DNA of 43,005 bases. It comes from a virus. This document shows positions 1 to 43,005 of the stretch, one piece after another. The stretch is taken from positions 1 through 43,005 of the IMG/VR virus record IMGVR_UViG_3300030060_004770; one strand, 5' to 3'. A program made the translations under genes and the position numbers. The notes under the pieces are model-generated. The model saw nothing but the letters and a program-made list of their open reading frames with translations. It searched no databases and was not told where the DNA came from. Position 1 is the first letter of the stretch; each line of letters begins with the position of its first letter.

Positions 1-2456
1 TGATACTGTGTGTTTTCTTCCTGCAATGACTCTATAATACTTTCTACTAAACTAGCTGTTGAAACGTTTTTTATACCGCTTTTAAGTCCTAAGTTTTGAA
101 CAGCTGCTTTTGCGTTACCTCTAATTAAAAGACCCCAAGCTTTAGGTAGATTTTGTATAACTGGTTTACCAACCTTACCAATAAAAAATAAGTTAGAAAC
201 ATTATCTAACATCATATTAACGCCACCAACTGTAAACGCTTTATCCATTATTTCTGGTCGAGTATCAATAAGTCTATTAAGCTCCTTAATCTTTTTTTCT
301 TTTGGCATAGTGCTCCACTCATCACCAAACTCTTCCATACCCGCTTGTTCTAAAGCTTCCATGTAAAAACCACCGGATTCAGCTAAAAATGTATACATAC
401 CACCAGTAAATATACTAGCAAGCATAGTCATACCAGTGTCACCTAAAGCAGCCTGCCAATTGTCTGCTGTTATATTCCAGTTACCATTTTCATCATATAA
501 TGCTGAGTTTGAATAAGTTAGCTCACCTAACGTGTTTTGAAAATCTTTAGCTTTCATCAAGTCTTCTATTATCTCCATGTCTAAAGCTATTTCAACTAAC
601 TTGTACTGGTTGTTTATTTCTTTGTAAGCATCTTCTATATTATCAAACCTAACATTCATCATGAATCCTGAGCCTTCTTCACCAAACATAGCGTTTTCGT
701 TTCTAGGATCTGCTTTACCTAGTATTTTATATTTATCTAAATAATTTCCAGTTGGCATTTCCGCAAACCAAACAGGTATATCTATATAACCTTGTTTTTC
801 TATTTGCTCTCTATCAAAATTATATCTTCTATTTAATGGCATGCCAGACGTAGTATAATCCCATTGGAACTTGTCATACTCGTCTAGTACATCTGTTTGC
901 TCTTCTATTAAGTGTATTGTTGGATCTAGTTTTGTTGCGATATTGTACTCCGCACCCATCCAGTTTCTAAAAACGTTATCACCTTTTCCACTTTGCCAGT
1001 CCGCAAAGCTGTTCTTTTGCTCTAGCAACATAGACTTTTGGTTGCTGTTGTTTAAAGCATTGAACTGATTTAGCTGCATAGGAGCTTTTAAATCTATAAA
1101 CTTCCATATATTACTTAACACATCGCTACTACCTACAAACTCCCCATATCTATCGATACGACCTTCATAAGCAGAAACATCTTTTATTACAGGATTAAAA
1201 ACACTGTTAACAGCATAATCAATACTACCAATAATTTTTCTTAATTCAGAGTTACTGTTTATTACATCTTCTCTTAAATCTTTAAATCTTTTTTCATATA
1301 TAGCAGCAGCGCCTTGTATCCAGTTTTCGTCGTCTTTAAAACCAGTTAACACGCCATTTTGATCGTATATAGGCTCTGGACTATACTCGCTGAATACTTC
1401 TTGTAATAAGTTTCCTTTAAGTTCATTTAAAGTAGTCTCTACTTGAGCTATAGCGGTTTTGTATCTATCGCTATCCATTACCATGCCCATTAAATCTAGG
1501 TACTTTGCGCTTTTTACTCTCTTTAACTCATCAGAAGTTAAATCACCTGAATCTAGCATTGCTTTCCAATCACCGTTAACAACTGCTTTAGTCATCATAT
1601 CTTCATAATCATACTGAAGATTAATCATTGCGTTTTCATTTATCAGAGTTCTATGTTTTGCGTTACCAGCACCAACACCCATCATGTTCATAGCACCAGA
1701 ATAAATACCCCAATCAAAGTTTTCACTATAACCTGGACTATCAGGATTTGACAAGTAATCTACTTGATAATCAATAATGTCATTTATAAAATCAGCTCTT
1801 TCCTGATTAGTCAAAGCACCTTGACCTCTATTTACATTTCCGCCTTCACCAGCGCCGTAAGTAATAATACCCCAATCATCAAAAGAAACTCTTTCTGTTG
1901 TTCCATCTTTATAAGTAAACTCCAACACATCAAAACCAGGTACTGTTGGAATAGCTATTTGAACTTGAAGAGGTTCTAATTTTACATTTAGCTTATCTCT
2001 TAAATCATCTTCATCTACCTTGCCTTCAAAATAACTTGCATCTACATAATATTGGTTTTTAACCCTGTCTCTAGCGTCTAAAAAATCATCTACTTTTTTT
2101 TGTTCGTCTGTATATAGTTTTAAATATTCTTCTGGCGACACGTTTTTTATATTACCATTATCATCTATAACTTGATAAGGGCTTGAACCATAAATATCAC
2201 CTCCTCCAGATGGTGGTGGTGATTTATCTACCGTGTCTTTTATAGAATCCGAAGAACCAGGTTCCAAATTTAAACCCGTACTCTCTGACGCTGTACTGCT
2301 CGACATCACATTCGCGTCTGTTGACGTGATGTCGCTCGTCTTTCCCACAGAAGGAACGTTACCGTACTCGCTGTCTGGAGTGTTTCTTAATATTTGTAAT
2401 TCTTCTTCTGACGCACCTTGAGCTTTTGCGTTAGCTATTACTTCGTCTTTTGTCAT
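1..2456 (-). CDS. Large virion protein, C-terminus cut by window edge (internal virion/cargo candidate)
   Basis: An open frame of 818 codons runs from ATG at 2454-2456 to the left edge without a stop, so the C-terminus lies outside the window. The first ~100 residues are low-complexity and Ser/Gly/Pro-rich. The rest is mostly predicted helical, with charged stretches and a hydrophobic patch near residues 640-660 (TGMTMLASIFTGGMYTFLA). No catalytic motif was recognised. It is the last gene of the late operon, downstream of the connector, tail and fibre genes. In crAss-like and T7-like phages that position is held by large internal or cargo proteins ejected with the DNA. The role is inferred from position, length and composition only. 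A virion RNA polymerase cannot be excluded because the rest of the protein is missing. Confidence 0.75.
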   Translation of the reverse strand, partial: MTKDEVIANAKAQGASEEELQILRNTPDSEYGNVPSVGKTSDITSTDANVMSSSTASESTGLNLEPGSSDSIKDTVDKSPPPSGGGDIYGSSPYQVIDDNGNIKNVSPEEYLKLYTDEQKKVDDFLDARDRVKNQYYVDASYFEGKVDEDDLRDKLNVKLEPLQVQIAIPTVPGFDVLEFTYKDGTTERVSFDDWGIITYGAGEGGNVNRGQGALTNQERADFINDIIDYQVDYLSNPDSPGYSENFDWGIYSGAMNMMGVGAGNAKHRTLINENAMINLQYDYEDMMTKAVVNGDWKAMLDSGDLTSDELKRVKSAKYLDLMGMVMDSDRYKTAIAQVETTLNELKGNLLQEVFSEYSPEPIYDQNGVLTGFKDDENWIQGAAAIYEKRFKDLREDVINSNSELRKIIGSIDYAVNSVFNPVIKDVSAYEGRIDRYGEFVGSSDVLSNIWKFIDLKAPMQLNQFNALNNSNQKSMLLEQKNSFADWQSGKGDNVFRNWMGAEYNIATKLDPTIHLIEEQTDVLDEYDKFQWDYTTSGMPLNRRYNFDREQIEKQGYIDIPVWFAEMPTGNYLDKYKILGKADPRNENAMFGEEGSGFMMNVRFDNIEDAYKEINNQYKLVEIALDMEIIEDLMKAKDFQNTLGELTYSNSALYDENGNWNITADNWQAALGDTGMTMLASIFTGGMYTFLAESGGFYMEALEQAGMEEFGDEWSTMPKEKKIKELNRLIDTRPEIMDKAFTVGGVNMMLDNVSNLFFIGKVGKPVIQNLPKAWGLLIRGNAKAAVQNLGLKSGIKNVSTASLVESIIESLQEENTQY

Positions 2457-2461
2457 ATTAT

Positions 2462-3463
2462 TTAATTTCTTTTAGAGTATTTTGCAATTAGTTCTCTAGC
2501 TTTATCTCCTGGAGTTCTATCTATTTTGCCTGTTTCAGGATCTATAACACCATATATATCTGCCATAACATCAACTATGTAATCAGTTAATAACATACCT
2601 AAAACCTCTGTGTTAGCAGGGTCTTTCATCCAAGTTGAATCAGTTGGTAGTTTTTCACCTGTTATAGGGTGTTTATAAAACTTTGGTTTTAAACCTTCTT
2701 CGTATTGATCTGCAAAAGATTTTGTTCTACCATCACCAGCTAAATCTGTAAACGCTGTACCTATAGTGTTATTAGGTCCAAACTCATTTATATTGTTAGC
2801 AACAACTTTTCTAGTCCACTCTTTGTCAAAGCCTGCGCCTAGTTCTTTTTTCTTATGCGTATCTTCTGCTAACTTCCACACCATGTTTTTAGTACCATAA
2901 GGTTCTGTAATAATAGGTGCCGCGCCCATCATTGGGTTAGACATATCTTTCATTTTATGTTTTTTAATTTCTGGCTCGCCGTTTGGATCTTGAAAATTAG
3001 GCGTGCCAACAGCAAATAATAAATTACCATTTACATCTATTTCAGCTTTTGATAACTCACCAAATATAGCTGAGTTTAAAAAATGATTAGCGTCTTGAGT
3101 ACCTTTATTCATACCAGGAACAATGTTTTTAAATTCCATTTTAGCTTTTTTATACAAATCTACGTCACCCTTTAAATTCATTAATGATCGCTGCACATGC
3201 TCTATTTCGTTGTTTATTGACATGTACTGGTCGCTAGCTTTGTCATATTTTTCTAACTCATTTCTTAAAAAATCATAATCTTTTCTTTTAGTTACAACAA
3301 AGTTTTTGATAACAGGATTTAAAGATTCTGGTATATAACTAGGGTCGTTAAAATGTATATTTGTATAACCGTCTAGGTTTTTAAGTGACTTTGCTATTAC
3401 CTCAGAAAACATTTGTTTCATGATTAACCCAGCTTCTTTATTTTTATCGTTTCCGTTTGCCAT
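2462..3463 (-). CDS. Putative virion protein, function unknown (333 aa)
   Basis: A 333-residue soluble, mostly helical, charged protein. Residues ~55-110 (KRKDYDFLRNELEKYDKASDQ onward) look like a coiled coil. The middle is richer in Gly/Pro/Asn (GTPNFQDPNGEPEIKKHK). The C-terminus contains DPETGKIDRTPGDKAREL. There is no signal peptide or transmembrane segment. It lies 5 bases before the large terminal virion gene and 10 bases after a helical Ala/Gln-rich protein. It is therefore probably one of a set of internal virion or adaptor proteins made with the tail. I recognise no enzymatic motif. The start follows an A/T leader (AATATTATTATGGCA) without a Shine-Dalgarno sequence, like its neighbours. 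Confidence 0.75.
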   Translation of the reverse strand: MANGNDKNKEAGLIMKQMFSEVIAKSLKNLDGYTNIHFNDPSYIPESLNPVIKNFVVTKRKDYDFLRNELEKYDKASDQYMSINNEIEHVQRSLMNLKGDVDLYKKAKMEFKNIVPGMNKGTQDANHFLNSAIFGELSKAEIDVNGNLLFAVGTPNFQDPNGEPEIKKHKMKDMSNPMMGAAPIITEPYGTKNMVWKLAEDTHKKKELGAGFDKEWTRKVVANNINEFGPNNTIGTAFTDLAGDGRTKSFADQYEEGLKPKFYKHPITGEKLPTDSTWMKDPANTEVLGMLLTDYIVDVMADIYGVIDPETGKIDRTPGDKARELIAKYSKRN

Positions 3464-3473
3464 AATAATATTG

Positions 3474-4118
3474 TTATAAATTTAAGCTAAACATGCTACC
3501 AATACCTTGATACATTTGTTGTTGCGCTTCTTGGTGTGCTGTTTTAGCGGTACCCAACCTATTAGTAGCCATAGCTAATAACGTATTAGTTTTGTTTTTC
3601 TCTAAAGTTCTTGATTGTTCAGCACCGGCACGTCTTGTCATGTCTGCTTTAAAATCACCTTGTCTTTCTAGTTTTTGTATTTGACCAGCTTGTTCTGCAG
3701 CGGCTCTTTGATTAGCAGATTCTTGCTGTCCTATAGAAGCACTAGCTCTTTGTGTTGCTAACTGACCTTGATTTGCCATAGCTTGTGCTAAACCAGCTAT
3801 ACCACTACTACCAGCTGCACCCGCCATTTGGTTCATTATGTTTGATCTTTGTTGTGCTCCTTGCTGCGCTTCAAACTGAGCTTGTTGTTGATTAACCGTT
3901 AAGTCCTCCATAGTGTTTTGCATGTTAGCATAGGGATTAGATACGTCACCATATAGGTTGCTAGTGTCTAAATTCATAAAAGCTCTCTTTTGAGTATCAT
4001 ATTCATCTTGAGCTTCTGCTATTGCCTTTTTTCTTTTACCTCCCCAGTCATAAGCAGCTAAAGCATCTATAGCTCCACCTATAAGTTTTAAAGGACTATT
4101 TTTATAATTTCTTGCCAT
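3474..4118 (-). CDS. Ala/Gln-rich helical protein, internal virion (DNA ejection) protein candidate
   Basis: A 214-residue protein with strongly biased composition. Residues ~65-165 are rich in Ala, Gln and Gly (QQQAQFEAQQGAQQR, IAGLAQAMANQG). The N-terminus, NYKNSPLKLIGGAIDALAAYDWGG, could form an amphipathic membrane-inserting helix. This profile, together with the position between tail/fibre genes and large internal proteins, resembles T7 gp14-like internal virion or ejection proteins, which form a channel through the envelope during DNA entry. The assignment rests on composition and context because no diagnostic motif exists. It also carries an NSPLK peptide near its start, reminiscent of the SP[LA]K motif in the tagged proteins upstream in the operon. 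Confidence 0.7.
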   Translation of the reverse strand: MARNYKNSPLKLIGGAIDALAAYDWGGKRKKAIAEAQDEYDTQKRAFMNLDTSNLYGDVSNPYANMQNTMEDLTVNQQQAQFEAQQGAQQRSNIMNQMAGAAGSSGIAGLAQAMANQGQLATQRASASIGQQESANQRAAAEQAGQIQKLERQGDFKADMTRRAGAEQSRTLEKNKTNTLLAMATNRLGTAKTAHQEAQQQMYQGIGSMFSLNL

Positions 4119-4158
4119 AATATAATATTTATCTATTTATAATTACATTTTTTACAGT

Positions 4159-4566
4159 TTATTTACTACTTTCAACAAAATCACTAGCTATAGAAAATAT
4201 TTCAGAATAATCTGTAGCATTGTTTCTTAGTTTAACTAATGAATAATAACCTAACAAACTGCTTAAATTTGCTTTGTTATCTTTACTAAACATAATAAAA
4301 CTATTTGATGTTGGTGGTCCATATTGAGCTGCTAGATTATCATCAAAATCAGCTTCTATTATAGACACCGTGCCGTTCCACGGTATAATAGCGGTAACAG
4401 GACCTATCATAATAACATCTTCTCTATCACCAGAAATATGAGGTGTTGTAGTTTGTGCCCATATTCTAGGTTGACCTACAGGCGTGTTATCTATATAATA
4501 CACAACGTCACCTACTTGTACAGACACGTTTAATTCATGATTAAAAACTAAGTTTATTAAAGCCAT
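4159..4566 (-). CDS. Small conserved phage structural protein (135 aa)
   Basis: A 135-residue, mainly beta-strand protein. Residues 1-35 have alternating hydrophobic residues (NHELNVSVQVGDVVYYID). The C-terminal part, FSKDNKANLSSLLGYYSLVKLRNN...EIFS, is one I remember as recurrent in marine tailed phages, including T4-like ones, usually among tail or baseplate genes. Its biochemical role is unknown to me. It ends 40 bases before the next gene and starts only one base after the stop of the fibre-like gene, so it is probably translationally coupled. The family recognition is from memory and not from a search. Confidence 0.75.
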   Translation of the reverse strand: MALINLVFNHELNVSVQVGDVVYYIDNTPVGQPRIWAQTTTPHISGDREDVIMIGPVTAIIPWNGTVSIIEADFDDNLAAQYGPPTSNSFIMFSKDNKANLSSLLGYYSLVKLRNNATDYSEIFSIASDFVESSK

Positions 4567-4567
4567 A

Positions 4568-7192
4568 TTATTTTACTGTTATATATATTGTTTTTTCATC
4601 ACTAGTGTTTGCGCCATCTCCTAGTGTAAATTTTATTGTATCAGTTCCAACAAAACCTTTATTTGGTGTATATTGTTTGTTTCTTGGATAATTTCTTACG
4701 CTTTCACCTTCACCTACTGATACTGCAGCGGTTAAACCTCTTTTAGGTTCTTGTGTTATGGTTAATGTTTTACTATTTTTATTGTAATCAGTATCGTTTC
4801 TTACAAAGTCTATAATAGAACTTTCATCTTTAGTAACAGTTATATATTGATCCTGCGCGTTTGGCGTGGTAGTTAACACATCGGTAACATCAATATCAAA
4901 AGTAACGTCATTACTGTTAAAGTGTAAATCATTAACAGTAGTTGTTATCTTAACAGTACTCTCGCCACTCTTATCAACATGCATTGAAGCACTAATTTTA
5001 GGTTTATACGCTTTGTAAACATCAAGAACTGTTGTTTTAGGTAATCTTATGCAAGAGTTTAACACTATAGTATTATCATTTTTTACCTCAATTATATCAC
5101 CGCTGTCTTCGTAAGTAAACGTTAGATCAGAATAATGATCGAACAAATGTTGAGTTGTTAGCTCAATACACTTATTAGAATCTATACTTAATATTTCTGT
5201 ATTAAACTCTACTCCTTTTGTGTCAACACCTTCAACAAGCATACCTGTGTATAAGTCATAAGTATCTTCTAACTCAATTTTATTTGTTAGTATATCTAAA
5301 TCTTTATCACAATGATCGCAAGGTTCTTTTAAATGCTCTTCAATATCAATAATTTTTGTTATTGTTTTAGTTGCTGTATGTTTACCTTCAACTCTCATGC
5401 CTGGCTCCATGTCACTGTTTGTAAATGTTGTTGAACCATCTGTGGATGGAGCTGTAATAGCGACAAACTCACTTAAACATTCACCAAGCTCGTTGCTAAC
5501 TTTTCTACCTACAATTTGCTTTTTAATAACAGCTGTATCAGATATAATGTTTTCAAAAATAACGTTTGGTTTTTTATAATAGTTATCACTACCAGAGCTT
5601 CTAGTTATTGTTGTTTCATGTACTACCGGAGCATAATTAGGTAGATCTTCAAAGTATCTATTAGTTTTACCCGTTACAGTAGTACTAGTTGAGGTTATAG
5701 TCGCGTTTGTTATTGAGCCACTTGTTCCAAAAGTAACTACTGGATCTTTGTATTGATAAACTTTGTAGTTTACAACGCTTGCCTTGTAGTACTCTAAACC
5801 TACAAAAAACGAAGTATCAGCACTAGGTGTTATTTTTATACTATAAATTTCTTTAGTTTTGTTTTTAGGTAAAGAACCTATATTGTATTTATATATGTAT
5901 TCTCCGTTGAAACTTATGTTCTTGGCTTTTTTATCTAAAACGTTACAGCCAGAACTATCTTCAATAGATATGTCTATTGTAACCTTACCCATAGAGTTAA
6001 GTTTTATAGCTATCTCTCCACCAATTGCATCTAAAATTAATCTACCTTTTTGAGACTCATAAGGTGTATAATTAAAACTTGTCGATTCATTTAAAGATAA
6101 TACGTCTTTGTCGTTTACAATAATTTTATATATATATTTATTATTAACATCTTGATAACCAGGAAGGTAGCTTACAATACCATTTTTAATATACTCTGTG
6201 TAAACACCCGTGCCGTCACCGTATATAGAATCCCAAATTTTAGCTTTTTGAACGGTAGAAAACACAGGTGAACCGTTAACTTTTTTGTCAAACTCAAGGA
6301 ACTTTTTAAAACCATCCACTCCATCTGGTAGTTCACTACCGTAATAATCTTTTCCTTCAATAAATTTTAATGGGTTTTTATCGCTGTTTAATAGTTTATC
6401 TATATTGCTAGCGCTGGTAGTTAAATTTTTAATATCTTTTAATAACGTTTTTGGTATGTAACAGTTAGAAAAAGAAACTAAAGAATCAACTAGAGAACTT
6501 GTAACATCAGAAATATTTTCTTCTACAAAAACAACATGAAAAGTATCAAACTCAAAATCATCTTGATGACAGTGAAAATTACCCGTGCAAGCCCATTTAT
6601 CACCAATTGTAGGCGAAAGTCCACCTATAGTGTGATTGGCTATATGAGTAGGCGCTATATATTGTTTTAGTCCAAACGCATCTCTTTCACAAGCTATATC
6701 ACCATTAAAGTCATACATAGCATAAGAACCACAAGGACAAGATATTGTTTTGTATAATTTTTCTTTACTTTGTATTGGAGACACTACTCTTTCACCACCA
6801 CTAGTTTCTATGATGTCTTGCTTTACAGTTTTAGGTCTTACCCATTGTTTACCGTCCCATATACACTCTGGACAATCTTTAGGTTTTGGACGTCTTGGTT
6901 CTGGTTTCTTTTTTTTCTTTTTCTTTGGTTTTTTTATTTTTGGAGGAATATAAGGGTTTGGCGTATCGTTGTCATCAACATTAGGTGTTTCACCATCATC
7001 ATCATCATCAACAACAGGCTCCTCAACTGGTTCAGCTGGACCTGGATCTTCAGCAGGATCTTCAACTGGTAATGCAGGCTCTTCAGCAGGTTGTTCGTTT
7101 TCACCTTCACCAGGATCGTTTGAAGGCGCTGGGCCACCATAATGCTTAGGGCTCAAAAAATAAGGGTGTAATTTTCCAAAAAAATATATCAT
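4568..7192 (-). CDS. Tail fibre/spike candidate with cadherin-like C-terminal domain (874 aa)
   Basis: An 874-residue modular protein. Residues ~20-75 form an acidic Pro/Glu/Asp linker and residues ~82-105 a Lys/Pro tract (KIKKPKKKKKKKPEPRRPKP). Cys pairs follow (CPECIWDG, SCPCGSYAMYDFNGD), possibly metal-binding or disulphide-bonded. The long middle is Thr/Ser/Asn-rich and beta-like. The last ~95 residues contain YTPNKGFVGTDTIKFTLGDG, a pattern typical of bacterial cadherin-like/Ig-like repeats (Big_9 type), which act in adhesion. It lies immediately downstream of the giant tail protein. A receptor-binding fibre or spike at the tail tip is the best reading. The disordered charged linker at the N-terminus is unusual and may anchor the protein to the tail. 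Confidence 0.75.
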   Translation of the reverse strand: MIYFFGKLHPYFLSPKHYGGPAPSNDPGEGENEQPAEEPALPVEDPAEDPGPAEPVEEPVVDDDDDGETPNVDDNDTPNPYIPPKIKKPKKKKKKKPEPRRPKPKDCPECIWDGKQWVRPKTVKQDIIETSGGERVVSPIQSKEKLYKTISCPCGSYAMYDFNGDIACERDAFGLKQYIAPTHIANHTIGGLSPTIGDKWACTGNFHCHQDDFEFDTFHVVFVEENISDVTSSLVDSLVSFSNCYIPKTLLKDIKNLTTSASNIDKLLNSDKNPLKFIEGKDYYGSELPDGVDGFKKFLEFDKKVNGSPVFSTVQKAKIWDSIYGDGTGVYTEYIKNGIVSYLPGYQDVNNKYIYKIIVNDKDVLSLNESTSFNYTPYESQKGRLILDAIGGEIAIKLNSMGKVTIDISIEDSSGCNVLDKKAKNISFNGEYIYKYNIGSLPKNKTKEIYSIKITPSADTSFFVGLEYYKASVVNYKVYQYKDPVVTFGTSGSITNATITSTSTTVTGKTNRYFEDLPNYAPVVHETTITRSSGSDNYYKKPNVIFENIISDTAVIKKQIVGRKVSNELGECLSEFVAITAPSTDGSTTFTNSDMEPGMRVEGKHTATKTITKIIDIEEHLKEPCDHCDKDLDILTNKIELEDTYDLYTGMLVEGVDTKGVEFNTEILSIDSNKCIELTTQHLFDHYSDLTFTYEDSGDIIEVKNDNTIVLNSCIRLPKTTVLDVYKAYKPKISASMHVDKSGESTVKITTTVNDLHFNSNDVTFDIDVTDVLTTTPNAQDQYITVTKDESSIIDFVRNDTDYNKNSKTLTITQEPKRGLTAAVSVGEGESVRNYPRNKQYTPNKGFVGTDTIKFTLGDGANTSDEKTIYITVK

Positions 7193-7197
7193 AACTA

Positions 7198-10100
7198 TTA
7201 TCCTTTATTGTGAACTAACACACTGTTTGCAAAGAAGGTTTTATGTCTATCAAGTGTAAATATGTACGTCTTACTATCTCCATCAACCTCTTTAATATTA
7301 GTTAGTGTTACTTTATTTATATTATTATTTTCATTAGTATAGCAAACATCGCCAACTTTTAAATCGTCTGCGTACGATACCCAACCTTTTTGTTCTACAT
7401 AGTAAGGGTGGTCCGAAGTATTTTTTGTTGTGACTCCGTTGCTAAAAGTAAATTCAACCATGTTTTTTGAAACTTGCGATCGTGTAGCTACTACAACAGC
7501 ATCGGACAACTCTTTGTTTTCTTGATCGTAAGAACTTACTATATCTCCAATCACAACATTTTCAATGTTTTTACTTGAACCATCTGCTAATAACACTTTA
7601 GTGTCACCAACAAAACAATTTGGAAGAGTACAATGAAACGGATCGTAGTAACAAAGGCATAGGCTGTCTGCGTGACAAGGAAGACCATTAGGACCAAGTT
7701 GAGAGTACTCCATTGAAGATGGGTGGCAACAACCTCCCCACGCTATATCAGTAGAACTAACCGTACCGCAATTAGCTAAACATGTTGCCTGGTCACCATA
7801 TACAATCGTGCTTCCATAAGTACCAACAGGACTAGAAGTTGGAATACAATTTTGAGAACCAGCAGGACCTTCACATGCGTAGTTTTGTCCAATTGGACTA
7901 ATATCACAAACAGCTTGACAAGCAGCTAATGTAGTATATTGTCCTAAACCAGTTCCAGGATCAACACAGTTACCATTAATACAATCATAACTTAAAGGTG
8001 TTTCACCTGTCACGTTACAAGCTCTTATACAGTCTTGAATATTTGTATAAACGTTAGGACCTAAGGGTGTATAACCTGGCATACAAGGATTAGGATCACC
8101 TGGTATACAAGGATATGTAACCTGTGGTGGTGGAGGACCGCAAGGGTTTGTAGCTGGAACAACACAAGGGTCGCATAGTGTAACGTTAGTTCTATCGCAG
8201 TTTTTATCGTCATATTGACCGTGACCACCTTGATTATAAGTACTAACAATACCATTACAAGTTTCAACACCGGCAGCTTCCATGCTAGTATGTATAATAT
8301 ATCTTACAGCATCTAAATCAATTCTATAACCAGTTAATGAATCAAATTGTTGAGGAGAGGTAATACAGGTTTGAGTAGTACAATTAGGGTCAATAAGACT
8401 TGTCACGTTTGTTATTACTCCTGTCGCAATAGCAGTGTCAATGTAATCTCTCCAAGTGAAGAAGTTCTGAGGTTGCTGATACCAACCATTAAGATCTATA
8501 TGAGAAATTCTTAAATTCATATAGGTTTTAATTATTGGACTTAAATAAGTTTGGCTTCTATAAAACTTGTAATCTCTTGTGTCTGTGTCTATTCCATAAG
8601 TACGAATAAAAGACTCCATCATTGACTCATTATTTACAAAATACGGCTCGTTAGATAAGTTTACACCAGGACCACCACAATCATAACAAGTTGTAGGTCC
8701 ACCGGTACTATTAGAATTACTTATAAGACCATTTATAGCGTTTGTAATTATAGTTATTTCTGAGCCCGTGTACACACCAGCGTTTAATTGGTTTTGGTAA
8801 CCAACACTAGCATCAAAAAGTGTTAGACCGCCGGTATCACAATCATAAATACAACTACCATCATCATAACTAGCATTTGGATCCCAATTACAAGCACAAG
8901 GATCTGTACAACCACCTGTTTGGTAATTAGGATTACAAGGTGAGTTTGGATCTGTTTGACAATCAGTAAGCGCACTTGACCCTGTATATTGCCCGTTACC
9001 AGTACCTGGATCTACACAAGTATGTATACCATTTACCAATACGCAATCATAAGTTACAGGTGGTGGAGGTGGTGGATCTTCACATAATATTTCAAATGTA
9101 TAATCGTAGTCACAATTAGTGTCAATATCAATAATCTTATAAGTATAAATACCAGGCGCTAAATTGTTGACAATAATACTAGTAACACCAGAAACATTAA
9201 CTGACGTGTGTATTAAGTTATTATTACTATCAAACACTTGTACAAACCAATTAGTAGGATTTATACTATTGTTTGTTATACCAAGTTCAGCCGCACCAGT
9301 GTTAAAATAATCTCCTAAATTACATCCACCAGGCCTATTACTTATTATATGTGTTAACGCAGGTGGCGTTGGAACAAAAGGACCCGTACAAGGTGGTGCA
9401 CAATTTTGTTGACACACAGCGAGCGATGGATATTGACCAGTACCATTAAACACCTCTACGCAACTACTGTTTATACAGTCCCAAGTAGAAACCGTTTGAT
9501 ATATGCAGCTACAATTATCAGCTTGAGCGCCAGCGTAATAGTTTGAAGCAGGGCCAACCCAACCAGCTGGTCTATCTTGAGTAATCCACGGATCAGTTGT
9601 AATACCATCGTCCATACAACCAAAAACTATAGCCGTGTTTGAAGGCGGATTAATGTTTTGACATTCAAAAAAGTATGCTTGTGATTCTGGACAACATCTT
9701 GATTCAACACACTCGCAATAAGTAGAAAATTGACCAGTACCATCTCCAGGGTCAATACAACCCGCTTGAGGATCGCAGTTGTAAGACTCTTCTGGTTGTC
9801 CGCAGCCTTCATCAATACACTGTTGCATTGTAGCATAAGCGCCACCAGAACCTTGTATTTGTGTGCACCCATAGCTATTAGCAAGTTCGCTAGATGATTG
9901 TCTTATACAATCATAACTAACCACGTCTGGGCAATCAGCACACTCAACATCAAAAGCATTACCTATACCTTGAAAAGAAAACTCTCTAGGATCTATGTTA
10001 CCGGCTGTACCATCATTTAACCACTCTGTAGCAACACCTTTTATTTGACTAAACCACTTGTCTTCTTTGTCCCAAAACTCCATTTCACCAAGCTCTTGAA

Positions 10101-13100
10101 CGTCTGATATCATTTCATCTACATACCAACCTTGTTTTAAATAGTTGTCATAATAATCAGGGTTGTTATTTAAATCAGGTGTTACTCTTGATTGTGTGCC
10201 TTCATAATTTAAAGTTTTAAAACTCTTTATTACGCCAGGCGCTTGATTAAATAAAACATCAACACTAGACTCATATTGAACATTGTAAAAATTATTTCTA
10301 ATTTCATTGTCATGATGTATATATAAATTACCTTCAAAATAAGTATAGTAAGAGTTGTTTAAACTTAAACCACTTTCTTTTATAAAAGATTTAAAACTAA
10401 CCCAACCGTTTGCAGGCTCGTTAAAAGATAACGTCTTAGGCATGTAACCATAACTTGGAGTAATATAACCAGATTTATTTACCTTAGTTAATGTTATATT
10501 ATATTCGTTTTTATTATCATCAAAACTACCAATAATTCTGTTGTAAGAAGGTAGATTATCAGCAAACCAGTCTTTCATACCTAAGTTAGATATTGCTGTT
10601 AACCCGTCTTGAGATAGCCTAACGATAGCACCTCTACTTGTGTCTGCAAAGTAAGATCTATAAGAATCACTTGCAAAGGACTCTGGGTTTTGAGATATAC
10701 CAAAGTCACCAACAAAAGGTCTTATGTTTCCAAGAACTCTATTTGTTGAAACTAAATTTGTATTACCATCAGCATTAAATAAAGCGTCTTTATTAGCTAA
10801 AACTTTTAATACTCTATCTTCACAAAAAGCAACTAAGTCATTATCTCTAACATGCATTTTTTGTATACTACCATAAACAGGGTTTGCATCTTTTGTTATG
10901 GCTTCTGCTTGTATAAACTGGTTTAAATTGTTAACACCACTTTTAGAGTTATATATACCAGACCATATAAAACCACTTTTTCTTCTGTCTTCTAAATAAG
11001 GCTCTTCTAATGTAGTAGATGCTTTTGGTCCATTATCTATAGTAACTTGGTTAAAGTCATCACGTATTCTATCAGACTCAACACCATTACCAAATGAGTA
11101 ACAATTAAACCAAGGTATCTCTATCATTTTACTGTGAACACCAACTTCATCATTAAAAGAGTTGCCAACTAACTCAAACCAAGTACCGTTATTATTATAT
11201 GTACCAACACCAACATGTGCCTCTGTAGTACTTCCGTCTGCTCTGTAGAATATTAAATAAGCACCTGTGGTAGGTAAAATATGTGCAGGGTTGTTAGCGT
11301 CTAAAACATTACCTAAAGTATCTGCTAGCTGAACAAACCTACCATGCGCAGCATAGACTCTAATATCGCTATTACCACCAGCGTTTAAAGATATCGTTCC
11401 AGCGCTGTTACCTATTGGCGGCGCAGGATCCCAACATTGCACGTAAGAGTTTTTAGAAATATCTTCGTGTACAGCACCAACAAACTGCTCTATTGTTCTA
11501 TCGTTTAAGTATATAGGGTATTTATGGCCTACTTCGTAATAAATATCTAAACCAACATCTTCTTTAGGCTCTGTTTCCCATATAGCAGGATTAGTACTAC
11601 TAAATTTACCTTCACCAGGTGTAAAAGGCTCTACTATCTCCCAAGTTACACTACCAGGCGCTGGTGTTATAGCAATGTTATCAGAGCTCCATCTTTTGTA
11701 TTGAGGTATAAGTGTTTCTGTTGTTGAGCCAGTTCCATTGTTCCAAGTCCAGTTACCAGTAGGCTCTGTATAACCAGTATGCATACCGTCAGGTCTAATA
11801 CCAGGCGCTGGATCTACAAAAGCAGCGTTTGTACTAGGGTCTATTGTTATAGCTGTAGCTGTATGATCAAAGTGTGGAGCAAAAGTAGGATTGTTTGTTG
11901 GTAAATAATTATGACCAGTACCACCAAGTGGTATTGTAGAATCACTTAACGTTTCTGCTTTAAACCTAAATCTTCTTCTTTTGTTTTTTGATTTAGCCCA
12001 ATCATCAACAAGGTTAGGAAATTTATAATGCTCAGGATAATTAGGTATAAGTCCCCAAGCGTTTGATCCAGACACATTACCATGAGCGCAACCGCAAGCA
12101 TTAATTAACGCGCCAGTAATAGAACAAGAAATATCAACAATAGCCTGAGCAGCGACTCCACAGGTTGCACAAGTTCCACCACAACAACTTTGAGGAGAAG
12201 TATGATCGCTAATACTTCTTGTAACCCAGTCAGGTTTTGTATCACTTACCGTATATGGTCCAAAAGTCCAACAATATTTAAGTTTATGCTTGTGATTGTT
12301 AATTAAATAATCTGCAAAGCTTACATAATTAAAAAGAACTATACCAGGATTACCATCAAAATCTAAAGCTTCATTAGTCCATTGAGCACTAGTATAAGGA
12401 GTTGATGTTGTAGACAAACCTGTCATTGCTACAGTTTTATATAAAACTTGATCTGGATCTTCTTTCCACCTCCATATAGTACCAGGCGTTAAAAGCTTAC
12501 CTATAAAAAGTTCGTCAGCAGCGTGCTTAGCTGCATCAACAAAATAATGTGTGGTTAGTACATCAGCCCAGTTTCCAGATGTTGCGGTCAAACCACCATC
12601 ATCTTCATTTAAACCTGAATAAGATAAATTTATAATACCACTGTTAGGATCTATACCAACACCAGGTGCTATTGGTCCACCATCAGCAGAAGGAGTTGTT
12701 GCTAGCACACCGTTTGGTGATTTCATTTTTTTTGAACCACTTGAACCTAAATAATTGTTACCTGTAGTTCCGTATGTATTTACGCCTAAAGCGTGTAATC
12801 TTCTATCAAAATAACCATCATCAAAATCATCGTGGTAGCTTGTAAAAAAGCCCCAGCAAGTATTTAATGCCCAAGCGCTTGGTCTATCTATAGCACGCGT
12901 ACTTCTTTCACCCACGGTTTTACCCCAATAATCACCTTTCCAAGGTCTAAAACCTTCTACAGCATCAATAAACCAACCACTAGAAATAGCTAAAGCATTA
13001 GAGTTGTTTGTTGTTGTATCATCACTAGCGTACTTCCAAAAATCTTGACCGTGTCCAGCCGGTGCACTACTACCAGGTCTTGTCCATCTTTCGTCATTAC

Positions 13101-15753
13101 GCTTGTCCATAGATATTTTGTACTTATTAGTACCAAAACCGTCCCAACCACCAGTTGCTTGTGCTGCTATTGGGTTTATGTACTGAACTTGCATGCTCGC
13201 AACGGCAATGTAATCAAGACCAGAGTTAGGTGTTATATTTAATGACTCTATTAATATATTGTCTTTTAAAACTTTTACAAAAAATCTTCCTTCAAATTCT
13301 GCTTTGTCTTCAGGTATTCTTTTTATTACTTGTAACTCGCAATTAGTTATTCTATTTAAAAAAGTACCATCTGGTGAGGTGTGAGCCATGTCTGGTCCAA
13401 AAACTCTATCAGCCTCTAACTTATAATAAGTACCTGTAGATGCGTCAAAAGTAATTTGCTTTAGTCTGTAATATTCACTTATACCAGAGGCAGACTTTAC
13501 CCTCATAAAAGTTTGTGATATATCTTGATTTATTAAAGACTCTTTCCAACCAGCATTATCAAAAGCATTTTTTTCTACGTATATAAAAAATCCACCTTCT
13601 AAAGGAAAACCAGAAGCAGACAAACCTAATATAGTACCATCATCAACAATACCACCTTGTGATATATTAGTAAGTTTAATAAACCTAGGTGCTTCGTTAG
13701 ATATTGCTATAATTTTATATCTAGCAGGAGCAGATATAAATGTATTAGCGTCATGCGCTTTTTTAAGTATTAAAAATGTTTCTTCATCTACTTTGTTTCT
13801 TTCTGCAGACGGAAAGCTTAACCAAATATTACCATCTTCAGCATCGTACCAACGATCCATTGCTAAATTATAATATTCGTTAGATGTTTCTTTTACAAAT
13901 AGTTTAAAATGCGTAGCCCAGTCTGGCGGATCGTTTTTAAGTTCTACTGTTAAACTATTTTTTTTGTTTGCGTTTTCTTTTTTGTTATAAACAGATGCTT
14001 GAGAAGTTGCAGCGCCTGTTGCTGTTCTACCTCTTTTATCTTCTGAAAACACAGGTGTTTCTCTACCGTATTTGTCTATATAAACAACACCAACCTGATA
14101 TGTTCTTAGTGTCTTTAAAGATTTACTAGGGCTGTATTTTATACTACGTTTGCTTGGACCAGCTTCTACTTCTTCAGGTGATATTGAACCTAAACTTCTA
14201 GATTTTATTTTTACTTTTAAATCTACTTTTATATTAGAATCACCAGTTGCGTTATTTGAAAGATTATAGTTTTGTAAATAGTTACCATAAACTAATCTAT
14301 TACCAACTATTTCTTGAGCTAAAGCTTTTCTAGGAACATTATCCCACGGTCTTAACAACTGATTAGAAGGTAAAACAGCGTGTATCATTTCTGTTGTTAT
14401 AGGCAAAAACCCTTTTGTTCTACCAGCCCAACCATCACCTATTTGTATACCGTTTTCAACAACTAAGTCTTCTGAAACAGCGTTGTATTCGTCCCACTTA
14501 TCAGGATTATAACCTCTTCTTTTTATAGTTTTTACAGAGTATACGTTTGGTGAGTTAGATTCTTTATAAAGCACGTCTATAGCAACTACATCTTCTGGCA
14601 TACTTCTTGTATGTACAAAATCTTTTATAGCTAATTTTCTTAATCTATTAACCATACCAAGATTGTAACCTTCTTTAGGTAAATAAGTAAATCTGCCAGG
14701 TAAAAATGCTGGTTGTGTAAAAGGAGAGTAAGGAGAATACTCACCGTCTTCGTATTTGTATCTATACGCAAATCTAGGAAATTTAAACTCAAATAAAGCT
14801 TCTTCTTGTTCAAGTTCAACTATTAAGTCAGTTTCACCTGCTATATCTTTGTTACCAGAAAGTATATCTACATTGTAACCTACAGGTCCACCAGGACCGT
14901 TAATTTTTACTCTAACCTTTATAGACCTATCGTCTGACTTGTATATATTAAGAAAAGAATCAGGTGGAAAGTCTGTTCCAGACCCAGTGTTTATAGTTAT
15001 AGTAGGCACAAACTCACCATCACCGTCTAGAAAAGTAATAGAAGCTGCGTTTGTAACAGGTGCAGATAACTCGCTACCACCAATTACACCGTCACCGTCC
15101 CAATCACCAACAGTAGTATCTCTCATCTCAAGAACAGGAGCAGCGTCAGGACCTTTTTTTATTATGGTTAAATGTTTTTCTTGTATAGGTATACTAACAC
15201 CATTAATATCTAAAGCTGGCGTAAAATTATTTGGTATAGCGCCTATACTTACGTCTTTAACCATAAACAACGTATGATTATTAAAACCGGCTGAACCAAG
15301 TTTACATCTTTGTATATTTACTTTTTTAGGTTCAGAAAAGTTATCTGTCCAAAAAATAAAACCGTCCATAACATTTAAACCTGTTACTAGGTTTTCTCTT
15401 CTAAAGTTTAAAGTACGTCTACCGTAAAAGGCGTGTCTATCTACACAGACAGGTTCTACTGTTTCTGACACATAATCATATTCTGCTATTACATCTGTTG
15501 TTTCTCCAGCAACTAACCAATATATCTTATCATTTTTTTCATCTGTTATCGAACCAACACAAACACTATCAGTTGGAAAAACACTAGTTAAAGCAGTGTT
15601 ACCCATAACAGTTTGTAAAGAGCCTACGTCTGAAGTGTCAGAAGTAGATACTTGTACATTTAACGCATCTCTATATTCACCATTTGGCACTAGTCTTTCA
15701 TCGAGGTCTTTGTTCATCTTACCTCTTTGAAAACTATTTTTCATTTCCGGCAT
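7198..15753 (-). CDS. Giant tail 'stabilization/muzzle'-type protein with Cys-rich repeats and C-terminal Hint domain
   Basis: A 2851-residue protein. The N-terminus (KNSFQRGKMNKDLDERLVP, then GEYRDALNV) matches what I know of the conserved tail stabilization proteins of crAss-like and marine phages. Residues 1 to ~1930 form that beta-rich structural body. It includes a textbook EF-hand-like loop at 217-228 (DWDGDGVIGGSE) and a Cys cluster near 1180-1205 (CCGGTCATCG). Residues ~1937-2712 are tandem Cys-rich modules, and residues 2713-2851 are a Hint domain. It follows two head-tail connector genes, in keeping with a distal tail structure. Known stabilization proteins are usually much shorter, so the Cys-rich and Hint parts look like later additions. 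Self-cleavage at Cys2713 would release the mature tail protein, but this is inference. Confidence 0.88.
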   Translation of the reverse strand: MPEMKNSFQRGKMNKDLDERLVPNGEYRDALNVQVSTSDTSDVGSLQTVMGNTALTSVFPTDSVCVGSITDEKNDKIYWLVAGETTDVIAEYDYVSETVEPVCVDRHAFYGRRTLNFRRENLVTGLNVMDGFIFWTDNFSEPKKVNIQRCKLGSAGFNNHTLFMVKDVSIGAIPNNFTPALDINGVSIPIQEKHLTIIKKGPDAAPVLEMRDTTVGDWDGDGVIGGSELSAPVTNAASITFLDGDGEFVPTITINTGSGTDFPPDSFLNIYKSDDRSIKVRVKINGPGGPVGYNVDILSGNKDIAGETDLIVELEQEEALFEFKFPRFAYRYKYEDGEYSPYSPFTQPAFLPGRFTYLPKEGYNLGMVNRLRKLAIKDFVHTRSMPEDVVAIDVLYKESNSPNVYSVKTIKRRGYNPDKWDEYNAVSEDLVVENGIQIGDGWAGRTKGFLPITTEMIHAVLPSNQLLRPWDNVPRKALAQEIVGNRLVYGNYLQNYNLSNNATGDSNIKVDLKVKIKSRSLGSISPEEVEAGPSKRSIKYSPSKSLKTLRTYQVGVVYIDKYGRETPVFSEDKRGRTATGAATSQASVYNKKENANKKNSLTVELKNDPPDWATHFKLFVKETSNEYYNLAMDRWYDAEDGNIWLSFPSAERNKVDEETFLILKKAHDANTFISAPARYKIIAISNEAPRFIKLTNISQGGIVDDGTILGLSASGFPLEGGFFIYVEKNAFDNAGWKESLINQDISQTFMRVKSASGISEYYRLKQITFDASTGTYYKLEADRVFGPDMAHTSPDGTFLNRITNCELQVIKRIPEDKAEFEGRFFVKVLKDNILIESLNITPNSGLDYIAVASMQVQYINPIAAQATGGWDGFGTNKYKISMDKRNDERWTRPGSSAPAGHGQDFWKYASDDTTTNNSNALAISSGWFIDAVEGFRPWKGDYWGKTVGERSTRAIDRPSAWALNTCWGFFTSYHDDFDDGYFDRRLHALGVNTYGTTGNNYLGSSGSKKMKSPNGVLATTPSADGGPIAPGVGIDPNSGIINLSYSGLNEDDGGLTATSGNWADVLTTHYFVDAAKHAADELFIGKLLTPGTIWRWKEDPDQVLYKTVAMTGLSTTSTPYTSAQWTNEALDFDGNPGIVLFNYVSFADYLINNHKHKLKYCWTFGPYTVSDTKPDWVTRSISDHTSPQSCCGGTCATCGVAAQAIVDISCSITGALINACGCAHGNVSGSNAWGLIPNYPEHYKFPNLVDDWAKSKNKRRRFRFKAETLSDSTIPLGGTGHNYLPTNNPTFAPHFDHTATAITIDPSTNAAFVDPAPGIRPDGMHTGYTEPTGNWTWNNGTGSTTETLIPQYKRWSSDNIAITPAPGSVTWEIVEPFTPGEGKFSSTNPAIWETEPKEDVGLDIYYEVGHKYPIYLNDRTIEQFVGAVHEDISKNSYVQCWDPAPPIGNSAGTISLNAGGNSDIRVYAAHGRFVQLADTLGNVLDANNPAHILPTTGAYLIFYRADGSTTEAHVGVGTYNNNGTWFELVGNSFNDEVGVHSKMIEIPWFNCYSFGNGVESDRIRDDFNQVTIDNGPKASTTLEEPYLEDRRKSGFIWSGIYNSKSGVNNLNQFIQAEAITKDANPVYGSIQKMHVRDNDLVAFCEDRVLKVLANKDALFNADGNTNLVSTNRVLGNIRPFVGDFGISQNPESFASDSYRSYFADTSRGAIVRLSQDGLTAISNLGMKDWFADNLPSYNRIIGSFDDNKNEYNITLTKVNKSGYITPSYGYMPKTLSFNEPANGWVSFKSFIKESGLSLNNSYYTYFEGNLYIHHDNEIRNNFYNVQYESSVDVLFNQAPGVIKSFKTLNYEGTQSRVTPDLNNNPDYYDNYLKQGWYVDEMISDVQELGEMEFWDKEDKWFSQIKGVATEWLNDGTAGNIDPREFSFQGIGNAFDVECADCPDVVSYDCIRQSSSELANSYGCTQIQGSGGAYATMQQCIDEGCGQPEESYNCDPQAGCIDPGDGTGQFSTYCECVESRCCPESQAYFFECQNINPPSNTAIVFGCMDDGITTDPWITQDRPAGWVGPASNYYAGAQADNCSCIYQTVSTWDCINSSCVEVFNGTGQYPSLAVCQQNCAPPCTGPFVPTPPALTHIISNRPGGCNLGDYFNTGAAELGITNNSINPTNWFVQVFDSNNNLIHTSVNVSGVTSIIVNNLAPGIYTYKIIDIDTNCDYDYTFEILCEDPPPPPPVTYDCVLVNGIHTCVDPGTGNGQYTGSSALTDCQTDPNSPCNPNYQTGGCTDPCACNWDPNASYDDGSCIYDCDTGGLTLFDASVGYQNQLNAGVYTGSEITIITNAINGLISNSNSTGGPTTCYDCGGPGVNLSNEPYFVNNESMMESFIRTYGIDTDTRDYKFYRSQTYLSPIIKTYMNLRISHIDLNGWYQQPQNFFTWRDYIDTAIATGVITNVTSLIDPNCTTQTCITSPQQFDSLTGYRIDLDAVRYIIHTSMEAAGVETCNGIVSTYNQGGHGQYDDKNCDRTNVTLCDPCVVPATNPCGPPPPQVTYPCIPGDPNPCMPGYTPLGPNVYTNIQDCIRACNVTGETPLSYDCINGNCVDPGTGLGQYTTLAACQAVCDISPIGQNYACEGPAGSQNCIPTSSPVGTYGSTIVYGDQATCLANCGTVSSTDIAWGGCCHPSSMEYSQLGPNGLPCHADSLCLCYYDPFHCTLPNCFVGDTKVLLADGSSKNIENVVIGDIVSSYDQENKELSDAVVVATRSQVSKNMVEFTFSNGVTTKNTSDHPYYVEQKGWVSYADDLKVGDVCYTNENNNINKVTLTNIKEVDGDSKTYIFTLDRHKTFFANSVLVHNKG
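7201..7617 (-). other. Hint (bacterial intein-like) domain at the C-terminus of the tail protein
   Basis: The last 139 residues carry the ordered Hint motifs. Block A starts with a nucleophilic Cys (CFVGDTKVLLADG, then IGDIVSSYD). Block B has the conserved Thr...His (NTSDHPYYV). Block F ends in HKTFFANSVLVHNKG, with the His-Asn pair two residues before the stop. No homing endonuclease is inserted. Because nothing meaningful follows the HN, this is not a splicing intein with two exteins. It resembles bacterial intein-like or Hedgehog-type Hint domains, which cleave at their N-terminal Cys or transfer the upstream protein to a nucleophile. A possible role is autoproteolytic maturation or covalent attachment of the tail protein. 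Confidence 0.88.
7618..9945 (-). repeat. Tandem Cys-rich modules within the tail protein (residues ~1937-2712)
   Basis: Diverged repeats of roughly 45-60 residues share the pattern [YW]-x-C-...-C-[VI]-D-P-G-x-G-x-G-Q-[YF]-x-x-...-C-x-x-x-C. Clear copies start at YNCDPQAGCIDPGDGTGQF, WDCINSSCVEVFNGTGQYP, YDCVLVNGIHTCVDPGTGNGQ and YDCINGNCVDPGTGLGQY. Weaker copies start at YPCIPGDPNPC and YACEGPAGSQNC. A different module, GCTDPCACNWDPNASYDDGSC, lies among them, with a decayed version at GCMDDGITT...DNCSCIY. These look disulphide-stabilised and surface-exposed. They may be adhesion units and a spacer between the tail body and the Hint domain. Confidence 0.8.
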
Positions 15754-15756
15754 ATT

Positions 15757-17013
15757 CTAGTGTTTTATAAATTTAGATTTTCCTCTTAATACCTGTGTAA
15801 TTTCTTCTAATTTAATATTAGATAATCTTAACTTTGCTTTTCTTGTTTCAGCAAATCTTTCTTTTTTATATCTTTGTACTATGTACTCTGGTATATTTGA
15901 TCTTGTCGAAAGTATACCATACATAATCCATTTGTACATTGCTTCTTCAGCCATTTTATGTACAACCATTTCTTCATCAGTTCCTAAACTGTCGCTTACA
16001 TAATCTAGTATTATAGTTTTACCAGATATATTAGAACTAAAGTTTATCATATGTCTAGCGCAATCAATATAGTAAACACCATTTGTATTAGCATGACTTG
16101 ATTCTAAACCGTATCTTCTACCACTATGTGGCCAAAACGTATCATCTTGATAATCATCTTGAGATTCAGACGGTACAGAAGATTTATACGTGTTCCATGT
16201 GTCAGAGTCTTTGTCAGATAAAACAGTATCTGTATCGCTAAAACCATCACCATTAACATCAAATAAAATATTACCATCTGCGTCTTGTTTATAAGGCTTT
16301 GGGTTTGAAGTATCTTGCGCTGGATATATAGGTCTTTGTATACCTGAATCATCTTTCCAACTTAACTTTACATAGTTTACATAATCATTTGGTAAAGGTA
16401 AAACTAATGACGGTGGAACTTCTAACTCCATAGATTTACAAGATTTAAAAGTATCAAAACTTAATTCTTGCAAAGCTCTCATTGCGTGAAACTGAACATC
16501 AGTTCTATTTACTTTTGATATAAATTTATCTTCACCAACATAAACAATCATAAAGTTACTTATTATATCTTCTAGTGAAGTTACTTGATAATTGTTAGTT
16601 GTTATATTTGTAATACCAGTAACTGGATTATTCCAAATAGCTTGATCAATATGTATTTCTATTTTTACACCTGAAGGTATATCAGCTAAGACAGAAGTGT
16701 CAAACTCTAATATCCAACCATCTGCATTAGTAAAATAAAAATTCCATCTGTTGACATAAATTGTATTTACTGGCGTAGAAGCTGTGTCAACTATTTTTTG
16801 AAGATAAATATCACCGTCTAAATAAACTTTTACATAATTATTTATTAAACTAGTGTTAACACCACCAGCTTGTATAGCGTTATATATTTGTTGATGTGCA
16901 GGATTAAATGTTTCAACAACTTTGGAAACAACATAAGTTAAAGTTGTACCATCACCTGTAAAAGTTTTTTTACTTTTATATTTTTGACCTTCATTTTGTT
17001 GTATTAATCCCAT
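15757..17013 (-). CDS. Head-tail connector/ring protein candidate (418 aa)
   Basis: A 418-residue protein. The C-terminal half contains DKFISKVNRTDVQFHAMRAL and QELSFDTFKSCKSMELEVP, a helical pattern I associate with connector (ring) proteins of crAss-like and related marine phages. It lies between another connector and the giant tail protein. Residues 252-262 (DVNGDGFSDTD) form a dockerin-like calcium-binding loop, embedded in an Asp-rich stretch from ~243 to 272. The stop codon lies 3 bases before the tail gene start. The role as a collar ring joining portal to tail is inferred from order and sequence pattern. The exact ring number cannot be assigned. Confidence 0.78.
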   Translation of the reverse strand: MGLIQQNEGQKYKSKKTFTGDGTTLTYVVSKVVETFNPAHQQIYNAIQAGGVNTSLINNYVKVYLDGDIYLQKIVDTASTPVNTIYVNRWNFYFTNADGWILEFDTSVLADIPSGVKIEIHIDQAIWNNPVTGITNITTNNYQVTSLEDIISNFMIVYVGEDKFISKVNRTDVQFHAMRALQELSFDTFKSCKSMELEVPPSLVLPLPNDYVNYVKLSWKDDSGIQRPIYPAQDTSNPKPYKQDADGNILFDVNGDGFSDTDTVLSDKDSDTWNTYKSSVPSESQDDYQDDTFWPHSGRRYGLESSHANTNGVYYIDCARHMINFSSNISGKTIILDYVSDSLGTDEEMVVHKMAEEAMYKWIMYGILSTRSNIPEYIVQRYKKERFAETRKAKLRLSNIKLEEITQVLRGKSKFIKH

Positions 17014-17016
17014 ACT

Positions 17017-17790
17017 TTATGATTTTTGTTTTTGTCCTAATTGTTGTTCTTTTGTGTTAGCATATTGAACAATACCTTGATCTTCAATAATAACACCTGC
17101 TAACTCTAAGATTTTATAAACAAGTTCTGTTTCATCAGAAGGGTGATGTGGAAAGTGAAAGGTTCTATTTGGTGCACCATTGTGTAAGGGTTTTTCTCCA
17201 ACAACATCATAGCCCCATTCAACTCTAGCTGGTTGAGCAATATAATCACACACTACAGCATCGAGTATAACACCACCTACGTTTGCAATTGTTATTTGTT
17301 GAGCTTGATCACCAAAAACATTTACAGTACCATCAGTTTGTCTAATGAATACAGGTCTTTTGTTTGTAGGCATTAACAACGGCGCATTTTGCATTGTTAT
17401 AAAATCTTTTGAACTAACTAACTTTGCTTCGTATAGTTTAAAATTGTTTGGATTAGCTACCGGTTGAGGAGCAAACGTTTGTGCATACTCTCTGTGGTAC
17501 ACAGCGCCTAATCTATATATATCACCTGGTAAATCTACACCAGCAACAACAGGGGTGTTGTTAATACTAAATACAGCTATTTTTTCATCAATCATCTTAT
17601 CAGCATCAGAGTATTCTAGTTTATTACCAGGAACGTCTGCTAATTTACTTCTGTCATAAAAATATTGTTCAAACACAGCCATAGCTGCTTGGTTAGCTAA
17701 CAAGTTAAATTCTAACGGTGTTATATAACCACGTTGCTCTTTATTTGCAATAGCTAAAACTCTTTGATATACTGTATCTATATTTACCAT
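17017..17790 (-). CDS. Head-tail connector/ring protein (crAss-like structural protein, 257 aa)
   Basis: A 257-residue protein beginning MVNIDTVYQRVLAIANKEQRG and continuing with YITPLEFNLLANQAAMAVFEQYF. This N-terminal signature is one I know from connector or ring proteins in crAss-like phages: a helical bundle followed by a beta domain with DLPGDIYRLGAV. The length fits. It lies between a 62-residue conserved protein and a second connector, downstream of the capsid gene. It probably sits under the portal, joining head and tail. Whether it corresponds to P22 gp4-like tail tubular proteins needs structure comparison. There is no membrane segment or signal. Confidence 0.82.
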   Translation of the reverse strand: MVNIDTVYQRVLAIANKEQRGYITPLEFNLLANQAAMAVFEQYFYDRSKLADVPGNKLEYSDADKMIDEKIAVFSINNTPVVAGVDLPGDIYRLGAVYHREYAQTFAPQPVANPNNFKLYEAKLVSSKDFITMQNAPLLMPTNKRPVFIRQTDGTVNVFGDQAQQITIANVGGVILDAVVCDYIAQPARVEWGYDVVGEKPLHNGAPNRTFHFPHHPSDETELVYKILELAGVIIEDQGIVQYANTKEQQLGQKQKS

Positions 17791-17801
17791 GTTTTAAAGT
17801 T

Positions 17802-17990
17802 TTATTGAAACCTTTGGCTTAACCAGTTTCCATTTGGATTATAAGGAAACATTTTGTTTAATTTTTCTTTTCTAGCTGCACAGCCACAATCTTTACCAGC
17901 GGCTTTAGCAACAGTATCAACAACTTTTTTTATACCAGTTGCTTTTGTAATTTTTTCTACTGTATCACCTAGTCCTTTTGATTTTGTCAT
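17802..17990 (-). CDS. Small conserved phage protein with CGC motif (62 aa)
   Basis: A 62-residue protein with a basic helical N-half (TVEKITKATGIKKVVDTVAKA), then GKDCGCAARKEKLNKMFPYNP. The CGC...RxxxLNxxFPY signature is one I remember as recurrent in short proteins next to connector genes of marine phages, with no known function. The two cysteines could bind metal or be redox-active. It starts 15 bases downstream of a UUCG-loop hairpin, so it may begin a new transcript segment or be expressed by read-through. Confidence 0.8.
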   Translation of the reverse strand: MTKSKGLGDTVEKITKATGIKKVVDTVAKAAGKDCGCAARKEKLNKMFPYNPNGNWLSQRFQ

Positions 17991-18004
17991 ATTATTATAT
18001 TTTA

Positions 18005-18045
18005 TATAGTAATGTAATCACCCCGAAGGGCGATTACTTACTATA
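18005..18045 (-). terminator. UUCG-tetraloop hairpin between two late genes
   Basis: On the minus strand GTAATCGCCC-TTCG-GGGTGATTAC forms a 10-pair stem (one G-U) closed by the very stable C(UUCG)G tetraloop. The stem extends outward with TATAGTAA pairing TTACTATA across a single bulged A. No T-tract follows on either strand, so it is not a classical intrinsic terminator. An attenuator, an RNA processing or 3'-end stability element, or a weak terminator are all possible. It sits between the 268-residue gene and the 62-residue gene. Confidence 0.6.
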
Positions 18046-18051
18046 AATTAA

Positions 18052-18858
18052 TTATTGATTTAACCTTTTTTCAATATTAGCATATATCTCCATACCTTCG
18101 TCGGTTTTAAACCAAGCTGCTAAAGCAGTGTACGGGTGCTCATCAAATGGTACATTCATTAATTTTCTGTCATTAGAACCCCACATAAAAGTTCTTTGGT
18201 CAGCTGATAATTTAATAATACCATTTTCAGTAGCTTTAATACCAAAATTTCTAAGTTGTACGTTATCATCGTTTACTAATTCTAAGAACAACACAGGGTT
18301 ATTCTTTGCGTATAGTAATAAATCTCTTCTAAGCTCCTTAGAACTCATCTTAGATACTCTAGAACCAACCTCAACACGCATAATAGCTTCTGCCATATCA
18401 ATATCCACATCTCTAGCAGCTGTCAACGCATCAACTTCCATTTCTAACCAATCAATTTGATTTCCTGCTATTTCAACAGGCTTGTGCTCGTAAAATAGTT
18501 TATCTTTGTGAGGGTGATATATAGATAATAATTTTTGTAAAACGGTTTTTGTTCTTTCTACAAAAAGTACACCATCTCTAAAAACTATATGCTCAGGTCT
18601 AGCATCACCTTTAAACTCGTCAACAAACACAGTTTTTTGATTAGAAGTATATTTTAGTTCTCTTTCGTAACCTTTTTCTTCATCAAACCAAAATATCTGA
18701 GAATTTTTAATTATGTAAGATAAAGGCTTCATTTCACCCTTTAAATAATATAATCTGTCTTTTATTTCCCACTCTGGTTTTTTAGGTTTTGGTGCTTCAA
18801 CAACTGGTGCTTCAACAACAGGTACCTCTACCTCTTCATTTTTTGTTTTCTTTGCCAT
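18052..18858 (-). CDS. Conserved late protein between capsid and connectors (268 aa)
   Basis: A 268-residue soluble protein. Residues 1-30 are a charged, Val/Glu/Pro/Lys-rich tail with a repeated VVEAP. The body is mixed alpha/beta, with KDRLYYLKGEMKPLSYIIK near the start and a helical C-terminal half (DIDMAEAIMRVEVGSRV, LRRDLLLYAKNNPVLFLELV). I do not recognise a catalytic motif. Its place just after the major capsid gene suggests a head-completion, decoration or assembly role. It is the only gene bracketed by the two UUCG hairpins, so its transcript level may be set separately from its neighbours. Confidence 0.72.
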   Translation of the reverse strand: MAKKTKNEEVEVPVVEAPVVEAPKPKKPEWEIKDRLYYLKGEMKPLSYIIKNSQIFWFDEEKGYERELKYTSNQKTVFVDEFKGDARPEHIVFRDGVLFVERTKTVLQKLLSIYHPHKDKLFYEHKPVEIAGNQIDWLEMEVDALTAARDVDIDMAEAIMRVEVGSRVSKMSSKELRRDLLLYAKNNPVLFLELVNDDNVQLRNFGIKATENGIIKLSADQRTFMWGSNDRKLMNVPFDEHPYTALAAWFKTDEGMEIYANIEKRLNQ

Positions 18859-18880
18859 AATATAATATATAATAAAATTA

Positions 18881-18918
18881 ATAAAATAAAAGGCCGAGGC
18901 CGAAGCCCCGGTCTTTTT
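18881..18918 (-). terminator. Intrinsic terminator after the major capsid gene
   Basis: On the minus strand, 11 bases after the capsid stop, GACCGGGGC-TTCG-GCCTCGGCC forms a 9-position stem (one mismatch, one G-U) with a UUCG loop, followed by TTTTATTTTATT. It is a GC-rich hairpin plus T-tract in an otherwise AT-rich region. On the plus strand a T5 run also follows the hairpin, so it could work in both directions. It probably limits read-through after the highly expressed capsid message. Confidence 0.75.
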
Positions 18919-18928
18919 ATAAAAATGC

Positions 18929-20413
18929 TTACTTCATTAACATAAAGTTATTAGCACCTTGAGTAATCAAACATCTTTCAGATAAGAAGTGTACGTTCAT
19001 CGCATCTAAAGAAGTTGTAGCTGCACCAACAGAACCAGTAACCCAAGTTTTGAATCGTCTGTTATCTGTTTGTGAAGCTCTATAACGAACATGTAAGAAA
19101 GGTCTCTTAAGATTTTTTCCTAACATTTCATCATAAACAGAAGATACACCAGCAGGAATCATAACCCCTCTGATAGCATTAACTTTATCAAAGTCGTTAA
19201 TTGAACCTCTAGTACCTTTGTCGTTTAAGTATTTCCAGTCAGACTTGTAGAAGTCATAAGAACCTCTTCTGAAACCAGAGAAACCTAAATTAAGTGCCAT
19301 ATCTTCTGAGTTGTTAAATACTCCGTAAGAAGTACCACCAGCTCCGTAAGAATTCATACCAGCTAACATGTCATCAATAGCTAAAGCAGTAGCTCTATTA
19401 GTAAACATCATGTTTTCTTCAATAGCACCTTGTCTATCAAATTCAGCAAGTATTGCATCGAACTCAGCTAAATCAGTAGCAGCATTAACACCAGTTACAC
19501 CAGTAGTAATATTACCTCTTGATTCGATAGCAGCGAATAAACCTTCAGTACCTACGCTTGAAGCAGGATTAGAAGAGTCGTTTGCAAGTGCAGTGTCAAC
19601 AACGTTGTCGTTAGAACCTTTAACACCTTCAATCATTGCCATCTCAATGTAGTCAGTAAATCTTGATCTAGTATCACCTTCAGCTTTTAAATACCATAGG
19701 TAACCTGATTGACCAGCTTCACCAGTTACTTCAACCCAACCAATTCTAGATGTATCAGAACCAGAAACTTGATAAAAGTCTTTCATGATTATTGGCTTGT
19801 TTGAGTAAGACTTGAAAGAAGGCTCGTTAGCAGTATGATTTTCACTACCATTGTAGTTGTCTCCTTTTTTGTACTCAGAACCATAAACCATAATAACAGC
19901 TAAGTCGTTATCAGCCATACCAATTCTAGTATCTTCTAAATCATTAGAGTTATAAGGAGCTACAGTAATATCGTTTGCAGCACCACTAACTTTAATTGCG
20001 CTAACATAACCTTTTATTGTAACACTTTTAGTAGAGTTAGCTAAAATAACAGTGTCACCTTTTCTAATACCATGATCGTTAGAATATGTAGCATTAGTAT
20101 CAACGTGTCCTGATATTTCTACTAAATTAGCAGAAGCGTCCTTAATATTACAAGTGTAAGTTAAGTGAAGTCTTCCTTGCTCAGACCAAATAACCTGATC
20201 TGATTGCATAGCTTCTTCCGCACCTACTTGAGATAAGAAACCTGAAATAGTTCTTTTACCAAAAACCTCAGCTTCTTTCTCCATTAAGTCTGGAAGATAC
20301 TGTTGAGACCAGTCGTTAGTCCCGTTTGTAAAGTCTAGGTAGTTAGTTGAAAACGCTTGTTGTACCGTTGCTGGTACCGCGTTTAACAAACCACCAGGAT
20401 TTGAAATTGCCAT
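18929..20413 (-). CDS. Major capsid protein (494 aa)
   Basis: A 494-residue protein lying downstream of terminase, portal and scaffold candidate, the standard place for the major capsid protein. The N-terminus (ISNPGGLLNAVPATVQQAF, then STNYLDFTNGTNDWSQQYLP) and DQVIWSEQGRLHLTY match my memory of capsid proteins from marine and crAss-like phages, which have the HK97 fold. The C-terminus has SVYDEMLGKNLKRPFLHVRYR. It has a more balanced composition and more GC-rich third positions than nearby genes, as expected for a highly expressed protein. It is followed by a strong intrinsic terminator. No prohead protease gene was found in the window, so cleavage of its N-terminus is uncertain. Confidence 0.88.
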   Translation of the reverse strand: MAISNPGGLLNAVPATVQQAFSTNYLDFTNGTNDWSQQYLPDLMEKEAEVFGKRTISGFLSQVGAEEAMQSDQVIWSEQGRLHLTYTCNIKDASANLVEISGHVDTNATYSNDHGIRKGDTVILANSTKSVTIKGYVSAIKVSGAANDITVAPYNSNDLEDTRIGMADNDLAVIMVYGSEYKKGDNYNGSENHTANEPSFKSYSNKPIIMKDFYQVSGSDTSRIGWVEVTGEAGQSGYLWYLKAEGDTRSRFTDYIEMAMIEGVKGSNDNVVDTALANDSSNPASSVGTEGLFAAIESRGNITTGVTGVNAATDLAEFDAILAEFDRQGAIEENMMFTNRATALAIDDMLAGMNSYGAGGTSYGVFNNSEDMALNLGFSGFRRGSYDFYKSDWKYLNDKGTRGSINDFDKVNAIRGVMIPAGVSSVYDEMLGKNLKRPFLHVRYRASQTDNRRFKTWVTGSVGAATTSLDAMNVHFLSERCLITQGANNFMLMK

Positions 20414-20433
20414 AATAAATAATTTTTAAATTG

Positions 20434-21654
20434 TTAATTTTTGTTTTTAATTTTAAACTTAAAATCAGCAGTGTTATCACCTAGCACTTTTACTTTAATT
20501 CCACCAGCTTCAACAACTCCGTGTTGTTGTCTAGGATCCATATTAATATTTTTTCCTTTTTCAACACTTTGTTTTAAAGCATCAGCTTGTCCTTGTTCGT
20601 AAAAATGTTTTGCAATAGCATCAGCGTTCATTGCTGTAAAAAAAGATTTATGATAACCCGCAGCATCTGACATCTCGTTGTTTTTATCAAGAAACTTTCC
20701 TATAAAATTACTTATGTCGCTTTGTGTTTCCTTAACCTTGTTAGCATCTTGAACGTTATACCTAAATTTCTTATCACCAACTTTATATTCAAAACCTTTG
20801 AAATCATCAGTAAAAAGATTATTTGTTTTTTCGTTAAAAATGTTAACACGTTGTTCTACACCTTTTTTAGTTTCTGCCTCTTCTTTTTGATATCTGTTGA
20901 AAAAATCTACAGCTTTTTGTTGCTCTGCCGTAAGTTTGCTTCCAGCTTTGATATCTTCGTAATATTTAGACTTTAGCCCGTCTAGGTGGCTTTTAGCGCT
21001 GGCAACTTGCTCTTTTAACGCTAATTTTTTTCTTTGTATTTCTACCTCATCATCTCTTTGTTCATCAAAAGAAAATTGGTCTTTCATTAAAAAACTAATT
21101 TCTTCACTATTTAAATGAGGTTTTGTTTGTTTATAATACTCTTCTAATAAAGATAGATTATCTAACTCACTATAATCCTGATTTAACTTAACATAATCGC
21201 TTATGTCACCGCCAGTTTCTTTTATAAAGTTAACTAGCTTTTCTACATTTTCAGGTAATGGTTCTTGTTTTTCTACTTGTGGTTCTTCAGCTACTTGCTT
21301 CGTAGGCGTTGGCTTATCTTGTACGCTGTCGGAGACTTTTTCTCCGGTAGGTTTTTCATCTGTTGTTTCGATGATTTCTTCGACCACTTTTTCGCTAGTC
21401 TTGGATTCGTCGCGTACAGGAACCTCATCTGTGCTTTGCTCTGGAACGGCATCTTCTTTTGTTTTAGTTGTTGATAAATCTACTTTTGTTATAGTCGGCT
21501 CGCTTAAATTTTGCGCCGGCATTTTCATTTTTGCTTTAACTTTAGTAACGTTACCTTTAGTTTCGTTACCAACAGGTTGTTTTTCAACCTTTTCTTTTAC
21601 TTTTATTTTACCAACCTCGTTATCTACGATTGGTGTTTCTTTTTTTTCTGCCAT
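20434..21654 (-). CDS. Scaffolding protein candidate (406 aa)
   Basis: A 406-residue, highly charged protein directly upstream of the capsid gene. Residues 1-135 are a disordered Lys/Glu/Pro/Thr/Val-rich segment. Residues ~140-290 are helical and coiled-coil-like (QRKKLALKEQVASAKSHLD, KGVEQRVNIFNEKTNN). The C-terminus is short and basic (FKFKIKNKN). This arrangement, with an acidic flexible N-part, central coiled coil and basic C-tail that can touch the capsid protein, is typical of phage scaffolding proteins, as is the order portal-scaffold-capsid. There is no sequence signature for scaffold proteins, so the call depends on composition and context. Confidence 0.72.
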   Translation of the reverse strand: MAEKKETPIVDNEVGKIKVKEKVEKQPVGNETKGNVTKVKAKMKMPAQNLSEPTITKVDLSTTKTKEDAVPEQSTDEVPVRDESKTSEKVVEEIIETTDEKPTGEKVSDSVQDKPTPTKQVAEEPQVEKQEPLPENVEKLVNFIKETGGDISDYVKLNQDYSELDNLSLLEEYYKQTKPHLNSEEISFLMKDQFSFDEQRDDEVEIQRKKLALKEQVASAKSHLDGLKSKYYEDIKAGSKLTAEQQKAVDFFNRYQKEEAETKKGVEQRVNIFNEKTNNLFTDDFKGFEYKVGDKKFRYNVQDANKVKETQSDISNFIGKFLDKNNEMSDAAGYHKSFFTAMNADAIAKHFYEQGQADALKQSVEKGKNINMDPRQQHGVVEAGGIKVKVLGDNTADFKFKIKNKN

Positions 21655-21681
21655 AATATAATATAATAATAGTTAATAAAT

Positions 21682-24102
21682 TTACTGTTGTATACCAGGT
21701 AGTCCTACGCCACCTCCTAATACGTCGTTACCTGAAGACTCAAAATTTCTAGGCGGACCACCATCTGTTCTTTGGTTTATCATTTCACTTTGCTGTGAAG
21801 CTTGTATCCTAGTTCTTTCGTCTTTACGGTTTTCTTTTTCAGAGTCTCTATCTTTAATCGTTTGTACCTCTGCTTGCTTTAATTGCATGTTATAATTAAA
21901 CTCTAGCTCCATCAATTGTTTTTTAAGATCTGTTTCTTGCATCATTTTTTGACCATCAAATTGAGCTTTAGCTTGTTCTAACTGTATTTGCGCTTGTGTT
22001 AAAGCTTGTTGCTTTTGTACTTCGTTTTGTGCTTGTGCTTGTTGTTGTTGCATTTGAGCTTGAGACTGAGCCTGTATATTTTGTTGTTGCATTAGTTGAT
22101 CACGCTCCATTTTCTTTTTTCTACGTATTTTAAGAACTTGATTAGCTAATTTTACATTTCTTATTTCTCTAACATCAATAGCGTCTTCAAGATCTATGCT
22201 TTGTTGTTGTAGCGCCATTTGTATGTTTTGTTCTAACATTGCTTTTTCTTCTTCATCTGGCAATAACTCAATAAAAATACCAAAGTCGTGTAAATGTAAT
22301 TGGCTTATTTCTTCTAACGTAGCAACGTTATGTATACCTATACCTCTTATAAAAGCATCTCTTGTTGGTGAGTATTCTATAATATCAGAAACTCTAAGTG
22401 ACAAACACTCTGCGGTAGAAGCTGTTAAAAATAAACCAGCTTGCAATATATGTCTAGTAGCTGTATTACTATTTGCAGCCGCTAACTTCTGCACACCAAC
22501 TAAAGCGTATTTATCAGGCATACTACCATCTCTAGCTTCGTTTAATCCTGTTACATCACGAATCATTTGTAAATAGTAATTGTAGTTAGCAATAAGGGCT
22601 TGCATTTTATTACCAGCGCCTTGACCACCAGATATTTCTTGAATAGGTACTTTACCAGGGTTCATATCACCTTCCTGGTTTAACGATCTACCAATTATAC
22701 TACCTGTTTGAAAAAACATGTTTAACGCTTCTTGTGGGTTGTAGTTTGTGCCGTTACCTAAATCTATTTCAGCTAAACCGTCAGCATCTAAATAAACACC
22801 ATCTGGCACCATACGCGCTAAAACTTGTTGTAGTTTAAGATGTGTTAGTTGTATCATGTCAGCAAAACCAGTTATTCTACTTACAATAGACTCTATTTTA
22901 CCTTCATACATACGTGGTGCTACAATGCTGTAATTCATTTTAACTTTATTGTAATCACTCTTAGAACGCATCATATTTTTAGCCATTTCCCACTTTAATA
23001 ATCTTTCTGTACCTAATATTAAAGCTCCTTCATATAAAGTTTCTATTGACTTTGATATTTTACTATAATCACCTTGCATTGTGTCAGGCGGATCAAAGCT
23101 GTCGTCTTTTTCAATTAATTTTTCACTACCAGTACCTGTTGTTTTAACTTTATAAACTTGATTCATATAAGTTTTGTAGTTAAAATACAACACCTGTAAA
23201 GTGTTTTCATCTTCCTTATCATAGTCGTGCCTATTGTTATAGTTAGATCTATTATAAGATTTATTAGCCATTATTTCTTCTAAGTCTTCTTGTGTTAGAT
23301 GTGGAAATTGTTTAGCAAGTTCATTTATAGGTATTGTTTTAACTTCACCTACATAATATATGTCTTCAAAATAAGGAGATTCTGTATAGGAATATACAAG
23401 GTTGGCTGGATCAACATACTCTACGGTTACACCTTCTGATGTTGTAAAGTTTGTTTTAGTAGCACCAATACCAATAGTTGCAAGATCGTAATAAAAACGT
23501 TTTTTAGTAAGCTCGTAATTACTACCATCTAAAAGCACGTTTATTGCTTGTTCGTTTGCTAGCTCAACGTTTTGTTTGTACGTTAGCTGCATGTGTAGTT
23601 TTAATTCTTCTTCTGTTTCTGGTAACTCTTCTGGATCTGTACTGTATAAATCAACGTTAAAAGCTTGCATAGCGTACTCGTTTAAATCTTTTGCACGCAT
23701 ATCGTCTAGTATGGCTTTCATATAGCTAGTACGCTTGTTAACACCATACGGATCTTGACAATAGGCTTTTATATCATACATTCTTTGTGACATACCGTTT
23801 ACTAGTATATCAACAAATTTAGGTATAATAGGTACAGGTTTCCAGTCAAGATTTAAGTAGCTTAAGTCACCATTTATAGATAATTCGTCTTTATACTTTT
23901 GTATTGACTGTTCTCCTCTAGCGTATAATCTTAAATTATGAAAATTATTTACGTTAGATCTATATCTATTTAAATTTCTGTCTTCGTTAAACCACTCTTG
24001 TTCTATAGCTTTTGCAACTTTTAAACCATATTCATAGCTTACTTTTTCTGCATCACTAACAACTTGGCTAGGAAAAGAATTTGAATTTACCGATCTTGCC
24101 AT
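21682..24102 (-). CDS. Portal protein (crAss-like, 806 aa)
   Basis: An 806-residue protein two bases after the large terminase stop. The region GLNEARDGSMPDKYALVGVQ, continuing with KLAAANSNTATRHIL (about residues 520-555), is a hallmark I recognise from crAss-like portals. The dodecameric portal forms the DNA entry ring and docks the terminase and the connector rings. Residues ~665-760 are an unusually Gln/Ala-rich coiled coil (QAQSQAQMQQQQAQAQNEV), and the C-terminus is a Gly-rich tail. A long C-terminal barrel or crown of this kind occurs in P22-type portals. Its length is close to that of crAss-like portals. Confidence 0.88.
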   Translation of the reverse strand: MARSVNSNSFPSQVVSDAEKVSYEYGLKVAKAIEQEWFNEDRNLNRYRSNVNNFHNLRLYARGEQSIQKYKDELSINGDLSYLNLDWKPVPIIPKFVDILVNGMSQRMYDIKAYCQDPYGVNKRTSYMKAILDDMRAKDLNEYAMQAFNVDLYSTDPEELPETEEELKLHMQLTYKQNVELANEQAINVLLDGSNYELTKKRFYYDLATIGIGATKTNFTTSEGVTVEYVDPANLVYSYTESPYFEDIYYVGEVKTIPINELAKQFPHLTQEDLEEIMANKSYNRSNYNNRHDYDKEDENTLQVLYFNYKTYMNQVYKVKTTGTGSEKLIEKDDSFDPPDTMQGDYSKISKSIETLYEGALILGTERLLKWEMAKNMMRSKSDYNKVKMNYSIVAPRMYEGKIESIVSRITGFADMIQLTHLKLQQVLARMVPDGVYLDADGLAEIDLGNGTNYNPQEALNMFFQTGSIIGRSLNQEGDMNPGKVPIQEISGGQGAGNKMQALIANYNYYLQMIRDVTGLNEARDGSMPDKYALVGVQKLAAANSNTATRHILQAGLFLTASTAECLSLRVSDIIEYSPTRDAFIRGIGIHNVATLEEISQLHLHDFGIFIELLPDEEEKAMLEQNIQMALQQQSIDLEDAIDVREIRNVKLANQVLKIRRKKKMERDQLMQQQNIQAQSQAQMQQQQAQAQNEVQKQQALTQAQIQLEQAKAQFDGQKMMQETDLKKQLMELEFNYNMQLKQAEVQTIKDRDSEKENRKDERTRIQASQQSEMINQRTDGGPPRNFESSGNDVLGGGVGLPGIQQ

Positions 24103-24104
24103 AT

Positions 24105-26324
24105 TTATTGTTTAATTATTTTCGACATATTACCCATGTTTGAATATTTAGATATGTGAATATCTAGTTTTGGTTTTTCTACTGTAGCATTTGGTTTGTA
24201 TAAATGTCTATTACAAGCCATAACTGCTAACCCACTACTTATTGTTGCGTCGAACTTTGTTCTTTTTGTTATATCAAATCTTGCCCAATCATTTAAAGTA
24301 CCATTAAAACACATATTACCAAAAGTACCATCACCTCTTATACCAACATGGTCTTGTATATACATTTCAATAGCAGCTGCGTGAGCTTGTTTTATATCTT
24401 CGCTTGAGTTTGGTATACCACCTATTTCTTTTTCAGCAACAGATAGTTTGTTCCAAATTTTATCAGGCCTATTCATGCTAAAACCTCTATAACCTCTACG
24501 TCTTAAATAATATAAAAGTCGAGGTTTATTGTTCTCTGCTAACATTGGCATACCGTAAAAAACTAACGCCATTAAAACATCTTCAAAAAATATATCAGCA
24601 GTTTGTGGTCTAGCTATGTACTCTAAAAAAAACTCATTTGCAGGTGCATCTTCCATGCTAAACTTAGTTAAACCATGTAAAGCACCCTTTGACCCTTTAC
24701 CATCTACAGTTCCTGATATATCATAACTATCACAACCAAACGCACCCATGTGCTCATTACCAGGATATCTTACACCGTTTTTTACAATTATATTGTTTTG
24801 TAAGTTTTGAGGAGGTGTCCAACTTATTTTAAATCTACCTTTTTGATCAGGATAAAATAAAACACTTGTATCTTTTACACCACCAACCCACTGAAAATTA
24901 CCACGAGTAATTCCTAATGTTCTTGACATTTCTTCGTTGTAATCTATTTGTTCGTATATTTTTACTAAGTTAAATATACTGTTTAAAGCTTCATCTCTAA
25001 ACGCATGCTCTTCTGTTTTTGGAAACTGGCGATAAAACTCGTTTAAAGCATCTTGATCGTTTTTTAAACCATCAGCTTCGTTTTGCCAGTGCTCTATAAT
25101 ACCATAATCAATTAGTTCACCGTCTGGGCCGAGTACATCTGTGTCAGGGTTATCAAATACAGGATATCCGTATTCATCAATAAATCCTTCGTAGTTCCAT
25201 TCCATTGGGACAAACAAAGAGTATAAACCAGATTTTGTCTGGCCATTTCTATTTCTTTGTGTGACATCGCTTGCGTTGTAAAGTTTTTTAAAATTGTCTC
25301 CACCTTTATCTAGTGCGTTTGAGGTCGAGCCCATCATACATTTACCAACTATTCTACTACCTAATCGTAAACATGTTTTAGTTACTCGCCAGTTATTTAA
25401 TATGTTATCAGGTCTTTCCCACTTACCACTTTCGTCGTGTACTAGTAAGTTAAGCTTTTCTCCATCATAGCTATTGTCACCTGTGTTTTTCCAATCAATA
25501 GTAGTATCAAGTCCAACCAAGTCTTCCTGCCTTTCGTTTGCAGTAATCTTTTTACGAGTAAACTTACTCGCAGGTACACGGTAAGCAAGTTCAGACTTAG
25601 GTCTGTCCATTCCATCTTGTATCGGTTTAAAGAAAAACGGATAGTTGACAGATATTGGTACAACTTTGTCGGTAAACATTTTTTTAGCATCAGCACCTGT
25701 TTTTGATAATATTCCAAATCTAGCATCACTTGATATTGTTGCTTGATTTACTGTTTCTGCAGAAGACATAAAAGAAAAACCAGAACGTCTGTTTTTAAGG
25801 TAACACATACCATAACATCTTTTATCTGCTTTACAAGCCTCCCAAAATATATAAAATATTCTGTTTGCTTCTCTATAGTCAGGTGCACCTACATCTATTT
25901 TACTCCATTGTAAGTACATATAATGTGTACCTGTTATATATGTTGGTTTATTATTATTCATAAACCAAAAACCTTCTTCTCTACGTTTAAACTCTTCGTC
26001 TATATAATCGAACCATTTATCTTTTGATTCTTCTGGATAAGCTCTCCAATCAAATATATTTTTAAGCTTTGATAATTCTTTTGGATATTCTATTTTTTCC
26101 CACTTGTTGTTTCCGTGCAAATACACTTTTTTCGGTTGAGCTGGCAACCCAATTCGCAAATTTTGAATCTCCACCACTTGTCCAATTTTTCCAGTTTTAG
26201 AGATAACCACGATATCATGTTCTTTATTGTACCCATATTTCCATTTTTTACTTTTGTTAAGCCTATTAATTGTCGTCTTTTTTATAGGCTCTATTATTTT
26301 TATTAATGTTTGCTCGTATTTCAT
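24105..26324 (-). CDS. terL: Terminase large subunit (crAss-like, 739 aa)
   Basis: A 739-residue DNA-packaging motor. The N-terminal segment NKPTYITGTHYMYLQWSKID precedes the ATPase, as in crAss-like terminases. A variant Walker A (KNRRSGFSFMSS, ~residue 180) lacks the GKT triad and is replaced by RRSGFS. Walker B is LLVHDESGKW (~295). The RNase H-like nuclease has motif I GCDSYDISGT (~530), an FFEDVLMALVFYG segment (~575) and motif III KFDATISSGLA (~690). The start overlaps the stop of the small terminase candidate by ATGA, showing coupled translation. The protein cuts the concatemer and drives DNA through the portal encoded next door. Confidence 0.92.
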   Translation of the reverse strand: MKYEQTLIKIIEPIKKTTINRLNKSKKWKYGYNKEHDIVVISKTGKIGQVVEIQNLRIGLPAQPKKVYLHGNNKWEKIEYPKELSKLKNIFDWRAYPEESKDKWFDYIDEEFKRREEGFWFMNNNKPTYITGTHYMYLQWSKIDVGAPDYREANRIFYIFWEACKADKRCYGMCYLKNRRSGFSFMSSAETVNQATISSDARFGILSKTGADAKKMFTDKVVPISVNYPFFFKPIQDGMDRPKSELAYRVPASKFTRKKITANERQEDLVGLDTTIDWKNTGDNSYDGEKLNLLVHDESGKWERPDNILNNWRVTKTCLRLGSRIVGKCMMGSTSNALDKGGDNFKKLYNASDVTQRNRNGQTKSGLYSLFVPMEWNYEGFIDEYGYPVFDNPDTDVLGPDGELIDYGIIEHWQNEADGLKNDQDALNEFYRQFPKTEEHAFRDEALNSIFNLVKIYEQIDYNEEMSRTLGITRGNFQWVGGVKDTSVLFYPDQKGRFKISWTPPQNLQNNIIVKNGVRYPGNEHMGAFGCDSYDISGTVDGKGSKGALHGLTKFSMEDAPANEFFLEYIARPQTADIFFEDVLMALVFYGMPMLAENNKPRLLYYLRRRGYRGFSMNRPDKIWNKLSVAEKEIGGIPNSSEDIKQAHAAAIEMYIQDHVGIRGDGTFGNMCFNGTLNDWARFDITKRTKFDATISSGLAVMACNRHLYKPNATVEKPKLDIHISKYSNMGNMSKIIKQ

Positions 26325-26599
26325 TTTGATCTTCCTTCTGCAAATCCTTTAAATACTCTTTCTTTTTTTTCTTCAGGGTCTTTGCCTTCCAAAATGTTTT
26401 CTTCTTCTTGAATTCTATTAAGTATTTCAAACGCATCAAAGATAGCTAGCTTTTTTGTAGCTGCAGCATTTTTTAATCTATCAGCAGAAACATCATCTTC
26501 TGTGTTAGTAATAATTTTTTCTTTTGCAACGTTGATAAGTTCTTCAACGGCTCTATGCCCAGCTTGGATTATAAGTTTCTTCGTTTCCTTGATATTCAT
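26321..26599 (-). CDS. Terminase small subunit candidate (92 aa)
   Basis: A 92-residue helical protein beginning MNIKETKKLIIQAGHRAVEE, with SADRLKNAAATKKLAIFDAF and a charged C-terminus. It lies immediately upstream of the large terminase with an ATGA overlap, the usual place for the small subunit that binds the packaging site. I chose the ATG at 26597-26599 because an upstream in-frame ATG at 26684 would extend deep into the previous gene and encode sequence unlike a protein N-terminus. With this start the overlap with the upstream Cpn10-like gene is 47 bases. No clear helix-turn-helix was identified, so this is mainly a positional call. Confidence 0.68.
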   Translation of the reverse strand: MNIKETKKLIIQAGHRAVEELINVAKEKIITNTEDDVSADRLKNAAATKKLAIFDAFEILNRIQEEENILEGKDPEEKKERVFKGFAEGRSK

Positions 26600-27134
26600 A
26601 TTTAATTGTAATAAAATTTGATAAAACTCGGTACAGTCTTTCACCATCAACAATAAACTCGTATTCACTGTTGGGTCTAAAACCAATTAAATCACCAACG
26701 TTTACTGTTCCATCTGAGTACTTAACAATACCTTGTAAGGGTTTTTCTTTTTTAATATTAAATTTATCTGTAGCTTTTAAAGGTTTAACCCAACAATAAC
26801 CTTTTGGTGTTCTCCACTCCCAAAATCTTTTGTATAAAAATATTTGATCGTGGTTTACTAAATATGTTTTTTCGTCAAAATAACTTCTACTATTTTTTTC
26901 TTCACCATTTATGTTATGCCATCTACGAAAAACATTATGATGAACTATGATATCATCTCCGGCTTCTATATCTGTTTCACCAATAATTGGAGTTGATATA
27001 ACTTTTGCTTTTCTATTTACATATTGATGATTAAATATTTCAGTGTTAAGTATTAATTCTGAATCACCAACTTTTTTACTATTATTATATCTATCTCCAC
27101 TTGGTGCTACAACAAAGTTGTAAACACTTTTCAT
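26553..27134 (-). CDS. Second Cpn10 (GroES)-like protein (193 aa)
   Basis: A 193-residue protein, twice the length of GroES. It shows the Cpn10 pattern: YNFVVAPSGD at the start, a candidate mobile loop with a hydrophobic tripeptide (VGDSELILNTE), KAKVISTPI, AGDDIIVHHNVFRRW, and a second beta segment (VNVGDLIGFRPNSEYEFIV, then DGERLYRVL). The family logic is: roof strand, mobile loop that docks on GroEL, G-x-V turn, G-D-x-V/I-x-Y/F. A true GroES lies 3.6 kb upstream in the same operon. This one could be a specialised co-chaperonin for phage proteins, as gp31 is in T4, or a Cpn10-fold structural protein. It follows the 42-residue membrane gene with an ATGA overlap. Confidence 0.6.
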   Translation of the reverse strand: MKSVYNFVVAPSGDRYNNSKKVGDSELILNTEIFNHQYVNRKAKVISTPIIGETDIEAGDDIIVHHNVFRRWHNINGEEKNSRSYFDEKTYLVNHDQIFLYKRFWEWRTPKGYCWVKPLKATDKFNIKKEKPLQGIVKYSDGTVNVGDLIGFRPNSEYEFIVDGERLYRVLSNFITIKYEYQGNEETYNPSWA

Positions 27135-27259
27135 TTTTTTGTTTTATTCTTAATAGTTGCGATTGTGTAACTTACAATAGGCGCAAATACTATTAGCCAA
27201 AATAAATTAGGATGTGGTTCTCCACACATACCTGTTGCGTGTTTTAAAAATTCTACCAT
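27131..27259 (-). CDS. Single-span membrane microprotein with CGEPHPN motif (42 aa)
   Basis: A 42-residue protein starting MVEFLKHATGMCGEPHPN, then one transmembrane helix (LFWLIVFAPIVSYTIATI, residues ~19-36) and a Lys-rich end (KNKTKK). The short N-terminus, single helix and basic tail are compatible with a pinholin or an envelope-associated accessory protein, but no function is established. I remember small CGEPHP-type membrane proteins in other marine phages. The stop overlaps the start of the Cpn10-like gene (ATGA), which supports it as a real gene. Confidence 0.72.
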   Translation of the reverse strand: MVEFLKHATGMCGEPHPNLFWLIVFAPIVSYTIATIKNKTKK

Positions 27260-27262
27260 TTG

Positions 27263-27484
27263 TCAATACTCTAAGTTATATTCAACACTTACAGCCATAT
27301 TTTTGTTAAAGTCTTTCCAAGGCAAAACCTCGTTTTTCTTTTTTATATAAATAGAATATTTATCTGCCTCTTCTATTATATCACAAATAACATGACCGCC
27401 ATACACTTCTTGCCCAACGGCATAGTGCATGGCATCATTTTTATAATTTTTACCTATTGATATTTTACGAATCAGCTTTGACAT
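27263..27484 (-). CDS. Conserved small late protein, function unknown (73 aa)
   Basis: A 73-residue protein starting MSKLIRKISIGKNYKNDAMH. It continues with YAVGQEVYGGHVICDIIEE, KYSIYIKKKNEVLPWKDFN and a hydrophobic end. It looks like a small beta-rich domain. I recall similar small proteins in other marine phages but no function. The start at 27482-27484 is preferred over an in-frame ATG 24 bases upstream, which would add only a basic MLQKKKRK and lengthen the overlap with the preceding gene from 20 to 44 bases. It ends 3 bases before the start of the membrane microprotein gene. Confidence 0.68.
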   Translation of the reverse strand: MSKLIRKISIGKNYKNDAMHYAVGQEVYGGHVICDIIEEADKYSIYIKKKNEVLPWKDFNKNMAVSVEYNLEY

Positions 27485-27758
27485 TTTCCTCTTCTTTTTC
27501 TGGAGCATAAGCTATTTCACCTGTTTGAATGTTAACGTTGTCAGTGCCGTATTTATTTACAAACTCAGTTCTTATTTCCTCCACATTAGCTTGTACTTTT
27601 TGCATAGCTACTAAAGCAGCATACTTTTGTACCTCTACTCTACCAACATCAGCTGTTAACCTGTCAATAGTTCTTATTGTTGATTGTAATTTTACTAACT
27701 CTTCGTCAGTAATTTTTTCTGGTTTAGTAAAATCAATTACTTCTTCTTTTTTTGCCAT
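27465..27758 (-). CDS. Coiled-coil late protein (97 aa)
   Basis: A 97-residue protein. Residues ~15-70 form a long amphipathic helix (EELVKLQSTIRTIDRLTADV, then EVQKYAALVAMQKVQANVEE), followed by a short acidic C-terminal tail. It has no Cys, membrane segment or catalytic motif. It is small, with oligomerising-helix character and placed ahead of the packaging genes, so it could be a minor head or assembly factor. Function is unknown. It overlaps the following gene by 20 bases. Confidence 0.72.
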   Translation of the reverse strand: MAKKEEVIDFTKPEKITDEELVKLQSTIRTIDRLTADVGRVEVQKYAALVAMQKVQANVEEIRTEFVNKYGTDNVNIQTGEIAYAPEKEEENVKADS

Positions 27759-27787
27759 TTTATTTAATTTAATTAGTTAATATTTAT

Positions 27788-28375
27788 TTATTCTCCAAAA
27801 TAACATATAATACCATGACCATCGTCTGTAGATGGTTGAACAGATAACCATCTTCCCATGTAATATCCAGCGCCAACTACTACTCTAATATTATTATTAT
27901 CTCCAGCGTTTCTACCACCAGTACCGTGGTCTTTATCGTTTGGATTAGTAAAATACAATATTTTACCATTACCAACAGTTACGTTAGCAGATGTTTTAAA
28001 TTGTTTAGCGTTGTTACCATTTGGATCTAACGCTGTTACAGTTGTACCGTAAGGAACACCAACACCATCTACAAAAAAACCAACAGACATATTATCTGCT
28101 ACGTTATTGGTCATTGTTACCACGTCAGCACCAGTAACAGCACCATCAATAGTGTCGTTGTTAGTACCAATATGAGCAGCTGCTTCTGTGTTCCAGTGCA
28201 TAGAACTATCAGCAGCTACAACTTTTACTAAAGTATTATCTGCAGAACCAGAGTTACCCGTAGCTTGTATTGCTATAATATATTTACCGTGTGGTGCTGT
28301 TATTTTATTATCTGTATGATCAGTATAAGCACTACCAGTTATTCTTGACGTCCAGTCATTTGTTACTATTGCCAT
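27788..28375 (-). CDS. Putative virion surface (decoration/fibre) protein, 195 aa
   Basis: A 195-residue protein rich in Gly, Asn, Thr, Ala and Val with no Cys except near the end. It is probably all beta (GKYIIAIQATGNSGSADNTL, VGAGYYMGRWLSVQPS). The stretch DGAVTGADVVTMTNNVADNM, followed by a GVGVPYGTTVTAL segment, resembles beta-rich phage surface proteins. It sits between a holin-like gene and small conserved genes ahead of terminase. I cannot name the family. A decoration or head-fibre role is a guess from composition. Confidence 0.68.
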   Translation of the reverse strand: MAIVTNDWTSRITGSAYTDHTDNKITAPHGKYIIAIQATGNSGSADNTLVKVVAADSSMHWNTEAAAHIGTNNDTIDGAVTGADVVTMTNNVADNMSVGFFVDGVGVPYGTTVTALDPNGNNAKQFKTSANVTVGNGKILYFTNPNDKDHGTGGRNAGDNNNIRVVVGAGYYMGRWLSVQPSTDDGHGIICYFGE

Positions 28376-28379
28376 AATT

Positions 28380-28766
28380 TTATTTTTTTACTTTTTCTAG
28401 TGATCTACCGCCAAAATAAGCACCAATCACTGTTATTAATACTAGTTGTAATAAGTCTACCCATGAAGCTTTAACTTCAAATGATATAACTCCAGCATCG
28501 ATAAATATCAATAATACTGTTGATACACATAGAAATATTAAAACTAGTGGTCTTATATTTTTACTTAGCCATGAGTCAGATGCCATATCAACCTTCCATC
28601 TTTCTGTTACTTGCTTTTGCATTTCAGCTTCGTAACCCATAATCATATCTTTAATTTTATTTTCTGCCTCAAGCTTTTCTTCTTTTGATGTATGTAAGTT
28701 GTCTATAACTCCACCTACATTTTTTATTAAGTCTGCGGCTCCACCTGCAAATAATTTATTTAACAT
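28380..28766 (-). CDS. Holin-like protein of the GTA_holin_3TM type (128 aa)
   Basis: A 128-residue protein. The N-half is helical and charged (DLIKNVGGVIDNLHTSKEEK). QVTERWKVDMASDSWLSKN then leads into two hydrophobic helices, IRPLVLIFLCVSTVLLIFID (~70-90) and WVDLLQLVLITVIGAYFGG (~102-120). The sequence R-W-x-x-D-x-x-S-D-S-W-L-S-K-N-x-R-P just before the membrane part is characteristic of the GTA_holin_3TM family (PF11351, recalled). It would form the inner-membrane lesion that permits lysis. No endolysin was recognised beside it, so the partner enzyme may lie elsewhere. Confidence 0.82.
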   Translation of the reverse strand: MLNKLFAGGAADLIKNVGGVIDNLHTSKEEKLEAENKIKDMIMGYEAEMQKQVTERWKVDMASDSWLSKNIRPLVLIFLCVSTVLLIFIDAGVISFEVKASWVDLLQLVLITVIGAYFGGRSLEKVKK

Positions 28767-28778
28767 TTTGTATATTTT

Positions 28779-29183
28779 TTATTCTTTTCTATCTCTCATT
28801 ATTTGAGCTTCACGATCAAGTGTTTTAATAGTTGCCTTTAATTTTTTTCTTTTTTTATTAGCTTCTGGACTATTATCTCCTTCTAAATCCATTAAATCGT
28901 TTTGCTCTAAATAACCAGCTCTATTGTCATAATCAATAATTCTTTCTCGTTTTACAAAATCACTTCCAACATTTTTTTCGTCAGCTTTCATTTCTGCTAT
29001 ACCTTCTTTTGGATCATCACCTTTATAACCTCTACCATATATCCAAGTGCCTTCATTTTCACCTGGCTGTAATTTTATATTTTGCTCAGGTATTGGCCCT
29101 TGCATTGGACCGTCTTTTTTCTTTTTATCTTTTTTAGCTGGTGAGTTACCGTAGCCACTAAAGCCCTTCATTTTATATCCCAT
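28779..29183 (-). CDS. Tagged basic protein with MGYKMKG...SPAK N-terminus (134 aa)
   Basis: A 134-residue hydrophilic protein beginning MGYKMKGFSGYGNSPAKKDKKKK. It is charged throughout and ends in a helical Lys/Arg/Glu segment (KKRKKLKATIKTLDREAQIM). I chose the ATG at 29181-29183 because it gives the same MGYKMKG start as the gene at 29870 and avoids the preceding gene. A longer in-frame start at 29246 would overlap that gene by 53 bases. Function is unknown. The N-terminal peptide links it to the other tagged proteins of this operon. Confidence 0.7.
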   Translation of the reverse strand: MGYKMKGFSGYGNSPAKKDKKKKDGPMQGPIPEQNIKLQPGENEGTWIYGRGYKGDDPKEGIAEMKADEKNVGSDFVKRERIIDYDNRAGYLEQNDLMDLEGDNSPEANKKRKKLKATIKTLDREAQIMRDRKE

Positions 29184-29193
29184 GTTTTTATTT

Positions 29194-29562
29194 TTAATGT
29201 TTTTCCCATGGAAAATTTTTACTGCCTTCTGGCATCCATTTTCCATCGTATAATATGTATCCGTTTTCTCTTGGGTAATTTTGACCGTCCCATGTTATAT
29301 CATTGTCTGTATACTTAAGCCTACCTATTTTCATATCTGTTAGATGTTTCATTTCGTGAGTAAGTATTTCAGATTCTTCTTGACTACCAGGTGTTACATC
29401 TACACTAATAAATATTGTACCGTCATCATTAGCCTCACCTTGTATATCTTTACCTAATTCTTTTCTAAATAAAGGTGTGCCTGGCGCAGCTTCCTCTGTG
29501 TGGTTAGGGAACTTTAGTGTTCTAACCTTGCTATGTGTTTGTTTTGGTAGTTTAAAAGCCAT
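29194..29562 (-). CDS. Small putative zinc metallopeptidase (HExxH, 122 aa)
   Basis: A 122-residue protein starting MAFKLPKQTHSKVRTLKFPN. It has the zincin signature THEMKHLTDM at residues 68-77 (H69, E70, H73), on a helix preceded by an acidic strand segment (TIFISVDVTPGSQEESEIL). Downstream come YTDNDITWDGQNYPR and EGSKNFPWEKH. The fold is short for a peptidase and a third zinc ligand was not assigned. I recall similar small HExxH proteins in other marine phages. The MAFKL start places it with the tagged family. It could be a virion-packaged or assembly protease, or a structural zinc domain that has lost activity. Confidence 0.7.
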   Translation of the reverse strand: MAFKLPKQTHSKVRTLKFPNHTEEAAPGTPLFRKELGKDIQGEANDDGTIFISVDVTPGSQEESEILTHEMKHLTDMKIGRLKYTDNDITWDGQNYPRENGYILYDGKWMPEGSKNFPWEKH

Positions 29563-29564
29563 TT

Positions 29565-29870
29565 TTATAATCCTTCCATGTTATCTAAGTCACCTGTTTT
29601 AGAAACTATGTCTTGCACGTTCATTGCTTGAGCATTGTCTTTTTCTTCATCAGGATTGTAATCGCCAGCTTCTTTTCTTGCTGTAAACTTACTCATTACG
29701 TCTTTAGCTCCTTGGTGAACCCCTCTAGCAACAGTAGCCCAACCTGGTTCTCTATAATCAAGCTCTACGCTATCAAGATTTTTTTGAGCGTCAACTAGTG
29801 CTGAATCACTAACTTTAGCTGGAGACTTTTTCTTGCCAAAAAAAGTTGGCCCTTTCATTTTATATCCCAT
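29565..29870 (-). CDS. Tagged protein with MGYKMKG...SPAK N-terminus (101 aa)
   Basis: A 101-residue protein whose start, MGYKMKGPTFFGKKKSPAK, parallels the start of the gene at 29183. The remainder is hydrophilic and helical (DSALVDAQKNLDSVELDY) with an acidic end. It shows no catalytic motif, membrane segment or Cys. Only the first ~20 residues are shared with the other family members, so the peptide, not the body, is the common element. It is packed between the winged-helix gene and the HExxH gene with spacings of one to two bases. Confidence 0.7.
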   Translation of the reverse strand: MGYKMKGPTFFGKKKSPAKVSDSALVDAQKNLDSVELDYREPGWATVARGVHQGAKDVMSKFTARKEAGDYNPDEEKDNAQAMNVQDIVSKTGDLDNMEGL

Positions 29871-29871
29871 A

Positions 29872-30312
29872 TTATCTATCTTTATCTTTAATCATATCGT
29901 CTATAGCTTTGTTATAAACTTTATCTGTATATGATTCGTTATTGTAAAAAATACTTCGTTCAGATGTTGGTAAATCTTCTTCACCTAAAAGTATTCTGTA
30001 TATTCTACTTATCATTTGACCACATTTAAAAGATGTTTTAAACACAGAGTATTTTATACTAGTTCTGTTTCTGTGTCTCCATACTTCTATCCAACCATCT
30101 CTTCGTAGTCTTTCCCAACGGTTTTTGTCCCATGAATATGTATAAGTACCGTCTAAAAACTCTTGTCGTGTAAATCTTTTTTTACAATCTAAATAAATTA
30201 ATAATTCTAAATCTGCATCTTTTAACCCGTAAGTTTTACAGACCCACTTTCTAGTGAGCCTGTAATACTTAAGGATATTCATATCACGCAAATCTTGCGC
30301 GGTTAGTCTCAC
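29872..30312 (-). CDS. MarR-like winged-helix protein (146 aa)
   Basis: A 146-residue basic protein with a winged-helix look. Helices come from KYYRLTRKWVCKTYGLKDAD and LELLIYLDCKKRFTRQEFLD, a recognition-helix region is WDKNRWERLRRDGWIEV, and a basic wing is WRHRNRTSIKYSVFK. The C-terminal helices could dimerise. This is the MarR-type layout, in which a helix-turn-helix senses or represses. In a late operon it could regulate late transcription or bind packaged DNA. I remember this protein type in other marine phages. The call is from pattern only. Confidence 0.6.
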   Translation of the reverse strand: MRLTAQDLRDMNILKYYRLTRKWVCKTYGLKDADLELLIYLDCKKRFTRQEFLDGTYTYSWDKNRWERLRRDGWIEVWRHRNRTSIKYSVFKTSFKCGQMISRIYRILLGEEDLPTSERSIFYNNESYTDKVYNKAIDDMIKDKDR

Positions 30313-30315
30313 TTA

Positions 30316-30651
30316 TTATACTGCGTAAGTAATACCAGCACAAGCTGTAATACCAGACTTTGCTAGGTAGATACCATTTTCTTCGTCAGCTATAACGATA
30401 AAAGGCTCTTTCATAGTACCAACAGCAGTAATTGCTTCAACTACAGCTTTTACAGATGCTTTTTCATCAGTACCAACAGTCAACTCAACTCTATCAGTAG
30501 CGTCACCAGCAGCAACGTCAGTAAGTCTTTGAGGACTAAAGTACAAGTGAATAGCTCCGTTAGCAGTGTCAATACCTCTAAGTGCTTCTAATGGGTAGCA
30601 CGTAGCATCGTTAGCAGCTAATGAGAAATACAAAAATTTTTTTGCTTCCAT
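30316..30651 (-). CDS. Conserved small late protein, possibly structural (111 aa)
   Basis: A 111-residue protein that appears compact and beta-rich (KKFLYFSLAANDATCYPLEA, NGAIHLYFSPQRLTDVAAGD, EPFIVIADEENGIYLAK). Its codon choice is less A/T-extreme than its neighbours, as for the capsid gene, suggesting high expression. I cannot name the family. It lies between groES and the winged-helix gene. A 70-base A/T-rich gap precedes it, the largest gap between coding regions in this stretch and possibly holding its own leader or promoter. Confidence 0.7.
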   Translation of the reverse strand: MEAKKFLYFSLAANDATCYPLEALRGIDTANGAIHLYFSPQRLTDVAAGDATDRVELTVGTDEKASVKAVVEAITAVGTMKEPFIVIADEENGIYLAKSGITACAGITYAV

Positions 30652-30721
30652 GTTCTTTTTTTTTAATAGTTAATAATTTGTTTTATGTTTTGTGTTTAAG
30701 GTTTAAGGATTATGGTTTTGG

Positions 30722-30979
30722 TCAATCTATTAGTACCACGTCACCAGATCTGATAACTTGGTATAATATATCTTTATATTGTACACCGTGTCCGGCGTGT
30801 TTATCGTAATATACGATATCGTTATCTTTTATACCTTCAACTAAATTACCAGTTGAAATTACTTTAGCCTTTATATACCTATTGTCATCATCTATATTTT
30901 CAGTCAATATAAGTCCAGCTACTTTTTTAGGCTCTATTTTTATGTTTTCTACTATTATGTAATTGTTAACTGCTTTCAT
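30722..30979 (-). CDS. groES: GroES-like co-chaperonin (85 aa)
   Basis: An 85-residue Cpn10. It has MKAVNNYIIVENIKIEPKK, the mobile loop with its hydrophobic tripeptide in VAGLILTENI (LIL; IVL in E. coli), KAKVISTGN, the GIKDNDIVYYDKHAGH strand and turn, and the C-terminal GDVVLID. It is about ten residues shorter than bacterial GroES. The heptameric lid would close the GroEL cavity encoded just upstream. Its start lies inside the end of groEL (14-base overlap), so the two are co-translated. Here groEL precedes groES, the reverse of the usual bacterial order. Confidence 0.85.
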   Translation of the reverse strand: MKAVNNYIIVENIKIEPKKVAGLILTENIDDDNRYIKAKVISTGNLVEGIKDNDIVYYDKHAGHGVQYKDILYQVIRSGDVVLID

Positions 30980-32531
30980 TGATTCTCATATTTGAAATTA
31001 CACAATTAGCAGACATTATAGTAGTTACAACAGAAACGGAATTTTTAAGTGCAGATTTAGTAACAAGCACAGGATCTATAATTCCAGCGTCTACCATATT
31101 AACGCTTTGTCCAGTTACAACATTTACACCTAACCCCTGCTTTGGCCTTGGCGCTATTTGCTCAAGACCAGCATTTTCAAGCACGGTGTCAAAAGGAGCA
31201 CGTATAGCACTCAATAATATTTTTTCACCTATATTTTCTGCTTTTATATCCTGAGACGCATTTAACAACGCTACACCACCACCTGGCACAATACCTTCTT
31301 GTAACGCTGCTTTTGTAGCATATATTGCATCTTCAACTCTATCTTTCTTTTCTTTTAACTCAACTTTAGAGTTAGCACCAACTTTTACCATACCAACACT
31401 ACCAGATAACATAGCAAGTCTTTGTTGGTGTTTTTTCTTAATAAAAGGGTTTTTATCTTCTTTGTCAATTAACTTTTGTATAGAGTTAATTCTTTCTTGT
31501 AGTTCTTGATCTGGAGCTTCAATAGTTAAAACAGTGTTCTTATCATCTGTGATAGCTGTGTTCGCTTCACCTAAACAGTCTATGTCTATTAAATCAAGAT
31601 CATCACCTAATTCTTCGTTTATTACTTTAGCTCCAGCCAAAAACGCTAAATCCTCACAAGTATCGTTTTTAGTAGGACCAAAGCCTGGTAAATCAACTAT
31701 ATTAACCTTAATGTTACCTTTTACCTTGTTCATTAGTAAAGCAGCTTTAACTTGCTGCTCAACTGGAGCAACTATCAATAACGACCTTTTGTTTTTTATA
31801 ACATGCTCTAATACTTTTTGTATACGTCTAATATTAGGTATTTCTGACATAACGATCAATACTAACGGATTATCAAGCTCACAGACTTGTTTATCTTTAT
31901 CAGTAACAAAATGTGGAGATGTGAGTCCTGAGTCTATCTGCACGCCGTCTACAATTTCAACGTATGTTTCTTCAGTTGGTGACTCTTCCATTAATACCAC
32001 ACCATCTTTACCTACTTTAGAATAAGCTTCTGCTATAATCTTTCCTAGTTCGTTATCATTGTTACAACTAATCGAACTAACAGATTCCAGCATATCGCCC
32101 TCGATCTTGACAGAAATCTTATTAAGGTAGTCATTTATTTTTTTAAGACCTGAATATATACCGTCTTTTATTTCTCTTACAGTAGATTCTTCATTAAGAC
32201 TAACTTGTTTTAACAAAGACTCAGCAAGCACAGTAGCTGTTGTTGTGCCATCACCTGCTTCTCTCACTGTGTTTCTAGCAGCTTCTTTTATAAGGGTTGC
32301 ACCCATATTTTCGACCGGATCATATAAGACTACGCTTTCTGCCACGGTTACACCATCTTTTGTAATCACCGGGTTACCTCGTGCGTCTTCATATATAACA
32401 CATTTACCACTAGCGCCCAAGGTTGATTTTACTGCTTTTGCAAGTTTTTCCACACCTGCATGTATTTTACTTTTTGCAAGATCATCAAAGGTCAAATCCT
32501 TGACAATCTCACTAGGTTGATTGATCTCCAT
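30966..32531 (-). CDS. groEL: GroEL-like chaperonin (521 aa)
   Basis: A 521-residue group I chaperonin. Equatorial nucleotide-binding motifs are intact: LGASGKCVIYED, ITKDGVTVAESV and GDGTTTATVLAES (residues 93-105), and near the C-terminus EGIVPGGGVALLNAS. The apical domain includes EIPNIRRIQKVLEHV. It is slightly shorter than bacterial GroEL (about 540-548) and ends NMRINESS without the usual Gly-Met-rich tail inside the cavity. That tail loss is common in divergent chaperonins. With the overlapping groES it forms a phage-encoded folding machine that may fold capsid or tail proteins in a host whose own chaperonin is unsuitable. Confidence 0.93.
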   Translation of the reverse strand: MEINQPSEIVKDLTFDDLAKSKIHAGVEKLAKAVKSTLGASGKCVIYEDARGNPVITKDGVTVAESVVLYDPVENMGATLIKEAARNTVREAGDGTTTATVLAESLLKQVSLNEESTVREIKDGIYSGLKKINDYLNKISVKIEGDMLESVSSISCNNDNELGKIIAEAYSKVGKDGVVLMEESPTEETYVEIVDGVQIDSGLTSPHFVTDKDKQVCELDNPLVLIVMSEIPNIRRIQKVLEHVIKNKRSLLIVAPVEQQVKAALLMNKVKGNIKVNIVDLPGFGPTKNDTCEDLAFLAGAKVINEELGDDLDLIDIDCLGEANTAITDDKNTVLTIEAPDQELQERINSIQKLIDKEDKNPFIKKKHQQRLAMLSGSVGMVKVGANSKVELKEKKDRVEDAIYATKAALQEGIVPGGGVALLNASQDIKAENIGEKILLSAIRAPFDTVLENAGLEQIAPRPKQGLGVNVVTGQSVNMVDAGIIDPVLVTKSALKNSVSVVTTIMSANCVISNMRINESS

Positions 32532-32562
32532 ATTATATTAAATTAAATTTGATTAAATTATT

Positions 32563-33621
32563 TTATTGATCTTTTTTATAATCTCTTTTGTCGTAGTTTT
32601 TACCAACGTTACCTTTTTTATCTTTTCTTACATTTTCACCTTTAACGTTTGTTCTACCTTGTATTTTATATTTATTTTTTACTTTATCTCTTTTACTTCT
32701 TGTTTTATTACTTTTCTTATTAAGTTTGTTTGATTGTTTGTTTAGCTTGTCAATTTGTTTTTGCAAGTCTTTGTACTCTTTAGAGTTTACATCCGTTATT
32801 TTGTCTCTTTGAGTTGTTAAATCACTTACGTAAGAATCTATTTCTTTCTTTTCGTTTTGATAATTTTCAATCTTTATATTAGCTCTGTTTTTCTTACCTT
32901 CTTGCTTGTCTAAGTACTTTTGTCTATTTTTAGCTCTTTTGCTTAACCTGTCTGCTATAAGATCTTGTTTACGTTCAACAGAAACACCGCTAGCTATATC
33001 ACCACCCATTAACATATTTTTCCAATCAAACTTTAAACCAAAACCTCCTTCACCTTTTGCTCTTTGGTATTTATCAGCAAGCTTTTGTGTTTTATCAGAA
33101 TATTTTTCAGCTTTAGTTCTTTTCTTACCACCATCTGAGTCATAAGCTTTGCTGTTAAGCTTTCTTTGCTTAGCGTCTAAATTTATTTGTGTTTTAGTTT
33201 TATATTTGTTTATATTGCCATCAAACCTTGTACCATCAGCTAATTTTCCATCTTCACCGTAATCGTAACCACCTTCACCAACATCTGTCTTAACAGAGGC
33301 GTCTTTACCAGATATATTAGTAATTTTACCAGTTTCTGGATCAACATCACCATCTGGACCTTTTTTAACATTTTTCATCGTAGCTGTTTCAGCTTTTACA
33401 TCTTCGTTCCAAGGTGTTGTTTCTTGTAGTCTTTTTTCTTCAGCAGCTTTTTTCTTTTTGTAGTCTAACTCGTCTTGAAGTTTATCAACTTTTGTTTGCG
33501 TAGTCCTTTTGTTTATATCGTCAGCTGGATTGCCTAAACCATCATCGTGATTATCTTTTAATGGCGAACTACCCATATGTTTAAATTTAGGAGAATTTCC
33601 TGATCTTAGTTTAAATGTCAT
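32563..33621 (-). CDS. Tagged Lys-rich coiled-coil protein (352 aa)
   Basis: A 352-residue, extremely charged protein. The start, MTFKLRSGNSPKFKHMGSSP, carries the long form of the shared tag. Residues ~195-320 form a continuous Lys/Asp/Gln-rich coiled coil (KQDLIADRLSKRAKNRQKYL, KQIDKLNKQSNKLNKKSNK). The C-terminus is basic. A segment DVDPETGKITNISGKDA is also present. There is no membrane segment or Cys. Function is unknown. Its basic nature would suit binding DNA inside a capsid. It lies upstream of groEL, separated by 31 bases. Confidence 0.72.
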   Translation of the reverse strand: MTFKLRSGNSPKFKHMGSSPLKDNHDDGLGNPADDINKRTTQTKVDKLQDELDYKKKKAAEEKRLQETTPWNEDVKAETATMKNVKKGPDGDVDPETGKITNISGKDASVKTDVGEGGYDYGEDGKLADGTRFDGNINKYKTKTQINLDAKQRKLNSKAYDSDGGKKRTKAEKYSDKTQKLADKYQRAKGEGGFGLKFDWKNMLMGGDIASGVSVERKQDLIADRLSKRAKNRQKYLDKQEGKKNRANIKIENYQNEKKEIDSYVSDLTTQRDKITDVNSKEYKDLQKQIDKLNKQSNKLNKKSNKTRSKRDKVKNKYKIQGRTNVKGENVRKDKKGNVGKNYDKRDYKKDQ

Positions 33622-33622
33622 A

Positions 33623-34633
33623 TTAACTTATATATTGTGAGCCGCCAAAATCATCTTGTACTTCAAAACCTCCCCCACCAGGTGTTTCTTGCGCGACATT
33701 GTTAAATATTGTTTTCATATCTTTTTTAGATAACTTTTTGTTAAAGCCATGAGGGTGTTTTTTATCATCACCAAAAAACGTAAACACTTCGTAAGGTATA
33801 CCTTTTTCTTTGTAATTTTCAGCTGTAACACCTTCCATCATTTCTTCTACAGCTTTAGCGTGTTTGTTAGTAAACTCCTCACCAGAAAAAGCATCGAATA
33901 TGCCTTCTTTTTGTAAAAAGTTTTGAGCTACCTTGTATCTAGCATAAACTTCTTGTGGTTTAGATAATTCATTATCTCCACCTCCTTTAGCTTCATGCAA
34001 TAAATTTTTAGTACCTTCTAGCATACCGTACTCTCCAGCTGTTACAGCGTGAGCACCTTCATGTATGTTTAGATCGTGTAATCTATTTTTTTGACTACCA
34101 TCATTAAAATATCTTTCTTGATAATAAATATTTGCACCTGGCATTAATCTATTATTAGTACTAGTTTTCATAATATTATCAGCATGAGCGTAGTCTATGT
34201 AATTACCTTCTTTGTCATAAGTGCTAGGTGCGTTAAATATAGTATTATCTAATCTACTTGTTCTGTCTTCAATTACATTACCATCTTTAGCATCAACTCT
34301 AACTATAGATCTTCCTTTATCTTTTTTTAATTCTTTTTCGTTTGGCGCTCTTAAGTATTCTGTATTATCTTCGTTCATTGCTATTTCATTAGCAAGTCTT
34401 TTTTTGTAACCTTCAGACTGTAAGTCTTGTCTTAGCCAGTCAGCACCACTTCCACCTTTTGGATCTATTATAGAACCGTCACTAGTTTGTTTATTCCACT
34501 CTTTTTCGTTCTTTTTATCTTGTTTTTTTGATATAAATGGAGATGACTTTGTTCTACTTGGCGTTACTGGACGTGAAGAACTGCCCAACGACTTAAATCT
34601 TGCTTGATTTCCTGATCTTAATTTAAACGCCAT
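33623..34633 (-). CDS. Tagged putative zinc metallopeptidase (HEGAH, 336 aa)
   Basis: A 336-residue protein starting MAFKLRSGNQARFKSLGSSS, then a basic Ser/Pro/Lys-rich linker with KSSPF. The core carries NIHEGAHAVTAGEYG (H191, E192, H195), a zincin HExxH on a predicted helix, followed by GTKNLLHEAKG and ELSKPQEVYARYKVAQNF, which contain possible third ligands. A YYQERYFND segment precedes it, and the C-terminus is Gly-rich. The layout resembles small phage zincins whose targets are unknown. The protein may process capsid or tail proteins (no prohead protease was found in the window), act on the host envelope, or be inactive. It is the first gene after an intrinsic terminator. Confidence 0.72.
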   Translation of the reverse strand: MAFKLRSGNQARFKSLGSSSRPVTPSRTKSSPFISKKQDKKNEKEWNKQTSDGSIIDPKGGSGADWLRQDLQSEGYKKRLANEIAMNEDNTEYLRAPNEKELKKDKGRSIVRVDAKDGNVIEDRTSRLDNTIFNAPSTYDKEGNYIDYAHADNIMKTSTNNRLMPGANIYYQERYFNDGSQKNRLHDLNIHEGAHAVTAGEYGMLEGTKNLLHEAKGGGDNELSKPQEVYARYKVAQNFLQKEGIFDAFSGEEFTNKHAKAVEEMMEGVTAENYKEKGIPYEVFTFFGDDKKHPHGFNKKLSKKDMKTIFNNVAQETPGGGGFEVQDDFGGSQYIS

Positions 34634-34640
34634 ATATTTT

Positions 34641-34672
34641 TTTTAAAAAAGGGGAGATTTTACTCCCCTTTT
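34641..34672 (-). terminator. Intrinsic terminator after the 97-residue gene
   Basis: AAAAGGGGAG and CTCCCCTTTT form a perfect 10-pair stem around a 6-base loop. On the minus strand a run of seven Ts continues directly from the stem, a classical Rho-independent terminator. It lies 4 bases past the stop of the upstream gene and just ahead of the HEGAH gene start, so it separates the first four genes of the late block from the rest. Confidence 0.85.
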
Positions 34673-34676
34673 GTTA

Positions 34677-34970
34677 TTAACTAAATGTTTTTACAACTTT
34701 TGGGCCTTTTACAGCATCTAATTTTTTAGAGAAATGGTCAATACTGCCATCAATTGCAGCTTCTGCACCTTCTATGGTTTCTCTACGCGTAACATCGTGC
34801 CAACTTTCCTTGTTTTCTGGCTCAGAACACTCCGTTTGGTAAAAACCATTAGGTAATTGTGTTATTCGCCAGTTAGATTTGTCAGCTAAATGCTTCCACT
34901 GGTTAATAGTTTGTTCATTCGGTTTAATATTGCTAGTATACGTACTAGTCTTGTAGTATAAGTAAGTCAT
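34677..34970 (-). CDS. Conserved small protein, function unknown (97 aa)
   Basis: A 97-residue protein with WRITQLPNGFYQTECSEPEN and ESWHDVTRRETIEGAEAAID, then a helical end with VKGPKVVKTF. I recall this family from other marine phages, where it is always of unknown function. It is a compact domain without the basic bias or N-terminal tag of its neighbours, so it may have a different job. It is followed at once by an intrinsic terminator, which makes it the last gene of the first late transcription unit. Confidence 0.75.
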   Translation of the reverse strand: MTYLYYKTSTYTSNIKPNEQTINQWKHLADKSNWRITQLPNGFYQTECSEPENKESWHDVTRRETIEGAEAAIDGSIDHFSKKLDAVKGPKVVKTFS

Positions 34971-35000
34971 TTTGGTTTTATTTTTGGTTAATACTTATGG

Positions 35001-35019
35001 TATAGGGTCTTTCCCTATA
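35001..35019. terminator. Short hairpin downstream of the PTKKMH-repeat gene
   Basis: TATAGGG and CCCTATA form a 7-pair stem with a 5-base loop, beginning 3 bases past the stop of the repeat protein gene. On the minus strand no T-run follows, so termination would be weak. It may instead protect the 3' end of the message or be neutral. Confidence 0.4.
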
Positions 35020-35021
35020 TT

Positions 35022-35606
35022 TTAATTCATCATTTTGTCAACAGCCTTGCCAGCAACTTTTCCAGCTATAGCTTTTCCAGCCATAGCCACTAAAGGTGCT
35101 ATTTTAGCAGGAGATTTTTTGTGCATTTTTTTAGTAGGTGAATGCATTTTTTTAGTTGGAGCACCTTTACCGCCGTCTTCTTTGCTAGCGTGAACAGCTT
35201 TTCTCTGTGCAGCAGACTTATATCCTTTTGCTGGAGAGTCATGCATCTTCTTAGTTGGTGATTTATGCATTTTCTTAGTTGGAGAGTCATGCATTTTCTT
35301 CGTAGGCGCATCATGCATTTTCTTAGTTGGAGCTTTATGCATCTTTTTTGTAGGAGAATCATGCATTTTTTTCGTCGGAGCGTCGTGCATCTTCTTTGTT
35401 GGTGCATCGTGCATCTTTTTAGTAGGTGCATCGTGCATTTTCTTTGTAGGTGCAGAGTCAACTGCTGCCTTAAACTTTGGGTTACCGTCTAATTTACCAG
35501 CTTTTGATGCTGCTTTTAGACCTTTGTTGAATTTTGAAGGTGACGATGCTCTTTGTTTTATACCTGGAAGCGTGTGTCCCTTCATTTTAAAAGGTGTATA
35601 TGCCAT
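35022..35606 (-). CDS. Lys/His-rich PTKKMH-repeat protein (194 aa)
   Basis: A 194-residue very basic protein. It starts MAYTPFKMKGHTLPGIKQRA with SSPSK, a variant of the shared tag. Residues 51-124 hold nine tandem copies of an octad, [DKS][AS]PTKKMH. Two further copies occur at ~149-163, and SPAK peptides at 124-127 and 165-168. The C-terminus is a small-residue amphipathic segment (VAMAGKAIAGKVAGKAVDKM). Such Lys/Pro repeats resemble histone H1 tails and suggest nucleic-acid or capsid-interior binding. Met-His pairs could bind metal ions. The function is not known. It is expressed as part of the four-gene unit ending at the terminator near 34660. Confidence 0.75.
   Translation of the reverse strand: MAYTPFKMKGHTLPGIKQRASSPSKFNKGLKAASKAGKLDGNPKFKAAVDSAPTKKMHDAPTKKMHDAPTKKMHDAPTKKMHDSPTKKMHKAPTKKMHDAPTKKMHDSPTKKMHKSPTKKMHDSPAKGYKSAAQRKAVHASKEDGGKGAPTKKMHSPTKKMHKKSPAKIAPLVAMAGKAIAGKVAGKAVDKMMN
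35235..35456 (-). repeat. 24-base in-frame tandem repeats coding PTKKMH octads
   Basis: Nine 24-base units in one reading frame encode the octad with D/K and A/S as the variable residues. Synonymous third-base differences between units (for example several forms of the PTK codons) show that selection maintains the peptide and that the array is not a very recent duplication. The units are contiguous, with no unique spacers. Confidence 0.85.
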
Positions 35607-35618
35607 TTTTGTTGTTTT

Positions 35619-36146
35619 TTAGTTATAATAATCTTGTTTTTCTTTTTCAGTCATTTTTTCTAGCTCTTCTTTGCTGTGATCAGCACCTGGAAAAGCTGGT
35701 GACCAATTTTCTCTATGTTTTTTTATTGCTATTTCCTCTGCTCTTTTCTTAGTAATTGGTCCTAAGTCCTTTTCTTTTGCTTTTGTTTGTGCTTTTGTTA
35801 AAACAGTAGCTCTTTTTGAAGCTTTGTTTTTGCTTCTAGCTTTTTCTGTAGCCGCTTTACGTCCACTAGCATCAGGATCGTTAGTTGTTTTAGTAGGTTT
35901 ATCACTACCCGGCTCATTTTTGTATTTGTTGTACTCTTGTTTAGTCACCTTTTTACTACCAATTTTATACCAGTAGTCACTAGATTTAGCATGACTATGC
36001 TTATTTGGAGAAGTACTTTTTTTATTTTTTATTTTCATAGCGCCTCCAGTTACCGCGCCCGCGACTGCAGCTGCGGCACCTTTTGCTATTGCAGTACCCA
36101 TGTTTTTAAAGCTTGGTTTGTTTCCAGATCTTAATTTAAATCCCAT
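35619..36146 (-). CDS. Tagged Lys/Ala-rich protein (175 aa)
   Basis: A 175-residue protein starting MGFKLRSGNKPSFKNMGTAI. A Gly/Ala-rich hydrophobic segment follows (AKGAAAAVAGAVTGGAM, residues ~21-37), then STSPNKHSHAKSSDYWYKIG and a long Lys-rich helical tail with TKAKEKDLGPITKKRAEEIAI. The C-terminus is NWSPAFPGADHSKEE. The small-residue segment could be a membrane-interacting or packing helix. Apart from the first ~17 residues, it shares little with its neighbours. Function is unknown. Confidence 0.72.
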   Translation of the reverse strand: MGFKLRSGNKPSFKNMGTAIAKGAAAAVAGAVTGGAMKIKNKKSTSPNKHSHAKSSDYWYKIGSKKVTKQEYNKYKNEPGSDKPTKTTNDPDASGRKAATEKARSKNKASKRATVLTKAQTKAKEKDLGPITKKRAEEIAIKKHRENWSPAFPGADHSKEELEKMTEKEKQDYYN

Positions 36147-36149
36147 AGT

Positions 36150-37031
36150 TTATTTTTTATTTTTAGGTATTGGTTTACCTTGTTTTTTCCAAATAGCTTT
36201 ACCTTTAGCATCTAAATCCTCATATCTAACAATATCTTCACGTTGTTTCTTTAAAAACCTTATATCTTTTCTAGTATAGCTTTTTGGATATTTCTTTTTT
36301 TTCTTTTTATCTTTAGGCTTAGACTTTTGTTTTGCTGGAGAACTTTTCTTTTCTTTTACCTTGGCCTCATCTTCTCTCATTTTCTTACCTTTTTCAGAGT
36401 CTTCTCTTATCTCATCAATAGTTCTGTATTCATCAGTACCTTCGTAAGTTGGTTGATCATCTTGCGTTACAACTTTTTTTCTATCTTTTTTACCTTTATC
36501 TGCGTCTGCTCTTATTTGGTCGATGCTTCTATATTCATCTGTCCCTTCGTATGTAGGGTCTTGCCTATCTTCAGTATCAGAAGGTTTTTTAGTTTTCTTT
36601 TTACTCTTAGGGTCTTTTAACTTACTATCAAACTTAGCTGGTGATTCTGGCTTTAAATCATCTATTTGTCCTGTGTGTAGTTTACCGCTACTAGTCATAA
36701 AGTATTTCTTACCATTAGGATCTGTAACATAGTGTCCTTTTACACCACCATCAGTTGTATATGCCTTGCCTTTCTTCCAACCTTTACTAGCATCGAACTT
36801 AGGTCCTACGCTGCTTTTCTTAGGTTTTTGCTTTTTAGGATCTTTTAACTTACTATCAAGATGACCAGTTCTTGCGCCGTCTTTAATCATTTGATCAGCA
36901 TCACGTTGAGTGAAACCTTCATTTAATAAATCTTCTTTTGTTTTCTTTCCATCTGTAGCTTTTAACAGAGGAGAACTGCTACCCATCATCTTGAAGTTAG
37001 GCTTATTTCCAGATCTTAGTTTGAATCCCAT
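36150..37031 (-). CDS. Tagged Lys-rich protein with internal duplications (293 aa)
   Basis: A 293-residue protein and the first gene of the late block. It starts MGFKLRSGNKPNFKMMGSSS, followed by PLLKA. Two internal duplications are visible: LDSKLKDPKKQKPKK versus FDSKLKDPKSKKKTKK, and PTYEGTDEYRSIDQIRADAD versus PTYEGTDEYRTIDEIREDSE. Other parts are Lys-rich and disordered, with SPAK peptides at two sites. A segment, KGWKKGKAYTTDGGVKGHYV followed by TDPNGKKYFMTS, looks like a small folded module. It is the nearest late gene to the divergent spacer, so the late promoter should lie directly upstream of it. No enzymatic motif was recognised. Confidence 0.73.
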   Translation of the reverse strand: MGFKLRSGNKPNFKMMGSSSPLLKATDGKKTKEDLLNEGFTQRDADQMIKDGARTGHLDSKLKDPKKQKPKKSSVGPKFDASKGWKKGKAYTTDGGVKGHYVTDPNGKKYFMTSSGKLHTGQIDDLKPESPAKFDSKLKDPKSKKKTKKPSDTEDRQDPTYEGTDEYRSIDQIRADADKGKKDRKKVVTQDDQPTYEGTDEYRTIDEIREDSEKGKKMREDEAKVKEKKSSPAKQKSKPKDKKKKKKYPKSYTRKDIRFLKKQREDIVRYEDLDAKGKAIWKKQGKPIPKNKK

Positions 37032-37046
37032 TTTCTTGTATTTTTG

Positions 37047-37060
37047 TTAGTGACCACTAA
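37047..37060. promoter_or_regulatory. Operator-like inverted repeat upstream of the first late gene
   Basis: TTAGTG-AC-CACTAA has perfect 6-base arms separated by 2 bases. It lies 15 bases upstream of the ATG at 37031, where a repressor or activator could act on late transcription or translation. The MarR-like protein in the operon is one possible ligand, but that link is speculation. Confidence 0.45.
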
Positions 37061-37101
37061 TATTTGATTATTACATAGAAAAAAAGATATTTACACTTCA
37101 A

Positions 37102-37148
37102 TGTGACACTTGCCTGTTACTAGGTATACTTTATAGGCTAATGTCATA
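37102..37148. other. Two-tier hairpin in the divergent spacer
   Basis: TGTGACA pairs with TGTCATA (5 perfect pairs plus a G-U and a U-A), then a symmetric 3x3 internal loop, then GCCT with AGGC, around a loop containing the palindrome GTATAC. A run of A residues follows on the plus strand. It has no terminator T-tract and could be a protein-binding site or 5' leader element of the late message. Confidence 0.4.
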
Positions 37149-37186
37149 AAAAAAAGTTATTATAAATATAGGAGTATAGTGTTGCT

Positions 37187-37207
37187 CCCTCCCCACCCAC
37201 CTCTCCC
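37187..37207 (-). other. Putative G-quadruplex (minus strand)
   Basis: The minus strand reads G3, 6-base loop, G3, 1-base loop, G4, 1-base loop, G3. This meets the usual four-run G-quadruplex rule with short loops, in a region that is otherwise about three quarters A/T. It lies upstream of the late operon on the transcribed side. Confidence 0.55.
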
Positions 37208-37395
37208 TCTCCTACAAAAGTGACTTTTTCTAACCGCCCCCGGCTACTTTTTAACAACTATTTATCATTCGTACGAGAATAATACTATTTCGTTTTCATA
37301 TTCTCATTACATATATATTATCAAATCAAATTTGTATTTACTTTGTATAAATAATATTTCACATTTTTATTTTCACATATTTATTACAACACAAT

Positions 37396-37419
37396 TACGA
37401 ACTTATATTGATAATATAA
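37396..37419 (+). promoter_or_regulatory. Early promoter element, copy 1
   Basis: TACGAA, exactly 8 bases, GATAATATAA. This copy is upstream of the mini-ORF at 37450 and about 125 bases before copy 2. Its upstream flank (ACACAAT) is more diverged than the AAACAA of later copies. Confidence 0.6.
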
Positions 37420-37449
37420 ATGTAAAACGAATAAATAAATTATTATACA

Positions 37450-37494
37450 ATGAGAAAATGCGGGCAATACATATTAAGTAATATTATACAATAA
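37450..37494 (+). CDS. Possible 14-residue leader peptide (uncertain)
   Basis: ATG at 37450 opens a 14-codon frame (MRKCGQYILSNIIQ, stop TAA), starting 30 bases after promoter element copy 1. Nothing but position supports it. The context AATTATTATACAATG is A/T-rich as for the other starts. It may be a leader peptide or chance. Confidence 0.2.
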   Translation: MRKCGQYILSNIIQ

Positions 37495-37521
37495 ACAAAT
37501 AATATACTTTTACAATGTAAA

Positions 37522-37545
37522 TACGAAATGTAGTTGATAATATAA
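37522..37545 (+). promoter_or_regulatory. Early promoter element, copy 2
   Basis: TACGAA, 8 bases, GATAATATAA, followed by ATGTAAATAAAATAA. It lies 39 bases before the ATG of the 76-residue gene, the longest spacing of any copy. Confidence 0.7.
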
Positions 37546-37584
37546 ATGTAAATAAAATAAATGTTAAATTAAAAATGATAAGTT

Positions 37585-37815
37585 ATGAAATTAAATGAAA
37601 TTGTAAGTAAAAGATTTGTAGTAAGAAAAAGTCTAATTGGTAAAAATGCAGTAATAACAGTAAACTTCAAAAATGGTAAAACTGCAAAGTATAATCACGA
37701 CAAAGTGTATGAAGTAATGTCAGAAAAACTAGAAAAAATGCCATGTTGGTCAAAGTACAAAAGTTACACTGCAAGTAACAATGTGCCAGTAATTGCAAGA
37801 GAAATTTGTGAGTAA
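37585..37815 (+). CDS. Conserved small early protein (76 aa)
   Basis: A 76-residue basic protein with KNAVITVNFKNGKTAKYNHD and KVYEVMSEKLEKMPCWSKYK, then SYTASNNVPV. I recall this small family in other marine phages, without function. It is the first convincing gene of the plus block, preceded by promoter element copy 2, so it should be among the first proteins made. Early small basic proteins often target host machinery, but nothing in the sequence shows this. Confidence 0.75.
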   Translation: MKLNEIVSKRFVVRKSLIGKNAVITVNFKNGKTAKYNHDKVYEVMSEKLEKMPCWSKYKSYTASNNVPVIAREICE

Positions 37816-37975
37816 TTAAAGTACTGGAAATTTATCTAATAATAACTACTCGTGAAGTGCTGATTAGCGAGTAGTAGATAGAGTCGTAGTTCCACTTGTT
37901 TAGCGACTTATAAAAAATGCGAATGAGTATAAGTGTGAATGGTTAATAGTAGTTCGATTCTGCTCCACACTACAA
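37816..37975 (+). ncRNA. Structured intergenic RNA with tRNA-like T-arm and acceptor
   Basis: Three stems are visible. First, ACTACTCG pairs with CGAGTAGT (8 pairs, 15-base loop), and outside it TATCT pairs with AGATA. Second, GAGTCG pairs with CGACTT. Third, at 37932-37972 a tRNA-like unit: AGTGTG pairs with CACACT, a D-loop-like GGTTAA lies inside, and a perfect T-arm geometry follows (5-pair stem, AGTAG with CTGCT, 7-base loop TTCGATT), then CCACACT, A. A full tRNA is excluded because only 9 bases separate the acceptor strand from the T-arm, leaving no anticodon arm. Candidate roles are a regulatory or decoy RNA, or the tRNA-end part of an attachment site. Confidence 0.5.
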
Positions 37976-38004
37976 TAAATGTTTAACTATTAAAATATAT
38001 AATT

Positions 38005-38178
38005 ATGAAAGTAACTTGTAAAAAAACTGGTAAAGATGTTACTAGTAAAGTAATAAAAATGCTAGAAAAATCAATAACAAAAGGTAAATACACTATCAAG
38101 ACTGTGTCTTCAAGTGACCCACACTTAAATGATAATATGTGTGAAAGTTTTTACAAACAAAATACGAATAGTAATTGA
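38005..38178 (+). CDS. Small early protein (57 aa)
   Basis: A 57-residue Lys/Ser-rich protein (MKVTCKKTGKDVTSKVIKML, then EKSITKGKYTIKTVSSSDPH, ending YKQNTNSN). The final codons overlap promoter element copy 3, so the gene end and the next promoter share bases. No homologue was recognised. The frame is open for 58 codons with a start preceded by an A/T leader (ATATATAATT), consistent with neighbours. Confidence 0.6.
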   Translation: MKVTCKKTGKDVTSKVIKMLEKSITKGKYTIKTVSSSDPHLNDNMCESFYKQNTNSN

Positions 38179-38186
38179 TAATATAA
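38163..38186 (+). promoter_or_regulatory. Early promoter element, copy 3
   Basis: TACGAA, 8 bases, GATAATATAA, with AAACAAAA just upstream. It lies 19 bases before the ATG of the 83-residue gene and overlaps the 3' end of the previous gene. Confidence 0.7.
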
Positions 38187-38205
38187 ACAAAAATAAAATA
38201 ATATT

Positions 38206-38457
38206 ATGAGCAAAAGAGATTATATACTAACGCCATGTGACTATGGTTTTAAAGTTGAAGTGTGGGATAGATATGGTAAATATGTATGTGTATACGAGAA
38301 AAATGTAGGTGATGCTAGTAAATTTATAGTCGACTGGTGGGAAAAGGCAGACGAGAATAAAAGAAAAGACGACGCTATGCACAAAGCAATACTAAACTGT
38401 ATTGAACTAGATAAAAAGCACGGAATACTAACAGGTAACAGAGATGGATTAGATTAA
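38206..38457 (+). CDS. Small early protein (83 aa)
   Basis: An 83-residue protein starting MSKRDYILTPCDYGFKVEVW. It has a helical charged second half (FIVDWWEKADENKRKDDAMH) and ends RDGLD. Beta strands come first, then helix. No family was recognised. It is directly driven by promoter element copy 3 and is followed after 11 bases by the secreted protein gene, so the two likely share a transcript. Confidence 0.7.
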   Translation: MSKRDYILTPCDYGFKVEVWDRYGKYVCVYEKNVGDASKFIVDWWEKADENKRKDDAMHKAILNCIELDKKHGILTGNRDGLD

Positions 38458-38468
38458 AATTAAATAAT

Positions 38469-38801
38469 ATGAAGAAAATAACATTAAGTGTAGCTGCACT
38501 ATCAATAGCAATGATGAGTTATGGTCAAACTAAATGTAACTACAAGTGTGGTTATGAGCAAGATGAACTTGGAAATACTATACACCAATCACAATGTGAC
38601 TTGTCAGAGTACAAGAATAATGTAAAGAAATTTAAAGAAATAGAGTATAGATTAATGGATTTAGTTGACGCTATCAAGATGGATATGTACTATGGTAGAA
38701 TACAACAGCAAAATGCCGAGTATTATTTAAATCAAGTTGCATCACTAATGATAGAAAATAAGCTACTAATGGCTAGTATTTACAAAAATGAAACTAAATA
38801 A
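38469..38801 (+). CDS. Secreted early protein with Bacteroidetes-type signal peptide (110 aa)
   Basis: A 110-residue protein. Residues 1-20 (MKKITLSVAALSIAMMSYGQ) form a classical signal peptide: KK, hydrophobic core, and cleavage near SYG-Q, the ending typical of Bacteroidetes exported proteins. The mature part begins TKCNYKCGYEQDELGN. It has three Cys close together and a long helical C-terminal half with repeated Tyr/Met/Gln. It would act in the periplasm or at the surface, where superinfection exclusion or another membrane-protective role is conceivable. No homologue was recognised. It ends with an overlap into the 47-residue basic gene. Confidence 0.75.
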   Translation: MKKITLSVAALSIAMMSYGQTKCNYKCGYEQDELGNTIHQSQCDLSEYKNNVKKFKEIEYRLMDLVDAIKMDMYYGRIQQQNAEYYLNQVASLMIENKLLMASIYKNETK

Positions 38802-38931
38802 CAAACAGAAAGCGAGTGTCAGAAGGCAAGTAGAACTTGAGAAGGGTGTGAGACCACCAGGCACTCGTGTGTTTGTTAACAAGAAAAAATATAATAGAAA
38901 GAAAAAACATACAAAACAAATACGAGAGTAA
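38788..38931 (+). CDS. Small basic protein nested against the secreted protein gene (47 aa)
   Basis: A 47-residue, very basic protein (MKLNNKQKASVRRQVELEKG, then VRPPGTRVFVNKKKYNRKKK). It overlaps the previous gene by 14 bases in another frame, and its stop lies inside promoter element copy 4. I remember short proteins with this PxGTRV...K-x-x-YNRKKK ending in other phages, function unknown. Its composition suggests nucleic-acid binding. Confidence 0.65.
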   Translation: MKLNNKQKASVRRQVELEKGVRPPGTRVFVNKKKYNRKKKHTKQIRE

Positions 38932-38944
38932 ATTGATAATATAA
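38921..38944 (+). promoter_or_regulatory. Early promoter element, copy 4
   Basis: TACGAG, 8 bases, GATAATATAA, flanked upstream by AAAACAAA. It is only 8 bases before the next ATG, so a transcript starting downstream of it would have almost no leader. Confidence 0.7.
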
Positions 38945-38952
38945 ATAAAAAT

Positions 38953-39165
38953 ATGAATTGTATAAAATGTAATACTACAATACCTGAACCACGAGTTAAA
39001 CTTGGCTATAAAGTCTGTGTGCAGTGTTCTACTGTCGAGCAGTATGGTTGTGTACCCATAACTTATCATAAAACAGGCAACTCTATTCAAATAATGTCAA
39101 GCAGTGACGCTGCTCGCATAGCTAAGTTGACTCGTCGTAAAGGTTACGGCACAATGTTAGGTTAG
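38953..39165 (+). CDS. Zinc-ribbon-like early protein (70 aa)
   Basis: A 70-residue protein with two Cys pairs, MNCIKCNTTI and KVCVQCSTVE, spaced like a treble-clef or zinc ribbon (C-x2-C...C-x2-C), then a helical basic end (AARIAKLTRRKGYG). This resembles small DksA/TraR-type or general zinc-binding phage proteins that touch RNA polymerase, but the match is only at motif level. It is driven by copy 4, and its stop codon lies inside the stem of the following structured element. Confidence 0.72.
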   Translation: MNCIKCNTTIPEPRVKLGYKVCVQCSTVEQYGCVPITYHKTGNSIQIMSSSDAARIAKLTRRKGYGTMLG

Positions 39166-39221
39166 TGTTGAGTGTACTAGTAAGTATCTCCTAGGCTCGT
39201 ACCGAACGGCACTCATACTAA
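39162..39221 (+). ncRNA. Structured element between early genes (hairpin RNA or terminator)
   Basis: TTAGT and GAGTG pair with CACTC and ACTAA (two 5-pair stems separated by a small internal loop). An inner part contains GTAC/GTAC and CTAG/CCTAGG complementarity. The 5' strand overlaps the stop codon of the upstream gene. A short T3 follows at 39222. It could end the zinc-ribbon message or be a processed small RNA. It is the smallest of the three structured intergenic regions. Confidence 0.4.
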
Positions 39222-39234
39222 TTTACAATACAAA

Positions 39235-39258
39235 TACGAACTAAGTAAGATAATATAA
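39235..39258 (+). promoter_or_regulatory. Early promoter element, copy 5
   Basis: TACGAA, 8 bases, GATAATATAA, flanked upstream by TACAAA and downstream by ATAAAAAATT. It lies 10 bases before the ATG at 39269. Confidence 0.72.
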
Positions 39259-39268
39259 ATAAAAAATT

Positions 39269-39460
39269 ATGAACAAAATTAAATTTCTAAAACCAAACTT
39301 AACAACTAATTTACAAAAAATAAAACTAAATGGTATAACTTATAAACCTTATACTATTTGTATGCTCGCCGATACAAAGTTCGGTTTAAGAGATAACGAA
39401 GGTAATTCACTTATTACAGAGTGGTTTAACTACAAAGGTCTAACTTATATACAAGAATAA
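39269..39460 (+). CDS. Small early protein (63 aa)
   Basis: A 63-residue basic protein (MNKIKFLKPNLTTNLQKIKL...WFNYKGLTYIQE) that is probably beta-rich. Two genes share the transcript started by copy 5, since the next ATG follows after one base. No family or motif was recognised. Confidence 0.68.
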   Translation: MNKIKFLKPNLTTNLQKIKLNGITYKPYTICMLADTKFGLRDNEGNSLITEWFNYKGLTYIQE

Positions 39461-39461
39461 T

Positions 39462-39950
39462 ATGAACATAAAGCAAACATTACAACTACTTGATATTCAA
39501 GAAGTTACAACTAAAAGACAAAAGAAAAATGGTACACGTGAATTTAAGTTACCAGTGAAAGACCAATATGGTGGTGAAATACACGTAGCTAGTTTTGCTA
39601 GCGGCTATGTCAGGCGTACTAGAGCAGGTGGACATTGCCCGAGTTGGCAACTAAACAAAAGAGTTGAAAGTGAACCACAATACTATGGCCCATTTGAAAA
39701 CGGTATGTACAGAAAATACACTACAAGAACTTGTAAGCTAATACCTAATGAGCAAGATAGATTAGAATACTTAATAAGCTTTTGTCTTAAAAACTACTAC
39801 ATAGGTCAGGCAAATAGATTGTCAAATGGTGAGTTTATACCTAAGTGGAAGCATGAACACAAGTTAGAGCAACAAAAACAAATGACAAATGAATTTTACC
39901 CGCACGAATTACAAGTGTTGGTTAATGGACAAAGATATAAAATAATATGA
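39462..39950 (+). CDS. Conserved early protein, function unknown (162 aa)
   Basis: A 162-residue basic protein. It has a beta-rich N-half (EFKLPVKDQYGGEIHVASFA, then SGYVRRTRAGGHC) and NKRVESEPQYYGPFENGMYR in the middle. Helices include IPNEQDRLEYLISFCLKNYY. The C-terminus is short. I remember similar proteins from marine phages but not a function. The stop overlaps the start of a small membrane gene (ATGA). Confidence 0.75.
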   Translation: MNIKQTLQLLDIQEVTTKRQKKNGTREFKLPVKDQYGGEIHVASFASGYVRRTRAGGHCPSWQLNKRVESEPQYYGPFENGMYRKYTTRTCKLIPNEQDRLEYLISFCLKNYYIGQANRLSNGEFIPKWKHEHKLEQQKQMTNEFYPHELQVLVNGQRYKII

Positions 39951-40108
39951 CAGAAATAGTAATAGCAATAGGTACAGGTATAGTTTTAGGTATTTATATA
40001 GCATCACAAATAATGAGTAACATAGAGTGTAATATAAATCAAAAAAACCTTATCAAGAACATGGAGAAATATGATGAAAAAACACGAGGTAAGGGTGGTA
40101 GCGCGTGA
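39947..40108 (+). CDS. Small single-span membrane protein (53 aa)
   Basis: A 53-residue protein. Residues ~3-22 are one hydrophobic helix (EIVIAIGTGIVLGIYIASQI), followed by a charged cytoplasmic or periplasmic tail (KNLIKNMEKYDEKTRGKGG). ATGA overlap with the upstream gene supports its reality. Its last codons also form the 5' outer strand of the structured RNA that follows. It is probably a membrane-targeted early protein. No homologue was recognised. Confidence 0.6.
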   Translation: MTEIVIAIGTGIVLGIYIASQIMSNIECNINQKNLIKNMEKYDEKTRGKGGSA

Positions 40109-40297
40109 GATGTGTTGCTCAAAAGTACGCAGCTAGCTAATGTACATGGAGACAGCGTTGAGCTTCTTACTCACTTGGCAGAACGGCAGGATAAAGCAAA
40201 AACAACTACAAAGAGGTTTGGGATAGACGTTTTACGAAATCTCCAATAGAATAAAACTTTGTAGATGTATGAACCACACCTGCCCGACCTCGTTTTT
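40084..40297 (+). ncRNA. Large structured RNA (~214 nt) ending in T5
   Basis: The ends pair: ACGAGGT with ACCTCGT, plus GGG with CCC just inside, and a T5 run follows the closing strand. Inside are perfectly nested stems: GTGAG with CTCAC, GCTCAA with TTGAGC, and GTAC with GTAC. A second arm has CTACAAA with TTTGTAG enclosing GAGGTTT with AAATCTC (one G-U), and a small CGT/ACG tip. No open frame crosses the 3' two thirds, and it is more G/C-rich than neighbouring genes. It does not match tRNA, tmRNA, group I or group II intron signatures that I know. It lies between promoter-driven genes and ends about 10 bases before promoter element copy 6. Confidence 0.6.
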
Positions 40298-40307
40298 ACA
40301 AAACAAA

Positions 40308-40331
40308 TACGAACAAAGCAAGATAATAATA
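40308..40331 (+). promoter_or_regulatory. Early promoter element, copy 6
   Basis: TACGAA, 8 bases, GATAATAATA (one variation in the 3' part), flanked upstream by AAACAAA and downstream by ACAAATAAAATTAAATAAT. The ATG follows 19 bases later. Confidence 0.65.
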
Positions 40332-40350
40332 ACAAATAAAATTAAATAAT

Positions 40351-40737
40351 ATGCAAGAACTTAAAAACAAAAAAGCTGCGTTAGAGCTTTTACAAAACGA
40401 AACTAACGACAAATTAAATGAGTATAAAGCAGAAATATCTATACTACAAAAACAAATAGATGACTACAATAAACCAGCGTTAACACCAGCGCAACTAGAT
40501 GATATTCATGAAGCTGTAGAAAAAGCTGTTGAAAACTATAGTTTCAGTGATTGTGACAATTACGAAGTTGACTTCAGCCTTGACTACGATGGTAGAGTAC
40601 AGCTAGAAAGTATAGACTTACAAGATACATATCAGCTAGTTGAAATGATAGTTGATAAAGTATTTAATTTATTCAAAGAGGTTGACTGCCCTGAAGAATT
40701 AGACACAACAGAACCAGATCACCATAAACCACAATAA
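40351..40737 (+). CDS. Coiled-coil and acidic early protein (128 aa)
   Basis: A 128-residue protein. Residues 1-45 are a long coiled-coil helix (MQELKNKKAALELLQNETND...EISILQKQIDDY), then ALTPAQLDDIHEAVEKAVEN and a strongly acidic, aromatic middle (CDNYEVDFSLDYDG). The C-terminal helix is followed by an acidic His/Pro tail. Such acidic, dimerising early proteins can mimic DNA or bind host factors, but I see no diagnostic motif. Promoter element copy 6 drives it, and the next gene follows after one base. Confidence 0.7.
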   Translation: MQELKNKKAALELLQNETNDKLNEYKAEISILQKQIDDYNKPALTPAQLDDIHEAVEKAVENYSFSDCDNYEVDFSLDYDGRVQLESIDLQDTYQLVEMIVDKVFNLFKEVDCPEELDTTEPDHHKPQ

Positions 40738-40738
40738 T

Positions 40739-41026
40739 ATGAGACTAACAAGTAAAAAAGTACTAGAATATATGTCTTGGCGGACAGATGAAAAGTTTTC
40801 ACACTGCCCAGACTGTATATCATCTGCTTGTAATGATATGTATGATAAGTTTACAAACAAGTTTACCGTACCTAATCTACAAGCGATTGATTTTATGAAA
40901 CTATTATTCTTTAATGATCCAATAAGTGGTTTATTTACACATAGCTATGGCTTTCACACGGCAACAGGTAGAGCAATTATTGAATCACTAAAAATGAAAT
41001 ATTATGAATATGAAAACAACAAGTAA
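40739..41026 (+). CDS. Early protein with two CxxC-like Cys, unknown function (95 aa)
   Basis: A 95-residue protein starting MRLTSKKVLEYMSWRTDEKF and continuing SHCPDCISSACNDMYDKF, in which C-P-D-C plus a third Cys could bind metal. The second half has LLFFNDPISGLFTHSYGFHT and a helical basic end. No family was recognised. It overlaps the next gene by 23 bases in another frame. Confidence 0.68.
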   Translation: MRLTSKKVLEYMSWRTDEKFSHCPDCISSACNDMYDKFTNKFTVPNLQAIDFMKLLFFNDPISGLFTHSYGFHTATGRAIIESLKMKYYEYENNK

Positions 41027-41273
41027 ACAACCTGTACCTAAATGGTTTCACGGCGAAATATACAAAAAAGGTGGAATTGTAAGAAATAGGTTTTCAGGCG
41101 AAGAATATGAATTAAACAATGTAGAACTTTCTATGTATGACTTTATAATAGGTGCTTCAAACTGTATTGAAATGGGTATATTTAATACACCACATCACGT
41201 ACAAGAGTTAAGAAAAGGTCTTGACTGGTTTAGAAAACACAATATAGAGGCATATATGGTATTATTAGATTAA
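41004..41273 (+). CDS. Early protein, unknown function (89 aa)
   Basis: An 89-residue protein (MNMKTTSKQPVPKWFHGEIY, then KKGGIVRNRFSGEEYELNNV and LYDFIIGAS-like hydrophobic helices). A second in-frame ATG at 41010 is an equally good start and would shorten the overlap with the previous gene. No catalytic motif, membrane helix or Cys cluster is present. It lies inside a tight run of early genes and is followed by a 5-base gap. Confidence 0.65.
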   Translation: MNMKTTSKQPVPKWFHGEIYKKGGIVRNRFSGEEYELNNVELSMYDFIIGASNCIEMGIFNTPHHVQELRKGLDWFRKHNIEAYMVLLD

Positions 41274-41278
41274 AAATT

Positions 41279-41644
41279 ATGAGTACAAGAGCACAAGTAA
41301 GATTCGCTACAAGAGAAGAAGGCGTGTCCTTTAGCGAACATCCAGAAAAATTTCACGCACAATTTTACAAACATCACGACGGTTACCCTGAAGGTCTAGG
41401 CGTAGATCTAGCTACAACAATATTAGATAGTGGTAGTTGGAACGGTGTGTCGTTAGAAATAGACAGTTTAGACACAAGAAGAGCTGATACAGCATATATG
41501 TATTATATATGGCAAGCACCATTAAAAACTACTTGGATAAGTATTTTTGAGCTAAATCTTTGGTCAGACAAAGGTGAAGAATGTATATTTGTAGGTGAAC
41601 CACAACAACTATTAGATAAATACAAAACAAATACGAATGACTAA
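41279..41644 (+). CDS. Conserved phage protein of the STRA...HHDGYPEG type (121 aa)
   Basis: A 121-residue protein starting MSTRAQVRFATREEGVSFSE, with a core KHHDGYPEGLGVDLATTILD, then an aromatic middle (YMYYIWQAPLKTTWISIFEL) and CIFVGEPQQLL. The pair STRA at the N-terminus and H-x-DGYPEGLG is one I know from many phage and plasmid genomes, function unestablished. Its last codons overlap promoter element copy 7, so the gene's 3' end and the next promoter share bases. Confidence 0.75.
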   Translation: MSTRAQVRFATREEGVSFSEHPEKFHAQFYKHHDGYPEGLGVDLATTILDSGSWNGVSLEIDSLDTRRADTAYMYYIWQAPLKTTWISIFELNLWSDKGEECIFVGEPQQLLDKYKTNTND

Positions 41645-41655
41645 AGATAATATAA
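41632..41655 (+). promoter_or_regulatory. Early promoter element, copy 7
   Basis: TACGAA, 8 bases, GATAATATAA, flanked upstream by AAACAAA and downstream by ATAAAAAAACA. It lies 11 bases before the ATG at 41667 and overlaps the end of the upstream gene. Confidence 0.72.
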
Positions 41656-41666
41656 ATAAAAAAACA

Positions 41667-41945
41667 ATGACTGAAAATGAATTAAACTCATTGGCATTAA
41701 AAATTGTTTCACGTATGGTTAAACTAAAGTCTATGGAAGACTGGTTTACGCACGTTAGCAAATCAAACTTAAGCTGGTCAAACTATGAAGACTTAAACCT
41801 TTCAGAAGAAGAAAACGCGTTAGGTGAGGCTGCTAAGCTAATGACACTTATGAACTTATGTCAAGAAAATGAAGAGTACGAAAAATGTGCTATTATAAGA
41901 AACAGAATGGACGAAATAAACAGAATATTAAGAAAATATAAATGA
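41667..41945 (+). CDS. UVR-motif-like helical early protein (92 aa)
   Basis: A 92-residue helical protein starting MTENELNSLALKIVSRMVKL and ending with MNLCQENEEYEKCAIIRNRM plus DEINRIL. This ending has the spacing of the UVR motif that links UvrB and UvrC or ClpC-type partners. I chose the ATG at 41667 over 41637 because the earlier one lies inside promoter element copy 7 and overlaps the preceding gene. The stop overlaps the ligase start (ATGATGA). Confidence 0.7.
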   Translation: MTENELNSLALKIVSRMVKLKSMEDWFTHVSKSNLSWSNYEDLNLSEEENALGEAAKLMTLMNLCQENEEYEKCAIIRNRMDEINRILRKYK

Positions 41946-42820
41946 TGAGAAAAAAACCAATGCTAGCTTACCCAGTAAGCGACAAACCAATTAACTATGA
42001 CGAACCAGTATTTATACAACCAAAGCTTGATGGCGTGCGTTGTCTTATACAGTATGAAATACCTTTCGGTTCTGGACACATACCAAACTCAGGTAAAGTT
42101 GTGGCTTACTCTAGAACAGGTAAAGAGTGGAAAAATATTGACCATATCTTATTTAATCTTAAACCGTGGTTTGTTCTTAACCCTAATGTTATACTTGACG
42201 GCGAGTTGTATAATCACGATCTAAAAGACGATTTTGAAAAGATAATATCATTAGTCAGAAAACAAAAACCAGATGATATAGATATGCTAGAATCAGCCGA
42301 TATGGTACAATTTCATTGTTATGATATAATAGATGTGACTAAAACATTTAAAGAGCGCATGAATTTTATCACTCAAGCTGTACCACGAAATCATTGCATT
42401 AAACATGTAACAACTACAAAAGGTATATGTAGCGAAGACCAAGCTAAAGCTATTCATCAAATGCATCTCAACACTGGTTATGAAGGTTCTATTGTACGTA
42501 CTAACGACGTGTATCAGTGTAAAAGATCTCATAGTCTTAGAAAGTTCAAAGACTTCAGCGATGCAGAAGCTACAATCGTAGGTTATCTAGATGGTAAAGG
42601 CAAAAGAACTGGTACGCTTGGCAAGTTTATAATGCAAGATGATGAAGGTACGGAGTTCGGTTGTCCACCGGGTAAAGGTTATACTTACAAAGATCTTGCT
42701 AATATGCTTGATAATATAGGCGACTATATTGGCCAACGTGCTACCTTTACTTTCTTTGAAAAAACTAAAGCTGGTAGCTACAGACATCCATTATTTAAAT
42801 GTATTAGAAATTATGAATAG
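41942..42820 (+). CDS. ATP-dependent DNA ligase (292 aa)
   Basis: A 292-residue minimal ATP-dependent ligase. The nucleotidyltransferase motif I is PKLDGVR with adenylated Lys28. Motif III is ILDGELY (84-90), motif IV EGSIVR (181-186) and motif V KFKDF (201-205). An OB-like C-terminal part follows (from ~212, IVGYLDGKGKRTGTLGKF). There is no N-terminal DNA-binding extension, as in T7-type and small viral ligases. It seals nicks made during replication or repair. A second ATG three bases later is equally possible. It overlaps the UVR-motif gene and is followed by an overlapping 34-residue gene, so it is part of an early replication operon. Confidence 0.92.
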   Translation: MMRKKPMLAYPVSDKPINYDEPVFIQPKLDGVRCLIQYEIPFGSGHIPNSGKVVAYSRTGKEWKNIDHILFNLKPWFVLNPNVILDGELYNHDLKDDFEKIISLVRKQKPDDIDMLESADMVQFHCYDIIDVTKTFKERMNFITQAVPRNHCIKHVTTTKGICSEDQAKAIHQMHLNTGYEGSIVRTNDVYQCKRSHSLRKFKDFSDAEATIVGYLDGKGKRTGTLGKFIMQDDEGTEFGCPPGKGYTYKDLANMLDNIGDYIGQRATFTFFEKTKAGSYRHPLFKCIRNYE

Positions 42821-42917
42821 AAACGAACAACAAATGTATAAGGACATTAGCGACTTAACTAAAGCTTTAACTAAACTAGTAAAGATATTAGAAAAAATGG
42901 CTAAACAACAATTATGA
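42813..42917 (+). CDS. Short helical protein (34 aa)
   Basis: A 34-residue helical peptide (MNRNEQQMYKDISDLTKALT, then KLVKILEKMAKQQL), amphipathic and basic. It overlaps the end of the ligase gene by 8 bases and the start of the next gene by ATGA. The tight overlaps suggest it is translated, but function is unknown. Confidence 0.55.
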   Translation: MNRNEQQMYKDISDLTKALTKLVKILEKMAKQQL

Positions 42918-43005
42918 ATATATTTTATTTAGATAAATGCCCACATAAAGCGGCTAAACTACAATATAATAAACATGTAGTTAAAATGATACTTGAGTCA
43001 GCACA
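42914..43005 (+). CDS. Conserved phage protein MNIFYLD..., C-terminus cut by window edge
   Basis: The first 30 codons (MNIFYLDKCPHKAAKLQYNK, then HVVKMILESA) match a phage family I know from the start MNIFYLD...HVVKMILE. It is often annotated as a pyrimidine-dimer DNA glycosylase-like protein, though the function is not firmly established. The His and Lys residues HVVK are its hallmark. The gene continues past the right edge. Confidence 0.75.
   Translation, partial: MNIFYLDKCPHKAAKLQYNKHVVKMILESA

What the first reader, a model, noticed from the sequence alone, without database searches (positions are those of the whole stretch)
28779..37031. A family of otherwise unrelated proteins sharing one N-terminal peptide tag
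Four late genes start with nearly the same ~20 residues: M-x-F-K-L-R-S-G-N-x-x-x-F-K-x-[ML]-G (starts at 37031, 36146, 34633, 33621). In three of them GSS(S) and an SP or RP follow. Three more (35606, 29870, 29183) begin with a shorter form, [FY]-K-M-K-G followed by SP[ASL]K, and 29562 begins MAFKL. Beyond the tag the bodies differ: coiled coil, two HExxH proteins, an octad-repeat protein, and Lys-rich disordered proteins. A shared N-terminal peptide on diverse partners, all in one late operon, looks like a sorting signal. It may be a capsid-targeting or packaging tag for ejected cargo, comparable in logic (not sequence) to the T4 internal-protein targeting sequence.
Basis: partly seen in the sequence, partly recalled or inferred. 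Interest (0 to 1): 0.86.

Follow-up and report, generated by a model that had tools for sequence, protein, structure and literature searches.

The report
Reusable N-terminal tag on phage cargo
A group of uncultured ocean phages puts the same short peptide at the start of many unrelated, late-made proteins, most likely as an address label that sends them inside the virus particle so that they can be injected into the host, much as phage T4 does with an unrelated label.

Summary
Observation confirmed and extended. Window genes at 37031, 36146, 34633 and 33621 start with M-x-FKLRSGN…FK.[ML]G. Genes at 35606, 29870 and 29183 carry a short form (FKMKG…SPxK), and 29562 carries MAFKL. The window is a 43-kb fragment of a marine phage, probably of Bacteroidetes, with a crassvirus-type tail. 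Across its uncultured relatives I collected 136 non-redundant tagged proteins. They align only over ~25 N-terminal residues (MAFKMKG…SPxK); most bodies form unrelated clusters, and none of 184 within-genome pairs is homologous. All 34 tag-bearing contigs tested encode this TerL family (control 0/41), and 87/87 tagged genes lie on the late strand. Conservation is at protein level. Tagged bodies are strongly basic and 95% cysteine-free; cysteine poverty otherwise marks the scaffold and the predicted ejection module, several of whose proteins also start with SPxK. Core structural proteins lack it. The FK-x-K element also sits at the C-terminus of the putative scaffold, suggesting the tag copies a scaffold peptide that binds capsid or portal. 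Best reading: a modular procapsid cargo-loading tag, analogous to but not a member of T4's capsid-targeting sequences. No virion proteomics exist for this clade, so packaging is inferred, not shown.

The parts
36957..37031 (-). N-terminal tag (long form) of gene 36150-37031: MGFKLRSGNKPNFKMMGSSSPLLKA; Lys-rich body with internal SPAK motifs
36072..36146 (-). N-terminal tag (long form) of gene 35619-36146: MGFKLRSGNKPSFKNMG
35526..35606 (-). N-terminal tag (short form, HTLPGI class) of gene 35022-35606: FKMKGHTLPGIKQRASSPSK
   Evidence: homologues in L271 and L267
35239..35454 (-). octad repeat array ([S/A]PTKKMH[D/K]), 9 copies of 24 nt, an expansion of the SPxK motif; copy number differs in the sister contig (159 versus 194 aa)
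34559..34633 (-). N-terminal tag (long form) of gene 33623-34633 (HExxH protein)
33547..33621 (-). N-terminal tag (long form) of gene 32563-33621 (Lys-rich coiled-coil protein)
29811..29870 (-). N-terminal tag (short form) of gene 29565-29870: MGYKMKGPTFFGKKKSPAK
29194..29562 (-). small HExxH metallopeptidase starting MAFKL; F3 and K4 nearly invariant in its family although the following ~20 residues are variable and predicted disordered
29130..29183 (-). N-terminal tag (short form, FSGF class) of gene 28779-29183: MGYKMKGFSGYGNSPAKK
20434..20466 (-). C-terminus DFKFKIKNKN of the putative scaffold (20434-21654); FK-x-K element resembling the tag
4086..4097 (-). SPLK at residues 8-11 of the predicted ejection protein EJ2 (3474-4118)
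7198..15753 (-). crassvirus-muzzle-like tail protein (context: the cargo/ejection module lies just downstream, as in PhicrAss001)
24105..26324 (-). TerL (phrog_6681), lineage marker present in all 34 tag-bearing contigs tested

Best explanation
The shared N-terminus is a modular cargo-loading tag of an uncultured marine phage clade with a crassvirus-type tail. It is a short flexible peptide with an FK-[M/L]-K/R element in the first ~10 residues and usually an S-P-x-K element by about residue 25. During head assembly it would direct otherwise unrelated late proteins (small basic cysteine-free proteins, HExxH peptidases, coiled-coil and repeat proteins) into the procapsid, for packaging with the DNA and ejection into the next host. 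SHOWN here: the tag exists, is conserved at protein level, is reused on unrelated bodies, is seen only on the late strand of one TerL lineage, and its SPxK half also sits on predicted ejection proteins but not on core structural ones. INFERRED: location in the virion, ejection, and the receptor. The most likely receptor is whatever the scaffold's own FK-x-K terminus binds (coat protein inner face or portal), i.e. partial scaffold mimicry.
For: 34/34 tag-bearing contigs encode TerL phrog_6681; 0/41 contigs with the same DNA pattern elsewhere do. 87/87 tagged genes are on the late strand (all genes 1176:408; p about 6e-12). 136 non-redundant tagged proteins align only at the N-terminus; 140 bodies fall in 89 BLAST clusters; 0 of 184 within-genome tagged pairs have homologous bodies. 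The same body occurs behind different tags. Codon positions 1-2 are nearly fixed while position 3 varies. SPxK in the first 40 residues: late 77 observed versus 5 expected, early 1 versus 0.9. SPxK N-termini: ejection module 13/59 versus core families 2/489, p=6e-12; EJ2 is homologous to the 'structural protein' gp99 of phi38:1, and the module lies just after a muzzle-like protein, where PhicrAss001 encodes its cargo proteins (PMC10172136). Tagged bodies: median pI 9.7 and 95% cysteine-free versus pI 5.2 and 52% for other late proteins; cysteine poverty is shared with scaffold (0 in 11,641 aa) and ejection module. The FK-x-K element is at the scaffold C-terminus in 21/31 versus 0.9 expected. 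In the conserved peptidase, F3-K4 are nearly invariant in a disordered N-terminus.
Against: No virion proteomics or structure for any tagged phage. Named relatives (phi38:1, elemovirus, MW202828) and PhicrAss001 lack the tag, so it is not required for cargo in the wider group. The tag is patchy even in the close clade: strict or near-strict tags in 7 of 20 TerL-selected loci with at least 5 kb upstream, none in 12 MAG loci. The full FKMKG tag is rare on the ejection module itself (SPxK is the shared part; G020 EJ2 is the best full case). Basic disordered proteins tend to be cysteine-poor for other reasons. The scaffold match is 4 residues in one homologous family, and the gene is only a putative scaffold.
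Confidence: 0.72

Rival explanations
1. Ordinary paralogy: one ancestral gene family with a conserved N-terminal domain whose bodies have diverged beyond recognition.
For: Tagged genes lie in clusters within a late block, some adjacent; tags within one genome can be near-identical at DNA level.
Against: 0 of 184 within-genome pairs have homologous bodies. Bodies include a metallopeptidase family, DUF6321, coiled coil and repeats. Homologous bodies occur behind different tags or without the tag. The conserved part is ~25 residues, predicted disordered, not a domain.
Confidence: 0.06
2. The tag binds the outside of the capsid or tail, so tagged proteins are surface decoration rather than cargo.
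For: Same late strand and head lineage would be expected.
Against: Basic, cysteine-poor bodies resemble internal proteins; SPxK is on ejection-module proteins; FK-x-K is at the scaffold terminus.
Confidence: 0.1
3. The tag is a nucleic-acid-binding element (SPKK-like), and tagged proteins are packaged or act simply because they bind phage DNA.
For: Very basic bodies, repeated SPxK in some.
Against: The x position is hydrophobic or small (A, L, V, I, M) and almost never K/R; [ST]PKK and TPxK are not enriched overall. FK-x-K is start-anchored and also in the folded peptidase.
Confidence: 0.1
4. The tag is a translation-initiation or mRNA leader effect, conserved in DNA/RNA rather than protein.
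For: Sits at gene starts; A-rich upstream regions typical of these phages.
Against: Third codon positions vary freely while positions 1-2 are fixed; upstream bases differ little from those of untagged late genes; never on early genes.
Confidence: 0.03
5. The tag addresses another late process: clients of the phage GroEL/GroES encoded in the same operon, membrane/lysis targeting, or proteolytic turnover.
For: GroEL/GroES lie among the tagged genes.
Against: Relatives with GroEL/GroES but no tag (elemovirus, MW202828). No hydrophobic signal; does not explain SPxK on ejection proteins.
Confidence: 0.06

Closest known systems
Phage T4 capsid targeting sequence (CTS) of IPI, IPII, IPIII and Alt
   Same: Short N-terminal peptide shared by small basic internal proteins with divergent bodies; lets the phage load varied proteins; [quoted passage not shown]).
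   Different: No sequence similarity and no T4-type cleavage site; different phage lineage; several tag classes with an added SPxK element; up to 9 tagged proteins per contig; packaging not demonstrated.
N-terminal propeptides of head/ejection proteins in giant phages (SPN3US; PMC7411985)
   Same: N-terminal extensions proposed to target proteins into the prohead.
   Different: Those are long (about 110-130 residues) and cleaved by a T4-like protease; here about 25 residues, cleavage unknown.
PhicrAss001 cargo proteins gp45-gp47 (PMC10172136)
   Same: Window has a muzzle-like tail protein followed by a Cys-poor module in the same place as crassvirus cargo genes.
   Different: crAss001 cargo N-termini have neither FKMKG nor SPxK; no shared short tag described there.
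P22 scaffold C-terminus and engineered scaffold-fusion cargo loading (PMC9965877, PMC9962691)
   Same: A short basic scaffold terminus binds the coat; fusing cargo to it loads cargo into the shell. The FK-x-K element shared by scaffold and tag would be a natural version.
   Different: No homology; binding partner here not known; tag is N-terminal, scaffold element mostly C-terminal.

Membership tests
T4 capsid targeting sequence system | Shared short N-terminal peptide on otherwise unrelated proteins | tested here: met
T4 capsid targeting sequence system | Tagged proteins are small, basic head-internal proteins | tested here: inconclusive
   Basic and cysteine-free by sequence; location in the head not testable here
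T4 capsid targeting sequence system | Acidic T4-type cleavage site (hydrophobic-x-Glu) at the end of the peptide | tested here: not met
   Tag consensus MAFKMKGxxxPxxxxxxGxxSPxK lacks it; Glu only 1.8% of tag residues
T4 capsid targeting sequence system | gp21-type prohead protease encoded | tested here: inconclusive
   None recognised in PHROG/Pfam scans of most late proteins of the window; the genome is a fragment
T4 capsid targeting sequence system | Peptide is sufficient to package a foreign protein | not testable with these tools
   Needs an infection experiment
Crassvirus-type virion architecture | Muzzle-family tail protein | tested here: met
   Pfam crAss_MUZ E 7e-16 and crAss_MUZ_C 6e-9 on 7198-15753
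Crassvirus-type virion architecture | Cargo/ejection genes soon after the muzzle gene | tested here: met
   EJ2, middle and giant genes follow, after two smaller genes; EJ2 homologous to phi38:1 gp99 'structural protein'
Crassvirus-type virion architecture | Virion-carried RNA polymerase subunits | not tested
   The giant protein is cut off by the window end and was not checked for polymerase motifs
SPKK (histone H1-type) DNA-binding motif | Basic residue at x in SPxK and enrichment of S/T-PKK | tested here: not met
   x is A, L, V, I, M; K once in 102 N-terminal cases; [ST]PKK 8 versus 4.9 and 3 versus 10.4 expected

The most novel reading that the evidence does not exclude
The tag is a natural scaffold mimic. 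Its FK-x-K element copies the terminal peptide by which the scaffold binds the coat or portal, so any protein that acquires ~25 N-terminal residues is co-assembled into the procapsid. These phages then use a recombining set of tag classes as a plug-in system for injecting diverse, fast-changing effectors into marine Bacteroidetes.
Probability: 0.33. Interest if true: 0.88.

Novelty: new variant of a known kind. Interest (0 to 1): 0.77.

Why it matters
If true, it gives a sequence handle to predict the injected (early-acting) proteins of an abundant uncultured marine phage group, nearly all of which have no recognisable domain. It would be an independently evolved counterpart of T4's capsid-targeting system in phages with a crassvirus-type tail, where how cargo is chosen is open. 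It would also be a ready peptide for loading proteins into a phage head.

Tried and rejected
Short tblastn of three tag consensus peptides against GenBank phages gave nothing; weak negatives, because a 22-27-residue query at partial identity exceeds E=10. No paper mentions FKMKG/FKLRSGN/KMKGSP. PHROG, Pfam and NCBIfam scans of 136 tagged proteins found almost no known domain (DUF5872, DUF6321, a few unknown PHROGs). The AlphaFold model of the 336-aa HExxH protein was poor (pLDDT 46) and was not used for a fold search. The small peptidase modelled better (pLDDT 76); nearest solved folds are minigluzincins (selecase, abylysin) at prob 0.93-0.97 but E about 0.2, so only suggestive. EJ2 has no solved relative by sequence. 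A DNA-binding SPKK reading was disfavoured on residue preference; a translation-leader reading on codon variation. Two window proteins searched in GenBank phages had no match.
Full report
WHAT WAS CLAIMED AND WHETHER IT IS THERE. All are present at the stated coordinates. The long form M-x-FKLRSGN is found exactly four times in the record and only at these starts. The other details (two HExxH proteins, octad repeat, GSS/SP follow-on) also hold.

WHAT THE PHAGE IS. The window (a 43,005-base virus record) encodes TerL, portal, MCP and two further virion proteins of PHROG families shared with flavobacterial podoviruses. Nearest named relatives are MW202828 (TerL 64%), elemoviruses of Flavobacterium and Cellulophaga phages such as phi38:1 of Pervagoviridae. 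The large tail protein 7198-15753 matches the crassvirus muzzle family (E 7e-16). After it and two smaller genes come a conserved alanine/glutamine-rich protein (EJ2, 3474-4118), a middle gene and a giant gene, close to the position in which PhicrAss001 encodes virion cargo (PMC10172136). EJ2's profile matches phi38:1 gp99 and elemovirus gp23, annotated as structural proteins (hhalign probability 95, E 4e-8). How the phi38:1 'structural' labels were obtained is not stated beyond similarity to another phage. Host is inferred to be Bacteroidetes from named relatives and from MAG contigs, about half of which are Bacteroidetes bins.

THE TAG IS WIDESPREAD AND MODULAR. A degenerate DNA pattern for FKLRSGN found 80 viral contig stretches; in about half the match begins an ORF. 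A pattern for FKMKGSP found 85 more stretches. Together they give several classes: RSGNxPxFKxMGSSPxK; SPMQRNFGIGSPxKQ; SPHKxGTIQGTSxHxSALKQ; HTLPGINQ; FSGFGNSPAKQ; STFYGHGNSSPAK. 136 non-redundant tagged proteins align only over their first ~25 residues, consensus MAFKMKGxxxPxxxxxxGxxSPxK, mean column identity 5% over the whole alignment. 140 bodies form 89 BLAST clusters, and none of 184 within-genome pairs has homologous bodies. Homologous bodies occur behind different tags: L343:17714 versus L254:6876 (51% over 102 columns; QRNFNIG versus HALPGINQ); L311:1894 versus L254:8692 (58% over 160 columns; GTHKTKN versus KRNFGIG). Some bodies also occur without the tag elsewhere. Position is strict: 85 of 1176 late ORFs have the motif starting in residues 1-12, against 4 in 23,735 bins from residue 120 onward. 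Codon positions 1-2 are essentially fixed and position 3 free, so selection is on the peptide.

LINKAGE TO ONE HEAD LINEAGE AND TO LATE EXPRESSION. All 34 tag-bearing contigs tested encode TerL phrog_6681; 41 control contigs, picked by the same DNA pattern but without an N-terminal tag, have none. In the window plus the relatives that were read, 87/87 tagged genes are on the TerL strand although 26% of genes are on the other (p about 6e-12). 74 lie within 15 kb upstream of TerL and 13 downstream, for example two directly beside EJ2 in G012. Caveats: these contigs were chosen by tag. In loci chosen by TerL alone, tags are patchy (7 of 20 with at least 5 kb upstream by a slightly looser pattern; 0 of 12 MAG loci), but every tag found is on the TerL strand, and MxFK[LM] starts number 29 versus 0 in the viral set.

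WHY VIRION INTERIOR. (a) SPxK within the first 40 residues is about 15-fold enriched on late proteins and at chance level on early ones. It is found on 13/59 genes of the ejection module (EJ2 and the next two genes; e.g. window MARNYKNSPLK; G005 3858-aa MIKIKSPLKHK; G033 3909-aa MIKNLKSPLKQ; G020 EJ2 MYKQKGSTFYN...FKARGGVSPMK) but on 2/489 core genes, p=6e-12. Homologous genes are not independent, so the p value is nominal. (b) Tagged bodies have median pI 9.7, 17% lysine, and 95% lack cysteine, versus pI 5.2 / 52% for other late and 6.1 / 23% for early proteins. By family, cysteine per 1000 aa is 0 for the scaffold, 0.7 tagged, 0.9 giant ejection protein, against 4.7 MCP, 9.8 TerL, 9.9 GroEL, 12 tail and 16 early, so tagged proteins group with the prohead interior and ejection set. 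A few small late families (TerS-like, gp27465) are equally low. (c) Two lysine-rich cysteine-free proteins in the equivalent region of phi38:1 (gp069, gp080) are annotated structural. These lines are indirect and partly correlated, since disordered basic proteins are often cysteine-poor.

POSSIBLE RECEPTOR. Among late families, FK-[hydrophobic]-K/R at a terminus is otherwise nearly confined to the putative scaffold (gene between portal and MCP, acidic, no cysteine): last 25 residues in 21/31 (0.9 expected), versus 1/419 for unassigned late proteins. Typical end: SDFKFKIKNKK. Tag-poor relatives have it near the scaffold N-terminus (EGDFKLKKKK), and the elemovirus scaffold starts MFKMKLEG. P22 precedent: the basic scaffold C-terminus binds the coat N-arm, loss of 11 residues abolishes binding, and cargo fused to it is encapsulated (PMC9965877, PMC9962691). 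I therefore propose, at about one in three, that the tag copies the scaffold's docking peptide. It is a four-residue match in one homologous family and could be coincidence.

THE PEPTIDASE AS AN INTERNAL CONTROL. The HExxH protein 29194-29562 occurs in nearly all contigs. In 22 aligned homologues F3 and K4 are nearly invariant while residues ~6-25 vary in length and sequence and the catalytic core is conserved. The model has a disordered N-terminus (residues 1-22, pLDDT ~41) and a folded core weakly resembling minigluzincins. Conservation of FK in a flexible tail ahead of an enzyme is what an address peptide predicts.

COMPARISON. T4's CTS is the closest in logic: a short N-terminal peptide on basic internal proteins with divergent bodies, sufficient to package foreign proteins, cleaved after packaging (PMC9026906, PMC7697877). 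Here there is no T4-type cleavage site in the consensus, and no gp21-like protease was recognised in the scans made. So it may work like a CTS but is not filed as one. Crassvirus cargo is the closest in virion architecture, but PhicrAss001, phi38:1, elemovirus and MW202828 lack the tag, so it looks private to this uncultured clade. No paper in the library mentions the motif.

VERDICT. Real, non-random, modular, protein-level, lineage-restricted. Capsid-cargo address is the best explanation (about 0.7); packaging, ejection and receptor are untested.

Noticed in passing
window 7198-15753: The 2851-aa muzzle-like tail protein ends in a Hint/pretoxin-HINT self-splicing-type domain (residues ~2710-2849), unusual for a tail protein.
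   Followed up: no
window 35239-35454: 9-copy 24-nt repeat coding [S/A]PTKKMH[D/K]; copy number differs in the near-identical sister contig (194 versus 159 aa), so the array is length-variable.
   Followed up: partly
L267:1-11000 and L290:12500-19494 (contig G004): Two diverged copies of an early gene block including the DNA ligase within one 79-kb contig: a duplication or a chimeric assembly.
   Followed up: no
window 26553-27134 and 30722-30979: Two GroES-like genes: one beside GroEL, one beside the small terminase-like gene; both conserved in relatives.
   Followed up: no
L293:11712-12164, L306:17319-17741, L005:15202-15612: A small GNAT-like gene sits just before EJ2 in several relatives, a possible further cargo or modifying enzyme.
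   Followed up: no
L280:11729-12694, L301:7604-8485: Some EJ2 homologues have an extra C-terminal domain (RLKKNIKHIG...GVMSDEIP) that resembles the S74-type chaperone/peptidase domain of tail fibres (by eye).
   Followed up: no
L290:6756-7250, L324:4487-4942: DUF6321 (Pfam hit) and a second widespread small basic body occur both with the tag and with other SP-rich N-termini.
   Followed up: partly
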